A stretch of 64,000 nt of DNA, taken from Flavobacterium okayamense (lineage in GTDB: Bacteria; Bacteroidota; Bacteroidia; Flavobacteriales; Flavobacteriaceae). The first letter of the stretch is position 1, and each line of letters begins with the position of its first letter. Location: positions 744,001-808,000 of the forward strand of contig NZ_AP024749.1 in assembly GCF_019702945.1 (NCBI RefSeq), written 5' to 3'. Under the pieces are notes generated by a model. That model was not told the origin of the DNA and made no database searches. It saw only the letters and a list, made by a program, of their open reading frames with translations. Position numbers and translations under genes: made by a program. This document shows, piece by piece, positions 1 to 64,000 of the stretch.

Positions 1-239
1 TCTTTTTGAATGGTTTTTTCTTCGTTAAAAACAAACCCCTTACTATTTGCTTGAAGTATAAATTTCTTGTCGTTAAAACTTGAATTTATTTTATCTGTTA
101 ATGCGTTAATTTTTTCATTATCAGAGTTTTTAGTCAACATAGGTTCTACCGAAGTAGAATATTCTACTTTTAAAGATTTGTAGCTCTGTGAGTAAATAGA
201 ATAGGAAATAAAAAATAAAAACAGTATAGTCTTTTTCAT
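1..239 (-). CDS. GLPGLI-like secreted protein, N-terminal part (runs off left edge)
   Basis: An open frame starts with ATG at 237-239 and continues leftward past the window edge, giving about 79 residues. The first 18 residues (MKKTILFLFFISYSIYSQ) form a clear signal peptide. The next residues resemble the N-terminal region of the two GLPGLI proteins just upstream: a short strand with a tyrosine, then a lysine-rich region ending in phenylalanines. The diagnostic GLPGLI motif would lie beyond the edge, so the family call rests on position and N-terminal similarity only. It lies 17 bases beyond a terminator hairpin, so it probably has its own weak promoter or depends on read-through. Confidence 0.55.
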   Translation of the reverse strand, partial: MKKTILFLFFISYSIYSQSYKSLKVEYSTSVEPMLTKNSDNEKINALTDKINSSFNDKKFILQANSKGFVFNEEKTIQK

Positions 240-255
240 AATTTTATAAATAAAA

Positions 256-282
256 ATCAAGGGCATTTTTCATGCCCTTGAT
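256..282 (-). terminator. Rho-independent terminator after the small secreted peptide gene
   Basis: A perfect 11-bp stem (256-266 with 272-282, core CAAGGGCAT) has a five-base loop. On the minus strand it is followed by a short T run. It lies just past the stop of the 292-513 gene. Confidence 0.8.
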
Positions 283-291
283 AATAGTTGA

Positions 292-513
292 TTAATTGTC
301 ACATAAATCGTATGCCGCCAATATAATTTGCCCTGCCTCAACGTCAGAGTATTCACAACCATGTAACGCTTCTAAATCATCTAATACTTGAAAAGAAAAT
401 GCAATACAAGGATCATTTCTTAAAACTTCAACAGATTCAATTTTTTCATTATTTGCCATACCAGCAAAAGATAAAGTCACAAGTGCAACTGCACTAAACA
501 TTAATTTCTTCAT
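292..513 (-). CDS. small secreted cysteine-containing peptide (73 aa), unknown function
   Basis: The gene encodes 73 residues. Residues 1-20 are a hydrophobic signal peptide ending AGMA, so the exported part would be about 53 residues. The mature part is acidic (many Asp and Glu) and has three cysteines at 36, 53 and 71; C71 is third from the C-terminus. Peptides with a nearly identical N-terminus are, from memory, common and multi-copy in flavobacteria, with no assigned function. It has its own terminator (256-282) and a candidate -7 box (591-598), so it is probably a single-gene unit. A disulfide-bonded periplasmic or secreted peptide is a reasonable guess only. Confidence 0.75.
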   Translation of the reverse strand: MKKLMFSAVALVTLSFAGMANNEKIESVEVLRNDPCIAFSFQVLDDLEALHGCEYSDVEAGQIILAAYDLCDN

Positions 514-590
514 TTTTTAAAATTTTGTTTTTGAAATTGTTTCTTTTTACGATTTCAATTGTTAAACATTTCATTACTGGTGCACCGTTA

Positions 591-598
591 CAAACTTA
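591..598 (-). promoter_or_regulatory. candidate -7 promoter box for the small peptide gene
   Basis: On the minus strand the octamer reads TAAGTTTG, matching the Bacteroidota TAnnTTTG box, about 78 bases upstream of the start codon. No clear -33 TTTG sits at the usual distance, so the call is tentative. Confidence 0.4.
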
Positions 599-808
599 AA
601 AGGTTTTCTTACAAAGTTGGATACAGATTTTCTATACATTTTGTTAAAGTTTCACTTTTTGTAACTTGTTGTTTTACAAAGAAAAAAGAAAATTAAGCGT
701 TAAAATTATATTGATTTTAATCGTTTTTTGTGTTTTTTAAAACAAAATAAAGTTCATTTTTATTGCATTTAATATTATAAATTAAGTTAAAGAAGTTGCC
801 TTTTTGTT

Positions 809-1540
809 TTAATCTGTCAAAGTATTTTTTAAATCAGCCATTCTTGTTCTAATGATTTCTTGATATTCCTCGTGAGAAATTAATTTCCCTTCTTTACTAA
901 ATTCGACATTAATATTTTTAGAAAGAACAATTTTATTTGCTATAAACGTCGTATTTCTATCTGTTAATTCTAAAATTAAACCCGGCAAACCAAAATAGCC
1001 TTTTGGTCCAAAAGAATAAGGTAATTCAGGACAAAACCATGCTGTAATCGTTTTTGTTTGAGTTCCTTTGCTTGTTCTATATTCAATTTCTTGTATCGCT
1101 TTATAACATATAAGTTTATCTATAAGCTTAGTTTCATTTAAAAATTTCCAATTGTTTTGAAGACTAGTATAAACTAAAAACTCTTTGTCTTTAAAAACAC
1201 CTAATGAACTTGCAGAATTATTATAATAGCTCTTATTTTCTTTTAAAACAGTTAAAATTTTATTTCTACAGTTTGCCCAAGCTATTGCAAATTTTACCTC
1301 TGAATCTTCAATAGACTCAACCAATGAGAACACTGATTCTTCTTTATTAAAAACTAATTTTAAATTAATTTTATCGCTTCCTGCAATAGCTTTTTGTTGC
1401 ATTAAATCAACTCTAGAAGATTTTTCTTTTAAAGTAGAATCAATTGCAAAAACAACTTTATAATAAACTTCTCCGCCCATTTCTTGTGAATACGAAAGAA
1501 GTTGAAAAACTAGGAAAAATAATACAATCGTTTTTTTCAT
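809..1540 (-). CDS. GLPGLI family secreted protein
   Basis: The 243-residue product opens with a signal peptide (MKKTIVLFFLVFQLLSYSQ). It carries the family hallmark near residues 170-195: AWFCPELPYSFGPKGYFG followed by LPGLILEL. Three cysteines (in ANCRN, LICYK and WFCPE) recur in the neighbouring paralogue. The GLPGLI family is a Bacteroidetes set of exported proteins of unknown biochemical role. The gene starts 21 bases after the stop of the upstream paralogue (1562-2266), so the two are probably co-transcribed. A third, partial member lies at the left edge. Confidence 0.9.
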   Translation of the reverse strand: MKKTIVLFFLVFQLLSYSQEMGGEVYYKVVFAIDSTLKEKSSRVDLMQQKAIAGSDKINLKLVFNKEESVFSLVESIEDSEVKFAIAWANCRNKILTVLKENKSYYNNSASSLGVFKDKEFLVYTSLQNNWKFLNETKLIDKLICYKAIQEIEYRTSKGTQTKTITAWFCPELPYSFGPKGYFGLPGLILELTDRNTTFIANKIVLSKNINVEFSKEGKLISHEEYQEIIRTRMADLKNTLTD

Positions 1541-1561
1541 TTCTATAATACTGAATAAAAG

Positions 1562-2266
1562 TTAATTTCTATCAAATTCTTTCATAAAAGCTTCACCCAC
1601 TTTATTTTGGTAATCTTGATCTGCAATTTTGATTCCTTTAGTTGGTAAAACAATAGGCTCATCTAGAGGTTTAAACTCGATTTTTATTGCGCCAAAAACA
1701 TTATTCCACTCTTGAAGTTCTAGAATTAAACCTGGTAAACCACCATAACCTGCTGGTCCAAATGAATAGGGTAATTCTGGGCAAAACCAAGCAATTACAG
1801 GGTGATGAAACTCTCCCTTTCCATTTATTACAATGTATTCTGAAGTAGCTTTATAACACGTATAATTATCAATTTTTTTAGTTTCATTGGTTAAAACCCA
1901 ATTTTTATTTAACGGCGAAGCTATTAAATATTTATTCTCAGTAAAAACACCTTCCTGATTATTATGATATAAAGTATCATTGTAAATAAACTTAGGTTTT
2001 ACACATCTACTTGCCATTAATACACTGGAAATATTTTGTTCACCCATTCCCATTGTTTGTATATTCTCAAACTTTGAAATTGTATCACTAAAAACCAACT
2101 TAAATTCTAAAAATTTAGCTGCTTTAATTTGCTCGGAAAATATTTTGCCTATATATGGGCTTTCTAATAATTTTTTATCTTCTAATATTTTAAAGTTATA
2201 AGTAATTGTAGCGCTTTGTGAATAGCAAATTGTATTTAATAATAAAGCTAAAATTATTTTTTTCAT
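1562..2266 (-). CDS. GLPGLI family secreted protein
   Basis: The product is 234 residues when started at the ATG at 2264-2266, which places a signal peptide (MKKIILALLLNTICYSQ) at the N-terminus. An in-frame ATG 30 bases upstream would put ten extra polar residues before it, so I prefer the inner start. The GLPGLI hallmark is present: AWFCPELPYSFGPAGYGG followed by LPGLILEL. Cysteine and tyrosine positions match those in the downstream paralogue, as expected for a tandem duplication. The two genes form a short operon. Function is unknown; export to the periplasm or cell surface is inferred from the signal peptide. Confidence 0.9.
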   Translation of the reverse strand: MKKIILALLLNTICYSQSATITYNFKILEDKKLLESPYIGKIFSEQIKAAKFLEFKLVFSDTISKFENIQTMGMGEQNISSVLMASRCVKPKFIYNDTLYHNNQEGVFTENKYLIASPLNKNWVLTNETKKIDNYTCYKATSEYIVINGKGEFHHPVIAWFCPELPYSFGPAGYGGLPGLILELQEWNNVFGAIKIEFKPLDEPIVLPTKGIKIADQDYQNKVGEAFMKEFDRN

Positions 2267-2398
2267 TTTATTCAATCTTATATGAATTGTAAACATAAAA
2301 ACTTCCTTACAAAAAGCAGATACAGAAAATATGTGTTTTTTGTTAAATTTTTATAACATTAAAAAAGTGGTTTTCGTATATTTCATAAAGAATAAAAC

Positions 2399-2430
2399 AA
2401 AAAAAGCCCTGCAAATGCAGGGCTTTTTTT
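2399..2430 (-). terminator. Rho-independent terminator after the OmpH-like gene
   Basis: The GC-rich stem AGCCCTGC pairs with GCAGGGCT around a four-base AAAT loop, with A and T runs on the two sides. It lies 19 bases past the stop of the 2449-3036 gene. The symmetry would allow it to act in both directions. Confidence 0.85.
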
Positions 2431-2448
2431 TATATCGTTTAAAGAAAA

Positions 2449-3036
2449 TTATTTTTTCTCTTCTTCCTTAGTTTCTGTAGCTTCAGCTTTTTCTTCAACA
2501 CCACCATTTGAAGCTTTAAACTCGTCGTTTAACTGTTTTAAAACTTCTTCAGTAATATCATAACCTTCTTTAGCATATAAAACTGTTGCAGCATCTCCAG
2601 TTCCGTAAATATAATCGTAACCTTGCTTTTTGCCGTAAGTTTTAATGTATTCTTTTACATCGTTGATTAATTTTGAACGAACGCTATCACTTTCAATTTG
2701 AATTTGGCGTAATAAAGCGTCTTGTTCCATCGCTAATTGTTGCTCTCTTTGTTGTAATTCGGCACCTTTTTGTTGTGCCCAAGCCATCCCTTTAATTTGT
2801 GCATTTTGTTGGAAATTAGCAGCTTCTGATTGGAATGCTTTTAATTTAGCCTCAAGCGGGCGACCCATTTCTTGAGATTTTACTTTAAATTTTGCGTCTT
2901 CATCTTTAAACTTCTCATATTTTTCCATTAATACAGCTGTATCAATATATGCAGATTTGAAAGATTCTTTTTGTTCGTTCTTGTTACAAGAAAATAAAGC
3001 TAATGCTAATCCTAAAATTAAAAGTGATTTCTTCAT
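2449..3036 (-). CDS. OmpH/Skp-family periplasmic chaperone, predicted lipoprotein
   Basis: The 195-residue product starts with a lipoprotein signal (lipobox ALFSC, lipidated Cys17). Residues 25-150 form a long charged, glutamine-rich helical region typical of the OmpH/Skp tentacles, with the usual YIDTAVLMEKY-like opening strand. A C-terminal patch (YDYIYGTGDAATVLYA) closes the Skp-like body, followed by a Glu/Lys-rich tail. Skp-type chaperones hold unfolded outer-membrane proteins in the periplasm. Lipid anchoring differs from soluble E. coli Skp but is common in Bacteroidota. It appears to be transcribed alone and has its own terminator. Confidence 0.85.
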   Translation of the reverse strand: MKKSLLILGLALALFSCNKNEQKESFKSAYIDTAVLMEKYEKFKDEDAKFKVKSQEMGRPLEAKLKAFQSEAANFQQNAQIKGMAWAQQKGAELQQREQQLAMEQDALLRQIQIESDSVRSKLINDVKEYIKTYGKKQGYDYIYGTGDAATVLYAKEGYDITEEVLKQLNDEFKASNGGVEEKAEATETKEEEKK

Positions 3037-3266
3037 TTTTATCGTTCTAATTGTTTTTTTAAAATTTTGGTAAAAATAGTAATTCCCAATTATAAAATGG
3101 AGAATTTTTACAGTATAAATATAATTTATGGTTGTTTTATTTTAAAATAATTTCTGCTTATAAAAACCGACGTAAATAAATTCGATTTAAAAGACTTTCT
3201 AAAAAACGTAACCCAAATACATACTTAAGAGGTTTTTAATCAAAACTGGATTAAATAATGCGTTTT

Positions 3267-4112
3267 TTAGTTGTTTTTGAAGACATAAATGTGTGATGAA
3301 AACTCTTTTTTGAAAATTCCGCTCAAATTTGAGCAAAAACCAATAAAAAATCCTTTTACGAAATTCATTTTACCATTTTTATGTTTTTCAGAAAGTAAGC
3401 TCACATAAAAACTGTCAAACCACATCGGTTTAACTTTTATTAATTGCATTTTATGATTTGAAAATAATTTTTGAATACCATTTTTCGAAAAATGCCATAG
3501 ATGTCTTGGCACATCATACGCAGCCCAAAATTTCTTGTAATATTTTGCATCGTACGATTTGAAATTTGGAACTGCAATAATTATCGTTCCGTTTGGCTTA
3601 CAAATTCGTTTTAATTGTTGCAATTGAAAATCTAAATCGGGTACATGTTCTAAAACATGCCACATAGTAATTACGTCAAAACTATCATCAGAAATTGATT
3701 CTAAACTTTCTGTAAAATTAACACCTTTATTTTTTGCTAATTGTTTTGCACTTTCATTTGGTTCGATTCCTAAAGTTGTCCAACCTTGATTTTTTACTTC
3801 CACTAAAAAGTCTCCAGTTCCTGCTCCAATATCTAAAAGACTTCCTTTTAGAGAATAATTATTAATTAGATTTACTTTTTGACGTATTGCATTTCTCTTT
3901 ACGAAGTGATACATTTTTTCAAAAAGAGATCTTTTCCCATCAGTATGCGAAATGTAATCTTCGCTTTCGTAATATGATGGTAATTTTTCTAAAGATGGAG
4001 TAGGAGTTGTTTTCAAAATTTCTCCTTCTTCATTTTGTAACAAAGAAAAAGATTCTCCAGAAACTGAAAAATCTTTTACGTTAATATATATGTTATTTTC
4101 TTTGAAAATCAT
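3267..4112 (-). CDS. class I SAM-dependent methyltransferase
   Basis: The product has 281 residues. Motif I (LLDIGAGTGDFLVE), near residues 92-105, is followed by an acidic post-I position (GIEPNES). A WHVLEHVPD segment and a PNGTIIIAVPN strand are characteristic of Methyltransf_23-type enzymes. The substrate cannot be read from the sequence; relatives act on lipids, quinones or sugars. The N-terminal 60 residues look like a separate cap. The gene lies downstream of mnmG on the same strand, separated by 122 bases holding a hairpin repeat and a parS-like site. Confidence 0.85.
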   Translation of the reverse strand: MIFKENNIYINVKDFSVSGESFSLLQNEEGEILKTTPTPSLEKLPSYYESEDYISHTDGKRSLFEKMYHFVKRNAIRQKVNLINNYSLKGSLLDIGAGTGDFLVEVKNQGWTTLGIEPNESAKQLAKNKGVNFTESLESISDDSFDVITMWHVLEHVPDLDFQLQQLKRICKPNGTIIIAVPNFKSYDAKYYKKFWAAYDVPRHLWHFSKNGIQKLFSNHKMQLIKVKPMWFDSFYVSLLSEKHKNGKMNFVKGFFIGFCSNLSGIFKKEFSSHIYVFKNN

Positions 4113-4130
4113 TCTTGTGTTTCTTTATTT

Positions 4131-4160
4131 GACTTATCGACTCCGCTCGAGGTGACAAAA
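4131..4160 (+). repeat. dispersed hairpin element, GACAAA-tail family (imperfect copy)
   Basis: The arrangement is G, a five-base arm ACTTA, the loop TCGACTCCGCTC, a five-base arm GAGGT and the tail GACAAAA. Four of five arm positions pair if one G-T wobble is allowed. The loop is identical to that of the copy inside gltX. The copy is intergenic, between mnmG and the methyltransferase. Confidence 0.7.
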
Positions 4161-4179
4161 TTTAGAATACTAATTACAA

Positions 4180-4195
4180 TGTTTCACGTGAAACA
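4180..4195. other. parS: parS-like site 1 (perfect palindrome)
   Basis: TGTTTCACGTGAAACA is a perfect 16-bp palindrome identical to the classical ParB-binding parS consensus. It lies between the mnmG stop and the methyltransferase start. ParB nucleates here to organise and segregate the origin region in many bacteria. Confidence 0.85.
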
Positions 4196-4234
4196 ATTTC
4201 TTTTCTCTTTATTCTTTTCTCTATTATCTAAAAC

Positions 4235-6112
4235 CTATCTACCCATATAAATTAATAAAACAGAAATATCGCTTGGAGAAACACCACTTATACGAGAAGC
4301 TTGAGCAATTGTTTTTGGACGGATTTTATTAAGTTTCTGTTTTGCTTCAATTGAAATAGATTTAATTTTATTAAAATCAAAACTATCTGGTATGATTACA
4401 TCTTCTAAACGTGTTAATTTATCTGCATGACTTTTTTCCTTCTCAATATAGCCTGAATATTTAACTTGAATTTCTGCCTGCTCAACAATTTCATCATCTA
4501 ACTGATGTTCTTCTACATAATCACGGAATTGCTTGAACTTCATAAAATCGTCAAGTTCTAATTGCGGACGGGAAAATACTTTAAACATTTTATCGGGTTG
4601 ACTCATTGGACTTGAACCTTTTTCTTCCAAAATAGGATTTGCATCAGCAGGTTTTACACTTGTCTCTTTAAAAAATTGAACAAAAGCTTCCGATTTACTT
4701 AACTTTTCTTCCATGCGATCCATACGATCTTGACTCGCTAAACCAATTGCATATCCTTTAGGTGTTAAGCGAATGTCGGCATTATCTTGTCGTAATAATG
4801 TTCTATATTCAGCACGAGAAGTAAACATACGATAAGGCTCTTCAGTTCCTTTCGTAATTAAGTCATCAATTAAAACTCCAATATATGCTTCATCTCTTTT
4901 TAAAATAAATGGATCTTGTTCTTTAACTTTTAACGCAGCATTAATTCCCGCCATCATTCCTTGAGAAGCAGCTTCTTCATAACCTGTAGTTCCATTTATT
5001 TGACCGGCAAAATATAAACCTTCAACTAACTTTGTTTCTAACGTATGTTTTAATTGTGTAGGTGGGAAGTAGTCATATTCAATAGCATAACCCGGACGGA
5101 AGAATTTTACATTCTCAAATCCAGGAACTGAACGTAAAGCTTTAAACTGAACATCTTCTGGTAACGATGTTGAAAATCCGTTTACGTAAATCTCTACAGT
5201 GTCCCAACCTTCCGGCTCAATAAATAATTGGTGTCTATCTTTATCTGCAAAACGATTAATCTTATCTTCAATCGACGGACAATATCTTGGACCAATACTT
5301 TTAATTCTTCCATTAAACATTGGACTACGATCGAAACCTTCACGAAGCAAATCGTGAACTTCTGGAGATGTATATGTCATCCAACACGAACGTTGTTTAG
5401 ATAATGGCTTCGTTACATTAGAATAGGAAAATTTATGTGGATTTACATCACCTGGTTGTTCCACCATTTTAGAATAATCTAAAGAACGCCCATCAACTCG
5501 TGGAGGCGTTCCAGTTTTCATTCTACCAGATTCGAAACCTAATTTTATTAAATCTTCTGTTATTCCGAAAGAAGCACTTTCACCTGCACGACCACCACCA
5601 AATTGTTTATCGCCAATATGAATTAATCCATTTAAAAAAGTTCCATTCGTAAGCACTACTGTCTTGCCTTTTATTTCAATTCCAAGTGAAGTTTTTACTC
5701 CAACAAGTTTTCCGTTTTCGGTTAAAATTCCCGAAACCATTTCTTGGTAAAAATCTAAATTTGGAGTTCCTTCTAACATCAAACGCCACTCTTCAGCAAA
5801 ACGCATACGATCACTTTGACAACGTGGCGACCACATTGCTGGACCTTTTGACATGTTCAACATTTTGAATTGAATGGCTGTTTTATCAGAAACAATTCCC
5901 GAATAACCACCAAGCGCATCAATCTCGCGAACGATTTGCCCTTTTGCAATTCCACCCATAGCAGGATTACAAGACATTTGTGCAATGTTTTGCAGATTCA
6001 TTGTAACCAACAGAGTTGAACAACCTAAATTTGCAGCAGCAGCAGCAGCTTCACAACCGGCATGTCCAGCGCCAACAACTATAACATCATATTGATCTTG
6101 AAATAAACTCAC
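4235..6112 (-). CDS. mnmG: tRNA uridine-5-carboxymethylaminomethyl synthesis enzyme MnmG (GidA)
   Basis: The 625-residue product matches the usual MnmG length. The FAD-binding loop GAGHAGCE is at residues 14-21, followed by the conserved [20 protein letters not shown] segment. The C-terminal helical domain ends [18 protein letters not shown]. With MnmE it installs the cmnm5 group on the wobble uridine of certain tRNAs, using FAD and folate, in the cytoplasm. The start codon is GTG at 6110-6112; no in-frame ATG fits the N-terminus. Three parS-like palindromes lie immediately upstream and one downstream. gidA often lies near the replication origin, which fits. Confidence 0.97.
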
Positions 6113-6141
6113 TTTATAAAAACTTAATTCTTATATTATAT

Positions 6142-6157
6142 AGTTCCACGTGGAACT
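6142..6157. other. parS: parS-like site 2
   Basis: AGTTCCACGTGGAACT is a perfect 16-bp palindrome with the CACGTG core of parS; only the outermost base pair departs from TGTTCCACGTGGAACA. It starts 30 bases upstream of the mnmG start codon. Confidence 0.75.
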
Positions 6158-6180
6158 TTTTATTTAAACAAAAACTTATT

Positions 6181-6196
6181 TGTTCCACGTGGAACA
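6181..6196. other. parS: parS-like site 3
   Basis: TGTTCCACGTGGAACA is a perfect 16-bp palindrome and a full match to the degenerate parS consensus TGTTNCACGTGNAACA. It starts 39 bases after the start of site 2. Confidence 0.85.
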
Positions 6197-6214
6197 AATA
6201 AAACAAAAAGATAT

Positions 6215-6634
6215 TTAATGTTTCACGTGGAACATCTTAATCTTTTCATCTTCTTTAGAGCGCATTAATTTTTCGTCACTATCAGATTTATCTTTATAAC
6301 CACAATAATGAAGGATGCCATGTATCATAACTCTTTTTAGTTCTTCAACAAATGGAACATCAAAATCTGACGCATTATCAACAACTCTTTCAATAGATAT
6401 AAAAATATCACCTTGTACTAAATTTCCTTCAGAATAATCAAAGCTTATTATATCAGTCAAAGTATCGTGATCTAAGTATTCTACATTGATTTTATATAGA
6501 TATTCGTCATCACAAAATATATAATTTACTTCACCTAAAATTTTATCTTCAGACAAAACAACATGTTCAATCCAAGTGGAAAAAATTTCTTCGTTCTCTA
6601 ATTGAAAATCTGATTCGTAATTATAAGTTATCAT
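6215..6634 (-). CDS. ybeY: rRNA maturation endoribonuclease YbeY
   Basis: The 139-residue product has the family signature at residues 105-115, HGILHYCGYKD. The usual third metal ligand His of HGxLHxxGYxH is replaced by Asp115, as I recall for other Bacteroidota YbeY. The zinc-dependent enzyme takes part in 16S rRNA 3'-end processing and ribosome quality control. The last six residues (MFHVKH) are encoded by parS-like site 4. The start codon overlaps the end of the upstream DUF4175 gene by 14 bases, so translation of the two is probably coupled. Confidence 0.95.
   Translation of the reverse strand: MITYNYESDFQLENEEIFSTWIEHVVLSEDKILGEVNYIFCDDEYLYKINVEYLDHDTLTDIISFDYSEGNLVQGDIFISIERVVDNASDFDVPFVEELKRVMIHGILHYCGYKDKSDSDEKLMRSKEDEKIKMFHVKH
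6219..6234. other. parS: parS-like site 4, overlapping the end of ybeY
   Basis: TGTTTCACGTGGAACA has one asymmetric position but matches the parS consensus. It starts 38 bases after site 3. It is read on the minus strand as the last residues of YbeY (MFHVKH), so the site is embedded in coding sequence. Confidence 0.8.
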
Positions 6635-9600
6635 TTGACTTAAAATATTCTTGAACTTTTTGATTATAATTGGGATGCAAAGGTAAGCTTTGTCTGTTTA
6701 ATATTTCTATACTATTCAAATAATCTTTTAATTGAGAAGGCAGAGGAGAAGAAGTGCCGTTAAAACTATCTTTATTTGTATTCGATTTACGCTTATTGTC
6801 TTCACCTTGTTGTTGGATTGCTTTTTCAAGTTTAAGCAACTCATGTTTTAAATTCATCATCTTATTTAAGGTCTCATTTTTAAAACCTTTGTTGATCAGT
6901 TGCTTTTCAATATCTTTCATTTGGTTCAAAGCATTTTGCCCAATACCGCCTAAACCTTCTTTTTTTAATTCTTTTTCTAAAGCATCTCTAAGTTGCTTTT
7001 GTTCTTTCAGAATATCGAGAATTTTTCCAGCATTTCCTTCTTGTCCATTTTCTCCTTCTGAACCACTTTGTCCAGATTGTCCAGGATTTTTTTCACCAGG
7101 CTTTTGTCCTTTTTGATCTCCATCTTGTTCTCCTGGTTGCATTCCTTTTTTCATTCCTTCACCTAATTCACCTTGCTTTTTTATAATATCTTTTAATTGC
7201 ATATCTCCTTGACCTCCTCCAGGTTTAGGTTTTCCTTGGCCCATTCCAGACATTTGCATTTGCATTTGTGATTGGACATTACTTAAGAAATCAGCAAGTT
7301 TGTTGGCAGAACTTAATGCAAATTGTTGATGCGAAGTTCCTTTATAAATATTATTTTCAGCAAGAACTTCAAGTGCTTTATCAATATTATAATGTACTTC
7401 ACCAACTTCTTTAAAAACTACTTCAGAAATCATAGGATTACGTAAAGCAACACTAAACAAACTATCATCAATGTGCTTGAACTGAACTTTTAAAGATTGT
7501 TGTTTTTTTAAAGCCTTATTAAACTGAAGATTTGTCTTTGAAGCTTCTTTAGTTTCTTTCATTAATTTCTCCTCGTCAAAAGAAAAGGTTAATAAATTAT
7601 CTACAATTTGTCGAAGTAATTGAGCATCTTCTTGCATCGTTTCCATACCCCCAGACATCATAGAAGCAGACATTTTTTCACCTATTTCCTTCATCTTTTC
7701 ACCAGCAGATTTTTGTTTAGGTGATGCTTTTTCTTTATTATTTTGTTCTAATTCTTCAGTGGCTTTATTTAAATCTTCTTCGATATTTTCTTGCTCTTTA
7801 TCATCAACATCCAAGTCCATTGGCCTTTTAAGACTTTCGTTTTCTTTATCCAATTGATTTAATTCTTCCTTAATATCCTCAAACTCTTTATTAATCTTTT
7901 CTTGATTTTCTTTAGAATTGTTTTGTTTATCATCTGCAAGTTTTTCTTGCTTATCACCAAGATTTTGTAATTTATCAGCTAATTGTTGTGCTTTTTGTTC
8001 CACATAGAAACGCTTAGTCAATTCAACTAATTGCTCCAAATTCATTTTTTGAGTTTTAGCATTTTGTTTTAACTTATCGGCTTTATCAAATAGTTCTTCT
8101 TTTTGAAGCTTTTTAGATAGCTCTTCTAATTCTTTAAGAAGCTCTTCATTCTTTTCAGACTCTTTTTGAAACTCCTCTAATCGTCTTTGAAGCTCTTCTT
8201 TTTGTTCGTTGTTTTCCGTTTTAAATTCTTCTAAATTCTCTTCTAAATTTTTAGAGAATTCTTTCATCAATTCTTCTTGTTTTTTTTGACGGTCGACAAA
8301 ATCTTGAATCTTCTTTTGATCTTTAAAATCTAAATTGGATTTTTCTTTATTCAACTTTTGAAGTTTATCCAATTCTGATAATTGTTTATCTTGATTTTGT
8401 AAAGACTTTTCAAGAGCATTGATATTTTCTTGCTGTTCTTGTAGTGTTTTATCTTCTTTTTCCGTTTGCGTTAACTCATAATAAGAAAAAATTGAAGATT
8501 TTGAAGATTTTGAACCATTAACTTGGTCATTATCAAACACTTCGAAGTAATAATCGTACTTTTTACCTTCTTCTAAACGTAAACCCGAAGGAAAAGTATA
8601 TACAAAACGGTCTACGAATTCAGTCTTAACGGGAAGATTAGCTCTTTTTAAAATTTCACGATTATTTACATCATAATAAACGACTTGTAGTTTCGAAAGA
8701 CCATAATCATCTGAAACATTTCCTATGATTACTTTTTCTTTTAACTTTAAACTATCTGGAGCAATTTGAGCAGAAATTGATGGAAATTGGTCTTTAATAG
8801 TTGTAATAGTATATCCTAACTTTTCATATTGCTTTACGGCACTATTGGAAGTTATAATTTGGTAATTAAAGTCAGAACGAATGCTTTTTGAAAAATTGAA
8901 TAATCCGTTAACATTTTTGAAATCATAACTATTCTCAGCTTTTAATTGAATTTCCTCAGTAGCTTTTGTAGCAATGTTCCACGTTATAAGAGTTCCTTCC
9001 GGTACAATAGCGTTTCCGTTACCTTTAATAGTTTCCGATGCCTTTCTTAAATATGATGGAAAAGTCAATCTCATTGAAAAATCAACAATTGTAGGAACAT
9101 TAACAACTTCTAAACTATAATTATTAGAAGTAATAGAGTTGGCTTCTAAATAAAAATCAGTAGAAGATTTTACACTTTCAAAAGTATATTCAAACTGACC
9201 ATTAGCATTTTTCTCTAAAAAATAACTTTCGTTATTAAAATGAATTTTAACTTGTTCAGGAACAACATTACCTTTCGTAGTAACTTTTAAAGTAAATGAT
9301 TTATTTTGTTCCACTTTTAAATCATCCGTTAGTAATTGAAAAGTAAATGGAGCAGGAGGCGCATATGCGGTTTCATAATGAACTACTCGATTTAAACTGT
9401 TTTCTAAAACCGAAGAATTTCCGGTAATATAAAACAAAACAAAAAGAAGAATAGGAATAATCGCAAATGGCAAATACTTTTTATTTCCTTTAAAATCTAT
9501 AGCATTTGAAAATGGAATGGGTTGTAAAGCATTTGCTTTTTGATCAATGGAAGCTATAAGTAGTTCCGATTGTTCATTAGTATTAGAAAGCTGAAGAAAA

Positions 9601-9929
9601 TTCAAAAGTTTGTCACCAACTTCAGAAAAATGATTGCCTATTATTTTAGAAGCATCAGTATAATCAATTCCTTTTTGAAGTTTAACTAATTTAAAAATTG
9701 GTAATACAATAAACTTCGCTAAAAGAAATAATTCAACAGAAATAAACAACCAAAACAAAATAGTTCTACCTAAAGTTGAAAGCCAAAGAAAATGTTCCAC
9801 GAGTAATGTGAATATGAAATACAACAAACCTAAACCTATAAAAAGTAGCAATCCTTTTACGACTTCATTGGTATAAAACTTTCTTATAAAAGCTTCAAGT
9901 TTGCTATATATAACTGATTTTGACTCCAA
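6621..9929 (-). CDS. DUF4175-family membrane-anchored protein, 1102 aa
   Basis: Three hydrophobic segments near residues 26-50, 57-80 and 152-168 anchor the N-terminus. A beta-rich, Ig-like region follows to about residue 500. Residues 500-770 are an extreme Glu/Lys/Gln coiled coil. A lower-complexity Gly/Gln/Pro/Lys stretch with many MQMQ and GQ repeats runs from about 900 to 1000, then a helical tail. This matches the DUF4175 proteins of Bacteroidetes, whose function is unknown. The start codon is a TTG at 9927-9929, since no nearby ATG fits the conserved N-terminus. It lies upstream of and overlaps ybeY. A role in envelope structure is inference only. Confidence 0.8.
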   Translation of the reverse strand: MESKSVIYSKLEAFIRKFYTNEVVKGLLLFIGLGLLYFIFTLLVEHFLWLSTLGRTILFWLFISVELFLLAKFIVLPIFKLVKLQKGIDYTDASKIIGNHFSEVGDKLLNFLQLSNTNEQSELLIASIDQKANALQPIPFSNAIDFKGNKKYLPFAIIPILLFVLFYITGNSSVLENSLNRVVHYETAYAPPAPFTFQLLTDDLKVEQNKSFTLKVTTKGNVVPEQVKIHFNNESYFLEKNANGQFEYTFESVKSSTDFYLEANSITSNNYSLEVVNVPTIVDFSMRLTFPSYLRKASETIKGNGNAIVPEGTLITWNIATKATEEIQLKAENSYDFKNVNGLFNFSKSIRSDFNYQIITSNSAVKQYEKLGYTITTIKDQFPSISAQIAPDSLKLKEKVIIGNVSDDYGLSKLQVVYYDVNNREILKRANLPVKTEFVDRFVYTFPSGLRLEEGKKYDYYFEVFDNDQVNGSKSSKSSIFSYYELTQTEKEDKTLQEQQENINALEKSLQNQDKQLSELDKLQKLNKEKSNLDFKDQKKIQDFVDRQKKQEELMKEFSKNLEENLEEFKTENNEQKEELQRRLEEFQKESEKNEELLKELEELSKKLQKEELFDKADKLKQNAKTQKMNLEQLVELTKRFYVEQKAQQLADKLQNLGDKQEKLADDKQNNSKENQEKINKEFEDIKEELNQLDKENESLKRPMDLDVDDKEQENIEEDLNKATEELEQNNKEKASPKQKSAGEKMKEIGEKMSASMMSGGMETMQEDAQLLRQIVDNLLTFSFDEEKLMKETKEASKTNLQFNKALKKQQSLKVQFKHIDDSLFSVALRNPMISEVVFKEVGEVHYNIDKALEVLAENNIYKGTSHQQFALSSANKLADFLSNVQSQMQMQMSGMGQGKPKPGGGQGDMQLKDIIKKQGELGEGMKKGMQPGEQDGDQKGQKPGEKNPGQSGQSGSEGENGQEGNAGKILDILKEQKQLRDALEKELKKEGLGGIGQNALNQMKDIEKQLINKGFKNETLNKMMNLKHELLKLEKAIQQQGEDNKRKSNTNKDSFNGTSSPLPSQLKDYLNSIEILNRQSLPLHPNYNQKVQEYFKSNDNL

Positions 9930-10061
9930 ATAACTTTAACTTTTGTTTATAACTGATAAAATTACAAATTTTTAATCCGCTAATTGTTAATAAAATTTCA
10001 AAATCTGTTAAATACGCTTTGATTTTCTAAATTCATAATTCACTCATCTAAATTCTAATTG

Positions 10062-10069
10062 TATCTTTG
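10062..10069 (+). promoter_or_regulatory. -7 promoter box for gltX
   Basis: TATCTTTG, followed by CA, is an exact TAnnTTTG box 51 bases before the preferred gltX ATG. The hairpin repeat at 10073-10099 begins four bases downstream, so it would form the very 5' end of the transcript. Confidence 0.65.
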
Positions 10070-10072
10070 CAT

Positions 10073-10099
10073 GATCCTTCGATAAGCTCAGGATGACAA
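10073..10099 (+). repeat. dispersed hairpin element, GACAAA-tail family, in the gltX leader
   Basis: The order is G, arm ATCCT, loop TCGATAAGCTC, arm AGGAT, tail GACAA. The five-base arms pair perfectly. An in-frame ATG (10093) lies inside this element, but it is unlikely to be the gltX start. Confidence 0.8.
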
Positions 10100-10119
10100 T
10101 AAGGAAAATATTTAAAATT

Positions 10120-11622
10120 ATGACTAAACCCGTTCGCGTTAGATTTGCGCCAAGTCCAACAGGACCATTACATATTGGTGGTGTTCGTACTGCTTTGTTC
10201 AATTATTTATTTGCTAAAAAACACGGAGGAACTTTTTACTTAAGAGTTGAAGATACCGATCAAACTCGTTTTGTTCCGGGTGCTGAAGCTTATATTTTTG
10301 AAGCTTTAGAATGGTTAGGAATTGCTCCAGATGAAACTGTAGGAAAAAATGAGAAATTTGGACCATACAGACAAAGCGAACGTAAAGAATTATACAAACA
10401 ATATGCTGACCAATTAGTTAATTCGGGTTGGGCGTATTATGCATTTGATACTGCCGAAGCTTTAGATGCGCATAGAAAGCAACACGAAGCCGAAGGAAAA
10501 ACATTTATTTATAATTGGCACAACCGCGAAAAATTAGATACCTCTTTAGTACAATCTAAAGAAGACGTAGAAAAAAGAATTGCTAATGGTGAACATTATG
10601 TCATTCGTTTTAAAACTCCTATAAATGAAACTTTAGAAATAAATGATATCATTCGTGGAACGGTTAAGTTTGAAACGAACTTATTAGACGATAAAGTTTT
10701 ATTTAAAAGTGATGGTATGCCAACCTATCATTTAGCAAATATTGTAGATGATCATTTAATGGAAACGTCTCACGTAATTCGTGGTGAAGAATGGTTACCA
10801 AGTTTACCTTTACACTTTTTGTTATACAAAGCATTTGGTTGGGAAGCACCAGAATTTGCTCATTTACCTTTAATCTTAAAACCAATAGGTAACGGAAAAT
10901 TATCGAAAAGAGATGGTGATAAAATGGGATTCCCTGTATTTCCTTTAGAATGGAAAACGGAAGAAGGAACTTCAATGGGTTATAGAGAACAAGGTTATTT
11001 TCCAGAAGCTGTAGTAAACTTTTTAGCTTTACTAGGTTGGAATGATGGAACCGATAAAGAATTATTTTCATTAGACGAATTAGTAGCTTCTTTTGATTTA
11101 AATAGAGTAAACAAATCGGGAGCGAAGTTTGATCCAGAGAAAAACAAATGGTTCAATCATCAGTATTTAATACAAAAATCTGATGAAGAATTGGCGGTTT
11201 TATTTAAAGTTGAATTGGATAAAAAAGACATCTCGACTCCGCTCGATGTGACAAAAATTGTAGGTTTAGTTAAAGAACGCGCCAACTTCGTAACTGATTT
11301 ATGGGATTTAGCGGATTATTTTTTTGTTGCACCAAGCAGTTATGATGAAAAAGTAACGAAAAAATGGAATGAAGAAACTAAAGAAACCTTAGCTAAAGTT
11401 GCTGAACAATTGAATGCTTATGCTGATTTTACATCACAAACTATTGAAGATAACTTAAAAGAGTGGATGACAGCAAACGAAATAGGAATGGGAAAAGTAA
11501 TGCAGCCACTCCGATTAAGTTTAGTAGGTGAGTTAAAAGGACCACACTTGTTTGACATTATTGAAATGCTTGGTAAAGAAGAAACCATTAAGCGTATTGA
11601 AAAAGCAATAGCAACAGTATAA
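10120..11622 (+). CDS. gltX: glutamyl-tRNA synthetase
   Basis: The product is 500 residues from the ATG at 10120. An ATG 27 bases upstream lies inside a hairpin repeat and adds nine unconserved residues, so I reject it. The class I HIGH motif is HIGG at 18-21, within FAPSPTGPLHIGGVRTALF. The KMSKS motif is KLSKR at 260-264. The enzyme charges tRNA-Glu with glutamate in the cytoplasm. Residues 370-379 (DISTPLDVTK) are encoded by a copy of the dispersed hairpin family, read in frame. It is the only long rightward gene between mnmG and the SPFH gene and ends at a bidirectional terminator. Confidence 0.97.
   Translation: MTKPVRVRFAPSPTGPLHIGGVRTALFNYLFAKKHGGTFYLRVEDTDQTRFVPGAEAYIFEALEWLGIAPDETVGKNEKFGPYRQSERKELYKQYADQLVNSGWAYYAFDTAEALDAHRKQHEAEGKTFIYNWHNREKLDTSLVQSKEDVEKRIANGEHYVIRFKTPINETLEINDIIRGTVKFETNLLDDKVLFKSDGMPTYHLANIVDDHLMETSHVIRGEEWLPSLPLHFLLYKAFGWEAPEFAHLPLILKPIGNGKLSKRDGDKMGFPVFPLEWKTEEGTSMGYREQGYFPEAVVNFLALLGWNDGTDKELFSLDELVASFDLNRVNKSGAKFDPEKNKWFNHQYLIQKSDEELAVLFKVELDKKDISTPLDVTKIVGLVKERANFVTDLWDLADYFFVAPSSYDEKVTKKWNEETKETLAKVAEQLNAYADFTSQTIEDNLKEWMTANEIGMGKVMQPLRLSLVGELKGPHLFDIIEMLGKEETIKRIEKAIATV
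11227..11255 (+). repeat. dispersed hairpin element inside the gltX coding sequence
   Basis: The order is G, arm ACATC, loop TCGACTCCGCTC, arm GATGT, tail GACAAA. The arms pair perfectly and the loop matches the 4131 copy. It is in frame and contributes residues 370-379 of GltX without a stop codon. Confidence 0.8.
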
Positions 11623-11627
11623 AAAAG

Positions 11628-11657
11628 AAAACCCTCAATAATGTTGAGGGTTTTTTT
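11628..11657. terminator. bidirectional terminator between gltX and the convergent outer-membrane protein gene
   Basis: CCCTCAA pairs with TTGAGGG around a TAATG loop, flanked by an A run on the left and an eight-T run on the right. It serves gltX on the plus strand and can serve the 11672-12319 gene on the minus strand. Confidence 0.88.
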
Positions 11658-11671
11658 TGATAAACACTATT

Positions 11672-12319
11672 TTACAAATATATAGTCAACATGGCGCTTA
11701 ACATACCAATATTTCCTCGAAATCGTTGGTTACCATTGGCAAGTTTTAATTCGTCTTTTTTATTTAAACTATTCATAATATTAGTAAAACCATATTGATA
11801 GTTAACATTTAAACGAAATCTAGTAACTCCTGCTGTAATTCCAGCCATAACATTTCCGCTAATTTGATTAATCTTTGTAATATCTTGTGCCATTAATCCT
11901 GGACTATCTTTAAGCAATAACAATTCGTCTGCTTCATCTAGCTTTAATTTACTATTAATCTGAAGTACTGGCCCAATTTCTAACGTTAAATGGTTTTCAA
12001 TTACCATATAACTTCCCACTAAGTATACTTGTACTGCAGAAAGTTTGTATTCGATATCTTTACCAGTTACAGATTGTAATGAAAAATTACTATCGGTAAA
12101 GTTCATACCATAAACCATTTGCCAATTGTTATAGTAATTTCCGCGTAACGATAAACCTCCTATCCAACCTTGACCAGGTTTCGCATTAAATTGATCAGAT
12201 AATAAATCTAAAGATGTAATACCTCCTGAAATTCCAATTCTATTGCTATCACGATAACCGTGTTGAGCGAAAGAAAAAGCACTTAATAAAACGATTAATA
12301 AAAGGGTTAATTTCTTCAT
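11672..12319 (-). CDS. outer-membrane beta-barrel protein
   Basis: The product is 215 residues. Residues 1-19 are a signal peptide (MKKLTLLLIVLLSAFSFAQ). The rest has alternating hydrophobic and polar strands with many Gly, Asn and aromatic residues (GISGG, GGLSLRGNYYNNWQMVYG, FRLNVNYQYGFTN), ending in a hydrophobic strand MLTIYL. This matches small barrels of the outer-membrane-beta-barrel or PorT-like type. Ligand and specific role are not readable. It converges on gltX and shares its terminator. It diverges from the SPFH gene, with a -7 box at 12339-12346. Confidence 0.75.
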   Translation of the reverse strand: MKKLTLLLIVLLSAFSFAQHGYRDSNRIGISGGITSLDLLSDQFNAKPGQGWIGGLSLRGNYYNNWQMVYGMNFTDSNFSLQSVTGKDIEYKLSAVQVYLVGSYMVIENHLTLEIGPVLQINSKLKLDEADELLLLKDSPGLMAQDITKINQISGNVMAGITAGVTRFRLNVNYQYGFTNIMNSLNKKDELKLANGNQRFRGNIGMLSAMLTIYL

Positions 12320-12338
12320 TACAATAATTTTAGGGTGG

Positions 12339-12346
12339 CAAATGTA
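12339..12346 (-). promoter_or_regulatory. -7 promoter box for the outer-membrane beta-barrel gene
   Basis: On the minus strand this reads TACATTTG, an exact TAnnTTTG box 20 bases upstream of the start codon. Confidence 0.6.
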
Positions 12347-12424
12347 AGGTTATCTACAATAAATATGTAACTTTTTGTAAAAAAAAGCGTATAATCTATA
12401 TAACCAATCAAATAATATACAACT

Positions 12425-13390
12425 ATGGGGTATTATATCATTTTAGTCATCGGACTATTTATTTTTTTAAGTTCTTTTTTTACTGTTAAACAACAAACAT
12501 CTGTAATAATAGAACGCTTCGGAAGGTTTAATAGTATACGCAATTCTGGATTACAATTAAAAATTCCAGTAATTGATAGAATTGCAGGTCGTGTTAATTT
12601 ACGAATTCAACAATTAGATGTTATCATTGAAACTAAAACTAAAGATAACGTATTCGTTAAATTGAAAGTTTCAGTTCAGTTTAAAGTATTACAAGACAAG
12701 GTTTACGAAGCTTTTTATAAATTAGAGTATCCACACGATCAAATTACTTCGTACGTATTTGACGTTGTTCGTGCAGAAGTTCCAAAACTAAAATTGGACG
12801 ACGTTTTTGAAAGAAAAGATGATATTGCAGTAGCAGTTAAAAGAGAATTAAATGATGCAATGTCTACTTACGGATACGATATCATAAATACATTAATTAC
12901 TGATATTGATCCTGATATTCAAGTAAAAAATGCAATGAACCGTATTAATGCTGCTGATAGAGAAAAAACAGCTGCAGAATATGAAGCAGAAGCAGGAAGA
13001 ATTAGAATTGTTGCAAAAGCAAAAGCAGAAGCAGAAAGCAAAAGATTACAAGGACAAGGTATTGCTGATCAACGTAGAGAAATTGCTCGTGGGCTTGTAG
13101 AAAGTGTTGATGTATTAAATAGAGTTGGAATTAATTCTCAAGAAGCATCGGCTTTAATTGTAGTTACACAACACTATGATACATTACAAGCAATTGGTGC
13201 TGATACGAATTCGAATTTAATTTTATTACCGAATTCACCTCAAGCTGGAAGTGAAATGTTAAATAACATGGTAGCTAGTTTTACAGCTAGTAACCAAGTA
13301 GGTGAAGCGATGAAAAAAGCAAATAGCCAAGCAAGAATTAAATCGAATAAAAAAGATGAATTTGGTGGAACAGCCGATTCTGAAGAATAA
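12425..13390 (+). CDS. SPFH/Band 7 (stomatin-like) membrane protein
   Basis: The 321-residue product starts with one N-terminal transmembrane segment (residues 2-20). The SPFH/Band 7 domain spans about residues 20-200, with the familiar QQTSVIIERFGRFN opening and INAADREKTAAEYEAEAGRI before the heptad-rich AKAKAEAESKRLQGQG helix. The C-terminal tail is polar. Stomatin-like proteins form oligomeric membrane scaffolds and often regulate membrane proteases; no protease partner gene is adjacent here. It is followed by a hairpin element and a terminator. Confidence 0.92.
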   Translation: MGYYIILVIGLFIFLSSFFTVKQQTSVIIERFGRFNSIRNSGLQLKIPVIDRIAGRVNLRIQQLDVIIETKTKDNVFVKLKVSVQFKVLQDKVYEAFYKLEYPHDQITSYVFDVVRAEVPKLKLDDVFERKDDIAVAVKRELNDAMSTYGYDIINTLITDIDPDIQVKNAMNRINAADREKTAAEYEAEAGRIRIVAKAKAEAESKRLQGQGIADQRREIARGLVESVDVLNRVGINSQEASALIVVTQHYDTLQAIGADTNSNLILLPNSPQAGSEMLNNMVASFTASNQVGEAMKKANSQARIKSNKKDEFGGTADSEE

Positions 13391-13399
13391 AAATTATTA

Positions 13400-13428
13400 G
13401 ATGCTGAAGCAAAGTTCAGCATGACAAA
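13400..13428 (+). repeat. dispersed hairpin element, GACAAA-tail family, after the SPFH gene
   Basis: The order is G, arm ATGCTGAA, loop GCAAAG, arm TTCAGCAT, tail GACAAA. The eight-base stem is perfect and is the longest among the copies here. It starts nine bases after the SPFH stop. Confidence 0.8.
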
Positions 13429-13433
13429 ATAGT

Positions 13434-13467
13434 AAATCCATCAATTTAAAATTGGTGGATTTTTTTA
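13434..13467 (+). terminator. Rho-independent terminator after the SPFH gene
   Basis: AAATCCATCAAT pairs with ATTGGTGGATTT (one G-T pair) around a TTAAA loop, followed by a run of Ts. Confidence 0.85.
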
Positions 13468-13747
13468 TTTATATACAAAAACTATAGATTAAAAAAATTA
13501 AATAGTTTTTAGTAATTAAATTATGTTTTTTTAAGTAAAACGTAAAATAAACGCTTTAAAGTAACTTTTAAGTCATCATACTTAAAACCATATTAGCTAA
13601 TTTTAAAAAGGTTTTAAAATAAAAATATGAAAGCCGTTTTTTAAAGTAAAAATTTATAAAAAACATTATTTTAATAATAAATATTTATTATTTACTAAAA
13701 CAATGATTTATAAAATTAGTATCAAAATAAATAATTATAAAATTTAG
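13468..13747. other. AT-rich gene-free stretch
   Basis: About 280 bases made almost entirely of A and T, with scattered AAAGTAA and TTTAAAG words. There is no open frame worth reporting on either strand and no recognisable RNA gene. It may be spacer, or remnants of earlier repeat insertions next to the hairpin elements on both sides. Confidence 0.5.
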
Positions 13748-13767
13748 ATTCTTACAGAATGACAAAT
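13748..13767 (+). repeat. dispersed hairpin element, GACAAA-tail family, short copy
   Basis: The order is G, arm ATTCT, loop TAC, arm AGAAT, tail GACAAA. The stem is a perfect five pairs. It faces a minus-strand copy at 13805-13824. Confidence 0.75.
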
Positions 13768-13793
13768 TTTATAATTCTCTTTAAATTTTAAAA

Positions 13794-13839
13794 AAAAAGT
13801 ATAGTTTGTCATTTTGTAAAAATCTAAACTATACTTTTT
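13794..13839 (-). terminator. long-loop hairpin, probable terminator of glnS
   Basis: A perfect 14-bp stem AAAAAGTATAGTTT (13794-13807) pairs with 13826-13839 across an 18-base loop. On the minus strand, the direction of glnS, it is followed by a run of Ts from the A-rich stretch at 13786-13798. Most of the minus-strand hairpin element lies in its loop. Confidence 0.55.
13805..13824 (-). repeat. dispersed hairpin element, GACAAA-tail family, minus-strand copy
   Basis: On the minus strand the order is G, arm ATTTT, loop TAC, arm AAAAT, tail GACAAA. It has the same layout and loop as the 13748 copy but different, still complementary, arms. Confidence 0.75.
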
Positions 13840-13842
13840 AAA

Positions 13843-13870
13843 GACACTTCGACAAGCTCAGTGTGACAAT
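13843..13870 (+). repeat. dispersed hairpin element, GACAAA-tail family, after glnS
   Basis: The order is G, arm ACACT, loop TCGACAAGCTC, arm AGTGT, tail GACAAT. The arms pair perfectly. It lies 16 bases from the glnS stop codon. Confidence 0.8.
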
Positions 13871-13885
13871 TTTATTTTATAATAA

Positions 13886-15568
13886 TTACTTTTCGCTAAC
13901 CTTTGCCCAAGTATCTCTTAAACCAACCGTTTTATTGAAAACTAATTTTTCAGCAGTTGAATCTCTATCTACACAAAAATATCCTAAACGTTGAAACTGA
14001 AAATGATCTAATTCTTTAGATTCAGTTAAACTAGGTTCAACATAACCCGTAATAATTTCAAGAGAATTAGGATTGATAAACTCTTTAAAATCAACTTCTT
14101 TATTTCCATCTGGATTTTCATGTGTAAACAAACGATCATACACACGAACTTCTGCTTCTTTTGCATGTGGAATAGAAACCCAATGAATTGTTCCTTTAAC
14201 TTTACGCTTACTAGCTTCAGTACCACTTCCAGATTTAGAATCTACATCATATGAACAATGAATTTCGGTAATATTTCCGTTTTCATCTTTTACAACTGAT
14301 TCACCTTTAATGATATACGCGTTTTTCAAACGAACTTCTGTGCCTAGTGTTAATCGGAAGAATTTCTTGTGTGCTTCTTCTTGAAAATCTTCTCTTTCAA
14401 TATATAATTCCTTAGAAAAAGGAACTTGACGATATGTCATTACTTCTTCTTCTGGATTATTTTCGGCTTCTAACCATTCTTCTTTCCCTTCAGGATAATT
14501 AGTAATTACTAATTTAACCGGATTTAGAACTGCCATTACACGAGGTGCAATTTTGTTCAAATCTTCACGTACACAGAATTCTAAAAGCGAAACATCGATT
14601 AAGTTTGAGCGTTTTGCAATACCAATAGTTTTAGCAAAATTACGTATGGAAGCGGGTGTATAACCTCTTCTTCTCATACCCGAAATTGTACTCATACGAG
14701 GATCATCCCAACCTGTAACATGCTTTTCTTCAACTAATTGTAATAATTTACGTTTCGAAACTACAGTATGCGATAAATTTCTACGCGCAAACTCACGTTG
14801 TTTTGGTCTTACTTTAGAAGTATCGTAAATATTATCTAAAAACCAATCGTATAATTCTCGATGTGGTAAAAACTCAAGAGTACATAAAGAGTGTGAAACT
14901 TGTTCTAAATAATCACTTTCTCCATGTGCCCAATCGTACATTGGATAAATACACCAATCGTTACCTGTTCTATGATGATACGCATGCATAATACGATACA
15001 TAATAGGATCGCGCATTAACATATTAGTAGAAGCCATATCTATTTTAGCACGTAAAACGTAACTTCCGTTAGGAAATTCTCCGTTTTTCATACGTTCAAA
15101 TAAATCTAAATTCTCTTCTATAGAACGATTTCTATTTGGGCTATCTGTTCCAGGTTGTGTAGGCGTACCTTTTTGTTTCGCCATTTCTTCTGAAGACTGA
15201 TTGTCTACATACGCTTTACCTTTCTTAATTAATTCAACTGCCCAATCGTATAATTGTTGGAAATAATCTGAAGCAAAACATTCAGTATCCCATTGAAAAC
15301 CTAACCATTCTACATCGCGCTTAATAGCATCAACGTATTCTTGTTCTTCTTTTGATGGGTTTGTATCGTCGAAACGTAAGTTTACAGGTGCATTATAATC
15401 TATTCCTAGGCCAAAATTTAAACATATGGCACTCGCATGACCAACATGCAAATATCCATTTGGTTCTGGTGGAAATCGGAAACGTAATTTATCTTTTGAC
15501 AAACCATTTTTTAAATCTTCTTCAATGATTTGTTCTATAAAATTCAATGATTTTTCTTCAGTAGACAT
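13886..15568 (-). CDS. glnS: glutaminyl-tRNA synthetase
   Basis: The product has 560 residues. The class I HIGH motif is HVGH at residues 41-44, within [26 protein letters not shown]-type loop (VVSKRKLL) lies near residue 270, and the GlnRS-type anticodon-binding beta domains fill the C-terminal half. It charges tRNA-Gln directly, so with gltX in the same window glutamine charging need not use the transamidation route. The gene is monocistronic, with a -7 box about 20 bases upstream of its start. Its 3' side is crowded with hairpin elements. Confidence 0.97.
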
Positions 15569-15588
15569 TGTTTTTCTATCTTTTATGC

Positions 15589-15596
15589 AAAGATAG
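15589..15596 (-). promoter_or_regulatory. -7 promoter box for glnS
   Basis: The plus strand shows CAAAGATA, i.e. TATCTTTG on the minus strand, an exact TAnnTTTG box about 20 bases upstream of the glnS ATG. Coordinates may be off by one base. Confidence 0.6.
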
Positions 15597-15711
15597 AAAA
15601 TGTTTCAAGTTTCAAGTTGTTTAAAAGTTGAAAAAACTGAGTAAATTTGATAATTAAATAATGTGGTTGAAGTCAAAAAGAAAATTAACTTGAAACCTTA
15701 AACAAAAAATT

Positions 15712-16071
15712 ATGGGAACTATAAAATTAAATAACATACGCACCTATTCATATCATGGTTGTTTATTAGAAGAAGGAAAAATAGGTAGTGATTACAGTGT
15801 TGATTTAGAAATAAAGACGGATTTGCGTAAATCGGCTGAGACAGATGATTTGCATGATACGGTAGATTATGTAGATTTAAATAGAATTGTTGTAGAAGAA
15901 ATGGCTATAAGAGCCCATTTATTAGAACATGTTGCCCATAGAATTATTACTAGAATTTTTGCGGAATTACCACAAGTTTCAAGGATTAAAGTAGCGGTTG
16001 CTAAGTTGAATCCGCCAATTGGTGGCGATGTAGAAAGCGTAACAATTGAAATGGAAGAGTTTAGAAACTAG
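15712..16071 (+). CDS. folB: dihydroneopterin aldolase
   Basis: The 119-residue product has the usual FolB length. It shows the N-terminal strand IKLNNIRTYSYHGCLLEE (the YHG signature). DDLHDTVDYVDLNRIV and LLEHVAHRIITRIFAELP also match the family, and the C-terminal strand VAKLNPPIGGDVESVTIEM carries the conserved proline pair. The enzyme converts 7,8-dihydroneopterin to 6-hydroxymethyl-dihydropterin plus glycolaldehyde in folate synthesis. It lies upstream of tRNA-Cys on the same strand with no terminator visible between, though the tRNA has its own -7 box. Confidence 0.94.
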   Translation: MGTIKLNNIRTYSYHGCLLEEGKIGSDYSVDLEIKTDLRKSAETDDLHDTVDYVDLNRIVVEEMAIRAHLLEHVAHRIITRIFAELPQVSRIKVAVAKLNPPIGGDVESVTIEMEEFRN

Positions 16072-16146
16072 TTTTTTAATGTTCAGTAATTAGTTGGCAG
16101 TTAAAATATTATAATATTATGATTTAAAAAAATATAACGAACTGTT

Positions 16147-16184
16147 AACTTTTAAACTTTAAACTTTCAAACTTTAAACTTTTT
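16147..16184 (+). repeat. short AACTTT-type direct repeats upstream of tRNA-Cys
   Basis: Five near-copies of a (A)AACTTT unit spaced seven to eight bases apart (AACTTTT, AAACTTT, AAACTTT, CAAACTTT, AAACTTT). A similar word is tandemly repeated before rfbA. It lies directly upstream of the tRNA promoter box; I see no other function. Confidence 0.6.
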
Positions 16185-16187
16185 ATA

Positions 16188-16195
16188 TACATTTG
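16188..16195 (+). promoter_or_regulatory. -7 promoter box for tRNA-Cys
   Basis: TACATTTG followed by CA matches TAnnTTTG and lies 17 bases before the mature tRNA 5' end. Confidence 0.65.
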
Positions 16196-16212
16196 CAGTC
16201 CGTTCAAGTAAT

Positions 16213-16283
16213 GGCGTCGTGGCCGAGCGGCTAGGCAGCGGTCTGCAAAACCGTCTACCCCGGTTCGAATCCGGGCGATGCCT
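16213..16283 (+). tRNA. tRNA-Cys (GCA)
   Basis: A 71-base cloverleaf. The acceptor arms GGCGTCG and CGATGCC pair (one G-T). The anticodon loop CTGCAAA has the GCA anticodon at 16245-16247. The T-arm has the standard GGTTCGAATCC. The discriminator is T (U73), as expected for cysteine tRNA. The 3' CCA is not encoded. It has its own -7 box and is followed four bases later by a terminator. Confidence 0.97.
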
Positions 16284-16286
16284 CTT

Positions 16287-16317
16287 AAACCTTCTAAGAA
16301 ATTAGGAGGTTTTTTTT
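16287..16317. terminator. terminator after tRNA-Cys, shared with the convergent gene
   Basis: AAACCTTCTAA pairs with TTAGGAGGTTT (one T-G pair) around a four-base GAAA loop, followed by a long T run. The minus-strand gene at 16320 ends three bases beyond it, so it may serve both directions. Confidence 0.82.
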
Positions 16318-16319
16318 AT

Positions 16320-16952
16320 TTAATCAACTAATTTAATTAATAAAGGTTCTATTTTTCTATAATCAACATTTGGAGGTTGCTTAAATTTAATATTATTAAT
16401 AATTATAAAAGAATTCTTTTTAGCTTTCAATATTAAATCTAAAGCTTCTTTATTAATTTTATTTCCTTCTATATAAATTACTTTTTTCTTATAACTTACA
16501 CTAAAAGAGGTAATTTCTCTTGCATTATATTCAAGGTAAAAATCAGGAATTTTTAATCTAATTGTAGCATCTTTAAAATTATCTTTAAATAAAACCAAAA
16601 TTCCATTTGTTGAGTATTCATCATTAATTGTGGCAATGGGAAAAGGAATTCCTTTAATCCTAAACTCATGTTCTTCAAAAACTACAGTATCATCAATTTT
16701 AGTAATTTCTACATATACTTTTGTAGTTAAACCAGTGCCTGGAGATAAAAAATAATTTCCGTTTTCATCTTTACTAACTCCTTTTCCATAAACTTTATAC
16801 GATTTTGCATCGTTTACCGCTAAAGAAATAGGATTAGCTATTCCACGATACACCACATTCATTTTATCTAAAGCAATTACACTTTTTGTTGCCGGAATGG
16901 TATCTTGAGCGTAAATAGAAAATGAAAATAAAAGGAATATGATGTATTTCAT
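16320..16952 (-). CDS. secreted protein resembling the GldM C-terminal domain
   Basis: The 210-residue product begins with a signal peptide (MKYIIFLLFSFSIYAQ). Residues 22-45, SVIALDKMNVVYRGIANPIS, closely resemble the repeated domain at the C-terminus of GldM, a core gliding and type IX secretion protein, where a KMNVVYRG-NP segment opens each beta-sandwich domain. The rest fits one or two such domains. Full GldM is about 500 residues with an N-terminal membrane helix, so this is a stand-alone domain, not GldM itself. No other gld genes are nearby. The family call is from memory and moderately sure; any link to secretion is inference. Confidence 0.6.
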   Translation of the reverse strand: MKYIIFLLFSFSIYAQDTIPATKSVIALDKMNVVYRGIANPISLAVNDAKSYKVYGKGVSKDENGNYFLSPGTGLTTKVYVEITKIDDTVVFEEHEFRIKGIPFPIATINDEYSTNGILVLFKDNFKDATIRLKIPDFYLEYNAREITSFSVSYKKKVIYIEGNKINKEALDLILKAKKNSFIIINNIKFKQPPNVDYRKIEPLLIKLVD

Positions 16953-16969
16953 TTTAATATAGATTATGA

Positions 16970-17007
16970 GACATCTCCTCTCGAGATGACATGCTCGATG
17001 TGAAAAA
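16970..17007 (+). repeat. degenerate or composite hairpin element between two genes
   Basis: G and arm ACATC (16971-16975) pair with GATGT (16997-17001), which is followed by GAAAAA instead of GACAAA. Inside the loop is a second hairpin, CATCTC with GAGATG, followed by ACA. It looks like two overlapping or partly decayed family members. Confidence 0.5.
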
Positions 17008-17012
17008 ATTTA

Positions 17013-17702
17013 TTACTGATTGATTTCAGTATCAATTCTATTGGTTAAGTTGTTTTTCATTTTTGGAAAGAATCCTTGTAACATAAAAAACAATCCAAAA
17101 ATTAAGATAATAATACTAATAACTCGTTTTATCTTATAAATATTTTCAGCAGTTAAACGATTTTTTAATTGTTTGGCTAAAAGAATTTTAGCAACATCAA
17201 ACAACAAGTAAAAAATTAAAATTGCAGTAAAAAATATTGAAATACGTTGGGTATTCATATTCATTTGTGGTCCGTGAGTAATGATAATCATCATCCAAAA
17301 ACCAAGAACACCAATATTGATAAAATTGAGTAAGAAACCTTTGAAAAATAATCCGAGGTAATTGTTCTTTTGAATATTATCTTCATCTTTAACTTCTTCT
17401 TGTTTCTTTTTAAAATTGCGTTTAAGTAAAATGAAAGAAATTAAACCATAAGCTAACATAATTAAACCGCCAATAATAAAAAGTGTAGGATTATCTTTTA
17501 ATTGTTCTAAGAGCTTATTTGTACTTAAATATGCAATCAATATAAAAATAACATCTCCAAAAACTATTCCTAAATCAAAAGTAAAAGCAGCACGAAATCC
17601 TTTTGTAATACTAGTTTCTAATAAAACAAAAAAACCTGGGCCTATTGAAAAAGCCAATAGTAGTCCCCAGGGAATTGCCGTTAAAATATCTTCGAAATGC
17701 AA
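17013..17702 (-). CDS. LysE/RhtB-family exporter
   Basis: The 229-residue product has about six hydrophobic segments. The N-terminal segment WGLLLAFSIGPGFFVLLETS followed by ITKGFRAAFTFDLG is the LysE family signature. Proteins of this family export amino acids or similar small molecules across the inner membrane. The substrate is not predictable. A charged KKKQEEVKDED linker splits the two halves. The start codon is a TTG (17700-17702), since no ATG fits and the conserved N-terminus begins there. A candidate -7 box lies at 17757-17764. Confidence 0.85.
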   Translation of the reverse strand: MHFEDILTAIPWGLLLAFSIGPGFFVLLETSITKGFRAAFTFDLGIVFGDVIFILIAYLSTNKLLEQLKDNPTLFIIGGLIMLAYGLISFILLKRNFKKKQEEVKDEDNIQKNNYLGLFFKGFLLNFINIGVLGFWMMIIITHGPQMNMNTQRISIFFTAILIFYLLFDVAKILLAKQLKNRLTAENIYKIKRVISIIILIFGLFFMLQGFFPKMKNNLTNRIDTEINQ

Positions 17703-17756
17703 TATTTAGTGAATAGCTGTTTGTAACTAGTAATTAGTACAAATTAATTTTCTTTA

Positions 17757-17764
17757 CAAATTTA
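17757..17764 (-). promoter_or_regulatory. candidate -7 promoter box for the LysE-family gene
   Basis: On the minus strand this reads TAAATTTG, matching TAnnTTTG, 55 bases upstream of the start. The surroundings are very AT-rich, so chance matches are likely. Confidence 0.4.
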
Positions 17765-17800
17765 AAAAAAACTAACCACTAATTACTTTTCACTAATTAC

Positions 17801-18469
17801 TTATTTTGCTTGTTCTATTGTTCCACCAGCAACAATTTTCTCATTTATTTGTTTTGGATTTCCATAAATAAGAATATTTCCACCTGCGCGAACTTTAGCA
17901 TCTACAAAATCTAACGCTTTTATTTCAGCTTCTCCACCCGCATTTGCAGTAATTGTAGTATTAAGTGTAGTTAAATCTTTTGCTTCATATTTAGCACCTG
18001 AATTTACTAAAATATCAGTTATTCTGGCTGTTCCACTAATTTCTAAGATACTACCATTTCCTAAACGTACATTTAGATCAGAAAATTCAACTTCTTTTAA
18101 TACAATTTGAGCACCTTCTTTGATAATGATTTCAAATCCGTGACTTATAATTGATTCATTAGATGCAATACGAGAACCTTCATTTGCTTCCACTGCTTCT
18201 AAATTTGTATAATACAAAGTAGCAGAAATATTATCGCCTTGTAAAAGTTTAGTAAAAGGCATTCTAATTTTTAATTCGCCATTTTTATTTACTACTTCTA
18301 CATCTTTAGCACCAGAACCATTAATAATGATTTTATTTTCTGTGCCTTTAATCAATTGTAAATCAATTTGATCAAATGTGGTAACTTTTATAAAATCTCC
18401 CAATCTTTTTTCAACTTGAGAAAAAGCAACTGAGCTAACTAATAATAATGTTAAAACTATTTTTTTCAT
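17801..18469 (-). CDS. DUF2807 (head GIN domain) secreted protein
   Basis: The 222-residue product has a signal peptide (MKKIVLTLLLVSSVAFSQ). The remainder is a right-handed beta-helix-like region with repeated short strands and Gly/Asn turns (FDQIDLQLIKG, NLEAVEANEGSRI, DLNVRLGNGSILEISG, DAKVRAGGNILIYGNP). This is typical of the DUF2807 or head GIN domain family, first described as a putative autotransporter adhesin domain. Function is unknown. It lies 35 bases after rnr on the same strand and may be co-transcribed with it. A second DUF2807 protein is encoded at 38181-38927. Confidence 0.85.
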   Translation of the reverse strand: MKKIVLTLLLVSSVAFSQVEKRLGDFIKVTTFDQIDLQLIKGTENKIIINGSGAKDVEVVNKNGELKIRMPFTKLLQGDNISATLYYTNLEAVEANEGSRIASNESIISHGFEIIIKEGAQIVLKEVEFSDLNVRLGNGSILEISGTARITDILVNSGAKYEAKDLTTLNTTITANAGGEAEIKALDFVDAKVRAGGNILIYGNPKQINEKIVAGGTIEQAK

Positions 18470-18504
18470 GTTGTGTATGTTTTAAATAACAGAATGTTAA
18501 ATAT

Positions 18505-20682
18505 TTATTCTTTTTTGCGAATGTACCAAAAATCTAGTTGTTTTTTAACTAAATCGGCATTTTTAACTTTAACGTATACTTCGTCTCCTAATTGTATAAT
18601 ATTCTTTGAAACTTCACCTACTAATGCATATTGTGTTTCATCAAAAACATAATAATCGTCTTTAATTTCACGAATACGGCACATTCCTTCACATTTATTT
18701 TCAATAATTTCAACATAAATCCCCCATTCGGTAACACCTGAAATTACACCTAAAAATTCTTGATCTTTATGATCTTGCATGTATTTCACTTGCATGTATT
18801 TCACAGAATCTCTTTCGGCATTAGCTGCTAAATTTTCCATTTGTGAAGAATGCTTACATTTTTCTTCGTAATCTTCTTCGCTTACACTTTTTCCACCATC
18901 TAAATAATGCTGTAACAAACGATGTGCCATAACATCGGGGTAACGACGAATAGGTGACGTAAAGTGACTGTAATAATCAAAAGCTAACCCGTAATGACCA
19001 ATATTATGAGTTGAATATTCGGCTTTACTCATGGTACGAATAGCTAAAGTATCAACCATGTTTTGTTCTTTTTTACCTACTACATCTTCTAATAACGTAT
19101 TTAAAGATTTAGAAATAGTTTCTTTTGATTTAAAGTTTAAAGAATAACCAAATTTCTTGATCAAATTTTGTAATCCCATTAACTTATCTTCATTTGGTTC
19201 GTCATGAATACGATACACAAATGTTTTCTTTTGTTTACCTATAAATTCCGCAACTTTTCGATTGGCTAAAAGCATGAATTCTTCAATTAGATGATTGGCA
19301 TCTTTACTTTGTTTAAAGTAAACACCTGTTGGTTCTGCATTTTCATTTAAATGAAATTTAACTTCCACTTTATCGAATGATATAGCGCCATTAGCCATTC
19401 TTTTTTGGCGTAAAATTTTAGCTAATTCATCCATTTTAAGTGTAGCCTCGACTATTTCTTGTGGCGCTTGATATTCTTTTCCTGTTAAAGAAACTTCAGC
19501 TGGAATTAAACTCGTTTTACTTTCAATTATAGCTTGAGCTTCTTCGTAAGCAAATCGTTGATCGCTATAAATTACCGTTCTACCAAACCAAGAATTTAAA
19601 ACTTCTGCTTTTTGATTTAATTGGAAAACTGCAGAAAATGTATATTTTTCTTCATGAGGTCGCAATGAACACGCAAAATTTGACAATACTTCTGGAAGCA
19701 TTGGAACTACTCTATCTACTAAATAAACAGAAGTTGCTCTATTATAAGCTTCATCATCTAAAATTGTTCCTTCTTTTACATAATGGGAAACATCGGCAAT
19801 GTGAATTCCTATTTCGTAATTTCCATTATCTAAAACTTCAAAAGACAAAGCATCATCAAAATCTTTGGCATCTTTTGGATCTATAGTAAACGTTAAAACA
19901 TCACGCATATCGCGACGGTTTAAAATTTCTTCTTCAGTTATTGAAGTATCTAATTTTTTAGCATACGTTTCTACTTCAATAGGAAAATCATATGGTAAAC
20001 CATATTCGGCAAGAATCGCATGAATTTCAGTATTGTGTTCGCCTGGTTTTCCTAAAACTTTAATAACACTACCAAATGGAGAATCGGCTTTTTTAGGCCA
20101 ATCTTCCATTTTTACTAAAACAACATCGCCGTGTTCTGCATCTCCTATTTTATTTTTTGGAATAAAAATATCGGTATACATTTTAGCATTTGCAGTGGTT
20201 ACAAATGCAAAATTCTTTTGTACATCGATTACTCCTACAAATTCTTCTTTTTTACGTTCTAAAATTTCTAAAACTTCTGCTTCTGGTCGGCGAGAACTTC
20301 TTCTATTATATATATACGCTTTAACTTTGTCGCCGTCTAAAGCATGATTTAAATTTATAAATGGAACAAATACATCTTCTTCTAATTCGTCACAAACAAA
20401 ATAACCTGTTTTACGTGAAGTCATGTCTATATAACCTTCATAATATTCGGCTTTAGAAACCATTTGGTATTTACCACGATCGGTTTCATGAATTTTATCT
20501 TGAGCTTTTAATAGTTTTAAATCGCGAATAATTTCGTTGCGACTTTTAGTATCTGTTAACTCTAATTGAGCTGCAATTTGTTTATAGTTAAACGATTTTG
20601 AAGGTTCTTTTGCTAAAATTTTAAAAATTTGATTGGTAAAATCTTTTGCTTTTTTACCAAATTTTTTTGGTTTCTTACTCAT
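18505..20682 (-). CDS. rnr: ribonuclease R
   Basis: The product is 725 residues, the normal RNase R length. An N-terminal winged-helix region (about 10-75) and cold-shock domains precede the RNB nuclease domain. The metal-binding motif DPKDAKDFDDA is at residues 268-278. A C-terminal S1 domain starts near residue 640 (FLGVISGVTEWGIYVEI). The enzyme degrades structured RNA 3' to 5' and takes part in RNA turnover and stress responses. The upstream region is the 624-base gene-free, DnaA-box-like stretch, so rnr is the first leftward gene from the candidate origin. Confidence 0.96.
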   Translation of the reverse strand: MSKKPKKFGKKAKDFTNQIFKILAKEPSKSFNYKQIAAQLELTDTKSRNEIIRDLKLLKAQDKIHETDRGKYQMVSKAEYYEGYIDMTSRKTGYFVCDELEEDVFVPFINLNHALDGDKVKAYIYNRRSSRRPEAEVLEILERKKEEFVGVIDVQKNFAFVTTANAKMYTDIFIPKNKIGDAEHGDVVLVKMEDWPKKADSPFGSVIKVLGKPGEHNTEIHAILAEYGLPYDFPIEVETYAKKLDTSITEEEILNRRDMRDVLTFTIDPKDAKDFDDALSFEVLDNGNYEIGIHIADVSHYVKEGTILDDEAYNRATSVYLVDRVVPMLPEVLSNFACSLRPHEEKYTFSAVFQLNQKAEVLNSWFGRTVIYSDQRFAYEEAQAIIESKTSLIPAEVSLTGKEYQAPQEIVEATLKMDELAKILRQKRMANGAISFDKVEVKFHLNENAEPTGVYFKQSKDANHLIEEFMLLANRKVAEFIGKQKKTFVYRIHDEPNEDKLMGLQNLIKKFGYSLNFKSKETISKSLNTLLEDVVGKKEQNMVDTLAIRTMSKAEYSTHNIGHYGLAFDYYSHFTSPIRRYPDVMAHRLLQHYLDGGKSVSEEDYEEKCKHSSQMENLAANAERDSVKYMQVKYMQDHKDQEFLGVISGVTEWGIYVEIIENKCEGMCRIREIKDDYYVFDETQYALVGEVSKNIIQLGDEVYVKVKNADLVKKQLDFWYIRKKE

Positions 20683-21306
20683 TATATCTTTTTCAATTTT
20701 TGTTAAAATTACAAATAAGAAAATAGAAATAAGAAAATAGCGATTAGAATTAATAAAAAAGTAACAGTTTAAAAAGAAGAGTTTTCAACATTTATTAAAA
20801 ACAACAAAAAAAAGATTTTTTAAAAATTTAATTTTTTGGTTATGATTATAGCTTGTTAATATGTAGAATAACTTTTTTTAGAAGTTTTGGAATTTGAAGT
20901 TTTACATTTTTATAAAATTCTATTAACAACCTATTTTAAATATAAGAACTTGATTTTAAACTCATTTTTCATCTTTTGAATTTACTTATTAACAACTGTT
21001 GAAATCTACTTTACATACTTTTTTGTAGAAAACTTCATTTGTTAAAAACTGTTAATAAGACTGAAATATAGTTTTAAAACTTCACCATAAAAAAGTAAAA
21101 ATTTTACTTGATTTATCCAATCTAATTTTTGCTTATAAAATTTTAGTTATGATTTTGAAAAACTTCTTCTTTTCTATCTAAATTTATTAACAATTGTTGT
21201 TAATTTAAATTTAACTGATTATCAATGATTTATAAAAAAGAATTAACATAATAAAATTTTATCGTTGAATGTTTAAATAAATCGTTGATTTTAAATAAAA
21301 TAGTTG
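20683..21306. other. oriC: gene-free AT-rich region with repeated DnaA-box-like 9-mers; candidate replication origin
   Basis: There is no gene in 624 very AT-rich bases. The 9-mer TTATTAACA occurs exactly at 20986-20994 (+), 21050-21058 (-) and 21184-21192 (+). Close relatives fitting TTWTYAACA or one change from it lie at 20782 (+, TTTTCAACA), 20854 (-), 20920 (+), 20997 (-), 21040 (-, TTTTTAACA) and 21198 (-). TTATCCAAT at 21113 is close to the standard DnaA box TTATCCACA. Genes run mainly left on its left side and, after two more leftward genes, right on its right side. The origin call is inference; dnaA is not present nearby. Confidence 0.45.
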
Positions 21307-21831
21307 CTAAAATTTCATTTTATTTCGATATTCTTTAAAATCTTCTTGAAGAATTTTTCCATCTACTTTCCCTTTCATCTTTTTTAAGTGTTCTAAGATT
21401 ACAAAACTACGTTCGATACGTAATTGAGAACTTTTAATTTTATTTACAATATAAATAAGTGAACGTTGTACACCAGGAGTTAATTTGTCAAATAATGCTT
21501 GTCCTTCTGGATCACTGTATAAAACCTCTTCCATTTCTTCTGTTATATCAATTCCGTATTTTGATTGATCTGGTTGTAATTCTACAGAAACTTCATCACC
21601 AAAATCTATTTTTAGTTTTTTTACGATGTCTTTATTCAATAAGATATAATTAATATCACCTTTTGGCGACATAGCTCTTGAAATTGTAAGTTCATTATTA
21701 AGAGTACATTTTATACGTTTATCAGGTGCTAATTCAAGCATTTTTTCAAAAATATCATTTGGTATTACAAAATGCGGACCGTATCCTAAACTGTTTTCTT
21801 CAAATGCTTTTAAAATTCCTTTAAACTTCAT
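21307..21831 (-). CDS. YdeI/DUF1905-family protein
   Basis: The product is 174 residues from the ATG at 21829-21831; an upstream in-frame TTG would add four residues. The N-terminal DUF1905-like part has FEENSLGYGPHFVIPNDIFE and an LNKDIVKKLKIDFGDEVSVEL barrel strand. The C-terminal part (LTPGVQRSLIYIVNKIKSSQ then RIERSFVILEHLKKMKGK) matches the YdeI or bacteriocin-protection region. Members are small cytoplasmic proteins with no firm biochemical role. It follows the DUF5122 gene on the same strand, separated by a hairpin at 21845-21870. Confidence 0.75.
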   Translation of the reverse strand: MKFKGILKAFEENSLGYGPHFVIPNDIFEKMLELAPDKRIKCTLNNELTISRAMSPKGDINYILLNKDIVKKLKIDFGDEVSVELQPDQSKYGIDITEEMEEVLYSDPEGQALFDKLTPGVQRSLIYIVNKIKSSQLRIERSFVILEHLKKMKGKVDGKILQEDFKEYRNKMKF

Positions 21832-21844
21832 ACTATTAAACAAA

Positions 21845-21870
21845 TAAGGTTGGTATAATTACCAACCTTA
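21845..21870 (-). terminator. hairpin after the delta-60 repeat gene
   Basis: An 11-bp stem TAAGGTTGGTA pairs with TACCAACCTTA around a TAAT loop, 21 bases past the stop of the 21891-24383 gene. The following minus-strand T stretch is short, so termination may be incomplete, and the next gene starts 14 bases later. Confidence 0.6.
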
Positions 21871-21890
21871 AATTTACACTTTTTAATTTA

Positions 21891-24383
21891 TTAGTTTACA
21901 ATAATTTGTTTAGTAGCTTTTCCTTTATTTGTAATTACTTCTATAAAATAAGTACCTTTTGCTAAACTCGATATATTGATTTCTTGTTTTTTTTCTGTTT
22001 TTATTAATTGACCTAACTGATTATAAATATTTACTTTTTCTAATTCTTTATCAGTTGTTAAACTAATTTTTAATATTTCTGAAACTGGATTTGGATACAT
22101 ATTAATTTTCAATTTTTGATAACTTAAATTTTCAAGATTTAATAAACTATTAAAGTTTAATCTTGTTATCCTATTTTTACCCTCACCATTATATTTAGTA
22201 AATCCTCCGCCTATTAATATCTTTACTCCATCTAACAATATAGCATTTATATTATTATTATCAAAAAGCTCATACCCTGTATTGAATGAATTATCAAGTA
22301 ATCCATTGTTTTCAAGTCTTAAAAAGTTATTAATAGGAATAGAATTATAAGATTCAAATATTCCAGCTATAATTATTTTATTATCTGGCTGAATAGTTAT
22401 ATTATTAATAATAGCAGATCCAGGAAAATAAAATCCTGAACCAATATTAAATGAAGTATCAACAGTTCCGTTACTGTTTATTCTAATTAATTTATTTGAA
22501 TTATAATTATTAAAATTTGTAAAATAACCACCTAGAATTATTTTTCCATCATTTTGAATAGCAATTTTTGTTACGGTACTATCTGGAAGATATTGAATAA
22601 CTAATGAATTGTCAACTGTACCATCTTCATTTAATTTAACTAAAGTATTAGTATTAAAACCATTGAAATTAGTAAAATTACCCAAAACAAATATTTTGTT
22701 ATTTGAGTCAACTTCAAAAGTAGTAATGTAACCATTTACAGAACCAATATTGAATGAATTATCAATTGTTCCATCAGAATTTAATCTAATTAGATTATTA
22801 ACAGAAATACCATTATAATTTGTAAAACTTCCCGAAACTAAAATTTTCCCATTTGATAATACTTTTACTCTTTTTACAAAATCATTAAAACCTGACCCAA
22901 TATTAAAAGTGTTATCAATTGTTCCGTCTTGATTAATTCTACATATATAATTTTTTGTAACACCATTGTATTTAGTAAAATTACCTACTATAATTAGCTT
23001 TTCATCATTTTGCAAGTCAGCATCAACTATCTGATTATTAGTGCCTAAACCAGAATTATAAGAAAGATCAATTGAACCATCATAATTTATTTTAGCTAGA
23101 TTTCTATTTGTTTGACCATTATATTTATCAAAACGACCTAAAACATAGTATTTACTATCATTTGTTTTTAATAATTTATATACATAAGCATTACCACTGA
23201 TACCTGTTCCATTATTGAACGTAGTTATATTTCCATCAACTGTTATATTCATTAACCCAGACCTATATGTTGAATTAAAGTGAGCAAAATATCCACCAAC
23301 AAAAATTTCATTTGAATTTAGAGGTAGTAAAATCTTAATATGAAAAGGTATACCAATTGTTCCATCAACATCAATATTTCCTAAATTAAAATTGGTATTT
23401 AATGAACCATTACTGTTTAATTTTAAAATTAAATTTCTTTCAATACTATTAAAAAAATTAAACTCTCCTCCAACTATTATACTATTGTCTTCTAAAACAT
23501 TGATTGTATAACAATTTTTATCAAAACCAGTTCCAATGTTAAAATTTGTATCTAAAATACCATTTGAATTCAATCGAACAATTTTATTAGAAATAGATGA
23601 ATTGTAGTCAGTAAAGTTTCCAACAATTATTATTTCACTATTTTGAATATCTATATCCCAAACAGTTGAATTAAATCCAGATCCAATAGAAAAGGTATTA
23701 TCAATTGAGCCATCACTATTTAATCGTAAGATTCTATTTTTTGTTAATGAATTAAAAGTTGTAAAACTTCCACCAATTATTATTTTATTATCTGACTGTT
23801 CTTTTATCGCTAGAACTGAATTATTAAAACCTGTACCAATAGCAAATGAAGAATCTAGACTTCCGTCAGTATTTAATTTTGCTAATTTATTTCTGCTAAC
23901 TCCATTAACTGTGCTGAAAGTTCCACCAATTAATATTTTTCCATCACTAAGTATTTTAATTTTGGTAACATAACCATTTAAGTTTGGATTAAAACTAGAA
24001 TCAATTGAACCATTGCTATTTAATCTTACAATTCCCCATTGATTTTGACCATTAAAATTATTGATTAATCCTCCAACTAGTATTTTTCCATCGTTTTGAA
24101 TATCTAAAGACATTATTGTTCCATCAGATCCAGTTCCAACATCAAATGTTTCATCAATAGTTCCGTCAATATTATATCTACCAATTCTTCTTGGATTTAT
24201 AGTGTAATAATCACCACCAACAATTATTTTTCCATCACTTTGCTTACAAGCAGTACGAACGTAATTATCTAATCCGTCTCCGAAATAATTTCCTAAATCC
24301 GTGGAGTTAAATGTGTTGTCAATACTACCATCTTGAGAAAAAGTATTTAAAGAAATAAGAAGTACAAATAATAATTTTTTCAT
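21891..24383 (-). CDS. delta-60 repeat (DUF5122) protein with type IX secretion sorting domain
   Basis: The product is 830 residues. A signal peptide (MKKLLFVLLISLNTFSQ) is followed by about 14 repeats of roughly 50 residues with the pattern LNSDGSIDNTFxIGSGF, then DGKIIxGGxFTxxNG. This is the delta-60/DUF5122 beta-propeller signature. Residues from about 757 form a Por secretion-system C-terminal sorting domain (INMYPNPVSEILKIS, then VNIYNQLGQLIKTE and GTYFIEV). Known cargo of this type crosses the outer membrane by the type IX system and is surface-attached or released. Binding partner is unknown. It has a -7 box at 24407-24414. Confidence 0.92.
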   Translation of the reverse strand: MKKLLFVLLISLNTFSQDGSIDNTFNSTDLGNYFGDGLDNYVRTACKQSDGKIIVGGDYYTINPRRIGRYNIDGTIDETFDVGTGSDGTIMSLDIQNDGKILVGGLINNFNGQNQWGIVRLNSNGSIDSSFNPNLNGYVTKIKILSDGKILIGGTFSTVNGVSRNKLAKLNTDGSLDSSFAIGTGFNNSVLAIKEQSDNKIIIGGSFTTFNSLTKNRILRLNSDGSIDNTFSIGSGFNSTVWDIDIQNSEIIIVGNFTDYNSSISNKIVRLNSNGILDTNFNIGTGFDKNCYTINVLEDNSIIVGGEFNFFNSIERNLILKLNSNGSLNTNFNLGNIDVDGTIGIPFHIKILLPLNSNEIFVGGYFAHFNSTYRSGLMNITVDGNITTFNNGTGISGNAYVYKLLKTNDSKYYVLGRFDKYNGQTNRNLAKINYDGSIDLSYNSGLGTNNQIVDADLQNDEKLIIVGNFTKYNGVTKNYICRINQDGTIDNTFNIGSGFNDFVKRVKVLSNGKILVSGSFTNYNGISVNNLIRLNSDGTIDNSFNIGSVNGYITTFEVDSNNKIFVLGNFTNFNGFNTNTLVKLNEDGTVDNSLVIQYLPDSTVTKIAIQNDGKIILGGYFTNFNNYNSNKLIRINSNGTVDTSFNIGSGFYFPGSAIINNITIQPDNKIIIAGIFESYNSIPINNFLRLENNGLLDNSFNTGYELFDNNNINAILLDGVKILIGGGFTKYNGEGKNRITRLNFNSLLNLENLSYQKLKINMYPNPVSEILKISLTTDKELEKVNIYNQLGQLIKTEKKQEINISSLAKGTYFIEVITNKGKATKQIIVN

Positions 24384-24406
24384 AAAAAAGCTTTAATTTT
24401 ATAACG

Positions 24407-24414
24407 CAAATATA
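24407..24414 (-). promoter_or_regulatory. -7 promoter box for the delta-60 repeat gene
   Basis: On the minus strand this reads TATATTTG, an exact TAnnTTTG match 24 bases upstream of the start codon. Confidence 0.6.
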
Positions 24415-24439
24415 TTAAAAAACAACACTACTTAAACTT

Positions 24440-24871
24440 ATGATTATCTCAATTGGTAACGACCATGCTGGTCCGGAATACAAAAAAGCAATTGTTAAGT
24501 ATTTAGAACTTAACGAACACACGGTTATTAACCACGGAACTGATACTTTTGAAAGTGTAGATTATCCTGATTTTGGTCATCCAGTAGCTTATGATGTTGA
24601 AAGCGGTAAAACTGAATTAGGAATTGTGATTTGTGGTTCAGGAAATGGAATTGCAATGACCGCTAACAAACATCAGGGAGTTCGAGCGGCATTATGTTGG
24701 ACTAAAGAAATTGCACAATTAGCTCGCGAGCATAACAATGCTAATGTGATTAGTATTCCAGCACGTTTTACTTCTATTGAACAAGCTGTTGAAATGGTAC
24801 ATACTTTTTTAACAACAGAATTTGAAGGCGGTCGTCACGATAGACGTGTTCAAAAAATTGCTTGTAAGTAA
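24440..24871 (+). CDS. rpiB: ribose-5-phosphate isomerase B
   Basis: The 143-residue product has the RpiB N-terminus ISIGNDHAGPEYK and the GIVICGSGNGIAMTANK segment with the catalytic cysteine near residue 71. The conserved CW-AREHNNANVIS region and a GRHDRRV tail follow. The enzyme interconverts ribose-5-phosphate and ribulose-5-phosphate in the pentose phosphate pathway; some members act on allose-6-phosphate. The next gene starts at the base directly after its stop codon, so the two form an operon. It is the first rightward gene after the strand switch. Confidence 0.95.
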   Translation: MIISIGNDHAGPEYKKAIVKYLELNEHTVINHGTDTFESVDYPDFGHPVAYDVESGKTELGIVICGSGNGIAMTANKHQGVRAALCWTKEIAQLAREHNNANVISIPARFTSIEQAVEMVHTFLTTEFEGGRHDRRVQKIACK

Positions 24872-25780
24872 ATGGGCCAAGACCACGTTCACATACATAA
24901 ACATCAAGTAGAAGGAAAAAATCTTTATTATTCCATTGTATTGAATGTGGTAATAACTTTAGCTCAAATTGTTGGCGGAATTATATCTAATAGTTTAGCC
25001 TTAATTTCAGATGCGTTACATAATTTTTCCGATGTTTTATCGCTTGTTTTCAGTTTAGTTGCCCATAAATTATCAAGAAGAAAAGCTTCATTAGATCAAA
25101 CATTTGGTTTTAAAAGAGCAGAATTATTAGCTGCATTTGTAAATGCAGCTACTTTAATAATTGTAGCTTGTATTTTGGTTTATGGCGCCATAGAACGATT
25201 AATAAATCCGCATCCTATTGAATCTACTTTAGTAATTTGGTTGGCGTTATTAGGAATTGTGGTAAACGGATTATCAGTAATTCTCTTAAAAAAAGATGCC
25301 GATCATAATTTGAATATGAAATCAGCGTATTTGCATTTACTAACCGATATGATGGCTTCGGTTGCGGTTTTAGTAGGCGGATTATTAATGAAGTTTTACG
25401 GTTGGTTTTGGGTAGATAGCGTCATGACTATTTTAATCGCCATTTATTTAATTGTTGTTGGTTCCGATTTAATTATAAAATCTACCAAAATGTTAATGTT
25501 GTTCACGCCAGATAATATTGATATTAAAGCTATTGTTCGTGAAGTGCATAAAATTGAAGGTGTTAATAAATTGCATCACATTCACGTTTGGCATTTAAAC
25601 GAAGAGGAATTACACTTAGAAGCACATTTAGATTGTTCGGAAGATATTAAAATGAGCGAATTCAACGATTTACTTTTTAAAGTGGAAGAAGTCCTTTTTC
25701 ATCAATTTGGAATCAATCACATCAACATTCAACCCGAATTTAAAAAAGAAGATCCTAAAGATTATATTGTTCAGGATTAA
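24872..25780 (+). CDS. cation diffusion facilitator (zinc/cobalt efflux type)
   Basis: The 302-residue product has a His-rich N-terminus (HVHIHKHQ) and six hydrophobic segments. The metal site motifs HNFSD in the second segment and HLLTD in the fifth are typical of CzcD/ZitB-like members. A cytoplasmic C-terminal domain from about residue 210 carries the HHIHVWHL motif. It would export Zn or related divalent ions from cytoplasm to periplasm by proton exchange. Substrate is inferred from the family. It is directly fused in an operon with rpiB and overlaps the convergent DUF1294 gene by four bases. Confidence 0.92.
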   Translation: MGQDHVHIHKHQVEGKNLYYSIVLNVVITLAQIVGGIISNSLALISDALHNFSDVLSLVFSLVAHKLSRRKASLDQTFGFKRAELLAAFVNAATLIIVACILVYGAIERLINPHPIESTLVIWLALLGIVVNGLSVILLKKDADHNLNMKSAYLHLLTDMMASVAVLVGGLLMKFYGWFWVDSVMTILIAIYLIVVGSDLIIKSTKMLMLFTPDNIDIKAIVREVHKIEGVNKLHHIHVWHLNEEELHLEAHLDCSEDIKMSEFNDLLFKVEEVLFHQFGINHINIQPEFKKEDPKDYIVQD

Positions 25781-26052
25781 AAATAATTAAAAGGAATTAC
25801 TTTAAAATAAAGCGCAATGATTTGCAAAATTAAAATGGCGCCAATTGCAAATTTAAATGAAGTTTTTTGTGTTTTATGACGAAAAACTAGCATTCCTAAA
25901 ATACCACCAAGAATTCCACCGGCAAAACAAAATCCAAGTAATTTTTGTTCCGAAATTCGCCATTTATTCTGTTGTGCCAACCATTTATCCAACCCAAAAA
26001 TCAAAAAGGTGATACAATTGATAAAAATAAGATAAATCAATACGGATGACAT
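25777..26052 (-). CDS. DUF1294 small membrane protein
   Basis: The 91-residue product has three hydrophobic segments (about 3-20, 40-58 and 68-86). The motifs NCITFLIFGLDKWLAQQNKWRI (split by a turn), KLLGFCFAGGILGGILGM and FRHKTQKTSF are the DUF1294 signature. Function is unknown; it is an inner-membrane protein by prediction. It is transcribed against its neighbours and overlaps the end of the cation transporter gene by four bases. Confidence 0.88.
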   Translation of the reverse strand: MSSVLIYLIFINCITFLIFGLDKWLAQQNKWRISEQKLLGFCFAGGILGGILGMLVFRHKTQKTSFKFAIGAILILQIIALYFKVIPFNYF

Positions 26053-26101
26053 ATTTTAAAATTTAACCAAAGATAGTATTTTAGCCAATAATTTTATTTT
26101 G

Positions 26102-28234
26102 ATGACAAACATCCAATTCATACAAACCGCGACCCAACTTCCCGTTAAAGGAATAGAAAATACATTACAATTACTTTCCGAAGATTGTACTATTCCCTTT
26201 ATTTCACGTTATCGAAAAGATAGAACCGGAAATTTAGATGAAGTTCAAATTGAAGCAATTGCAAAGCTGAGTAAACAATTCGATGAAATTGTAAAAAGAA
26301 AAGATTCAATTCTGAAATCTATTGAAGAGCAAAACGCGTTAACAAATGATTTAAAAGCTAAAATTGAAGCGAGTTTCGATTTACAAGAATTGGAAGATTT
26401 GTATTTGCCTTATAAAAAGAAGCGCAAAACGAAAGCCGATACCGCTCGTGAAAACGGTTTAGAACCGTTGGCAAAAATCATTATGAGTCAAAAAAATGAC
26501 GATTTAGAGTATTTAGCTTCAAAATATATAAATGATAAAGTTGCAAATGAAGACGAAGCCTTACAAGGCGCACGAGATATTATTGCCGAATGGATGAATG
26601 AAAACATCTTTATTCGTAAAAATATGCGTCGCACGTTTCAACGAAAAGCTTTGGTTGAAACTAAAGTGGTAAAAGCCAAAAAAGACGAAGAAGAAGCACA
26701 AAAATTCAAGCAATATTTCGATTGGAGTGAAAGTTTAATGAAAGTGCCTTCACACCGATTATTAGCCATGTTACGTGCCGAAGCCGAAGGTTTTGTAAAG
26801 TTTAAAATTTCACTTTCTGATGAGGATAAAGAAGAAACACTTCGTTTTATTGATAAAACAATTATAAAAAACGAAGGAGAAAGTGCGGCTCATATCGAAA
26901 AAGCAATTGATGACAGTTACAAACGTTTGTTAGAACCAGCGATTTCAAACGAAGTTTTACAAGAAGCAAAAGAAAAAGCAGACATTAAAGCGATTGACAT
27001 TTTTTCTGAGAATTTACGCCAATTATTATTAGCACCACCATTAGGTGAAAAGCGAATTCTAGCAATCGACCCAGGGTTTAAGACTGGTTGTAAAGTAGTT
27101 TGTTTGGATGAAAAAGGAGATTTATTGTATAACGAAAATATTTACCCTCATGCGCCTCAAAATGATACAGCAATGGCAATGAAAAAAATTCGTTCTATGG
27201 TAAATGCCTATAATATTGAAGCTATTTCTATAGGAAATGGAACAGCTAGTCGCGAAACGGAATTTTTCATAAAAAAGATTGCGTTCGATAAGCCAGTTCA
27301 AGTTTTTGTAGTTTCCGAAGCGGGTGCATCTGTGTATTCGGCAAGTAAAATTGCAAGAGAAGAATTTCCAAGTTATGATGTTACGGTTCGTGGAGCAGTT
27401 TCAATAGGTAGACGATTAAGCGATCCTTTAGCAGAATTGGTGAAAATTGAACCTAAGTCAATTGGAGTAGGACAATACCAACACGATGTGGACCAAACCA
27501 AATTAAAAGAAGAACTCGATTCAACGGTAATAAGCTGTGTGAATAAGGTAGGAATTAATTTGAATACGGCCAGTAAATCGTTGTTGAGTTATGTTTCGGG
27601 AATTGGTGAAAAAATGGCTGAAAACATTGTGACTTTTCGTTCTGAAAATGGTCCGTTTGAAGATAGAAGCCAATTGAAAAAAGTGCCTCGTTTAGGTGAT
27701 AAAGCATTCCAACAAGCGGCAGCTTTTATCCGAATAAAAGACGGAAAAAATCCGTTAGATAATTCTGCTGTACATCCTGAATCCTATAAAATGGTTGAAA
27801 AAATGGCGAAAGATTTAGGAATTCAGGTTTCTGAACTCATAGGTAACAAAGAACAAATCAATAAAATTCAGGCGGAAAAATACATTACAGAAAATGTGGG
27901 TATTTTAGGTATTCAAGATATTATTAAAGAATTAGAAAAACCAGGATTAGATCCAAGGAAAGCCGCTAAAGTTTTTGAATTCGATCCCAATGTACGTTCA
28001 ATTACGAATCTAAAACCTGGAATGATTTTACCTGGAATTGTGAACAATATTACGGCTTTTGGTTGTTTTGTCGATATCGGAATTAAAGAAAGCGGATTGG
28101 TTCACATTTCGCAATTAAAAGAAGGCTTTGTTTCCGATGTGAATGAAGTGGTGAAATTACACCAACATGTTCAAGTAAAAGTGGTTGAGGTTGACGAAGC
28201 CAGAAAACGCATTCAACTATCAATGATTATATAA
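26102..28234 (+). CDS. tex: Tex-family RNA-binding transcription accessory protein
   Basis: The product is 710 residues from the ATG at 26102; a TTG directly before it is a possible but unneeded start. Tex N-terminal helices (SRYRKDRTGNLDE) are followed by a YqgF/RNase H-like domain from about residue 320 (RILAIDPGFKTGCKVV). Helix-hairpin-helix repeats follow near 490-540, and a C-terminal S1 RNA-binding domain lies at about 640-710 (PGIVNNITAFGCFVDIGI). Tex proteins bind nucleic acid and influence transcription; the exact role is unsettled. The gene ends at a strong bidirectional terminator shared with tatA. Confidence 0.95.
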   Translation: MTNIQFIQTATQLPVKGIENTLQLLSEDCTIPFISRYRKDRTGNLDEVQIEAIAKLSKQFDEIVKRKDSILKSIEEQNALTNDLKAKIEASFDLQELEDLYLPYKKKRKTKADTARENGLEPLAKIIMSQKNDDLEYLASKYINDKVANEDEALQGARDIIAEWMNENIFIRKNMRRTFQRKALVETKVVKAKKDEEEAQKFKQYFDWSESLMKVPSHRLLAMLRAEAEGFVKFKISLSDEDKEETLRFIDKTIIKNEGESAAHIEKAIDDSYKRLLEPAISNEVLQEAKEKADIKAIDIFSENLRQLLLAPPLGEKRILAIDPGFKTGCKVVCLDEKGDLLYNENIYPHAPQNDTAMAMKKIRSMVNAYNIEAISIGNGTASRETEFFIKKIAFDKPVQVFVVSEAGASVYSASKIAREEFPSYDVTVRGAVSIGRRLSDPLAELVKIEPKSIGVGQYQHDVDQTKLKEELDSTVISCVNKVGINLNTASKSLLSYVSGIGEKMAENIVTFRSENGPFEDRSQLKKVPRLGDKAFQQAAAFIRIKDGKNPLDNSAVHPESYKMVEKMAKDLGIQVSELIGNKEQINKIQAEKYITENVGILGIQDIIKELEKPGLDPRKAAKVFEFDPNVRSITNLKPGMILPGIVNNITAFGCFVDIGIKESGLVHISQLKEGFVSDVNEVVKLHQHVQVKVVEVDEARKRIQLSMII

Positions 28235-28235
28235 T

Positions 28236-28267
28236 AAAAAAATCCCGAATTAATTCGGGATTTTTTT
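28236..28267. terminator. bidirectional terminator between tex and tatA
   Basis: ATCCCGAA pairs with TTCGGGAT around a TTAA loop, with an A run on the left and seven Ts on the right. It sits between two convergent genes. Confidence 0.9.
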
Positions 28268-28284
28268 ATTAGAAATAATTTAAA

Positions 28285-28485
28285 TTATTCCTTTGTATCG
28301 TCTTCTTTTTTAGAATCTTTAGTTTCTTCATCCTTCATGGCGTTTTTAAATTCTTTAACGCCTCCACCTAAACCTTTCATTAATTCAGGAATTTTTTTAC
28401 CACCAAATAATAAAAGGACAATGACCACAATTAAAATTACTTGTGGAGCACCAATCATACCTAAAAATATTGCTAATGCATTCAT
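28285..28485 (-). CDS. tatA: twin-arginine translocase subunit TatA/TatE
   Basis: The 66-residue product has one N-terminal membrane helix (about 14-28), then the [20 protein letters not shown] hinge and amphipathic helix, and a charged Lys/Glu/Asp tail. This is the standard TatA/E layout. The protein forms the pore-like assembly that exports folded proteins across the inner membrane with TatC, which is not in this window. It is monocistronic, with a -7 box 19 bases upstream and the shared terminator downstream. Confidence 0.93.
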
Positions 28486-28503
28486 GTTTCAATAATTAAT
28501 AGC

Positions 28504-28511
28504 ACAAAGAT
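28504..28511 (-). promoter_or_regulatory. -7 promoter box for tatA
   Basis: On the minus strand this reads TATCTTTG, an exact TAnnTTTG match, 19 bases upstream of the start codon. Confidence 0.65.
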
Positions 28512-28585
28512 ATAAAGATTTTACCAAAGTGTTATTTTTTAACGAATTATTATTAATTCCGTTCCAAATAGAAAAGCGTAATTAC

Positions 28586-28593
28586 TATATTTG
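28586..28593 (+). promoter_or_regulatory. -7 promoter box for the M23-like gene
   Basis: TATATTTG matches TAnnTTTG and lies 21 bases before the start codon at 28614. Confidence 0.62.
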
Positions 28594-28613
28594 TAAGACC
28601 CAAAACAATAGAA

Positions 28614-29483
28614 ATGGCTAGAAAAAAGCGAAAAAGAAAACTTTTACTTCAAAAGCTACTCAATAAAAGACGTTTAATAGTTTTAAACGAAGATACTTTC
28701 GAAGAAACCTTTTCGTTAAAATTAAACCTAATGAATGTGTTTATTGTGGTTACACTTTCTGCTATTTTTTTAATTGGAATTACCACATATATTATCGCTT
28801 TTACACCTTTACGTCAATATATTCCGGGTTATGCTTCAACAAAGTTGAAACAAGATGCTATGAATTTAGCCATTCAATCCGATTCGTTAGAAACAATTGT
28901 AAATGAAAATAAAGCCTACATCACTTCGATTAAAAAAGTTTTAACTGGCGATATTGAATATGCAAAGTTTAATAAAGATTCGATTATTGCAGCTGAAAAA
29001 CAAAATATTAACGAACAAGAATTATTGGCAACACAAGCAGAAAATGAGTTGCTAAATAAAGTAAAACAGGAAGATAAATACAACGTCTTTGAAACTTCTA
29101 AACCGAAAGTAAGTTTTGTATTATTTCCACCAGCTGAAGGAAAAATTATTGAAGAATATAATGCTAAGAACAAACATTTAGCGGTAACCATTGCTTTAGC
29201 AAATAATACACCTATTAAATCAGTAGCAACAGGAACAATTGTTTTTGCCGAATGGACTCCTTCATCAGGCTATGTTGTGATTATCCGACATCAAGACGCC
29301 ATTCTATCGGTTTATAAAAACGTTGGAACTTTAACTAAAAAACAAGGCGATGTAGTTAAATCAGGAGAAGTTGTAGGTTTAGCAGGGAATTCGGTTAATC
29401 CAGAATCAAGTATAACCTTACATTTTGAACTTTGGAAAGATGGTTATCCCATTGACCCAACACAATTCATCAATTTTGAATAA
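28614..29483 (+). CDS. M23 (LytM-type) family protein with degenerate metal site
   Basis: The 289-residue product has a very basic N-terminal cytoplasmic stretch and one membrane helix (about 41-63). A helical linker follows, then a LytM-like domain from about residue 165 to the end. Active M23 enzymes bind zinc through HxxxD and HxH. Here these read HLAVT (188-192) and TLH (268-270), and the usual YxHL segment is YKNV (234-237). Only parts of the site remain, so it is probably a non-catalytic regulator of cell-wall hydrolases, like EnvC or NlpD, rather than a peptidase. It has a -7 box, and the GH3-like gene follows four bases later. Confidence 0.85.
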   Translation: MARKKRKRKLLLQKLLNKRRLIVLNEDTFEETFSLKLNLMNVFIVVTLSAIFLIGITTYIIAFTPLRQYIPGYASTKLKQDAMNLAIQSDSLETIVNENKAYITSIKKVLTGDIEYAKFNKDSIIAAEKQNINEQELLATQAENELLNKVKQEDKYNVFETSKPKVSFVLFPPAEGKIIEEYNAKNKHLAVTIALANNTPIKSVATGTIVFAEWTPSSGYVVIIRHQDAILSVYKNVGTLTKKQGDVVKSGEVVGLAGNSVNPESSITLHFELWKDGYPIDPTQFINFE

Positions 29484-29486
29484 TCT

Positions 29487-30974
29487 ATGTCTATAAAAGC
29501 TTTTGCAGCAAAATTATTTGCAAAACATATTTACAATAAAACTCAAAAATGGGCTCAAAATCCAATTGAAACCCAACAAAAAGTTTTTAACGAATTAATT
29601 CAAAAAGCAAAAGAAACGCAATTCGGAAAAGATCACAATTTCGATAAAATTAATTCTTTCGAAGAATATCAAAAAAATGTACCTATTCGAGATTATGAAC
29701 AATTGCGTTCGTATGTAGATGAAGTTGTAAAAGGGAAAGAAAATATCCTTTGGCCGGGAAAACCACTTTATTTTGCAAAAACTTCGGGAACAACTTCTGG
29801 AGCGAAATATATTCCACTAACGGCAGCATCGATGCCTTTTCATATTCAAGCGGCTCGAAATGCTATTTTGAGCTACATTCACGAAACTGGAAAAGCCGAT
29901 TTTGTTGATGGGAAAATGATTTTTTTACAAGGAAGTCCTATTCTTGAAGAAAAAAATGGCGTTAAATTAGGTCGACTTTCAGGAATTGTTGCCCATTATG
30001 TGCCGGCTTATTTACAGAAAAATAGAATGCCAAGTTGGGAAACTAATTGTATTGAAGATTGGGAAACCAAAGTTGATGCGATTGTAGAGGAAACAATACA
30101 AGAAGATATGGCGGTTATTTCGGGAATTCCTTCTTGGGTACAAATGTATTTTGAAAAACTGAAAGCCAAAGCAAATCAACCTGTTGGAGAAATTTTCAAA
30201 AACTTCAATTTGTTTATTTATGGCGGAGTTAATTACGAACCATATCGCGCTAAATTTGAAAATTTAATTGGACGTAAAGTAGATGCAATAGAATTGTTTC
30301 CTGCATCTGAAGGATTTTTTGCTTATCAAGATTCTCAAAAAGAAAAAGGAATGTTATTGCTTTTGAATTCGGGAATTTTCTATGAGTTTGTAAAAGCAGA
30401 TGAGTTTTTCAATGAAAACCCAAAGCGTTATACCATTGGCGAAGTGGAATTAGGAATCAATTACGTTTTAATTATTTCTACAAATGCTGGACTTTGGGCG
30501 TATAACATAGGCGATACCATACAATTTACTAGTTTAAAACCGTATAGGGTTATCGTTTCCGGAAGAATCAAACATTATATTTCTGCTTTTGGCGAACATG
30601 TTATTGGAAAAGAAGTGGAAGCGGCTTTACAAGAAGCTATGGAAGGAACAAATGTTCGGGTAAATGAATTTACAGTTGCTCCACAAATCAATCCAGAAAG
30701 CGGTTTGCCTTATCACGAATGGTTTATAGAATTTGAGAACGAACCTTCAAATTTAGATGAGTTTGCGTTAAAGATTGATAACGCAATGCGTAAACAAAAT
30801 GTCTATTATGATGATTTAATTTCAGGTAATGTATTACGAAAACTTGTTATTTCTAAAGTAAAAACAAATGGTTTTCAAGAGTACATGAAATCGATAGGAA
30901 AATTAGGCGGACAAAATAAGTTGCCTCGTCTTAGTAATGAACGAAAAATTGCTGATTTGCTAAGGATAGAATAA
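29487..30974 (+). CDS. GH3-family (acyl-acid-amido synthetase-like) protein
   Basis: The 495-residue product matches the GH3 auxin-responsive family fold, a member of the adenylating (ANL) superfamily. A phosphate-binding motif YFAKTSGTTSGAKYIPLT lies near residue 96. YGGVNYEPYRAKFENLIG and ELFPASEGFFAYQD lie in the middle, and the flexible C-terminal lid includes SAFGEHVIGKEVE. In plants GH3 enzymes join amino acids to hormone acids. Bacterial members are widespread in Bacteroidetes with no settled substrate. It is transcribed with the upstream M23-like gene (gap of three bases). Confidence 0.88.
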   Translation: MSIKAFAAKLFAKHIYNKTQKWAQNPIETQQKVFNELIQKAKETQFGKDHNFDKINSFEEYQKNVPIRDYEQLRSYVDEVVKGKENILWPGKPLYFAKTSGTTSGAKYIPLTAASMPFHIQAARNAILSYIHETGKADFVDGKMIFLQGSPILEEKNGVKLGRLSGIVAHYVPAYLQKNRMPSWETNCIEDWETKVDAIVEETIQEDMAVISGIPSWVQMYFEKLKAKANQPVGEIFKNFNLFIYGGVNYEPYRAKFENLIGRKVDAIELFPASEGFFAYQDSQKEKGMLLLLNSGIFYEFVKADEFFNENPKRYTIGEVELGINYVLIISTNAGLWAYNIGDTIQFTSLKPYRVIVSGRIKHYISAFGEHVIGKEVEAALQEAMEGTNVRVNEFTVAPQINPESGLPYHEWFIEFENEPSNLDEFALKIDNAMRKQNVYYDDLISGNVLRKLVISKVKTNGFQEYMKSIGKLGGQNKLPRLSNERKIADLLRIE

Positions 30975-30980
30975 AAACAT

Positions 30981-30988
30981 TACCTTTG
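30981..30988 (+). promoter_or_regulatory. -7 promoter box for the DUF6909 gene
   Basis: TACCTTTG followed by CA is an exact TAnnTTTG box 22 bases before the start codon at 31010. Confidence 0.62.
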
Positions 30989-31009
30989 CAGGTTAGAAAA
31001 AAATATTAA

Positions 31010-32704
31010 ATGAAAGAATTTAAAAACATTTCGCGCTCAAGAGCGCAAGAGTCCTCAGCAGCTATTGAGCGACTGTATGTAACCATGAGACATTTATTTA
31101 ACAGAGGTTTTTATAAACCAATGGGTGTTTCAGGGGAAACCTTACGTGAAGCTTTATTAGAGCTTCGACCAGAAATTTATGGTTCTATTGCAGAAGAAAA
31201 AGTAGAACTAAACGGTTTATTGTATGTGATTGAGCGTCTGCCAATCGGTATTGAAGAATGTCGTTACATTAACTTAACTTCAGATGAAGGTTATGCAAAT
31301 TCACATTTTAAAGCAATTGTTCCACCCAAAAGAAGAAGAAACTGTTATCGTATTGATGACGAACAAATGAATGTTGAAATCACTCGTGGACGTTCAGACA
31401 TCTACGATATTTTAACACACTTAACCTTTATTTTTATCGAATCACACAAAATTAAAGACAGAGTATTAATTGATGATGAAGGTAAAGTTTCTCGTGATTG
31501 GGAAAAATTAGAAGGTGTTGTTAACCAAACGAAAAAACTAGCTTTAATCGATAGGGAAAAAGCTATTTCTCATGCTTCAAATGTTTTAGGAAGAACGTTT
31601 GCAGAAGTACAAGATATTTATGACAAATTTGCTACAACTGAAGCACCAGATCGTTTTTTACATGTTATTTATTGGTTAGGGAAATTAGCTATTGAAGAAG
31701 TGGTTGATAACAACAAACGTACAATAACATTCAGTCCAATTTTGAGAGAACGTTTAGGACATCACATTTATGGAGAAATCTGGGCAAATAATATCAAGAA
31801 AGTTCTTTTAGAAAATGGCTTAATTGAAAGACCATTACATGTTATTAGTGCTAATATGCATAGTGTGATGAACTCATTATTTGCTGAACCGGTTTTAGGT
31901 AAGAAATACAAGGAAAGTTCTGAATTTCAATTATTTGAAGATTTAAGTAAATCGGGAAATGATACTTTACGCAAGAAAGTTGAAGAATATGCGTTTAAAC
32001 AAGGAATGATATCTTTACCTGATCAATCAGGAACAAATATTGATGTTCAAGTTTTTGATACAGCTAAGATAGATTTAAAGAAAACGGTTTTTGCTAAAGC
32101 AAAAGTTCAAAAAGGAAACGAACCGGTAATAATTGTAATGGATTATGCTTTTGGTGAGCAAGCTTTTGAAACGATTGATGAATTATTGAAACCGTATAAA
32201 TTAGAAAAGAAAAATAAAATCTTTTTAGATGTTGATTCGGTTTCAATTATGGGTAAAGCTGGTATTCTAGAAGGAGGTAAAGGGGATATCATGATTCCAT
32301 GTGCACATGTAAATGAAGGAACAGCTGATAATTATCCATTTGAGAATGAACTAACAAAAGAAATGTTTGATGGAAATGGAATTCCAGTTTTTGCTGGGCC
32401 AATGGTTACGGTTTTGGGAACATCACTTCAAAATAAAGATTTGTTGAAGTTTTTCCACGAATCTACTTGGCAAGCAATTGGATTAGAAATGGAAGGTGCG
32501 TATTATCAAAAAGCAATTCAATCGGCTGCAAAAATTAGAAAAAGTATAAATCCAGATGTTAAAGTTCGATACGCATATTATGCTTCGGATAATCCATTAG
32601 AAACAGGAAGTACATTAGCTTCAGGTGGATTAGGAACAACTGGTGTAAAGCCAACATACTTAATTACAATTAAAATTCTAGAGCAAATTTTTAATATAAA
32701 TTAA
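31010..32704 (+). CDS. DUF6909-family protein with nucleoside-phosphorylase-like C-terminal half
   Basis: The 564-residue product has an N-terminal helical half opening FKNISRSRAQESSAAIERLY, then FNRGFYKPMG, and containing ITRGRSDIYDILTHL. The C-terminal half from about residue 370 has a repeated strand-helix pattern with GKAGILEGGKGDIMIPCAHV and GLEMEGAYYQKAI. The latter recalls the catalytic Met-Glu segment of the nucleoside phosphorylase and AMP nucleosidase fold. I recall this as the Bacteroidetes DUF6909 family. An activity on nucleosides or nucleotides is possible but not shown. It lies just before the polysaccharide locus. Confidence 0.7.
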   Translation: MKEFKNISRSRAQESSAAIERLYVTMRHLFNRGFYKPMGVSGETLREALLELRPEIYGSIAEEKVELNGLLYVIERLPIGIEECRYINLTSDEGYANSHFKAIVPPKRRRNCYRIDDEQMNVEITRGRSDIYDILTHLTFIFIESHKIKDRVLIDDEGKVSRDWEKLEGVVNQTKKLALIDREKAISHASNVLGRTFAEVQDIYDKFATTEAPDRFLHVIYWLGKLAIEEVVDNNKRTITFSPILRERLGHHIYGEIWANNIKKVLLENGLIERPLHVISANMHSVMNSLFAEPVLGKKYKESSEFQLFEDLSKSGNDTLRKKVEEYAFKQGMISLPDQSGTNIDVQVFDTAKIDLKKTVFAKAKVQKGNEPVIIVMDYAFGEQAFETIDELLKPYKLEKKNKIFLDVDSVSIMGKAGILEGGKGDIMIPCAHVNEGTADNYPFENELTKEMFDGNGIPVFAGPMVTVLGTSLQNKDLLKFFHESTWQAIGLEMEGAYYQKAIQSAAKIRKSINPDVKVRYAYYASDNPLETGSTLASGGLGTTGVKPTYLITIKILEQIFNIN

Positions 32705-32711
32705 TCTCAAA

Positions 32712-33683
32712 ATGAGTACAAATTCTCAAGACCAAGAAATAGATTTAGGTCAAGTTTTTAAAAAGATTGGAAGTTTTTTTCAAAGCATCGTTGATAGTCT
32801 TTTTGATGCTATTCTTTTTGTTAAAAATAATATCATAATCTTATCAATTTTATTTGTGGTTGGTGCTGGATTAGGTTATTATTTTGATAAAACTTCTAAA
32901 TCCTATACGAATGAAATTATTGTAATCCCTAATTTTGGCAGTATAGATTATTTGTACTCAAAAGTTGCATTATTAGAAGCTAAAAAAAAGGAGAATGATA
33001 CTGTTTTCTTTTCAAATATAGGTTTTAAAAATGTTAAAGATTTGGGTAAAATTGAAATTGAGCCAATTAATGATATCTTTAAATTTGTTAATCAAAATGG
33101 TTCTGGTTTTGAGTTGATTAAATTAATGGCTGAAGATGGTGACTTAGAAAAAATTATGGAAAGTGAAATTACTAGTAAGAATTATCCTTTCCATTTGATT
33201 AAATTTTCTACCTCTGAAAAAACAGACCTTAGTAAAACAATTCAGCCTCTGCTTAATTATTTAAATGATTCAGACCATTTCAAAACTATTCAAAAACAAT
33301 ATTTAGAAAATGAAAATATTAAGATGAGAGCTAACGACAGTATTATTAAACAAATTGATAAGTTAGTTGAAGGTTTTTCTAAATCTGTGGTCAGTGCTTC
33401 CAGAATAGATAAAATGGTTTATATAAGTGATAATAATCAGTTAAATGAAATTATTAACACTAAAAATGGTTTAATTGCAGAACAAGGAACTTTAAGATTA
33501 AACTTAATAAATAATGATAAAATAATTAAAGAAATAAGTACAACTATCAATAGTTTAAATTCAAAAGGTTTAAACGGGAAAAGAAAATTTATTTTACCAA
33601 TAGTACTTATATTAATTTTTATCGTAATTAAATTTTTTAATAGCTTTTATAAAAAGCAAATAGCCAAAAGAAATTTAGCTTAA
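32712..33683 (+). CDS. Wzz-like polysaccharide chain-length regulator
   Basis: The 323-residue product has two membrane helices, about residues 43-62 and 299-317, with a helical periplasmic region between. A short basic tail (KKQIAKRNLA) follows. This two-helix layout fits the Wzz/polysaccharide co-polymerase group, although sequence similarity to classical Wzz is weak. Such proteins set the chain length made by Wzy. The stop codon is directly followed by rfbB, so it begins the dTDP-rhamnose part of the operon. The start of the locus here supports the role. Confidence 0.65.
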   Translation: MSTNSQDQEIDLGQVFKKIGSFFQSIVDSLFDAILFVKNNIIILSILFVVGAGLGYYFDKTSKSYTNEIIVIPNFGSIDYLYSKVALLEAKKKENDTVFFSNIGFKNVKDLGKIEIEPINDIFKFVNQNGSGFELIKLMAEDGDLEKIMESEITSKNYPFHLIKFSTSEKTDLSKTIQPLLNYLNDSDHFKTIQKQYLENENIKMRANDSIIKQIDKLVEGFSKSVVSASRIDKMVYISDNNQLNEIINTKNGLIAEQGTLRLNLINNDKIIKEISTTINSLNSKGLNGKRKFILPIVLILIFIVIKFFNSFYKKQIAKRNLA

Positions 33684-34691
33684 ATGAAAAATATTTTAGT
33701 AACAGGTGGGGCCGGCTTTATAGGATCTAACTTTGTACCTTACTTTATTGAAAAAAATGAGAATTATCATTTAGTTAATCTAGACGCTTTAACTTATGCT
33801 GGAAATTTAGAAAACGTTAAAGAAGTTGAAAGTCATTTACGTTATACTTTTGTAAAAGGAGATATTGTTGATGGTGATTTTATTAGAGCTTTATTTGATC
33901 AATACCAGTTTCATGACGTGATTCACTTTGCCGCTGAAAGCCATGTAGATAATTCTATTTCAGGACCAGAAGCATTTATCAAAACTAATGTTTTAGGCAC
34001 ATTCAATTTATTAGAGGCCGCTCGAAAATTATGGATGAACGGGCCTAATGATTATAAATCGGAATTTCAAAACGCTCGTTTTCATCATGTTTCAACGGAT
34101 GAGGTTTACGGGACATTAGGCGAAACAGGTTTGTTTGAAGAGACAACACCTTATGCTCCAAATAGTCCTTATTCTGCATCAAAAGCTGGTTCCGACATGA
34201 TTGTTCGTAGTTATTTTCATACCTATGGAATGAATGTTGTTACCACAAACTGTTCTAACAATTACGGACCAAAACAGCATAATGAAAAGTTGATTCCAAC
34301 AATTATCAGAAAAGCTTTAACAGGTGAAAACATTCCAATTTACGGTGATGGTAAAAACGTTCGTGATTGGTTATATGTTCTAGATCATTGCAAAGGAATT
34401 GAATTAGCTTTCAAAACTGGAAAATCGGGCGAAACTTATAATATTGGCGGAAGAAACGAAAGAAATAATCTATATATTGTAGATAAAGTTTGTGCTATTT
34501 TAGACGAAATAAAACCCAAACAAACGGGTAGCTATAAAGACCAAATAACCTTTGTTAAAGATCGTCCAGGACACGATTTGCGATATGCTATTGATGCTAC
34601 TAAAATTGAAAATGAATTGGGCTGGAAAGCTGACGAAAACTTTGAAACAGGAATTGTAAAAACGATTGAATGGTATATAAATAAGTTCTAA
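33684..34691 (+). CDS. rfbB: dTDP-glucose 4,6-dehydratase
   Basis: The 335-residue extended short-chain dehydrogenase has the NAD-binding GGAGFIGS at residues 8-15, HFAAESHVDNSI and HVSTDEVYGTLGE. The catalytic tyrosine-lysine pair is in SPYSASKAGSD, and TTNCSNNYGPKQ follows. It removes water from dTDP-glucose to give dTDP-4-keto-6-deoxyglucose, the second step of dTDP-L-rhamnose synthesis. It lies in the order rfbB-rfbA-rfbC-rfbD, all on one strand. It starts directly after the Wzz-like gene. Confidence 0.96.
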   Translation: MKNILVTGGAGFIGSNFVPYFIEKNENYHLVNLDALTYAGNLENVKEVESHLRYTFVKGDIVDGDFIRALFDQYQFHDVIHFAAESHVDNSISGPEAFIKTNVLGTFNLLEAARKLWMNGPNDYKSEFQNARFHHVSTDEVYGTLGETGLFEETTPYAPNSPYSASKAGSDMIVRSYFHTYGMNVVTTNCSNNYGPKQHNEKLIPTIIRKALTGENIPIYGDGKNVRDWLYVLDHCKGIELAFKTGKSGETYNIGGRNERNNLYIVDKVCAILDEIKPKQTGSYKDQITFVKDRPGHDLRYAIDATKIENELGWKADENFETGIVKTIEWYINKF

Positions 34692-34715
34692 AGTAAAGTA
34701 CTATTTGTTAAATCA

Positions 34716-34743
34716 AACTTTTGACTTTGAACTTTTGACTTTA
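34716..34743 (+). repeat. two tandem 14-base copies in the rfbB-rfbA gap
   Basis: AACTTTTGACTTTG is followed at once by AACTTTTGACTTTA, six bases before the rfbA start. The unit resembles the AACTTT words upstream of tRNA-Cys. It may be chance slippage in AT-rich spacer. Confidence 0.65.
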
Positions 34744-34748
34744 AAAAA

Positions 34749-35612
34749 ATGAAAGGAATAATATTAGCAGGAGGTTCAGGAACACGTTTACATCCGTTAA
34801 CAATGGCTGTAAGTAAACAGTTGATGCCTATTTATGATAAACCTATGATTTATTATCCATTATCAACTTTGATGTGGGCTGGAATTCGTGAAATATTAAT
34901 TATTTCAACACCTCAAGATTTACCTTTATTTGAAAAATTGTTAGGCGATGGTTCTAAATTAGGCTGTCGATTTGAATATGCAGTGCAGGAACATCCTAAT
35001 GGTTTGGCAGAAGCTTTTATCATCGGAAATAAATTCGTAGGAAAGGATAAGGTAGCCCTTATTTTAGGAGATAATATTTTTTATGGAACCGGTTTAGCTG
35101 AGTTGTTACAATCGAATAATAATCCAGATGGTGGAATTGTTTATGCCTATCACGTTCATGATCCTGAGCGTTATGGAGTAGTTGATTTTGATAAAAATGG
35201 AAAAGTATTATCAATAGAAGAAAAGCCAATACAACCAAAATCAAATTTTGCAGTACCGGGAATTTATTTTTACGATAATTCGGTTTTAGAAATTGCTGCA
35301 AATATTAAACCAAGTCCCCGAGGCGAATTAGAAATTACTGACATAAATAAAGCGTATCTAGAACAAGGAAAATTACAAGTTTCTATTTTAGATAGAGGAA
35401 CTGCATGGTTAGATACGGGAACATTTCAATCTTTAATGCAAGCTGGACAATTTGTTCAAGTAATTGAAGAAAGACAGGGATTAAAAATAGGTGCTATTGA
35501 AGAAGCTGCTTATAAAATGGGTTTCATTGATGCACAACAATTACAGAAACTAGCAGAACCGTTGTTGAAAAGCGGTTACGGAACACATTTGATGAGTTTG
35601 ATTAAAGAATAA
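34749..35612 (+). CDS. rfbA: glucose-1-phosphate thymidylyltransferase
   Basis: The 287-residue nucleotidyltransferase has [11 protein letters not shown] at residues 8-18 followed by [18 protein letters not shown], the RfbA signature, and [11 protein letters not shown]. It makes dTDP-glucose from glucose-1-phosphate and dTTP, the first step to dTDP-L-rhamnose. It follows rfbB after a 57-base gap that holds a tandem repeat. It overlaps the rfbC start by one base (TAATG). Confidence 0.96.
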
Positions 35613-36163
35613 TGAAGTTTACAGAAACTAAATTAAAAGGCTGTTTTATTTTGGAACCAAATGTTATTGGAGACAAACGTGGTTATTTCATGGAAAGTTT
35701 CAATGAGATAACTTTCAGTAAAGGAATTGGTCAAGAAATTCATTTTGTTCAAGACAACCAATCTTTTTCTTCAAAAGGTGTTTTAAGAGGATTGCATTAT
35801 CAAACCGGCGAACATGCTCAAGCTAAATTAGTTCGAGTTTTACAAGGAGAAGTCCTGGATATTGCAGTCGATTTAAGACCAAACTCGCCAACATTTGGAC
35901 AATATGAATCTATTATTTTATCTGCAGAAAACCAAAAACAATTTTTTGTTCCAAAAGGATTTGCTCACGGATTTTTAGTAATAAGCGAAACGGCAACTTT
36001 CTTTTATAAATGTGATAATTTCTATAATAAAGAAAGCGAAGGAGGAATTATTTATAATGACACTAGATTAAATATCGACTGGAATTTTCATGAATCCGAA
36101 TTAATTATTTCAGAAAAAGATAAAGTATTGCCTTCACTAGAAAACGCTAAGAAAGTATGGTAG
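35612..36163 (+). CDS. rfbC: dTDP-4-dehydrorhamnose 3,5-epimerase
   Basis: The 183-residue cupin-type enzyme has RGYFMESFNE, FVQDNQSFSSKGVLRGLHYQ (split motif with the catalytic His in GLHYQ) and VLDIAVDLRPNSPTFG. FFVPKGFAHGFLV follows. It epimerises dTDP-4-keto-6-deoxyglucose at C3 and C5 on the way to dTDP-L-rhamnose. Its start overlaps the rfbA stop and its end overlaps the rfbD start by seven bases, which suggests coupled translation. Confidence 0.96.
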   Translation: MKFTETKLKGCFILEPNVIGDKRGYFMESFNEITFSKGIGQEIHFVQDNQSFSSKGVLRGLHYQTGEHAQAKLVRVLQGEVLDIAVDLRPNSPTFGQYESIILSAENQKQFFVPKGFAHGFLVISETATFFYKCDNFYNKESEGGIIYNDTRLNIDWNFHESELIISEKDKVLPSLENAKKVW

Positions 36164-37074
36164 TTTTAGTCACTGGCGGCAATGGCCAACTAGGACAAGC
36201 TTTACAATCGGTTGTAGGTAACTATCCTTCAATCGATTTTGTGTTTTGTAATTCATCGGAATTAGACATTACAAATCTTGAACAATGTAGAGCAGTTTTT
36301 TATCAATTTAAGCCTAATTTTTGTATAAATACAGCAGCTTATACAGCTGTTGATAAAGCTGAAAGTGAACCTGAAATAGCTTTCGATATCAATACAAATG
36401 GCGCTGAAAACTTAGCTATAATTTGTAAAGAATTTGATACGATATTATTGCATATTTCAACTGATTTTGTTTTTGACGCTTATTTTGTAAATGGAAAAGC
36501 TTTTTATGATAGAGAACTTCGTTTGCCGTTAAAAAGTGAATTAGGATTATTAGAAACTGATGTACCTTTTCCAAGTGGCGTTTACGGTTTAACTAAACTA
36601 CAAGGTGAACAGGTAATACAAAATATTTGGCAAAAACACGTTATTATTAGAACCTCGTGGGTATATTCGGAATTTGCAAATAATTTCATGAAAACCATGT
36701 TGCGATTAGCTTCTGAAAGAGATTCGTTATCAATTGTTAGTGACCAAATTGGAACCCCAACTTATGCAGTTGATTTAGCAAATGCATTATTAAAAATTAT
36801 TATGTATTGTAATGATGAGTCTATTGAAGAAACTCATTACGGGATCTACAATTTTAGTAATGAGGGACAATGTTCTTGGTTTGAGTTTGCAGTTGAAATA
36901 TTTGCTCAAAAGGGTATTTCTATAGATTTAAAGCCAATACCTACTTCCGCTTATCCAACACCTGCTAAAAGACCTAAATACAGTGTTTTAGATAAGTCAA
37001 AAATTAAGAAAGAGTTTCATATAGAAATCAAAAACTGGAAAGAAAGTCTAACTACTTGCTTGGGAAAAATTTAA
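36157..37074 (+). CDS. rfbD: dTDP-4-dehydrorhamnose reductase
   Basis: The 305-residue short-chain reductase has GGNGQLGQAL near residue 7, NTAAYTAVDKAESEP and HISTDFVFD. The catalytic YGLTKLQGE (YxxxK) and RTSWVYSEFANNFMKTML follow. It reduces the keto sugar to dTDP-L-rhamnose, the final step. There is a short insertion around residues 107-128 (YFVNGKAFYDRELRLPLKSE) not usual in short RfbD proteins, but the core motifs are intact. It begins with an ATG inside the end of rfbC. Confidence 0.95.
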   Translation: MVVLVTGGNGQLGQALQSVVGNYPSIDFVFCNSSELDITNLEQCRAVFYQFKPNFCINTAAYTAVDKAESEPEIAFDINTNGAENLAIICKEFDTILLHISTDFVFDAYFVNGKAFYDRELRLPLKSELGLLETDVPFPSGVYGLTKLQGEQVIQNIWQKHVIIRTSWVYSEFANNFMKTMLRLASERDSLSIVSDQIGTPTYAVDLANALLKIIMYCNDESIEETHYGIYNFSNEGQCSWFEFAVEIFAQKGISIDLKPIPTSAYPTPAKRPKYSVLDKSKIKKEFHIEIKNWKESLTTCLGKI

Positions 37075-37077
37075 TAT

Positions 37078-38181
37078 ATGAAAAGAATTCTTCCATTATT
37101 TTTACTACACTTTTATTTCTTCTTTGCACAGGATAAAGATAAAAATGCAGTTTACTTAGATGCTCAGATATTTAGAGGAAATGTTCTAAAGCATGCTGAT
37201 TATGTGGGTCATTTGGTAACAGGACATCCAGATGGTTTTTTACTAAGTTTGAACTGGAAAACTTCTGGAAAGAAAGAGTGGGAACAAGTATATAATTATC
37301 CAGATTATGGAATTTCGTATCATTATTTAGATTTTAAAAATCAATTTATTGGTGTAAATCATGCGATAGGGTTACATTATAATTTTTACTTTTTCAAGAG
37401 ACATTTAATGTTCCGAATCTCACAAGGTGTTGGTATTACATCTAATCCTTATGATAAAGAAACTAATAACAAGAATAACGCTTTTGGTACAAAGTTTTTA
37501 GATAACAATTATTTTTTGTTGCAATATCAAAAGCAAAATTTAATTGGAAAAGTTGGTTTCCAAGCTGGTTTTATGTTAACACATTTCTCTAATGGAAGGT
37601 TTAAAGCACCAAATAGCGGTATTAATACCTATGCTTTTAACTTAGGTCTGAACTATAACTTTGAAGAAGAAGAAATTTTTAAAAATGATAGCTTGCCTGC
37701 TAATGAAACCTATAAAGAGCGAATAAAATATAATATTGCATTCAGAACCGGACGTTCTGAAGGGCCAGTAATCAATTTAGGTCAAAGACAATTTTATCAT
37801 ATTGGCTTATATGCAGATAAACGTATAGGACGAAAAAGCGCAATACAATTAGGAACAGATATTTTCTTTTCGAGATATTTAAGAGATTATATAAAATTTG
37901 TCTCAATTGCCTTTCCTAAAGAACATCCTGATTATGCAGATCCAGATACTGATTACAAGAGAATTGGACTTTTTGTTGGGCACGAATTATTTATTAACAA
38001 ACTATCAGTTGAAACACAATTTGGATATTATATTTATAAGCCTTTTGACTATGAAATAGATGTTTATCAGCGTGTAGGATTAAAATATTATATTTATAAA
38101 AATTATTTTACCGGAGTTGGTTTAAAAACTCATGGAGGAAGAGCAGAAGCAATTGAAGCTACATTAGGAATAAGATTATAA
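37078..38181 (+). CDS. PagL-like acyloxyacyl hydrolase / lipid A 3-O-deacylase, outer membrane
   Basis: The 367-residue product has an N-terminal signal segment (MKRILPLFLLHFYFFFAQ) and a beta-barrel-like body. The PagL signature appears as THFSNGRFKAPNSGIN, with His169, Ser171 and Asn180 in the catalytic and oxyanion positions. PagL removes the 3-O acyl chain of lipid A in the outer membrane. It is longer than Pseudomonas PagL because of an extra N-terminal barrel region. It follows rfbD by three bases and overlaps the next gene by one base, so it belongs to the polysaccharide operon. Confidence 0.8.
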   Translation: MKRILPLFLLHFYFFFAQDKDKNAVYLDAQIFRGNVLKHADYVGHLVTGHPDGFLLSLNWKTSGKKEWEQVYNYPDYGISYHYLDFKNQFIGVNHAIGLHYNFYFFKRHLMFRISQGVGITSNPYDKETNNKNNAFGTKFLDNNYFLLQYQKQNLIGKVGFQAGFMLTHFSNGRFKAPNSGINTYAFNLGLNYNFEEEEIFKNDSLPANETYKERIKYNIAFRTGRSEGPVINLGQRQFYHIGLYADKRIGRKSAIQLGTDIFFSRYLRDYIKFVSIAFPKEHPDYADPDTDYKRIGLFVGHELFINKLSVETQFGYYIYKPFDYEIDVYQRVGLKYYIYKNYFTGVGLKTHGGRAEAIEATLGIRL

Positions 38182-38927
38182 TGAAAAATTATTTTTACAT
38201 ATTACTTTTAGTTTTACTCACAAGTTGTGGTATTTCTGAAGATTGTTTAAAAGGAAATGGTAGTCCTACTACCTTAATTTTTCCGGTTGATAATTTTACT
38301 AAAGTAAAAGTGTATTCAGGAGTTGGATTAGTAGTTAAAGAAGGTCCATTATATGAAGTTAAAGTTGAAACAAGAGACAACATAAAAGACAACATAGAAG
38401 TTACATTAAATGGAGATATGCTAGTTGTAAAAGACAATTCAACATGTAATATAGCTAGAGATTATGGGGTAACGACTGTTTATGTAACTGCACCTAATAT
38501 TCAAGAGATCCATAGTAAAACTGAACAAGAAATAAAAAGTGATGGAATCTTAAATTTTCCTGAATTAAAGCTATATTCAATTGGTGATGATGGAGATGGC
38601 GCAGGTACTGGAGATTTTTATATAAATTTAGATTGTAATTTTTTATATATAGAAAGTAATACGTTTGCAAATTACTATTTAAATGGAGAAACTAATGATA
38701 TGAATGTTTTTTTTTCTTGGGGTGATGGCCGTTTTTATGGCGAAAATTTAAGTGTAAACAATGTTCTTTCTTTAACACACAGAGGTTCAAATGATATGAT
38801 ACTTTATCCATTAAAAAATATTGAGGGTGTAATTTATTCAAGTGGAAATGTGATTTTAAAAAATGAACCAATTGGCACTATAAATGTTCAGGAATTGTAT
38901 AGCGGGAGACTAATTTTAGATTACTGA
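38181..38927 (+). CDS. DUF2807 (head GIN domain) lipoprotein
   Basis: The 248-residue product has a lipoprotein signal with lipobox LLTSC (Cys16). Residues 30-245 show short repeated strands with Gly/Asn/Asp turns (FTKVKVYSGVGLVVKEGP, ADYGV-like turns, NVFFSWGDGRFYGENLS). This is the head GIN pattern. It would face the periplasm or surface. It sits in an operon with the lipid A deacylase (TAATG overlap) and flippase (TGATG overlap), which is an unusual place for this family. Function unknown. Confidence 0.75.
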   Translation: MKNYFYILLLVLLTSCGISEDCLKGNGSPTTLIFPVDNFTKVKVYSGVGLVVKEGPLYEVKVETRDNIKDNIEVTLNGDMLVVKDNSTCNIARDYGVTTVYVTAPNIQEIHSKTEQEIKSDGILNFPELKLYSIGDDGDGAGTGDFYINLDCNFLYIESNTFANYYLNGETNDMNVFFSWGDGRFYGENLSVNNVLSLTHRGSNDMILYPLKNIEGVIYSSGNVILKNEPIGTINVQELYSGRLILDY

Positions 38928-40405
38928 TGGAATTAAATTCAAAAAAAAGAATTTCAATTAATGTAATTTCTTCAGTCTTGCAAGTTGGGTCGGTTGGAAT
39001 TATTTATTTAATAGTATATAGAATCTTATTAGATAAAATTGGAATAGAACAGTTAGGAATTTGGTCACTTATTCTAGCAAGTACATCAGTAGCCAATTTA
39101 GCGAACTTTGGAATTACATCTGGTATAGTTAAGTTTGTTGCAGAATACTTTTCGAAAAATCAAATAAAAAAAATAGAAAAAGTAGTTTTCACTTCTTTTT
39201 TCTCGTTAACGATTTTTTTTATTTTAATTTCTCTAATAATTTATCCACTTAGTAAATATTTTTTAAAACATGTTGTTGACATTAAATATTATGAACTAGC
39301 TTTAAAAATAGTCCCTATTTCTTTATCATCATTAGTTATATCTTCAACATCTGGAGTATTTACTTCTGTTTTAGAAGGAATCCAAAAGAACTATATTAAA
39401 AATTTTTTAGTGACCACTTCTTCTATTGTTTTTCTTATAGGAGTGATTTTTTTAACTGATAAGTATGGATTAGAAGGTGTTGCATATTCACAGTTATTAC
39501 AATCAACTTTTTTATTCTTAATTTCATACTTATTTGTTGCTTTTGAATTTAAAAGTTTTTTAATATTATTTTCAAATTGGAGTAAAGAAATATTTAAGCA
39601 AATAATGGGATTTAGTTTGAAATTTCAACTTATTTCAATGTTAGTTTTATTCTTTGACCCTATTACAAAAGCTTTTTTGGGAAAATTTGGAGGATTAACC
39701 TTTTTAGGGTATTATGAAATGGCGAACAAATTAGTTTATCAGGTAAGAGCGCTTGTAGTTAATGCAAATCAAGTAATGATTCCAGTATTAATTCATTCAG
39801 TCCATTCAAAAATAGATAATGCAAAGAATTTATATAATACTAATTTAAAATTAACATTTTTAATAAGTCTGCTTTTAATGGGTAGTCTTGTAATATTAAC
39901 CCCCTTAATTTCTTTTCTTTGGATAGGAGAATTAAAGTCGGAGTTTATATATTGTGTTCCTTTGCTTACATTAGGTGTTTTTATTAACCTCGTTAGTTCA
40001 CCTGCTTATTTTGCTTCTATTGCAGATGGGGATTTAAAAATACTCTTAAAAACACATATAATTTTGACTCTATTTAATGTTTTTTTAGGATATCTTTTAG
40101 GAAGTCTTTTTGAAGGAGGATTTATTATAGTTTTTACATCTACCTTTGCATTAGTTATAAGTTCTGCTTTTTTAATTTTTAATTTTAGTAAAAAAATTAA
40201 AAAGAAAAAAATACTTAGTTTAAACAATATAATTTCATTTATAATTGCCATTTTTTTATGTATTATTTCGTTCTTTTGCATGAATTGGATACTAAAATCA
40301 AAAATAGAGTTGGTTCTTGTAATACTAACGACTATAATTGTATTAGCATTTTTTTATTTCATTCTTTTAAGAATAGATAGAAAACTCATAAAAAAAATAT
40401 TTTAA
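38927..40405 (+). CDS. Wzx-type O-antigen / polysaccharide flippase
   Basis: The 492-residue integral membrane protein has about 12-14 hydrophobic segments and a MATE/MVF-like pattern. The N-terminal RISINVISSVLQVGSVGIIY and LGIWSLILASTSVANLANFG segments are typical of polysaccharide flippases. Wzx turns undecaprenyl-linked sugar units from cytoplasm to periplasm. It overlaps the upstream lipoprotein gene by one base. The composition is more AT-rich than that of the rfb genes, common for serotype-specific genes. Confidence 0.88.
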   Translation: MELNSKKRISINVISSVLQVGSVGIIYLIVYRILLDKIGIEQLGIWSLILASTSVANLANFGITSGIVKFVAEYFSKNQIKKIEKVVFTSFFSLTIFFILISLIIYPLSKYFLKHVVDIKYYELALKIVPISLSSLVISSTSGVFTSVLEGIQKNYIKNFLVTTSSIVFLIGVIFLTDKYGLEGVAYSQLLQSTFLFLISYLFVAFEFKSFLILFSNWSKEIFKQIMGFSLKFQLISMLVLFFDPITKAFLGKFGGLTFLGYYEMANKLVYQVRALVVNANQVMIPVLIHSVHSKIDNAKNLYNTNLKLTFLISLLLMGSLVILTPLISFLWIGELKSEFIYCVPLLTLGVFINLVSSPAYFASIADGDLKILLKTHIILTLFNVFLGYLLGSLFEGGFIIVFTSTFALVISSAFLIFNFSKKIKKKKILSLNNIISFIIAIFLCIISFFCMNWILKSKIELVLVILTTIIVLAFFYFILLRIDRKLIKKIF

Positions 40406-40410
40406 AAATC

Positions 40411-41172
40411 ATGTCAAAATTATTTTATTCACAGTTTAATCAAGATGAAATTATAAATATATTATTAAACAATAAAAAAGATGGTTTTTTTATAGATATA
40501 GGCGCTTATGACGGAATAACTTTTTCAAATTCATTATTTTTTGAAAAGCATTGTAATTGGAAAGGAATTTGTTTTGAGCCAAACCCAATTAGCTTTAAAA
40601 AACTTGAAAAAATTAGAGATTCAATTTTAATTAATGGAGGAGTAAGTGATAAAAATTCAATATTAAAGTTTGAAAAACTATCAGGAAGTCAAGAGCTTGA
40701 AATGTTAAGTGGTTTTTCCGACTTTTTTAATGAAGAACATAAGCTAAGAATTAATAATGAATTAAATGAAGTAAAAAACAGTAGTCGCGAAACAATTTTA
40801 ATAGAAACATTTTCTTTAAATAAAGTTTTACAAGATAACAATATAGAAAGAGTAGATTATTGTAGTATAGATACCGAAGGTGGAGAGTTTAATATATTAA
40901 AGACAATTGATTTTAATTCAATTTATATTTCTTCTTTGACAATAGAAAATAATTTTGATTCAAAAGAAGTTATTAAATATATGAATTCAAAAGGATTCAA
41001 ATTTTTGTTTATTTGGAAATGTGATTTGTTTTTTATAAATCAAAATGAAAAAATTAATATAACAACCAAAATAAAATTAATAAAATATTACATAAATTTT
41101 CATTTTAAAAATACGGGATTGTTATACGATAGTTTAAAAAGATTGTACCAACTTTTTAATAGTAAATCATAG
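40411..41172 (+). CDS. FkbM-family methyltransferase
   Basis: The 253-residue product begins with SQFNQDEIINILL, then GFFIDIGAYDGITFSNSLFFE (SAM-binding loop), GICFEPNPISFKKLE and the FkbM-family VDYCSIDTEGGEFNILKTI. FkbM enzymes often methylate sugar hydroxyls in polysaccharides. Position between flippase and a second FkbM gene supports a glycan-modifying role. The acceptor sugar is unknown. Confidence 0.85.
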   Translation: MSKLFYSQFNQDEIINILLNNKKDGFFIDIGAYDGITFSNSLFFEKHCNWKGICFEPNPISFKKLEKIRDSILINGGVSDKNSILKFEKLSGSQELEMLSGFSDFFNEEHKLRINNELNEVKNSSRETILIETFSLNKVLQDNNIERVDYCSIDTEGGEFNILKTIDFNSIYISSLTIENNFDSKEVIKYMNSKGFKFLFIWKCDLFFINQNEKINITTKIKLIKYYINFHFKNTGLLYDSLKRLYQLFNSKS

Positions 41173-41173
41173 T

Positions 41174-41881
41174 ATGATAAAAGTTATTAACGGATTATTC
41201 AATAGAATAGGAATTGATTTAAAAAGATATCCATCGATTGATTTAAGAAGAAGAATCCTTCTTTTGAATGAGTTTAAAATAAATTGTGTTTTAGACGTTG
41301 GTGCAAATTTTGGTCAATATGGAGAGGAATTAAGAAAAACAGGTTATAAAGGGAAGATTCATTCATATGAACCTTTGAGTTTTGCTTTTAACAAATTAAA
41401 AAAGAATTCTTCAAAAGATAAAAATTGGGAAATTAATAATTTTGCTTTAGGAGCAGATAACGAGAAAAGAAATATCAATATTTCTAAAAATTATTTTTCA
41501 AGCTCATTTTTCAACCAAAAAACAGAATTAATTACTCAGGCTACAAATTCCGAATTCTTTACAACTGAAGAGGTTGAAATTAAAACAATAGATTCTATTT
41601 TTACAAAGATTTATAATGAGAATCTAAACTATTATTTAAAGATAGATACCCAAGGGTTTGAAATGGAAGTGTTAAAAGGAGCAGAAAAATCTTTGGATAA
41701 AATAACTGGTGTACAATTAGAAATGTCTTTAAATCCTTCTTATGAGCAAGTTGTAATTTTTGATGAAATTTATGACTTTATGAAACAGAAAGGTTTTAAG
41801 TTATATTCCATTGAAAATGGTTTTTATAACCCAAAAACAGGTCAGTTAAATGAAATTGAAGGTATATTTTTTAGGGTTTAA
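41174..41881 (+). CDS. FkbM-family methyltransferase
   Basis: The 235-residue product has NCVLDVGANFGQYGEEL (SAM-binding loop), KIHSYEPLSFAFNKL, YYLKIDTQGFEMEVLKGA and GVQLEMSL, the full FkbM motif order. It follows the first FkbM gene by one base, but the two share little sequence beyond family motifs, so they probably act on different positions or sugars. A glycan O-methylation role is inferred from context. Confidence 0.88.
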   Translation: MIKVINGLFNRIGIDLKRYPSIDLRRRILLLNEFKINCVLDVGANFGQYGEELRKTGYKGKIHSYEPLSFAFNKLKKNSSKDKNWEINNFALGADNEKRNINISKNYFSSSFFNQKTELITQATNSEFFTTEEVEIKTIDSIFTKIYNENLNYYLKIDTQGFEMEVLKGAEKSLDKITGVQLEMSLNPSYEQVVIFDEIYDFMKQKGFKLYSIENGFYNPKTGQLNEIEGIFFRV

Positions 41882-41883
41882 AG

Positions 41884-42642
41884 ATGAATACTCCACTTTT
41901 TTCAATTATTACAGCAACTTTTAACAGTGAAAAAACTTTAGAAAGAACTATAATTTCTGTTTTAAATCAAAGCTTTATAGATTTTGAATTTTTAATAATT
42001 GATGGAAATTCAAAAGACACAACAGTTGAAATTGTTAAAAAATATGTCCCAATTTTTAACGAAAAAGGAATTGTTTTTAAGTATATCTCTGAACCGGATA
42101 AAGGAATTTATGATGCTTGGAATAAAGGAGTAAATTTATCTAGAGGAAAATGGATAAGTTTTTTAGGTTCCGATGATTATTATTTAGAAAACGCTTTAGA
42201 AACATATAAAAATTCAACAAAAAGCAACTGTAATTATTTACACAGCAAAGTGCAATTGATTAATGAGAAAGGTGATAACCTCAGAATACTAGGAGGTGAT
42301 AATTTTAGCAAATCAAAGTTTTTTAGAAACATGAATATTGCTCACGTAGGTTCATTTCACCACAAGTCTTTATTTGAGAATGAAAAATTTAGTTTAGCAT
42401 ATAAATCGGCAAGTGATTATTATTTTTTCTTAGTCAACTTCGACAAGTTGAAACCATTTTTTATTAATGAAATTACAGCTGTAATGCAATTTGGAGGAAT
42501 TAGTACAAATGTAGATGCTGCTCTAAAAGAAGCAATGCAAGTTAAGATAGATTCAGATAGAAGAAATAAGTTTTTATGTTATTTAGACTTTGCTGTAGAT
42601 CGATTTAAGCATTTTCTTTTGAAATATATTCGTAAAACTTAA
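41884..42642 (+). CDS. family 2 glycosyltransferase
   Basis: The 252-residue product has the GT-A opening FSIITATFNSEKTLERTIIS, LIIDGNSKDTT, YISEPDKGIYDAWNKG and ISFLGSDDYY, the DxD-type metal motif. It would add a sugar to the growing repeat unit on the cytoplasmic side. It starts two bases after the FkbM gene and ends the rightward operon. Its last 38 bases overlap the end of the convergent Wzy-like gene. Confidence 0.9.
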   Translation: MNTPLFSIITATFNSEKTLERTIISVLNQSFIDFEFLIIDGNSKDTTVEIVKKYVPIFNEKGIVFKYISEPDKGIYDAWNKGVNLSRGKWISFLGSDDYYLENALETYKNSTKSNCNYLHSKVQLINEKGDNLRILGGDNFSKSKFFRNMNIAHVGSFHHKSLFENEKFSLAYKSASDYYFFLVNFDKLKPFFINEITAVMQFGGISTNVDAALKEAMQVKIDSDRRNKFLCYLDFAVDRFKHFLLKYIRKT

Positions 42643-43834
42643 AATAACTAAATACAAATAAATTAAAGAAGAATAATCCATAATGCCTATATAGAAAATC
42701 TTCTACAAAGAAAAGGGCAATACAGCTAAATAAAATTACATTTAAAAGAACATTCTTTATTTTTAGGCAATTTCTTATGATTGTAAATAGGTAAAAAAGA
42801 AATATTGAAAACCCTAATATTCCTGATCCTAAGAAAATATACACTAAGTAATTATGTGTTAGATAATCGTGATTTTCATAAAATTTAGAATCATAATTTG
42901 CTGCATAACATTCATTAAGTTCCGCTTGAATATTTGAAAACCCTACACCTCTAACATAATTTTGTTTTAGAATTTCAAACGAGCAATTAATAATACTTTT
43001 TCTAATATTAGTTGAATTGAAATACATGCCTTTAGGCGGATTATTAAAATCATTATAAGCTTCTATAAACCTCGATTTAATTCCAGGCAAGAAAATAAGT
43101 CCAGTAAAAAATACAGCAATAATTGGAACAAAATATCTTTTTTTTATAGAAATTCCCTTTGTAACAGTATAGATGATTGAAATAAACGAAATAACAATCA
43201 TTAATCTTGAAGATAAAAGCAATATCATTATTAGAGAAAAAATGAAAGTAAAGAGATTCAAATACTTGAGTTCTTTTTTAAAGTAGAGTAAAGAATGTAT
43301 GATACCAACATTTAAAAAAAGAGATAAATAAGTTGGATGAATCTTAAAAATAGCGATGCTATAAACATGTTTCCTAAAAACCGATTCATTATAGCTTTCA
43401 TTAAAAAAATCTAAGAAAGTATGATTTAGTAAAAATGAAATGATGTAATAACTACTAACGAACAAACAAGAAAACTTAAAAATATAAATAAACTTTGTTT
43501 CTAGATTTTTAAAAACACTTGCTGGAATATTAAAAAAAACCAAAGGAAAAATAAGAAACATTAAAGATTTACTTACATTTTTCCAGTCCATTTCAGCATT
43601 TACAGCAAAGACATTGGTGCATAAAACAATAAAAAAAGGTAATGTGTAAATTAGATGATGTTTCTTTAAAAGAATTTTTTCTTTAGCAGTTGAAAGGTAA
43701 ACAATAGTTACAATTGTAGTGGCAATCAAAAAAATTGAAGAAATATTTTCTTTAAATAAAGGGAAAGTAAATAAACACCCTATTAAAAAAGTCATTATAA
43801 GTATTAGCTTATCTTTCTTCATGAAGCACATCAT
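42605..43834 (-). CDS. O-antigen polymerase/ligase-like membrane protein (Wzy/WaaL type)
   Basis: The 409-residue product has about 11 hydrophobic segments and a long periplasmic loop around residues 250-310 containing NYVRGVGFSNIQAELNECYA and HDYLTHNYLVYIFLGSGILG. This loop pattern is typical of the Wzy_C/O-antigen ligase family. It could be the repeat-unit polymerase or the ligase. The start may be the first ATG or one 12 bases inside; its first 26 bases overlap the upstream glycosyltransferase. It converges on and overlaps the 41884-42642 gene. Confidence 0.8.
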   Translation of the reverse strand: MMCFMKKDKLILIMTFLIGCLFTFPLFKENISSIFLIATTIVTIVYLSTAKEKILLKKHHLIYTLPFFIVLCTNVFAVNAEMDWKNVSKSLMFLIFPLVFFNIPASVFKNLETKFIYIFKFSCLFVSSYYIISFLLNHTFLDFFNESYNESVFRKHVYSIAIFKIHPTYLSLFLNVGIIHSLLYFKKELKYLNLFTFIFSLIMILLLSSRLMIVISFISIIYTVTKGISIKKRYFVPIIAVFFTGLIFLPGIKSRFIEAYNDFNNPPKGMYFNSTNIRKSIINCSFEILKQNYVRGVGFSNIQAELNECYAANYDSKFYENHDYLTHNYLVYIFLGSGILGFSIFLFYLFTIIRNCLKIKNVLLNVILFSCIALFFVEDFLYRHYGLFFFNLFVFSYFKFYEYISKENA

Positions 43835-45047
43835 TAATTTTTACTATAAAGGAATCTAAAACCGCTTTATCAGAGAAGTTGTTCTTAACAAATTCGCGAG
43901 CTTGCGCACCCATATTAGATGATTTCTCAGCATTATTTTTTAAAGAAATCACTTTTTCATAAACCTCTTTTACATTATTACTAGCAATATAATAACCTCC
44001 ACTAGAATTACTTAATATATTGTTGACTTCAGAATTTTTATTACCAGTTATAATTGAAGGCTTTGCACTTGCCATCATCCCTAGTAATTTTGAAGGCATA
44101 ACGGAATCAATAACATCGCTTTTTTGAAATAAAAAATGACAATCTGCCGTACAAAGTAGGTTTGATAAATCACTATAAGGAACTACATCTTTAAATTTTA
44201 CAAATTCAAAATTAGAAGCTCTTTCTCTTAATGTATTATAATAGCCACCGTTTCCTACAATGGTAATATTTAAATCATCTTCAGGTTTTATAAGTTTACA
44301 AAATTCTATAAAAAAGTCCCAATCTTGTTTTTCACCTATATTTCCCGAATATAAAAGATTATATTTATTAGAATTAAAATAAGGATGATGTTGCGAAGTA
44401 GTCGGATTTATGTTATCTATTGAAACCCAGTTTGGAAAATAAAAAACTTCTTTAGGATTTGATTTTTCATAAATTTTTTGAATCATAGAGGTACTTATCG
44501 AACTTATTATATCTGCCGAATTTAAAAGCAAACTTTCTGTTTTCAAAAGAATTTTAAAAAACAAACTTTTGAAAAAAGAATTTTTAGTTCCAATACCAGA
44601 ATCTATTAATAAATCAAATTCAAAATCTTGTATATGAATCCAAAATTTTGTTTTGTTAAAGTAAGAATAAAATTTACCTATAATAGAATTTGTTGTGTAA
44701 GGTACAACACTTATAATTAAATCACTTTTTTTAAGCTTAAATAAGTTTATAAACAACCCAAAATTAAAACTAAGAATCATTAAAATTCTGCCCAACAAAT
44801 TTACTTTTTTTGGGACAAATTGCTTAAAGCGAATAATTTTTATTTCATTATTAGTTTCTGTATAAAATGCCTTTTTTTCTTTATAATCAGTGTTAATTTC
44901 CCATTGAGGATAATAGGGAAACCCTGTCAAAACAGTAACTTCAAAACCATTAGATTTTAAATAGTCAGCAAATTGAGTCGTATAAAGGCCAATAGCCGTG
45001 TCTTCCGGATAATAATTTGCAGTAATAATGGTTATCTTCTTAGACAT
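43809..45047 (-). CDS. WcaI-like family 4 glycosyltransferase
   Basis: The 412-residue product begins ITIITANYYPEDTAIGLYTT, then EVTVLTGFPYYPQWEI, which is the WcaI-type start. The C-terminal GT4 domain has YSGNIGEKQDWDFFIEF, VVPYSDLSNLLCTADCHFLF and SVMPSKLLGMMASAKPSI. WcaI-like enzymes transfer fucose or similar sugars in colanic acid-type polymers. The specific donor is not readable, though the gmd-fcl pair nearby supplies GDP-fucose. It is first in the leftward pair with the Wzy-like gene, with a -7 box just upstream. Confidence 0.88.
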   Translation of the reverse strand: MSKKITIITANYYPEDTAIGLYTTQFADYLKSNGFEVTVLTGFPYYPQWEINTDYKEKKAFYTETNNEIKIIRFKQFVPKKVNLLGRILMILSFNFGLFINLFKLKKSDLIISVVPYTTNSIIGKFYSYFNKTKFWIHIQDFEFDLLIDSGIGTKNSFFKSLFFKILLKTESLLLNSADIISSISTSMIQKIYEKSNPKEVFYFPNWVSIDNINPTTSQHHPYFNSNKYNLLYSGNIGEKQDWDFFIEFCKLIKPEDDLNITIVGNGGYYNTLRERASNFEFVKFKDVVPYSDLSNLLCTADCHFLFQKSDVIDSVMPSKLLGMMASAKPSIITGNKNSEVNNILSNSSGGYYIASNNVKEVYEKVISLKNNAEKSSNMGAQAREFVKNNFSDKAVLDSFIVKINDVLHEER

Positions 45048-45064
45048 TTATCTAAATTTTAATT

Positions 45065-45072
45065 CAAAAATA
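45065..45072 (-). promoter_or_regulatory. candidate -7 box for the leftward glycosyltransferase-Wzy pair
   Basis: On the minus strand this reads TATTTTTG, matching TAnnTTTG, 18 bases upstream of the start at 45047. It gives a short leader. Confidence 0.5.
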
Positions 45073-45201
45073 CTAATTAATGAACTACTAAGAATCTTTT
45101 GACTAAATCTTCTATACTATATATTATTTAAGTTGTTGTAAAACATAGAAAATCAGATGTTTAAAAAATAAAAAAAAAAACAACTTGAAATGAAAAAGTA
45201 A

Positions 45202-45209
45202 TATATTTG
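45202..45209 (+). promoter_or_regulatory. -7 promoter box for the small lipoprotein gene
   Basis: TATATTTG followed by CA is an exact TAnnTTTG box 22 bases before the ATG at 45231. A TTG in this box is also an in-frame codon and could be mistaken for a start. Confidence 0.62.
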
Positions 45210-45230
45210 CATCATAAAATTCAACAAAAA

Positions 45231-45758
45231 ATGAAAAAATTAATTTTAGTATTTTTAACAGCTTTAACACTATTTTCTTGTGGAAAAGAGAAAAATGATA
45301 GTGAAAACAACACTCAAGAACAAAATGTTGAAATAGCTGAACCCAAAAAAGAAATTACAGTTATTTTAGACGCAATTTATGAAAAAAATGACACTGTTAA
45401 GCTTTATGTTTATGATAAAAACGATAATGTTCGTTTAGATAAAGAAGTAAAATCTGCAGTTGTAGGTTCTCCTATGAATCAAAGAATTGAATTAAAATTA
45501 CCTGAAGATATTGATGCTTATAATATTGCAATTGGATTTAGTTCTAATAAATCGCAAGAATACTTTACTTTAAAAAGTATAACTATGATTATTAACGAAA
45601 AAGAGGTAATTTCACCAATTGACTACCTTTCTTATTTCGCAAACAATGATCAAATGGTTATGGATGTTGCAACAGGTAAACACCAATTATTGCATGATAA
45701 AGATTACCCACCAGCTTTTGGAGGTAACGAACAAATGAAAGCAGTTTTAGAAGACTAA
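45231..45758 (+). CDS. predicted lipoprotein, unknown function
   Basis: The product is 175 residues from the ATG at 45231; an in-frame TTG 24 bases upstream lies within the promoter box and is rejected. The signal has lipobox TLFSC with Cys17. A low-complexity Glu/Asn/Lys linker follows, then a beta-rich domain (EITVILDAIYEKNDTVKLYV, YNIAIGFSSNKSQEYFTLKS, MIINEKEVISP). I do not recognise the family. It has its own promoter and terminator and interrupts the glycan locus, whose genes on both sides run leftward. Confidence 0.7.
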   Translation: MKKLILVFLTALTLFSCGKEKNDSENNTQEQNVEIAEPKKEITVILDAIYEKNDTVKLYVYDKNDNVRLDKEVKSAVVGSPMNQRIELKLPEDIDAYNIAIGFSSNKSQEYFTLKSITMIINEKEVISPIDYLSYFANNDQMVMDVATGKHQLLHDKDYPPAFGGNEQMKAVLED

Positions 45759-45775
45759 AAATTTTATATATAGTT

Positions 45776-45808
45776 AAAAAAACAGAACCCAATAGGTTCT
45801 GTTTTTTT
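45776..45808. terminator. bidirectional terminator between the lipoprotein gene and the convergent glycosyltransferase
   Basis: AACAGAACC pairs with GGTTCTGTT around a CAATA loop, with A and T runs on the two sides. It lies 17 bases past the lipoprotein stop and touches the stop of the 45807-46886 gene. Confidence 0.85.
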
Positions 45809-46886
45809 ATAGATTTATTTTGTTATACAAGTCTAACCAAAGTTTACCTTTTTGGTCCCAGCTATAATTTTCATACACAAATTTTTGGAGTAGATTACCT
45901 CTTTCGATTCTTTCAATATCATTCCAATTTAAGCTTTCTTGTAAGGCATTTTTAATTTCTTCAATTTTTGGGTTAATAAGGGTTCCACCCATTTTTCCAA
46001 ATTCTTGCTTCAATCCTGTTTGATGTGTCGTAATAACAGGGGCTTTACAGGCTGAAGCTTCTAAATTAACCATTCCTATAACTTCTGAATATGAAGGCAC
46101 AACTACAGCTCTAGCATTAGTTATTAAATTATATTTTTCTTGGTTAAAAATAGGACCTAAAAACTCAACATTACTATCTAAACCTAATTTAGTTACTAGT
46201 TGTTTGAGTACAATTGTATAATCATTTTCTGGACCAACAATTTTCAGCTTTCTGTCTCTATTATTTATTTCAGCAAAAGCATAAATTAATAATTCTAAAC
46301 CTTTTATCTTATCAGGCCTTCCTATAAAAAGAAAATAATCTTCTTTTGGTTCGTAATTTAAATCTTTAGGAATAGTTGAAAAATCAATTAAGTTTGGAAT
46401 TTCTACAATATTTTTATGTTGGGTAAGTTTATATACATTGTCTTTTTCAATAGGTGTTATACAATGTAAAAATTCAGCGTTTTTTATTATTTTATTCAAA
46501 ATAAGCTGTAAATACAATTTCTTTTTTAAACTATTCTTTGCTAGAACTCTTGGTTCTAACATTCCATGTGGACTTAGAACGTATGGAATTTTATTTTTTA
46601 TAGCTATTTCCGAACTAACAAATTGTGTATAGGAATAAGTACCATGAAGATGGAAAGTACTAGAAGTATTATGTAACTTACTTAAATATTTTTTAATTTC
46701 TTTTTGATAAAACCAAGGTTTAGTTGTTTCAAAATGGATAAAATTATCAGTTTCTTCTTTTAAATTAGTTATAATATTTGAGGGTTGATGATTTTGATTC
46801 AAATAATTATTAAGAAGTAATAAAATAGTTCTTACCCCTCCACTGTTAAAAGAAACGTTTTCAGATATGTGATAAATTTTCTTCAT
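45807..46886 (-). CDS. family 4 glycosyltransferase
   Basis: The 359-residue product opens YHISENVSFNSGGVRTILLL. It contains SPHGMLEPRVLAKNSLKKK, the GT4 YFLFIGRPDKIKGLELLI strand and the EX7E-like VVPSYSEVIGMVNLEASACK. It would use an activated nucleotide sugar to extend the repeat unit. Donor and acceptor are unknown. Its start overlaps the end of the upstream Wzy-like gene by 26 bases, so the two are coupled. Confidence 0.9.
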   Translation of the reverse strand: MKKIYHISENVSFNSGGVRTILLLLNNYLNQNHQPSNIITNLKEETDNFIHFETTKPWFYQKEIKKYLSKLHNTSSTFHLHGTYSYTQFVSSEIAIKNKIPYVLSPHGMLEPRVLAKNSLKKKLYLQLILNKIIKNAEFLHCITPIEKDNVYKLTQHKNIVEIPNLIDFSTIPKDLNYEPKEDYFLFIGRPDKIKGLELLIYAFAEINNRDRKLKIVGPENDYTIVLKQLVTKLGLDSNVEFLGPIFNQEKYNLITNARAVVVPSYSEVIGMVNLEASACKAPVITTHQTGLKQEFGKMGGTLINPKIEEIKNALQESLNWNDIERIERGNLLQKFVYENYSWDQKGKLWLDLYNKINL

Positions 46887-48054
46887 TTTTAAACAACAAT
46901 GATTTAGAATATGAGAAATAAAAAATTATTAGGAAGAAAAATAATTCTGGAGGGAAATAATGTCCATCTCTAAACAATTTTAATAAGATATAAACTCCTA
47001 TACTTTGTTCTACAATTAACGATTTATCTTTAAAACTTTTAGTAATTAAATAAATAACAAATATAGTTACCAATAAGCCTATAATTCCAAACTCTGAAAG
47101 TAATCTTACAAACAATGAAGCTGCATCTTTAGAATTGATATCATCTAATTCTAATCTATATAAATAGTTAGGTGTTCGCATCAATTTTTTATATCGATCA
47201 TGATACATATAATAATGACTTCCAATACCACTACCTAATGGGTGTTCAATAAAATTTTCTTTTGCTATGTAAAAATTGCTTAGTAACGCATAGGTACTAA
47301 TATTAGTAGTTTCGTCAAACTTACCAGTATCTAAAACTTTTAAAGAGTTATAAGTATCATCAAATCTCATTTTTACTTTTTCATTATTGGAATATACCCA
47401 ATAAAAAACGGCTATAACAAATGGAATAACTCCTACGGCATATTTAATTCTTTTGAGATTTATATTTGGCAAAATAAATATAAGTGCACAACCAATATAA
47501 GCTATAGAAGATTCAGTTAAAATAAGCGATAAAAAAATAGTAAAAAAAGAAGTGTATTGTTTTCTTTTAAAAAAATAATAACAAGCCGGTAAAACTAGTA
47601 AAGCGTAGTGAGCCGGTTCAGTAAGGAAACTGCTAAAACGTGGATCAGGATTTACATTTAAATTTATTCCTAAAAAAAAAGCAGGAAAGCCTATAATAGC
47701 TGTAAATAATGAATATTTAGTATAAATATCATAAACTTCTTCCTTTGTAAAAAGTTTTAAAACATTGTAAAAATAGGTACAGGATATTGCAATTCCAAAA
47801 ATTTGCGATAACATAAAATTAGGAGGAATGCCTATCCATAAATAAGCGATACTACTATGAAAAAATAGGAAAGCCAAAAGAGTAATTAAAAAACTATTTA
47901 TGGTTACTTTTTTATATTTAAATAGTAGGATTAAGTTGATGAATAAAATGAAATAAAACAGTTTTAGGTCAATTATAAATCTATATTTGAAAGCTTCAGT
48001 AAAAATTGCAAATACTGAAGAGTGTAATAAATATTTATTTAAGTTTATTTTCAA
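46861..48054 (-). CDS. O-antigen polymerase-like membrane protein
   Basis: The 397-residue product has about 10-11 membrane segments and a periplasmic loop near residues 255-310 (FIEHPLGSGIGSHYYMYHD then RYKKLMRTPNYLYR), resembling Wzy proteins. The region LTEPAHYALLVLPACYYFF recalls polymerase or ligase families. The start codon appears to be TTG (48052-48054); no ATG fits the hydrophobic N-terminus. It is one of three such proteins in the locus. Confidence 0.7.
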   Translation of the reverse strand: MKINLNKYLLHSSVFAIFTEAFKYRFIIDLKLFYFILFINLILLFKYKKVTINSFLITLLAFLFFHSSIAYLWIGIPPNFMLSQIFGIAISCTYFYNVLKLFTKEEVYDIYTKYSLFTAIIGFPAFFLGINLNVNPDPRFSSFLTEPAHYALLVLPACYYFFKRKQYTSFFTIFLSLILTESSIAYIGCALIFILPNINLKRIKYAVGVIPFVIAVFYWVYSNNEKVKMRFDDTYNSLKVLDTGKFDETTNISTYALLSNFYIAKENFIEHPLGSGIGSHYYMYHDRYKKLMRTPNYLYRLELDDINSKDAASLFVRLLSEFGIIGLLVTIFVIYLITKSFKDKSLIVEQSIGVYILLKLFRDGHYFPPELFFFLIIFYFSYSKSLLFKNEENLSHI

Positions 48055-48183
48055 ACTTTACTAATCAATTTAGTGTTTAAAATTATTAGCTGTAAAAGTA
48101 AGTATAAAAATTAATGTTTAATAAGTACATTTATACAAAATATAATTAGATTGGGACTATTTTTATATTTAAATAAACATACT

Positions 48184-48191
48184 TAAGTTTG
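48184..48191 (+). promoter_or_regulatory. candidate -7 box for the acyltransferase-epimerase pair
   Basis: TAAGTTTG matches TAnnTTTG but lies only 13 bases before the ATG at 48205, so the leader would be very short. Confidence 0.42.
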
Positions 48192-48204
48192 TAATCACAA
48201 TTTA

Positions 48205-48759
48205 ATGAAGATGATATATCAGGATCTAAGTACATTTAGTGTTCCTAAAGAATTTAGAGGAGGGAGTAAGATTAAAGTTCAATTATGGGGAATAGTAGAA
48301 TTTTTATTTTTTCGACCATCTCTTCAGTTTATGTATGGTTTTAGAAATTTTTTACTGCGATTATTTGGAGCTAAAATTGGCAAGAATGTTCTAATTAGGT
48401 CAAGTGTAAAAATAACTTATCCCTGGAAATTAGAAATTGGAGATAATTCTTGGATCGGTGAAGATTGTTATATTTATAATTTAGCATCAATTAAAATAGG
48501 ATCTAATGTTTCTATTGCCCATAGAAATTTTTTTAATACTGGAGGGCATGACTATAAAAAAACAACTTTTGATATTTTTGCAAAACCAATTGTAATTGAA
48601 GATGAGGTTTGGGTTACAAGTGAGGTATATGTATCGCCTGGAGTAACAATTGCAAAAGGAGCAGTTATTGGAGTTAGAAGTGTAGTTTTTAATAATGTTC
48701 CAGAAGGTACATTATGTTATGGTAATCCAGCAAAAGTTGTCAAAAAAAGAAATGAATAA
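48205..48759 (+). CDS. WcaF-like hexapeptide acyltransferase
   Basis: The 184-residue left-handed beta-helix protein shows hexapeptide repeats from about residue 60 (IGKNVLIRSSVKITYPWKLE, IGDNSWIGEDCYIYNL). The catalytic His is probably in IAHRNFFNTGGHDY. It resembles WcaF-type colanic acid acetyltransferases, which O-acetylate polysaccharide sugars using acetyl-CoA. It overlaps the downstream epimerase by eight bases. Confidence 0.85.
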   Translation: MKMIYQDLSTFSVPKEFRGGSKIKVQLWGIVEFLFFRPSLQFMYGFRNFLLRLFGAKIGKNVLIRSSVKITYPWKLEIGDNSWIGEDCYIYNLASIKIGSNVSIAHRNFFNTGGHDYKKTTFDIFAKPIVIEDEVWVTSEVYVSPGVTIAKGAVIGVRSVVFNNVPEGTLCYGNPAKVVKKRNE

Positions 48760-49720
48760 AAAACAAAAAGTTTTCATAACTGGAGGCTCAGGCTTTATTG
48801 GTTCAAATTTAATCAGACATTTTTTTAATATGGGTTTTGATGTTATTAATTATGACATTAAAGAGCCTATAGATAAATTACATAAAGATAAGTGGGTAAA
48901 AGGTGATATTTTAGATTTTAATAAATTAAATGATTCAGTTCAAGAATTTAATCCTGATTATGTTATTCATTTTGCTGCTAGGACTGATTTAGACGAAAAT
49001 AAAAATATTATAGGATACGATTCTAATATTAATGGTGTAAAAAATATAGTTAGAATAATAAATAACAATAAGAATATAAAAAAGACCATTTATGCCTCAA
49101 GTAGAATGGTATGTAAAATTGATTACGTTCCTAAAAATTATCATGATTATTGCCCCCCAAATCTTTATGGTGAGAGCAAAATGATTGGTGAAAAAATTGT
49201 CAGAGAATTAGCAAATCATGATTATGTTATTGTTAGACCTACTTCAATTTGGGGTCCATTTTTTCATATTCCATATAGAACTTTTTTTGATACAATAAAA
49301 AAAGGAAAATTCTTTTTACCAAAAGGACATAACCCTAAAAAATCATTTGGATTTGTTTATAATTCTGTTTTTCAAATTGAAAAAATTTTATTTTCAGATA
49401 AAATCAATGATGAGAAAACAATTTACCTTACTGATTACCCCCCAATTGAATTAAAAACGTGGTCTGATTTAATTTCAAGAAGAATTAATAATAATAAAAC
49501 AAGAGAAATACCAGTCTTTATTTTAAAGTTTATTGCATCTATTGGAGATATTTTTTCAAAGTTAGGATGGAAAAGTGTTCCACTTACAACTTTTAGATAT
49601 AATAATATGATAACTAATATGGTATATGACACCTCTGAATTAGAAACTATTTGCGGACAACTTCCTTATAATTTAGAAGAAGGTGTAAATATTACTGTGG
49701 ATTGGATGGAAAGTAATTAA
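48752..49720 (+). CDS. NAD-dependent epimerase/dehydratase
   Basis: The product is 322 residues from the ATG at 48752. A longer frame adds 19 residues that only re-read the end of the acyltransferase gene, so it is rejected. The NAD-binding loop is FITGGSGFIGSNLI, with HFAARTDLDENKN and the catalytic YGESK, plus VRPTSIWGPFFHIPYRTFFD. It makes or modifies a nucleotide sugar; the exact reaction is not readable. It ends at a bidirectional terminator facing fcl. Confidence 0.85.
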   Translation: MNKKQKVFITGGSGFIGSNLIRHFFNMGFDVINYDIKEPIDKLHKDKWVKGDILDFNKLNDSVQEFNPDYVIHFAARTDLDENKNIIGYDSNINGVKNIVRIINNNKNIKKTIYASSRMVCKIDYVPKNYHDYCPPNLYGESKMIGEKIVRELANHDYVIVRPTSIWGPFFHIPYRTFFDTIKKGKFFLPKGHNPKKSFGFVYNSVFQIEKILFSDKINDEKTIYLTDYPPIELKTWSDLISRRINNNKTREIPVFILKFIASIGDIFSKLGWKSVPLTTFRYNNMITNMVYDTSELETICGQLPYNLEEGVNITVDWMESN

Positions 49721-49722
49721 AT

Positions 49723-49754
49723 AAAAAAAGGCTAGAATTTTCTAGCCTTTTTTG
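49723..49754. terminator. bidirectional terminator between the epimerase gene and fcl
   Basis: AGGCTAGA pairs with TCTAGCCT around an ATTT loop, with A and T runs on both sides. It separates two convergent genes. Confidence 0.9.
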
Positions 49755-49759
49755 TTTTT

Positions 49760-50701
49760 TTATGTAAACATTTCAAAATTATTTTCAACAACCCAATCTA
49801 AAGTTTTTTCAATGCCATGTTGCAAGTTTACTTTATGTTTCCACCCTAAGTTATTAATCTTAGAAACATCTAATAATTTTCTTGGCGTGCCATCAGGTTT
49901 TGTAGCATCAAAAACTAATTCACCTTCAAAACCAACTGTTTTTTTAATAGTTTCTGCTAGTTCTTTAATAGTAACATCTTCACCAGTACCTATATTTACC
50001 GTTTCAGCATCATTGTAGTTTTGCATTAAGAAAACACATGCCTCTGCTAAATCATCTACAAATAAAAATTCGCGCATAGGTGTTCCAGAACCCCAAACAA
50101 CAACTTCTGAAGCATTGTTTTGTTTCGCTTCAATGAACTTACGAAGTAAAGCGGGTAATACGTGCGAGTTTTGTAAATTAAAATTATCGTTTATACCATA
50201 CAAGTTAGTTGGCATAGCCGATATAAAATTACAACCGTATTGCTTTTTGTAAAACTCACACATTTTTAATCCAGAAATTTTTGCAATAGCATACGCTTCA
50301 TTAGTAGGTTCTAAAGCTCCTGTAAGTAAATACTCTTCTTTTAAAGGTTGTGGAGCAAATTTTGGATAAATACACGAACTTCCTAAGAAAAATAATTTTT
50401 CAACTTTGTTTAAATAGGCAGCATGAATCACATTATTTTGAATCATCATGTTGTCATATATAAATTCAGCCGGATAGGTATTATTTGCATGAATTCCACC
50501 AACTTTTGCAGCGGCTAAGAAAACATATTCTGGTTTTTCCGTTTCGAAAAATTCAAAAACGGCTTGTTGGTTTCTTAAATCAAGTTCCTTAGAACTTTTA
50601 GTAATGATGTTTGTAAATCCGTTTTGTTCTAAGTTACGAACAATGGCAGAACCTACCATTCCTCTTGAGCCAGCAACAAATATTTTAGCTGTTTTTAGCA
50701 T
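49760..50701 (-). CDS. fcl: GDP-L-fucose synthase
   Basis: The 313-residue reductase-epimerase has [52 protein letters not shown] and the catalytic YAIAK, all typical of Fcl/WcaG. It converts GDP-4-keto-6-deoxymannose to GDP-L-fucose with NADPH. Its start overlaps the end of gmd by seven bases, so the two steps are coupled. No mannose activation genes (manB/manC) are in the window. Confidence 0.96.
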
Positions 50702-51759
50702 ACTCTTGGTAATTTTACGTATTCTAAATCATGCTTCATCATAATTTTTACTAATTCTTCAATTGAAGTTTTACTTGGATTCCATCCTAGAACAGTTTTT
50801 GCTTTAGTAGGGTCACCTAATAAAGTTTCAACTTCAGCAGGACGATAGTAGTTTTCATCTACTTCAATTAATATATTTCCTGTAGCTTTACAATATCCTT
50901 TTTCATTTTCAGCTTCACCTTTCCATTCAATTTCAATACCAGCTTCTCTAAACGCCAATTCACAGAAATAGCGAACAGAATATTGTACACCTGTTGCAAT
51001 TACAAAATCTTCAGGTGTATCTTGTTGTAACATCAACCACATACATTCTACATAATCTTTTGCATAACCCCAATCGCGAAGCGCATCTAGATTTCCTAAG
51101 TATAATTTTTCTTGGATTCCATGTTTAATACGGGAAGCGGCTAATGTGATTTTTCTGGTAACGAAAGTTTCACCTCTACGCTCTGATTCGTGATTGAATA
51201 AAATTCCGTTTACGGCATACATATTATAAGACTCACGGTAATTTTTAGTAATCCAATAGGCATACATTTTTGCTACTCCGTAAGGAGATCTTGGATAAAA
51301 TGGCGTTGTTTCTTTTTGTGGAATTTCTTGAACTTTACCATATAATTCAGATGTTGATGCTTGGTAAATTCTTGTCGTTTCTGTTAGTCCACAAATACGA
51401 ATAGCCTCTAACAAACGTAAGGTTCCAACAGCATCAGTTTCAGCTGTGTATTCTGGCATATCAAAAGAGACTTTAACATGTGATTGTGCCGCTAAGTTAT
51501 AAATCTCATCAGGGCGAATTTGTTGAACTAAACGAATTAAATTCGTTGAATCCGTCATGTCACCATAATGTAATTTTATTTTTTTCTCTTTATGTAAATC
51601 TAATAATAAACCTTCTATATAGAGATGTTCAATTCTTTCTGTATTAAATGTAGAACTTCTTCTAATAATTCCGTGAACATCATATCCTTTTTCTAGTAAG
51701 AGTTCTGCAAGATAAGAACCATCTTGCCCATTTATTCCAGTGATTAATGCTACTTTCAT
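50695..51759 (-). CDS. gmd: GDP-mannose 4,6-dehydratase
   Basis: The 354-residue short-chain dehydratase has [50 protein letters not shown] and the catalytic [11 protein letters not shown], matching Gmd. It makes GDP-4-keto-6-deoxymannose from GDP-mannose. It has a clear -7 box 26 bases upstream and overlaps fcl downstream. The pair runs against the flanking polysaccharide genes and may be an independent unit. Confidence 0.96.
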
Positions 51760-51784
51760 TTTATATTTAAATATTATGAGGCTA

Positions 51785-51792
51785 CAAATATA
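51785..51792 (-). promoter_or_regulatory. -7 promoter box for gmd-fcl
   Basis: On the minus strand this reads TATATTTG, an exact TAnnTTTG box 26 bases upstream of the gmd start. Confidence 0.62.
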
Positions 51793-51864
51793 ACTTTTAG
51801 ATATTTAAAATGTAATTATAATAATGTAAAAAATACTTAAATTGCACAATATTGTATTAAAAAT

Positions 51865-53181
51865 ATGCTGAATAGTATTTTTCTGTTTTTACAAAATCAA
51901 AGTAAATTAAGCTTAATAGTTATTTTTTTAGCTATTTCGATTTTTTTACCAATTCCTGCAAGTAATTTAGCTGCGCTGATAGGTTTTGTATATACTATTA
52001 TCTTTTTCAAAAAACCAATATGTTGGAATTTACTTTTACTTTTACCTATCTTATTGTTTATTTGGATTTTTGGATCATACTTTTGGAGTATTCAACCAAA
52101 AATAACACTGAATTCAATACCGAGAACAGTTTTTTTATTAATAATCCCCTTATTGTTTTTAGTATTCAATAATAATATAAAGAATTTTAAAGAATCTGTA
52201 CTAAAAACATATTCATATGCGGCTGTTATTTTTTCATTAGTTTTCTTAATAAGAGCACTCATTAGATTTTTTCTGTATAATAATACTTCAGTTTTTTTCA
52301 GTCATGGAGAATATAATTTAGACACAGGAATAGTTCCAAAAGAGTTGAATGCTATTCACGTATCTGTTTTTATAGCGATTGCATATTTTTATTTTATAAC
52401 CAAAAAAGAAAAGTTTAAACATGAAAAAATTGTAATGCTAATTCTATTACTTTTCTTAGTGTTATTATCCTCTACAAATGTTTTGATAATTTCATTTATA
52501 TTGAGCTTAGTTTATTATTTTTTTTATTCAAAATTTGCAAACAAACTGCGTTTAAGAAACAGTATTCTTGTATTGACAATTTTTATTTCTTTTTTGTTTT
52601 ATAAAAAAATTAAAGCATTTGTTGAACTAGAATTTAAAAATAATACAGAGAAGGGAATAGGGCATAATGTGATTTCAAAATCAGATAATTTTGAAAATAA
52701 AATTACAATGTATGAAGCGTGGAATAATAAAACTTTTTCACCAAAAGATTTTTTTCCTGGAACAGCTTTTAGAGTTTATCAATTTAGAGTGTTTTTAGAA
52801 TTATTTGAAGAAAACTCTATTTTTTGGAAAGGATTCGGATTTAATGCATCTAACATTAAAATTGAACAGAAAGGAGTTGAACACAATATTTATCTTGGTG
52901 ATGCTAATCATGAAGGTTATCAAAAGAAAAATTTCCACAATCAATATCTCCAAATTTTTGCCGAATTAGGCTTTATTGGCTTTTTACTTTTAATGCTTAT
53001 TTTGTTCTTTTCTCTAAAAACTGCATTTAATGCAAAAGATTTTATTCACATTTCTTTCACATTTCTAATGATAAGTTTATTTTTGACGGAATCATTTTTA
53101 TGGAGACAAAGAGGGATAGTTTTTTTTACTGTTTTCTTTTGTTTATTTACTACTTCAAATACTAAGAAAAATCTAAAATGA
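51865..53181 (+). CDS. O-antigen ligase family membrane protein (third Wzy/WaaL-like)
   Basis: The 438-residue product has about 11-12 hydrophobic segments. A long periplasmic loop near residues 265-370 contains [19 protein letters not shown] and [20 protein letters not shown], the NQYL-ELG signature of the Wzy_C/O-antigen ligase family. It may be the WaaL-type ligase, the other two then being polymerases, but this cannot be settled from sequence. It overlaps the UDP-glucuronate decarboxylase start by four bases. Confidence 0.82.
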
Positions 53182-54161
53182 AAAGAATATTAATAACAGG
53201 TGCTGCTGGATTTTTAGGGTCTCATTTATGTGACCGTTTTATCGCTGAAGGATACTATGTAATAGGAATGGATAATCTTATTACTGGGGATTTAAAAAAT
53301 ATTGAACACTTATTTAAAGATAAAAATTTTGAATTTTATCATCATGATGTAACAAAGTTTGTGCATGTGCCTGGTAAATTAGATTATATCTTACACTTTG
53401 CTTCACCAGCTAGCCCAATAGATTATTTAAAAATCCCTATTCAAACTTTAAAAGTAGGAGCGATGGGAACTCATAATTTATTAGGATTGGCTAGAGTTAA
53501 AAAAGCGCGAATTTTAATTGCATCGACATCTGAAGTTTATGGCGATCCTTTAATTCATCCTCAAACAGAAGAATATTATGGTAATGTGAACACAATTGGA
53601 CCGAGGGGCGTTTATGACGAGGCAAAACGTTATCAAGAAGCCATCACAATGGCTTACCATACTTTTCATGGTTTAGAAACAAGAATTTTAAGAATATTTA
53701 ACACCTATGGACCAAGAATGCGACTTAATGATGGTCGTGTAATTCCTGCATTTATTGGTCAAGCTTTAAGAGGTGAAGATTTAACAGTTTTTGGTGATGG
53801 AAGCCAAACACGTTCGTTTTGTTATGTTGACGATCAAGTAGAAGGAATATGGAGACTTTTGCATTCAGATTATCATTTTCCAGTTAATATTGGAAATCCT
53901 GATGAGATAACTATAAAAGATTTTGCTGAAGAAATAATTAAATTAACGGGTACAGATCAGAAAATCATATATAAACCTTTACCTAAAGATGACCCAATGC
54001 AACGTCAACCTAATATCGACAAAGCAAAAGAAATTTTGGGATGGGAACCAAAAGTAGGAAGGGCTGAAGGTATGCGATTAACTTATGAATATTTTAAATC
54101 GTTATCTCCTGAAGAATTGGCTAAGGAAGAACATAAAGATTTTACTAAATTCATAAATTAG
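53178..54161 (+). CDS. UDP-glucuronate decarboxylase (UDP-xylose synthase)
   Basis: The 327-residue short-chain dehydrogenase has [47 protein letters not shown] and the catalytic [10 protein letters not shown], a near-exact UXS signature. [19 protein letters not shown] also fits. It makes UDP-xylose from UDP-glucuronate. UDP-glucose dehydrogenase is not in the window and must be encoded elsewhere. It suggests xylose or a derivative in the polymer. Confidence 0.92.
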
Positions 54162-54168
54162 AATAAGT

Positions 54169-55521
54169 TTGTCACCAAAAGTAGGTAGATATTCAGGTTA
54201 TATAAGACCTTTTTCTTACGCTTTAGATTTATTAATAATCAATAGCGTTGCGTATTTTTTTCTACCTAACGAAATAAATACATTGAGCTTTCACTTATTT
54301 AATTCTTTAACATGGATTATATTGGCGTGGAACCTTGCTTTTTATGAAGTTTATCGATTCACAAAAGAATTTCAAATTTTAGGTAAACTTTTTAGACAAT
54401 ATTTATTATTTTTAATTTTTAACTTCGCTTATTTAGGCTTTTTTTATAAATTTTCGGAGCCTTCTCAGATGATAAAGTATATATCTTTATCATTAGTTTT
54501 AGTTGCATTCGAAAAATTTTCTATTTATTATTTATTAAGAACGGTTAGAGTAACTTTTGGGGGAAATTATAGGAGAGTTGTAATTGTTGGAGCAGGAAAA
54601 GACATAAAACAATTAGTTAATTTTTTTAATGAAAATCCTGATTATGGATATAAATTAGAAAAGGTTTTTGATTCAAAAGTTGAAAAGAAAAATGATTTCA
54701 AAGATGTTTTTGAATATTTAACCCTTAATAAAATTGATGAGGTTTATTGTTCTTTAGTAAGTATTTCTAATCTGGATCTCACAAAATTTGTAGACTACAC
54801 AGATAATAATCTAAAAAAACTAAAGCTTTTACCTGATAATACAAGCGTTCTTTCTAGAAACTTAATTTTAGATTATTATGGAATTATTCCTATAGTATCT
54901 TTGAGAAATATTCAATTAGATAAAACTACAAATCAAATAATTAAAAGAACGTTTGATATTTTATTTTCGCTATTAATAATAATTTTTATTTTGTCTTGGC
55001 TAACTCCATTAATGGCAATACTTATTAAGTTGGAATCCAAAGGGCCTGTTTTTTTTAAGCAAAAAAGAAATGGCTTAAATTACGAGGAATTTTATTGTTA
55101 TAAATTTAGATCGATGCGTTTAAACCCAATTGCCGATCTTGAGCAGGTTCAAAAAAACGATCCAAGAGTAACTAGAACAGGAGCATTTATGCGCAAGACG
55201 AGTATTGATGAATTACCTCAATTTTTTAATGTTCTTCTAGGTGACATGTCTGTGGTTGGACCAAGACCACATATGGTTAGTCATACAGAAATGTATGCTA
55301 AAAGCGTAGATAAATTTATGGTTAGGCATTTTATAAAACCAGGAATCACTGGTTTAGCTCAAACAAGTGGGTATAGAGGAGAAGTTGAGAATGAAAAAGA
55401 TATTATAAATAGAGTAAAATACGATATTTTTTACCTGGAAAACTGGTCAATTTTACTTGATATAAAAATAGTTGTTTTAACAATCTTAAACGCTTTAAGA
55501 GGTGAAGAAAAAGCCTACTAA
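54169..55521 (+). CDS. undecaprenyl-phosphate sugar phosphotransferase (WcaJ-type initiating enzyme)
   Basis: The 450-residue product has about four N-terminal membrane segments and a CoA-binding-like middle (RRVVIVGAGKDIKQLVNFF). A fifth hydrophobic segment near 265-285 is followed by the bacterial sugar transferase domain: GPVFFKQKRNGLNYEEFYCY, KFRSMR, RKTSIDELPQFFNVL and SVVGPRPH. It starts repeat-unit synthesis by loading the first sugar phosphate onto undecaprenyl phosphate. The start codon is TTG (54169-54171), chosen because the next ATG is far inside. Its stop overlaps the next start (TAATG). Confidence 0.93.
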   Translation: MSPKVGRYSGYIRPFSYALDLLIINSVAYFFLPNEINTLSFHLFNSLTWIILAWNLAFYEVYRFTKEFQILGKLFRQYLLFLIFNFAYLGFFYKFSEPSQMIKYISLSLVLVAFEKFSIYYLLRTVRVTFGGNYRRVVIVGAGKDIKQLVNFFNENPDYGYKLEKVFDSKVEKKNDFKDVFEYLTLNKIDEVYCSLVSISNLDLTKFVDYTDNNLKKLKLLPDNTSVLSRNLILDYYGIIPIVSLRNIQLDKTTNQIIKRTFDILFSLLIIIFILSWLTPLMAILIKLESKGPVFFKQKRNGLNYEEFYCYKFRSMRLNPIADLEQVQKNDPRVTRTGAFMRKTSIDELPQFFNVLLGDMSVVGPRPHMVSHTEMYAKSVDKFMVRHFIKPGITGLAQTSGYRGEVENEKDIINRVKYDIFYLENWSILLDIKIVVLTILNALRGEEKAY

Positions 55522-56282
55522 TGAATAAATTAGTTTCCATAATAACACCAACTTTTAATTCTGAAAAGTTCATTTTAAGTACAATTAATTCCGTTTTAAA
55601 TCAAACGTATACAAATTGGGAGTTGATTTTGGTGGATGATTGTTCTACAGATTCAACTTGGGAACTAATCAATACTATTAAAGATTCTAGAATAAAATGT
55701 TTTAAACTTGACTTAAATTCTGGACCCGGAATAGCTCGAAATTTTGCAATCCAAAAAGCACAAGGAAATTACATTGCCTTTCTTGATTCAGATGATTTAT
55801 GGAAACCAGAAAAACTATTTTTACAATTGCAGTTTATGAAAGAAGAGAACCTTCCAATGACTTTTTCTTTTTATGAACAAATTGACGGAGAAGGTGAAAA
55901 ATTACATAAACTAATTACTTCTCCATTAGAAGTTTCTTATGAACAATTGTATTACTGTAATTGGATTGGAAATTTAACTGGCATTTACTCCGTGGATTTT
56001 TATGGCAAAATTCCTATTTCAAGTATAAAAAAACGTCAGGATTGGATATTGTGGCTAACTTTAGTAAAGAAAATTGGAAGAGTAAAACCGGTTTCAGAAA
56101 GTTTAGCGTTCTATCGCGTACGAAAAGACTCTGTTTCATCGTCTAAACTAAAATTGATTAAATATAATTACTCGGTTTATAGAGATTTTCATGGTAATAA
56201 TATGCTAAAAGCGATACTTAATACTGCCTTGTTTTTAGCAAATCAAATATTGATTAAGCCACATTTTACAAAAAAAAACTAA
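55521..56282 (+). CDS. family 2 glycosyltransferase
   Basis: The 253-residue product has VSIITPTFNSEKFILSTINS, LILVDDCSTDSTWELI and IAFLDSDDLWKPEKLFLQLQ, the GT-A motifs with the DSDD metal site. It follows the initiating transferase with a one-base overlap, so it may add the second sugar. Its stop codon directly abuts that of the convergent PaaK-like gene. Confidence 0.92.
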   Translation: MNKLVSIITPTFNSEKFILSTINSVLNQTYTNWELILVDDCSTDSTWELINTIKDSRIKCFKLDLNSGPGIARNFAIQKAQGNYIAFLDSDDLWKPEKLFLQLQFMKEENLPMTFSFYEQIDGEGEKLHKLITSPLEVSYEQLYYCNWIGNLTGIYSVDFYGKIPISSIKKRQDWILWLTLVKKIGRVKPVSESLAFYRVRKDSVSSSKLKLIKYNYSVYRDFHGNNMLKAILNTALFLANQILIKPHFTKKN

Positions 56283-57593
56283 CTATAAATCTGATTGAAA
56301 TTGTTTCAATTTTCCTCTAGCAGTTCTTTTTAAAACGTCTTTTCTATAATAAGAAAAAGTAAGTCCGGGCTCTAAATATTTTGAAATAGCTTTTTCGATT
56401 TCATCAATTTGTTGTTGAGTTAATTCACTTTCACTTACATAATCTATTTCAAAAGAATCTAATGTTTTCTGACGCACAATAAATTCCTTTACATTACCAT
56501 CATCTTCAATTATGCTTTTAGTTACGTAATAAAAGGTTAATCCTGGCGATTTTTTCCCACTTGGTAAAATAGCAATATCGCTAGTTCTTCCTACTAATTT
56601 TTTAAGAATTGGTTTTTTCCAACAACTTTTCTCGTCTAAAATTCCAACATCTCCTATTTCATAACGAATAAATGGATGTGCTTTGTTATAAAGTGAAGTA
56701 ATTACTACTTTTCCTTCTTTACCATTTTCAACAGGTTGATTGCTTTCGTCTAAAATCTCAATAAACAGCGTTTCGGCATTAACTTGCCATTCATCATTTG
56801 GGTTTTGAAAAGCAATTAAATCTAATTCTGATGCTCCGTATTCATTCACAACAGGAATACCTAAATGTTTTTCCAATAAAATTTTATCTTCTTCAAATAA
56901 CATTTCAGAGGTAACCATACAAACTTTTAATGTCGGACAAATATCAGTTAAAACAATGTTTCTAGCCTGAAGGTATTTGCCGAAAAGGACAATTGAACTT
57001 GTGTAGCCATTGATATAATCAAACTTCTTGGTTTTAAAATGTTCTAAAACGCTTTCTAGAATTTTATCTGATAAATCGAAGATTGGAAAACGATACCTTC
57101 TACTAAGAAAATCTTTAAATCGTTCTTTATAATAACCCACTCTATCTAATGGAATTCCATAAAAACGAGCTTGGTACGACGAATTAAAATCAATACCATA
57201 CCAACCAAATCTATAAATGTTTGACGCCCAAGTTAAAGCATGAGTATATTTATCTTTTGCAAAAACAAAAGGATCTCCACTAGAACCTGATGTTTTATTT
57301 ACGAAAACTTTTTTTTCAGAATACTCTTTTGATAGTCTTTGAGCTAATGGTTTTTGAAGATTTTTTTTAGTTAAAACGGGTAAATTTTCCCATTTTTCAA
57401 ATAACGAAGAACCAACGATTTCTCGATAGAAAGGGTTGTTTTGTAAGTGATATTCAACAATTTCTTTTCGTTTTTTTTCAATATAATCTTGATAGTCTTT
57501 TTCGGGAACACCTAAAATTTGTTCAAACTCTTTTTGGGCTTTGCGAATATCAAAACCATTAATTTTTAAACTTAAATCGAAAAGCTTGAACAT
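56283..57593 (-). CDS. PaaK/CapK-like AMP-binding protein
   Basis: The product is 436 residues from the ATG at 57591-57593. A longer frame adds 34 cysteine-rich residues running into the purD promoter, so it is rejected. It has the adenylate-forming pattern VFVNKTSGSSGDPFVFAKD, YGASELDLIAFQNP and FIRYEIGDVGILD, with the ANL lid at the C-terminus. Similar genes (capK-like) are frequent in capsule loci, where the true substrate is unknown; phenylacetate itself is unlikely here. Confidence 0.85.
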   Translation of the reverse strand: MFKLFDLSLKINGFDIRKAQKEFEQILGVPEKDYQDYIEKKRKEIVEYHLQNNPFYREIVGSSLFEKWENLPVLTKKNLQKPLAQRLSKEYSEKKVFVNKTSGSSGDPFVFAKDKYTHALTWASNIYRFGWYGIDFNSSYQARFYGIPLDRVGYYKERFKDFLSRRYRFPIFDLSDKILESVLEHFKTKKFDYINGYTSSIVLFGKYLQARNIVLTDICPTLKVCMVTSEMLFEEDKILLEKHLGIPVVNEYGASELDLIAFQNPNDEWQVNAETLFIEILDESNQPVENGKEGKVVITSLYNKAHPFIRYEIGDVGILDEKSCWKKPILKKLVGRTSDIAILPSGKKSPGLTFYYVTKSIIEDDGNVKEFIVRQKTLDSFEIDYVSESELTQQQIDEIEKAISKYLEPGLTFSYYRKDVLKRTARGKLKQFQSDL

Positions 57594-57662
57594 GTAAATT
57601 CTTTTATCCAAAAATATAAAAACTGAACTAACGCACCACTTTTTTTTACCAATAAATAAAAG

Positions 57663-57670
57663 TATTTTTG
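57663..57670 (+). promoter_or_regulatory. -7 promoter box for purD
   Basis: TATTTTTG followed by CA matches TAnnTTTG and lies 24 bases before the purD ATG. Confidence 0.62.
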
Positions 57671-57693
57671 CACTTAAATAACAACACAACAAC

Positions 57694-58965
57694 ATGAATA
57701 TACTTCTTTTAGGTTCGGGAGGACGCGAACATGCTTTAGCATGGAAAATGTTACAAAGTGAAAAATGCTCAAAATTAATTGTAGCACCCGGAAATGCAGG
57801 AACATCCCAAATTGCAAAAAACGTAGTTATTAATCCTAATGATTTTAATGCTGTGAAACAATTAGTTTTAGCAGAACAAATCGATATGGTTGTGGTTGGT
57901 CCTGAAGATCCTTTAGTAAATGGGGTTTATGATTTTTTTAAAAATGATGCCGAATTAGTTTCAATTCCGGTAATTGGACCTTCAAAATACGGAGCACAAT
58001 TAGAAGGAAGTAAAGAATTTGCGAAAGAATTTTTGGTAAAGCACAACATTCCAACCGCTCGTTATGAAAGTTTTACAGCCGAAACAGTTGAAAAAGGATA
58101 TGCTTTTTTGGAAACTCTAAAAGCTCCTTATGTATTAAAAGCAGATGGTTTAGCAGCAGGAAAAGGCGTTTTAATTTTAAATGATTTAGCAGAAGCAAAA
58201 GCAGAATTAAAAAACATGTTAGTTGATGCTAAGTTTGGTTCAGCAAGTGCTAAAGTTGTTATTGAAGAATTCTTAAGCGGAATTGAATTAAGCTGTTTCG
58301 TTTTAACAGATGGTAAATCATATAAAATTTTACCAACAGCTAAAGATTACAAAAGAATTGGAGAAGGTGATACAGGTTTAAACACAGGGGGAATGGGAGC
58401 TGTTTCTCCAGTTCCGTTTGCAACAACTGAATTCCTATCTAAAATTGAAGAAAGAGTTGTAAAACCTACGGTTGCTGGTTTACAAAAAGATACTATTGAT
58501 TATAAAGGATTTGTGTTCATTGGTTTAATTAAAGTGGGAGATGATCCATTTGTAATTGAGTATAATGTTCGTATGGGCGACCCAGAAACTGAAGTTGTAA
58601 TGCCAAGGTTAAAAACGGACTTAGTCGAAATTTTTGAAGCCATGGCAAAACAAGAATTAGAGAAAATTTCAATAGAAATTGATGAAAGAGCTGCTACCAC
58701 AATTATGATGGTGTCTGGCGGGTATCCTGAAGATTATGAAAAAGGAAAAGTAATTACTGGAATTGAAACTGTAAAAGATTCAATTGTTTTTCATGCAGGG
58801 ACAAGTTTAAAAGAAAATAAAGTAGTAACAAATGGCGGGCGTGTTTTAGCTGTTACGTCATATGGTGCTAATTATCAAGAAGCGATTTCAAAATCGTACC
58901 AAAGTATAGAAAAAATTAGTTTCGAGAAAAGGTACTTTAGAAAAGATATTGGTTTTGATTTATAA
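57694..58965 (+). CDS. purD: phosphoribosylamine-glycine ligase
   Basis: The 423-residue product begins NILLLGSGGREHALAWKM, then LIVAPGNAGTSQIAKN. An ATP-grasp core contains YVLKADGLAAGKGVLILND and NTGGMGAVSPVP, with MGDPETEVVMPRL near residue 290. It joins glycine to phosphoribosylamine, the second step of purine synthesis. It has its own promoter and strong terminator and is not in a larger pur operon here. Confidence 0.97.
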   Translation: MNILLLGSGGREHALAWKMLQSEKCSKLIVAPGNAGTSQIAKNVVINPNDFNAVKQLVLAEQIDMVVVGPEDPLVNGVYDFFKNDAELVSIPVIGPSKYGAQLEGSKEFAKEFLVKHNIPTARYESFTAETVEKGYAFLETLKAPYVLKADGLAAGKGVLILNDLAEAKAELKNMLVDAKFGSASAKVVIEEFLSGIELSCFVLTDGKSYKILPTAKDYKRIGEGDTGLNTGGMGAVSPVPFATTEFLSKIEERVVKPTVAGLQKDTIDYKGFVFIGLIKVGDDPFVIEYNVRMGDPETEVVMPRLKTDLVEIFEAMAKQELEKISIEIDERAATTIMMVSGGYPEDYEKGKVITGIETVKDSIVFHAGTSLKENKVVTNGGRVLAVTSYGANYQEAISKSYQSIEKISFEKRYFRKDIGFDL

Positions 58966-58987
58966 AAAATGTAAATCGATAATACAT

Positions 58988-59020
58988 AAAAAAAGCGCAA
59001 ATTTAATTTGCGCTTTTTTT
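58988..59020. terminator. bidirectional terminator between purD and the small membrane protein gene
   Basis: AAGCGCAAAT pairs with ATTTGCGCTT around a three-base loop, with A and T runs of seven on the two sides. It lies between convergent genes. Confidence 0.92.
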
Positions 59021-59034
59021 ATGTTCTATTAAAA

Positions 59035-59265
59035 CTATTTTAAAAATGAATGAGCGGTAGTGTTGTCATCATCTTCATTGTTGTTTTTAAAGATGTTTAA
59101 TTGCTTTAACCAGTATAACATAGCAACACAACAAACGATAATTAAAATCCAATTAATTGTGTTTGCTGCCCACCAATTTGTTAATTCTAACTCTCTTAAA
59201 GCATCAAATGGTAAAAATAATATATCAACAAAAAGTGATTGTATTGCTTCAAAAAATGATTTCAT
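59035..59265 (-). CDS. small membrane protein (76 aa), DUF6341-like
   Basis: The 76-residue product has an amphipathic N-terminal region (FFEAIQSLFVDILFLPFDAL) followed by a membrane helix near residues 37-53 (TINWILIIVCCVAMLYWL) and a polar Asn/Asp tail. I recall this as a small conserved family in flavobacteria, probably DUF6341, next to the DUF6427 gene as here. Function unknown. It diverges from the DUF6427 gene and has a -7 box. Confidence 0.7.
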   Translation of the reverse strand: MKSFFEAIQSLFVDILFLPFDALRELELTNWWAANTINWILIIVCCVAMLYWLKQLNIFKNNNEDDDNTTAHSFLK

Positions 59266-59291
59266 CTTGATAAAGTGTTATATTTACAGCA

Positions 59292-59299
59292 CAAAAATA
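59292..59299 (-). promoter_or_regulatory. -7 promoter box for the small membrane protein gene
   Basis: On the minus strand this reads TATTTTTG, matching TAnnTTTG, 27 bases upstream of the start. The intergenic gap is only 47 bases. Confidence 0.55.
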
Positions 59300-59312
59300 T
59301 AAAAATATCCTA

Positions 59313-60242
59313 ATGATAACCAATATTTTTGAGAAAACTCGTCCATTAAATTACTTAATTCTAGCAATCGCATTATTGGTTTGCTTTTGTTTATACTTTT
59401 ATTCTAATGGATTACTTAATGATGGTTGGTCTTCTTTAGGTTATGGAGCTTTGTATTTTGTAATTTCTGTAAGCTCATTAGCTCTAATTAATTTCATAAC
59501 TTTAAAGAACACCTTAACCAAAAACAACAACTTTTCTGTACTGTTGTTTTTTCTGTTTATTCTTTTTTCCCCAAAGATATTTAGTAATGGAGAAATCTTG
59601 CTTTCTAATTTCTTTCTTTTATTGGCTTTACGAAGATTAATTTCATTAAAATCGATGAAAGAACCAAAAGAGAAACTTTTCGATGCTTCATTTTGGATTT
59701 TTATAGCTGCATTATTTCATTTTTGGAGTATTGTTTATATACTTTTGGTTTTTATCTCAATAATATTACACGTTTCTAGAGATTTTAAAAATTGGCTAAT
59801 TCCTTTTATTGCTCTTTTTTCAGTAGTGGTATTATTTTTTGGAGTTAATCTGTATTTCGATAAAAGTTTAACTCAATATTTATTTGCACAGTCTTATTTA
59901 AGCTTCGATTTTACTTATTTTGAGACAGTTTATCAAAATATTGCATTAGCTTTATTTGCATCAATTTCATTATTGTTTTTTATAAGTATGATTTTAACAA
60001 TAAACACCAAAGCACTTAACTTACAATCATCATATAAAAAAGTCCTTTTTTCATTTGTTTTAGGAGTTACAATTTATATTCTTTCTGCAAATAAGGATAA
60101 TAGCTGTCTTATGTTTTGTTTTGCTCCACTGGCTATAATGGGAGGAAATTTTATAGAAGGACTTCAAAACAAATTATTAAAAGAAATTGTTTTAGATGTT
60201 ATTATACTTTTAGGTGTTTTCTTTTTCGTAATGTCTTTATAA
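59313..60242 (+). CDS. polytopic membrane protein, DUF6427-like
   Basis: The 309-residue product has about 8-9 hydrophobic segments across its length, including LNYLILAIALLVCFCLYFY and IFIAALFHFWSIVYILLVFI. It is a Bacteroidetes-specific membrane protein (DUF6427 as far as I recall) with no known role. Its last six bases overlap the end of the convergent upp gene. The order small membrane protein, DUF6427, upp, DUF4254 appears conserved in the group, from memory. Confidence 0.7.
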   Translation: MITNIFEKTRPLNYLILAIALLVCFCLYFYSNGLLNDGWSSLGYGALYFVISVSSLALINFITLKNTLTKNNNFSVLLFFLFILFSPKIFSNGEILLSNFFLLLALRRLISLKSMKEPKEKLFDASFWIFIAALFHFWSIVYILLVFISIILHVSRDFKNWLIPFIALFSVVVLFFGVNLYFDKSLTQYLFAQSYLSFDFTYFETVYQNIALALFASISLLFFISMILTINTKALNLQSSYKKVLFSFVLGVTIYILSANKDNSCLMFCFAPLAIMGGNFIEGLQNKLLKEIVLDVIILLGVFFFVMSL

Positions 60243-60890
60243 TTTACTTCCGTAAGCTAAATCACCAGCATCACCTAAACCAGGAACAATATATTTTTTT
60301 TCATTGAGTTTTTCATCTAAAGCAGCAACCCATAAATGACAATTTTCTGGAAGATTTTCTTCAAGAAAAGCAATTCCTTCTGGAGCAGCAATTACAACTG
60401 CAATATGAATTTCTTTTGGTTTTTGTTCCAAATGCAATTGATTTAAAACAGCTACTAACGATTGACCAGTAGCTAACATTGGGTCGATTAAAATTAAGTT
60501 TTTACCTTCAAATGATGGAGCTGCTTGGTATTCAACCAAAATATCAAATTTATCATCGTTGTCGTAATGATGACGATAAGCCGAAACAAATCCGTTTTCT
60601 GCATCGTCAAAAAAATTCATAAAACCTTGGTGTAAAGCTAAACCAGCTCTAAGTATAGAACACAAAACAACAGGTTCAGCAATTGTGGTAGTTTTTTTTA
60701 TTCCTAGTGGCGTTTGAACGTCAATATTTTTATAATCTAAAGTCTTACTTAATTCATAAGCCATAATTTCACCTATGCGTTCTATATTTTTACGAAAACG
60801 CATACTATCTTTTTGAATATGAATATCTCTTAATTGAGTTAAAAAATGATTCAAAATGCTGTTTTCTTCTGATATATAGTGTATGTGCAT
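60237..60890 (-). CDS. upp: uracil phosphoribosyltransferase
   Basis: The 217-residue product has CSILRAGLALHQGF, the PRPP-binding motif DPMLATG at residues 136-142 and the uracil-binding C-terminus KYIVPGLGDAGDLAYG. It salvages uracil to UMP with PRPP. It converges with the DUF6427 gene (six-base overlap) and diverges from the DUF4254 gene. Confidence 0.95.
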   Translation of the reverse strand: MHIHYISEENSILNHFLTQLRDIHIQKDSMRFRKNIERIGEIMAYELSKTLDYKNIDVQTPLGIKKTTTIAEPVVLCSILRAGLALHQGFMNFFDDAENGFVSAYRHHYDNDDKFDILVEYQAAPSFEGKNLILIDPMLATGQSLVAVLNQLHLEQKPKEIHIAVVIAAPEGIAFLEENLPENCHLWVAALDEKLNEKKYIVPGLGDAGDLAYGSKL

Positions 60891-60932
60891 AGCTTTTATT
60901 TTTTATTTCAGGTTAAAAGTACAAAAAAACCT

Positions 60933-60940
60933 TATTTTTG
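60933..60940 (+). promoter_or_regulatory. -7 promoter box for the DUF4254-glycosyltransferase pair
   Basis: TATTTTTG matches TAnnTTTG and lies 24 bases before the preferred ATG at 60964. It also argues against the longer upstream reading frame. Confidence 0.62.
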
Positions 60941-60963
60941 TAGAAATTAAAAAGATTAATATC

Positions 60964-61569
60964 ATGTTTGCTGAATTTGCTTTCCCAATTTTTGAACAAA
61001 GTATAAAAGATTATCACATTATTGACGATGTGTACCAACCTGTGAAAAATCCTTATGAAAAAGGAACAATTGAATATTTACTATATGCAAAAAATTGGGT
61101 AGATACTGTGCAATGGCATTATGAAGATATTATTCGTGATCCACAAATCGATCCAGTTGCGGCTTTAGATTTAAAACGTAAGATTGATGCTTCGAACCAG
61201 GTCCGAACAGATATGGTGGAGTATATTGATAGTTATTTTCTTCAAAAATACAAAGACGTTCAAGTAAAGTCTGATGCAAAAATTAACACAGAAAGTCCAG
61301 CTTGGGCTATTGACCGTTTGTCAATTTTAGCATTAAAAATTTACCACATGAACGAAGAAGCGACTCGTGTTGAAGCTACGGCTGAACATAGAGCGAAATG
61401 TCAAGAAAAATTAAATGTATTGCTAGAACAAAAGCAAGATATGTTTACTTCAATTTCTCAATTAATTCAAGATATTGAAGCAGGCGACAAATACATGAAA
61501 GTGTATAAACAAATGAAAATGTACAACGATGAGGAACTAAACCCAGTGTTGTATCAAAATAAAAAATAG
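60964..61569 (+). CDS. DUF4254-family protein
   Basis: The product is 201 residues from the ATG at 60964; an upstream start would add 27 residues that read through the promoter. It is largely helical, with NWVDTVQWHYEDIIRDPQID, LDLKRKIDASNQVRTDMVEY and WAIDRLSILALKIYHM, the DUF4254 hallmarks. Function unknown. The neighbour 11 bases downstream is a family-9 glycosyltransferase, the common partner of this family in Bacteroidetes, so a role in surface glycan synthesis is likely but inferred. Confidence 0.88.
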   Translation: MFAEFAFPIFEQSIKDYHIIDDVYQPVKNPYEKGTIEYLLYAKNWVDTVQWHYEDIIRDPQIDPVAALDLKRKIDASNQVRTDMVEYIDSYFLQKYKDVQVKSDAKINTESPAWAIDRLSILALKIYHMNEEATRVEATAEHRAKCQEKLNVLLEQKQDMFTSISQLIQDIEAGDKYMKVYKQMKMYNDEELNPVLYQNKK

Positions 61570-61580
61570 TCATCATCTAG

Positions 61581-62615
61581 ATGTCTAAACCAAAACATAT
61601 TTTAGTTATCAGGCTCTCGGCTATGGGCGATGTCGCAATGACAGTTCCCGTGTTGAGAGCTTTTTCTTTTCAATATCCTGAAACAAAAATTACAGTAGTT
61701 TCCCGACCTTTTTTTGCCCCTTTTTTTAATGGAATTCCAAATGTTTCATTTTTTGGAGTTGATGTAAAAGAACGTCATAAAGGATTTATAGGCTTACTTA
61801 GACTGTTTTCCGATTTAAGAAAACTAAATATCGATGCCGTTGCTGATTTACATAATGTGTTGCGCTCTAAAGTAGTTCGAACGTTATTCGCTTTAAGTGG
61901 AAAACAAGTTGCCGCAACCGACAAGGGTAGAGCTGAAAAGAAAGCATTAACTCGATTAGAAAACAAAGTTTTCGCCCCTGTAAAATCGATGTTTCAAAGA
62001 CACGTTGAAACGTTTGAAAAAATAGGTTTTAAAATCTCTTTAGAAAATCCAATGTTTCTAGAAAAGGCAAAACTTTCAAAAGAAATTCTTGAAATTACTG
62101 GAGAAAAAATTCAAAAATGGATTGGAATTGCCCCTTTTGCACAATACGAGAGTAAAGTGTATCCACAAGATTTAATGCAAAATGTACTAGATGGTTTAGC
62201 TGAAAACAATAATCATAAAATCTTTTTATTCGGTGGAGGTGACGCTGAAATTGAAAAACTAAATCAATTGCAAAATCAACATCACAATGTAATTGTTGTA
62301 GCTGGAAAATTGAAATTTCAAGAAGAATTAGATTTGATTTCCAATTTAGATCTAATGCTTTCAATGGATAGTGGTAATGCACATATTGCTGCTATGTTGG
62401 GTGTGAAAGTAATTACACTTTGGGGTGCAACACACCCATATGCTGGATTTAAACCTTTTAATCAACCTGATGATTTTTGTATCACTGCAGATAGACAACA
62501 ATATCCTTTGTTGCCAACATCGGTTTATGGAAACAAAAAAGTGGAAGGATACGAAGATATAATGCGAAGCATTAAGCCTAATTTTATTTTAGAAAAAATA
62601 AGTGCTGCAATATAA
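61581..62615 (+). CDS. family 9 glycosyltransferase (heptosyltransferase-like)
   Basis: The 344-residue product has ILVIRLSAMGDVAMTVPVLR, VADLHNVLRSKVVRTL, IGIAPFAQYESKVYPQDLM and LMLSMDSGNAHIAAMLGVKV followed by TLWGATHP, the GT9 signature. This family adds heptose or related sugars to the LPS core. It is transcribed with the DUF4254 gene. A hairpin overlaps its stop codon. Confidence 0.92.
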   Translation: MSKPKHILVIRLSAMGDVAMTVPVLRAFSFQYPETKITVVSRPFFAPFFNGIPNVSFFGVDVKERHKGFIGLLRLFSDLRKLNIDAVADLHNVLRSKVVRTLFALSGKQVAATDKGRAEKKALTRLENKVFAPVKSMFQRHVETFEKIGFKISLENPMFLEKAKLSKEILEITGEKIQKWIGIAPFAQYESKVYPQDLMQNVLDGLAENNNHKIFLFGGGDAEIEKLNQLQNQHHNVIVVAGKLKFQEELDLISNLDLMLSMDSGNAHIAAMLGVKVITLWGATHPYAGFKPFNQPDDFCITADRQQYPLLPTSVYGNKKVEGYEDIMRSIKPNFILEKISAAI

Positions 62616-62628
62616 ATTACAGCACTTA
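62599..62628 (+). terminator. possible terminator hairpin at the end of the GT9 gene
   Basis: TAAGTGCTG pairs with CAGCACTTA around a 12-base loop that contains the stop codon. There is no T run after it, so it may protect the 3' end rather than terminate. Confidence 0.35.
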
Positions 62629-62683
62629 AGCCCTTTAAGTATTTATAAAACACTATAGAATAAATTTTCTACATAACCTTTAT

Positions 62684-64000
62684 TTACTCTTTATTTTTTA
62701 ATGCATTAACCATTTCCTTTAAAAGGGCTATTTCTTTTTTTAATTCCTCTATTTGATTTTGTTGTTCTTGAATTGCTTTAACTGTAACAGGTATAATTTG
62801 ATAAGGCATTATCCCTACAGGTTTTTCATATTCAATATATGTTCTTTTACCACTTTCATCTAAACATACCCAATCTGATTTTTTAACGGCTTCTGGAATG
62901 ACAACCGATAGTTCTTGTGCATCAAAACCTAATTTATTTGCTTTTTGATTGTCTGGAATATTTATATTTCCTGTAGAAGGGGTGTTTTCTTTATATGAAA
63001 TAGGGTTTAATTGCATAATTTCCGTTAAACCTCTATTTTGTAAATTTGAGTTTTTATTACTTGTTTTTGAATAAGTGTTTGTTGGTGTAATAAAATCATC
63101 GGCATATACATCATCCCAACGTCTAGTTACACCAGAAAAAGGCGAAGCTCCTAAATCGGCTCCAAAATCAGACATTGGACTGAAAGCACTACCTTCATAA
63201 AACAATTCATTAGTTCCATCAACAATATATTCTATAGAACCTAAAGCAATTGCAGTTCCACCTGAAGAACCTTTATAAAAACCAGCTACAAATTTTTTAG
63301 TAAAAGGTCCTCCGTTATAGGTATCAGAAAATGTTTGGCCTTCATCACTATCAATAAATGCACCGCCATCTCCAAAGTTTATATAGTTATCCCCAAAATT
63401 TGTTTCTAATACAGTCAATGTATTGCCTTCAAAAAATAGGTCGCCAGTATTAGTACCATTAAAATTTAAGTTTCTCGTATTTAAATCGATTGCTGTATTT
63501 TGAGTTAGTGCTCCTCCTAACCGAACTGTGCCAGATGTTTCTGTTAATGCATTTGTAAAAGTGTAACTTCCTCCACCACCTGAAGGTAAAGTAACTGTGT
63601 TACCGTTTGAAATTGTTAAATCGTTTCCAACAATACTTAGTGTTTGGCTATCAGTTCCACCTGCTGGAGTTTCCCAATAACCATTTCCATTAGCATCAGA
63701 AGTTAAAACTTTTCCTGCAGATTGTGTCCCGTCTTCTAAACGAAAAGAAAATGTACCGCCTGAAGGAGCGCTTGTTTCAGTAACTAATATATTATCAATT
63801 GAAGCACCGTAGTCGAAATTTCCTTGGTATTCAAATCGTAATGAATAGGAATTCCCAGCTACAACAGTTGCACTGCCTGAATAAGAAGTGTTGGCATCAG
63901 TTGTTAAATTAACTAAATTTCCACCAACTTGAGCATTTGTTGTATTGTTGTATAAATAAGCTCTGAAAGAATCTGGAGCGGCTCCGAAATTATTATAACG
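62684..64000 (-). CDS. tail-fibre-like protein with C-terminal S74 chaperone domain (partial, runs off right edge)
   Basis: The frame stays open from the stop at 62684 to the window end, giving 438 residues of a longer protein. The upstream part is rich in Gly, Asn, Thr and Ser and contains TSDANGNGYWETPAGG then TLSIVGNDLTISNGNTVTLP, common in Bacteroidetes surface fibres. The C-terminal 110 residues match the intramolecular chaperone (peptidase S74) domain: LTEIMQLNPISYKEN, LGFDAQELSVVIPEAV and a final coiled coil. Such domains trimerise fibres and may cleave themselves off. A TTG inside the frame is not the start. Confidence 0.85.
   Translation of the reverse strand, partial: RYNNFGAAPDSFRAYLYNNTTNAQVGGNLVNLTTDANTSYSGSATVVAGNSYSLRFEYQGNFDYGASIDNILVTETSAPSGGTFSFRLEDGTQSAGKVLTSDANGNGYWETPAGGTDSQTLSIVGNDLTISNGNTVTLPSGGGGSYTFTNALTETSGTVRLGGALTQNTAIDLNTRNLNFNGTNTGDLFFEGNTLTVLETNFGDNYINFGDGGAFIDSDEGQTFSDTYNGGPFTKKFVAGFYKGSSGGTAIALGSIEYIVDGTNELFYEGSAFSPMSDFGADLGASPFSGVTRRWDDVYADDFITPTNTYSKTSNKNSNLQNRGLTEIMQLNPISYKENTPSTGNINIPDNQKANKLGFDAQELSVVIPEAVKKSDWVCLDESGKRTYIEYEKPVGIMPYQIIPVTVKAIQEQQNQIEELKKEIALLKEMVNALKNKE

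Follow-up and report, generated by a model that had tools for sequence, protein, structure and literature searches.

Short palindromic repeats with covarying arms are dispersed through the Flavobacterium okayamense genome and enter coding sequences

The genome of Flavobacterium okayamense carries about 50 copies of a short hairpin. The family is real and present across the whole genome: its copies are dispersed, their arms covary, tail-out pairs occur, some copies lie inside genes, and sites are occupied in one species and empty in another. From this we infer that the hairpins are probably REP-type mobile palindromes of ~27 nt, which would be moved in trans while their arms drift and stay paired. 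A sequence-only reading had listed eight such hairpins in the window, the 64,000-nt stretch of DNA analysed here. Their significance rests on loop, arms and tail genome-wide and not on a hairpin count in the window, where perfect hairpins followed by GACA number 16 against a shuffle mean of 14.8, which is not above chance (the scan, with arms of at least 5 nt and loops of 4–22 nt, misses the 4131 copy and both copies with 3-nt loops). Rfam at gathering scores matched tRNA alone across the whole window.

On the 2.78-Mb chromosome, the loop-plus-tail pattern TCGACWNNGCTCNNNNTGACA, derived from two window copies and searched with at most one mismatch and the 5′ arm left open, gave 41 matches, of which 33 are exact and 8 differ at one position, and none with the reversed pattern as control. 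The TTCGAYAAGCTCAG type gave six matches at up to two mismatches in the same kind of pattern search, with a control of 0. A genome search with a covariance model, as the sequence-only reading had proposed, returned 47 copies at E ≤ 0.01; the model scored 150 of 411 first-look candidates, so weak copies may be missed. The element has a layout of ~27 nt: AG, a 5-nt arm, TC, GA, a loop of 5–6 nt, TC, the complementary arm and GACAA. The stem comprises five continuous pairs (seven with a 2-nt bulge), enclosing a loop of 11–12 nt, or 5–6 nt if the GA/TC step pairs; read on the opposite strand, an unpaired TGTC tag lies 5′ of a bulged hairpin. GACA (TGTC) is present in all 36 aligned copies, a sequence that the search patterns favoured, and three of the eight one-mismatch matches to TCGACWNNGCTCNNNNTGACA differ within the tag, one of them reading TGACG, that is, CGTC. 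Of the GACAAA tail initially described as fixed, GACAA stands and the final A does not: the base after GACA is A in 30 of 36 copies and the next one is A in 24, with GACAAT at 10074 and 13844 and a decayed tail at 16970. The supposedly fixed 5′ G is only a preference (G in 20/36 copies, as is the A of the AG).

Run over the window without filters, the model recovered all eight listed places, seven copies and the decayed one at 16970, each of which can also be read directly. Four matches are strong (11225, 4129, 13841 and 10071; 50.5 to 32.4 bits) and four only weak (13805 minus, 13745, 13398 and 16968; E 0.036 to 1.2). An unlisted place at 61317 on the minus strand (15.4 bits, E 0.33) outranks both 13398 and 16968, so these two are not distinguished by score. 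The window copies form several subfamilies, not one. A-type elements comprise an intergenic copy at 4129..4159 (+; loop TCGACTCCGCTC, tail GACAAA; 43.0 bits) with a parS-like site ~20 bp away, a copy within gltX at 11225..11255 (+; in frame, arms ACATC/GATGT; 50.5 bits), and a decayed or partly duplicated element at 16968..17007 (+; outer ACATC/GATGT, inner GAGATGACA; 12.7 bits). The arms of the first (ACTTA/GAGGT) are imperfect, a correction to the sequence-only reading; pairing is kept genome-wide. B-type elements lie directly before gltX at 10071..10100 (+; loop TCGATAAGCTC, arms ATCCT/AGGAT; 32.4 bits) and at 13841..13870 (+; arms ACACT/AGTGT; 39.2 bits).

The remaining window copies are rare, atypical subtypes. 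The C-type element at 13398..13428 (+; arms ATGCTGAA/TTCAGCAT, 8-bp stem; 13.6 bits) sits directly past the stop of an HflK-like gene, and a genome search for this type within three mismatches, with the loop fixed at 6 nt, returns the 13401 copy alone. Two short TAC-loop hairpins, D at 13745..13766 (+; ATTCT/AGAAT and GACAAA; 18.8 bits) and E at 13805..13826 (−; ATTTT/AAAAT and GACAAA; 20.1 bits), might have belonged to a large subfamily, a candidate rejected on two zero-mismatch matches, both in the window, and on looser matches close to the control level (34 against 24). D lies inside a further 13-bp perfect outer stem, and E inside an outer stem of 14 bp; a T run comes after it, and by eye the structure resembles a terminator for glnS. 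Such extended flank pairing was rejected as a general feature (3.1 versus 3.5 pairs of 10 over 36 copies) and holds only for D and E.

Most copies are single rather than paired. Among the 63 matches at E ≤ 10, all six pairs with a spacing below 150 bp are tail-out, five of them including a member weaker than E 0.01; over three genomes the count is 12 of 13 among the matches listed. E forms a head-to-head pair with the B-type copy at 13841..13870, and D, which falls outside the set of 63, faces E tail-in. Elements occur in 27 of 60 genomes and in 38 of 198 Bacteroidota genomes, F. okayamense included in both counts. In F. okayamense, 14 of 14 matches at E ≤ 0.01 within 0–0.76 Mb lie on the plus strand (permutation p 0.0004 for the bias), and 37 of 47 are concordant with skew (hand count). 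The bias was not repeated in genome G198 (32 of the 56 matches listed, from 111; hand count), and genome G174 (65 of 148 matches used) has no usable skew. Replication-strand bias as a general rule was rejected, being seen in one of two genomes with usable skew.

The tag-hairpin layout and the strand bias of the F. okayamense genome would suit single-strand transposition, and one account is an ordinary REP/RAYT system whose Y1 transposase has been lost here, with the elements left as relics of a TnpA-REP-like enzyme. Strong Y1 hits (E ≤ 1e-20, a cut of our choosing) were found in 16 of 37 same-genus genomes, F. okayamense included in the count, and are slightly associated with the elements, which are present in 13 of these 16 genomes versus 10 of the 21 others (Fisher p 0.048, rank test p 0.058); copy number rises with genome size as well (rho 0.46). 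The search for an associated transposase suggested at the outset came back empty: PF01797, the sole family searched, has no match in the F. okayamense genome, and eight Y1 loci of relatives contain no covariance model match to the element. A TGACA hairpin lies near one of these loci (L160), and in six no shared or repeated hairpin is evident. Genomes G029, G000 and G004 bear elements (49, 46 and 24 matches, respectively) and lack PF01797 matches at E ≤ 0.001. With a tag of TGTC rather than GTAG and a strand bias not repeated in G198 also counting against it, we regard the relic account as possible, if doubtful.

Among the 36 copies, 14 are within ORFs, those of gltX, argS, leuS, pyrD, hisA and aroA among them (one of the 14 is in a short ORF of 112 aa, possibly spurious). 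The gltX gene (glutamate–tRNA ligase, TIGR00464; 10093..11622, +) probably starts at ~10120, the listed ORF start falling within the leader hairpin, and the in-frame 11225 copy translates as DISTPLDVTK. The loops of GltX and PyrD that carry an element here hold other hairpin subtypes in other species. Among 80 relatives, the gltX loop contains a model match in 28 at E ≤ 5 and in 15 at E ≤ 0.01, differing among themselves in reading frame and loop type, and on a gltX tree that leaves the loop out there are at least 17 presence/absence changes. Simple insertion in gltX was not borne out: compared with most homologs the element replaces a stretch of about equal length and adds none. Among host genes, clean empty sites were seen for pyrD only: in 49 relatives (29 best-ranked and 20 hand-picked, 16 of those for longer matches), 40 loops are empty, four carry unrelated short inserts, and five hold other hairpin-type sequences at neighbouring positions (two clear, three partial). 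Because the GltX and PyrD loops hold other subtypes elsewhere and 40 of 49 pyrD loops are empty, we conclude that the elements insert. Comparison with solved structures shows six extra residues at the HisA element in three of three printed alignments, a 10-residue gap at the element of a HemN-like protein in one of two, an AroA element between aligned blocks or at a block edge, and no consistent insert in ArgRS. More tentatively, a single-strand palindrome moved by a non-Y1 enzyme may have rewritten the same surface loops of essential enzymes time and again. In Flavobacterium at least four hairpin subtypes may have occupied, left or retaken the gltX loop, in some cases by replacing a stretch of equal length, and the middle arm bases would be free while paired.

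The observation that arm differences preserve pairing was borne out. The 36 copies have 20 arm combinations, with 164 Watson–Crick and 5 G–T pairs among 180 cells, so that 93.9% of cells are paired versus 66.7% in shuffles that ignore relatedness among copies; double-change cells number 49 versus 12.3. With the 5′ arm left open in the search patterns, this pairing was not imposed on the copy set. Across species, orthologous copies at a single gltX site are 97.3% paired, with 14 double-change cells versus 5.4. In A1 of the genome-wide analysis, two of five covariation measures are not above shuffles (double-change pairs, 4 versus 3.8; further pair types, 10 versus 11.0). The GA/TC step consists of identical pairs in 71 of 72 cells, with one G–T. 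Across the 36 copies, the inner pair is C–G in 26 or T–A in 9, the next T–A in 28 or C–G in 8, the outer (first) pair A–T in 24 and the second C–G in 19. As DNA, A- and B-type hairpins fold at −1.8 kcal/mol (z 0.1 to 0.4), an unremarkable stability, so any constraint would need to come from a protein reading them.

The covariation may stem from selection on the folded form. The earlier use of covariation as an argument against copying is not supported: like mobile repeats, the elements are scattered, vary in presence from species to species and occur in head-to-head pairs. Template switching within the hairpin, copying one arm onto the other, would give covariation without selection; G–T intermediates are scarce (5/180), stability is no greater than that of shuffles and the gltX replacement is of about equal length, all in its favour, but the arm positions are unequally free and G–T cells do occur (L084 in gltX), and we think it unlikely. 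An RNA-level element (stability, processing or a 5′-leader hairpin) selected site by site would account for the 10074 copy before gltX, which is orthologous in L069 with identical arms and 25 of 26 positions identical, against 39 of 60 identical alignment columns upstream (hand count). It is made improbable by few G–U pairs, a weak fold, and in-gene copies in both orientations (5 sense, 9 antisense of 14; hand count). Ordinary intrinsic terminators, which the sequence-only reading had named as a possible refutation, have next to no chance and are contradicted for the family: by eye only E (13805 minus) of the eight copies lies in a long terminator-like stem with a T run after it, none of the eight is among the eight terminator-like sites found by a scan requiring three G–C pairs, and over a third of copies (14/36) are inside ORFs.

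Under the favoured reading of mobile palindromes, a structure-specific nuclease or transposase would act in trans on single-stranded DNA. It would recognise the tag and the near-invariant GA/TC step together with the loop, and would require the arms to pair whatever their middle bases. The arms could then drift while still paired, and inserts in genes would survive only if the frame is kept and the loop is tolerant. Since the genome has no Y1 match, the mover may have been lost, be supplied from outside, or be of another type. Several observations tell against this reading: the elements have no linked transposase, the replacement of about equal length in gltX is not what plain insertion predicts, two of five covariation measures do not rise above shuffles in A1, D and E face tail-in, five of six tail-out pairs have weak members, and strand bias is not seen among the matches listed for G198.

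The sequence-only reading knew of no named family with this behaviour; REP subfamilies whose stem residues vary in complementary fashion had in fact been described (Di Nocera et al. 2013, PMC3733652). The CGTC-tagged REP superfamily of Di Nocera, De Gregorio and Rocco includes Neisseria dRS3 and R. conorii RPE-4/RPE-6, and G. forsetii is one of the CGTC-positive species (PMC3733652). Its members are widespread, partly intragenic, without a dedicated transposase and predominantly head-to-head dimers, with TGTC/CCTC tag variants, a stem of 8–9 bp in which A–T almost always occupies the first and second positions, a loop of 4–5 nt and, at the other end, a short unpaired tail, mostly CCA (PMC3733652). 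The Flavobacterium elements share the unpaired terminal tag (TGTC being a stated variant), stem subsets, head-to-head dimers, intragenic units and the lack of an associated transposase. They differ in a 5-bp stem with a bulged GA/TC step, AG/CT (a preference) at the other end and a second pair that is mostly C–G (19/36), the lone C-type copy having an 8-bp stem; their loop would measure 5–6 nt if the GA/TC step pairs and 11–12 nt otherwise, beside 4–5 nt in the superfamily. The family falls outside the stem and tail definitions of the superfamily, and we therefore call it a separate variant of that REP kind.

GTAG REPs and REPINs with RAYT (TnpA-REP) likewise combine a tag with an imperfect palindrome, inverted pairs and dispersal; here the tag is TGTC, the genome has no Y1 match and the eight Y1 loci of relatives give no model match. 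IS200/IS605 ends also have subterminal hairpins, and lagging-strand template use is documented for two members (PMC6006769), whereas our elements have no IS body and, of the two genomes with usable skew, show strand bias in one. Rickettsia palindromic elements, ~150 bp according to PMC10969869, are similarly palindromic DNA in frame within many unrelated protein genes; the ~27-nt Flavobacterium elements are set apart by described size. Predicted REPs are tabulated for two Flavobacterium species in PMC12306157, and the papers listed by a literature search covering few subscription journals include none on such repeats inside Flavobacterium genes.

What is new here is the copies inside ORFs (14/36), including those of essential enzymes, with the genes left unbroken. 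The family makes a compact system for which many species have been sequenced; occupied sites stand clearly apart from empty ones, and free arm bases lie beside a fixed tag, bulge and loop. Both the rules of recognition and the hunt for the enzyme are thereby open to direct tests. The repeated colonisation of the GltX and PyrD loops suggests that, outside Rickettsia too, short mobile DNA can repeatedly supply essential proteins with new peptide segments.

Seven of the eight places singled out by the sequence-only reading (4131, 10073, 11227, 13400, 13748, 13805 on the minus strand and 13843) carry the arm–loop–arm–GACAA layout when read directly, and the eighth, at 16970, is decayed. Layout alone is no evidence, because perfect hairpins of at least 5 pairs with a loop of 4–22 nt followed by GACA number 16 in the window versus a shuffle mean of 14.8. 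The loop, not the layout, makes the difference between the family and chance: TCGACWNNGCTCNNNNTGACA occurs 41 times across the 2,781,077-base chromosome, 33 times exactly and 8 times with a single mismatch, versus 0 for its reversed control, and a second loop type occurs 6 times. The copies at 13398 and 16968 score below an unlisted place, 61317, with the covariance model. Two TAC-loop hairpins (13733–13780 and 13790–13846) have a common core, TTTAGATTYTTACARAATGACAAA, within unlike perfect outer stems of 13–14 bp, and one of them looks like the glnS terminator.

The covariation proposed for the arms held in an alignment of 36 copies, comprising the 30 of 41 TCGACWNNGCTCNNNNTGACA matches with loci and all 6 of the second type, with the 5′ arm left out of the search patterns. 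Of the 180 cells in the 5-bp stem, 93.9% are paired (164 Watson–Crick, 5 G–T, 11 unpaired) versus 66.7% in shuffles. Double-change cells number 49 versus 12.3 in shuffles, and covariation scores 0.80 versus at most 0.09 in slid registers; two measures counting pairs or types were not above shuffles in this alignment. There are 20 arm combinations, whereas 24 of the 36 copies share one loop sequence. Constraint differs along the stem: all four Watson–Crick types occur at the two middle pairs, at most two at the others. The inner GA/TC step beside the 2-nt bulge is nearly invariant. Among orthologous gltX copies (17 aligned, 15 distinct), 97.3% of cells pair, and 14 show a double change versus 5.4 in shuffles.

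In the structure-aware search that the earlier reading had called for, 150 of 411 candidates from the own genome were scored; at least 47 copies reach E ≤ 0.01, and at least 63 reach E ≤ 10. All six close pairs (<150 bp) among the 63 are tail-out with 2–9 bp spacing, where ~0.2 pairs are expected, and five include a member weaker than E 0.01. Hairpins D (13745–13766, plus strand) and E (13805–13826, minus strand) are tail-in, and D is absent from the 63. Counting the own genome, matches occur in 27 of the 60 genomes in the search of relatives and, across the phylum, in 38 of 198 genomes and 22 of 102 genera; two closed genomes hold 111 and 148 at E ≤ 0.02. One relative has a dense array of model matches on both strands over ~1.8 kb (G029:C1:254096-255840).

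Fourteen of the 36 aligned copies lie in ORFs of at least 80 aa, in both orientations and, by eye, four of six reading frames, giving peptides such as VTSSGVE, LSVRAESR, STPLDVT and LLDSARSD. The hosts are gltX, argS, leuS, hisA, pyrD, methylmalonyl-CoA mutase, YdiU/SelO, KDO transferase, a family-2 glycosyltransferase, a GSCFA protein, a radical SAM protein, EPSP synthase, a HemN-related radical SAM protein and a possibly spurious ORF of 112 aa. Compared with solved structures, HisA carries 6 extra residues at the element; for the HemN-like protein, one of two alignments has a gap of 10 residues at that place. ArgRS has no insert that is consistent across alignments, and the element in AroA falls either outside the aligned blocks, between two of them, or at a block edge. 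A radical SAM gene on a relative's contig, L020, encodes two peptides resembling those of the family, VTSSGVEMS and VCSSGVDNS, both in frame and separated by slightly more than 200 residues.

pyrD is present in 145 of 150 genomes of the genus, own included. Among 49 aligned relatives (29 best-ranked and 20 hand-picked, 16 of these for longer matches), 40 have no insert at the site and 4 have unrelated short inserts. In the remaining five, hairpin-type sequences of other kinds sit at positions close to the element site but not identical with it; they are clear in L192 and L197 and partial in L194, L195 and L196. One gltX loop matches the model in 28 of 80 relatives, 15 at E ≤ 0.01 (58 matches in total in 1.49 Mb), and its kinds include STPLEVT and SFDSAQ frames, CDFSFVEMTK and GDSFTAFGMTK/GDSSFVGMTK. 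A gltX tree built without the loop requires at least 17 presence/absence and 23 type changes, rough counts because types were scored by eye, 10 remnants were taken as present and some branches are weakly supported. In the closest contig, L069, an unlike stretch one codon longer stands where the in-gene hairpin would be, and the leader copy (10071–10100) is kept with identical arms. A TATCTTTG box at 10060–10075, which we take to be the Bacteroidetes −7 motif, directly precedes the leader copy, which makes the hairpin a possible start of gltX transcription. Box and leader copy are both conserved in L069.

We take G. forsetii to be Gramella forsetii, of the Flavobacteriaceae. Known repeats were compared using parts of PMC3733652, PMC12306157, PMC6006769 and PMC10969869. 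In the portion of PMC3733652 consulted, CGTC-positive species include G. forsetii, and the CGTC superfamily has tag, dimers, in-gene copies and absence of a transposase in common with the Flavobacterium elements. Stem and tail differ, and the elements are thus a variant, not a member of its four families. Their loop measures 11–12 nt, or 5–6 nt with the GA/TC step taken as paired, versus 4–5 nt in the superfamily.

A linked transposase, suggested earlier as something to look for, did not emerge from a search with the Y1 profile PF01797, which has no match in the own genome or in G029 and G004, two genomes likewise rich in elements. Among same-genus genomes, elements occur in 13 of 16 with a strong Y1 gene (E ≤ 1e-20) versus 10 of 21 without (p 0.048), a weak association, and copy number also rises with genome size. 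By gene-corrected GC skew, replication starts at roughly 0.76 Mb, within the window or close to it, and terminates at roughly 2.0 Mb; GC skew changes sign at window ~20000–28000 (genome ~0.765 Mb). With dnaA at 515 of the record, origin and dnaA seem ~0.75 Mb apart. Around mnmG lies a cluster of TGTTNCACGTGNAACA sites, presumably the ParB parS consensus (4180–4195, 6181–6196, 6219–6234 and, with 2 mismatches, 6142–6157); at up to 2 mismatches the window has 5 matches versus 0.21 expected. By hand count, 37 of the 47 copies fit the replication strand (permutation p 0.0004), a bias absent among the matches listed for another genome, G198, so lagging-strand insertion is suggested from one genome only. 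A further genome, G174, lacks a usable skew. A single-strand nuclease that reads structure would leave a tag, a hairpin, inverted pairs and free-but-paired arms, and we infer that such an enzyme lies behind these features.
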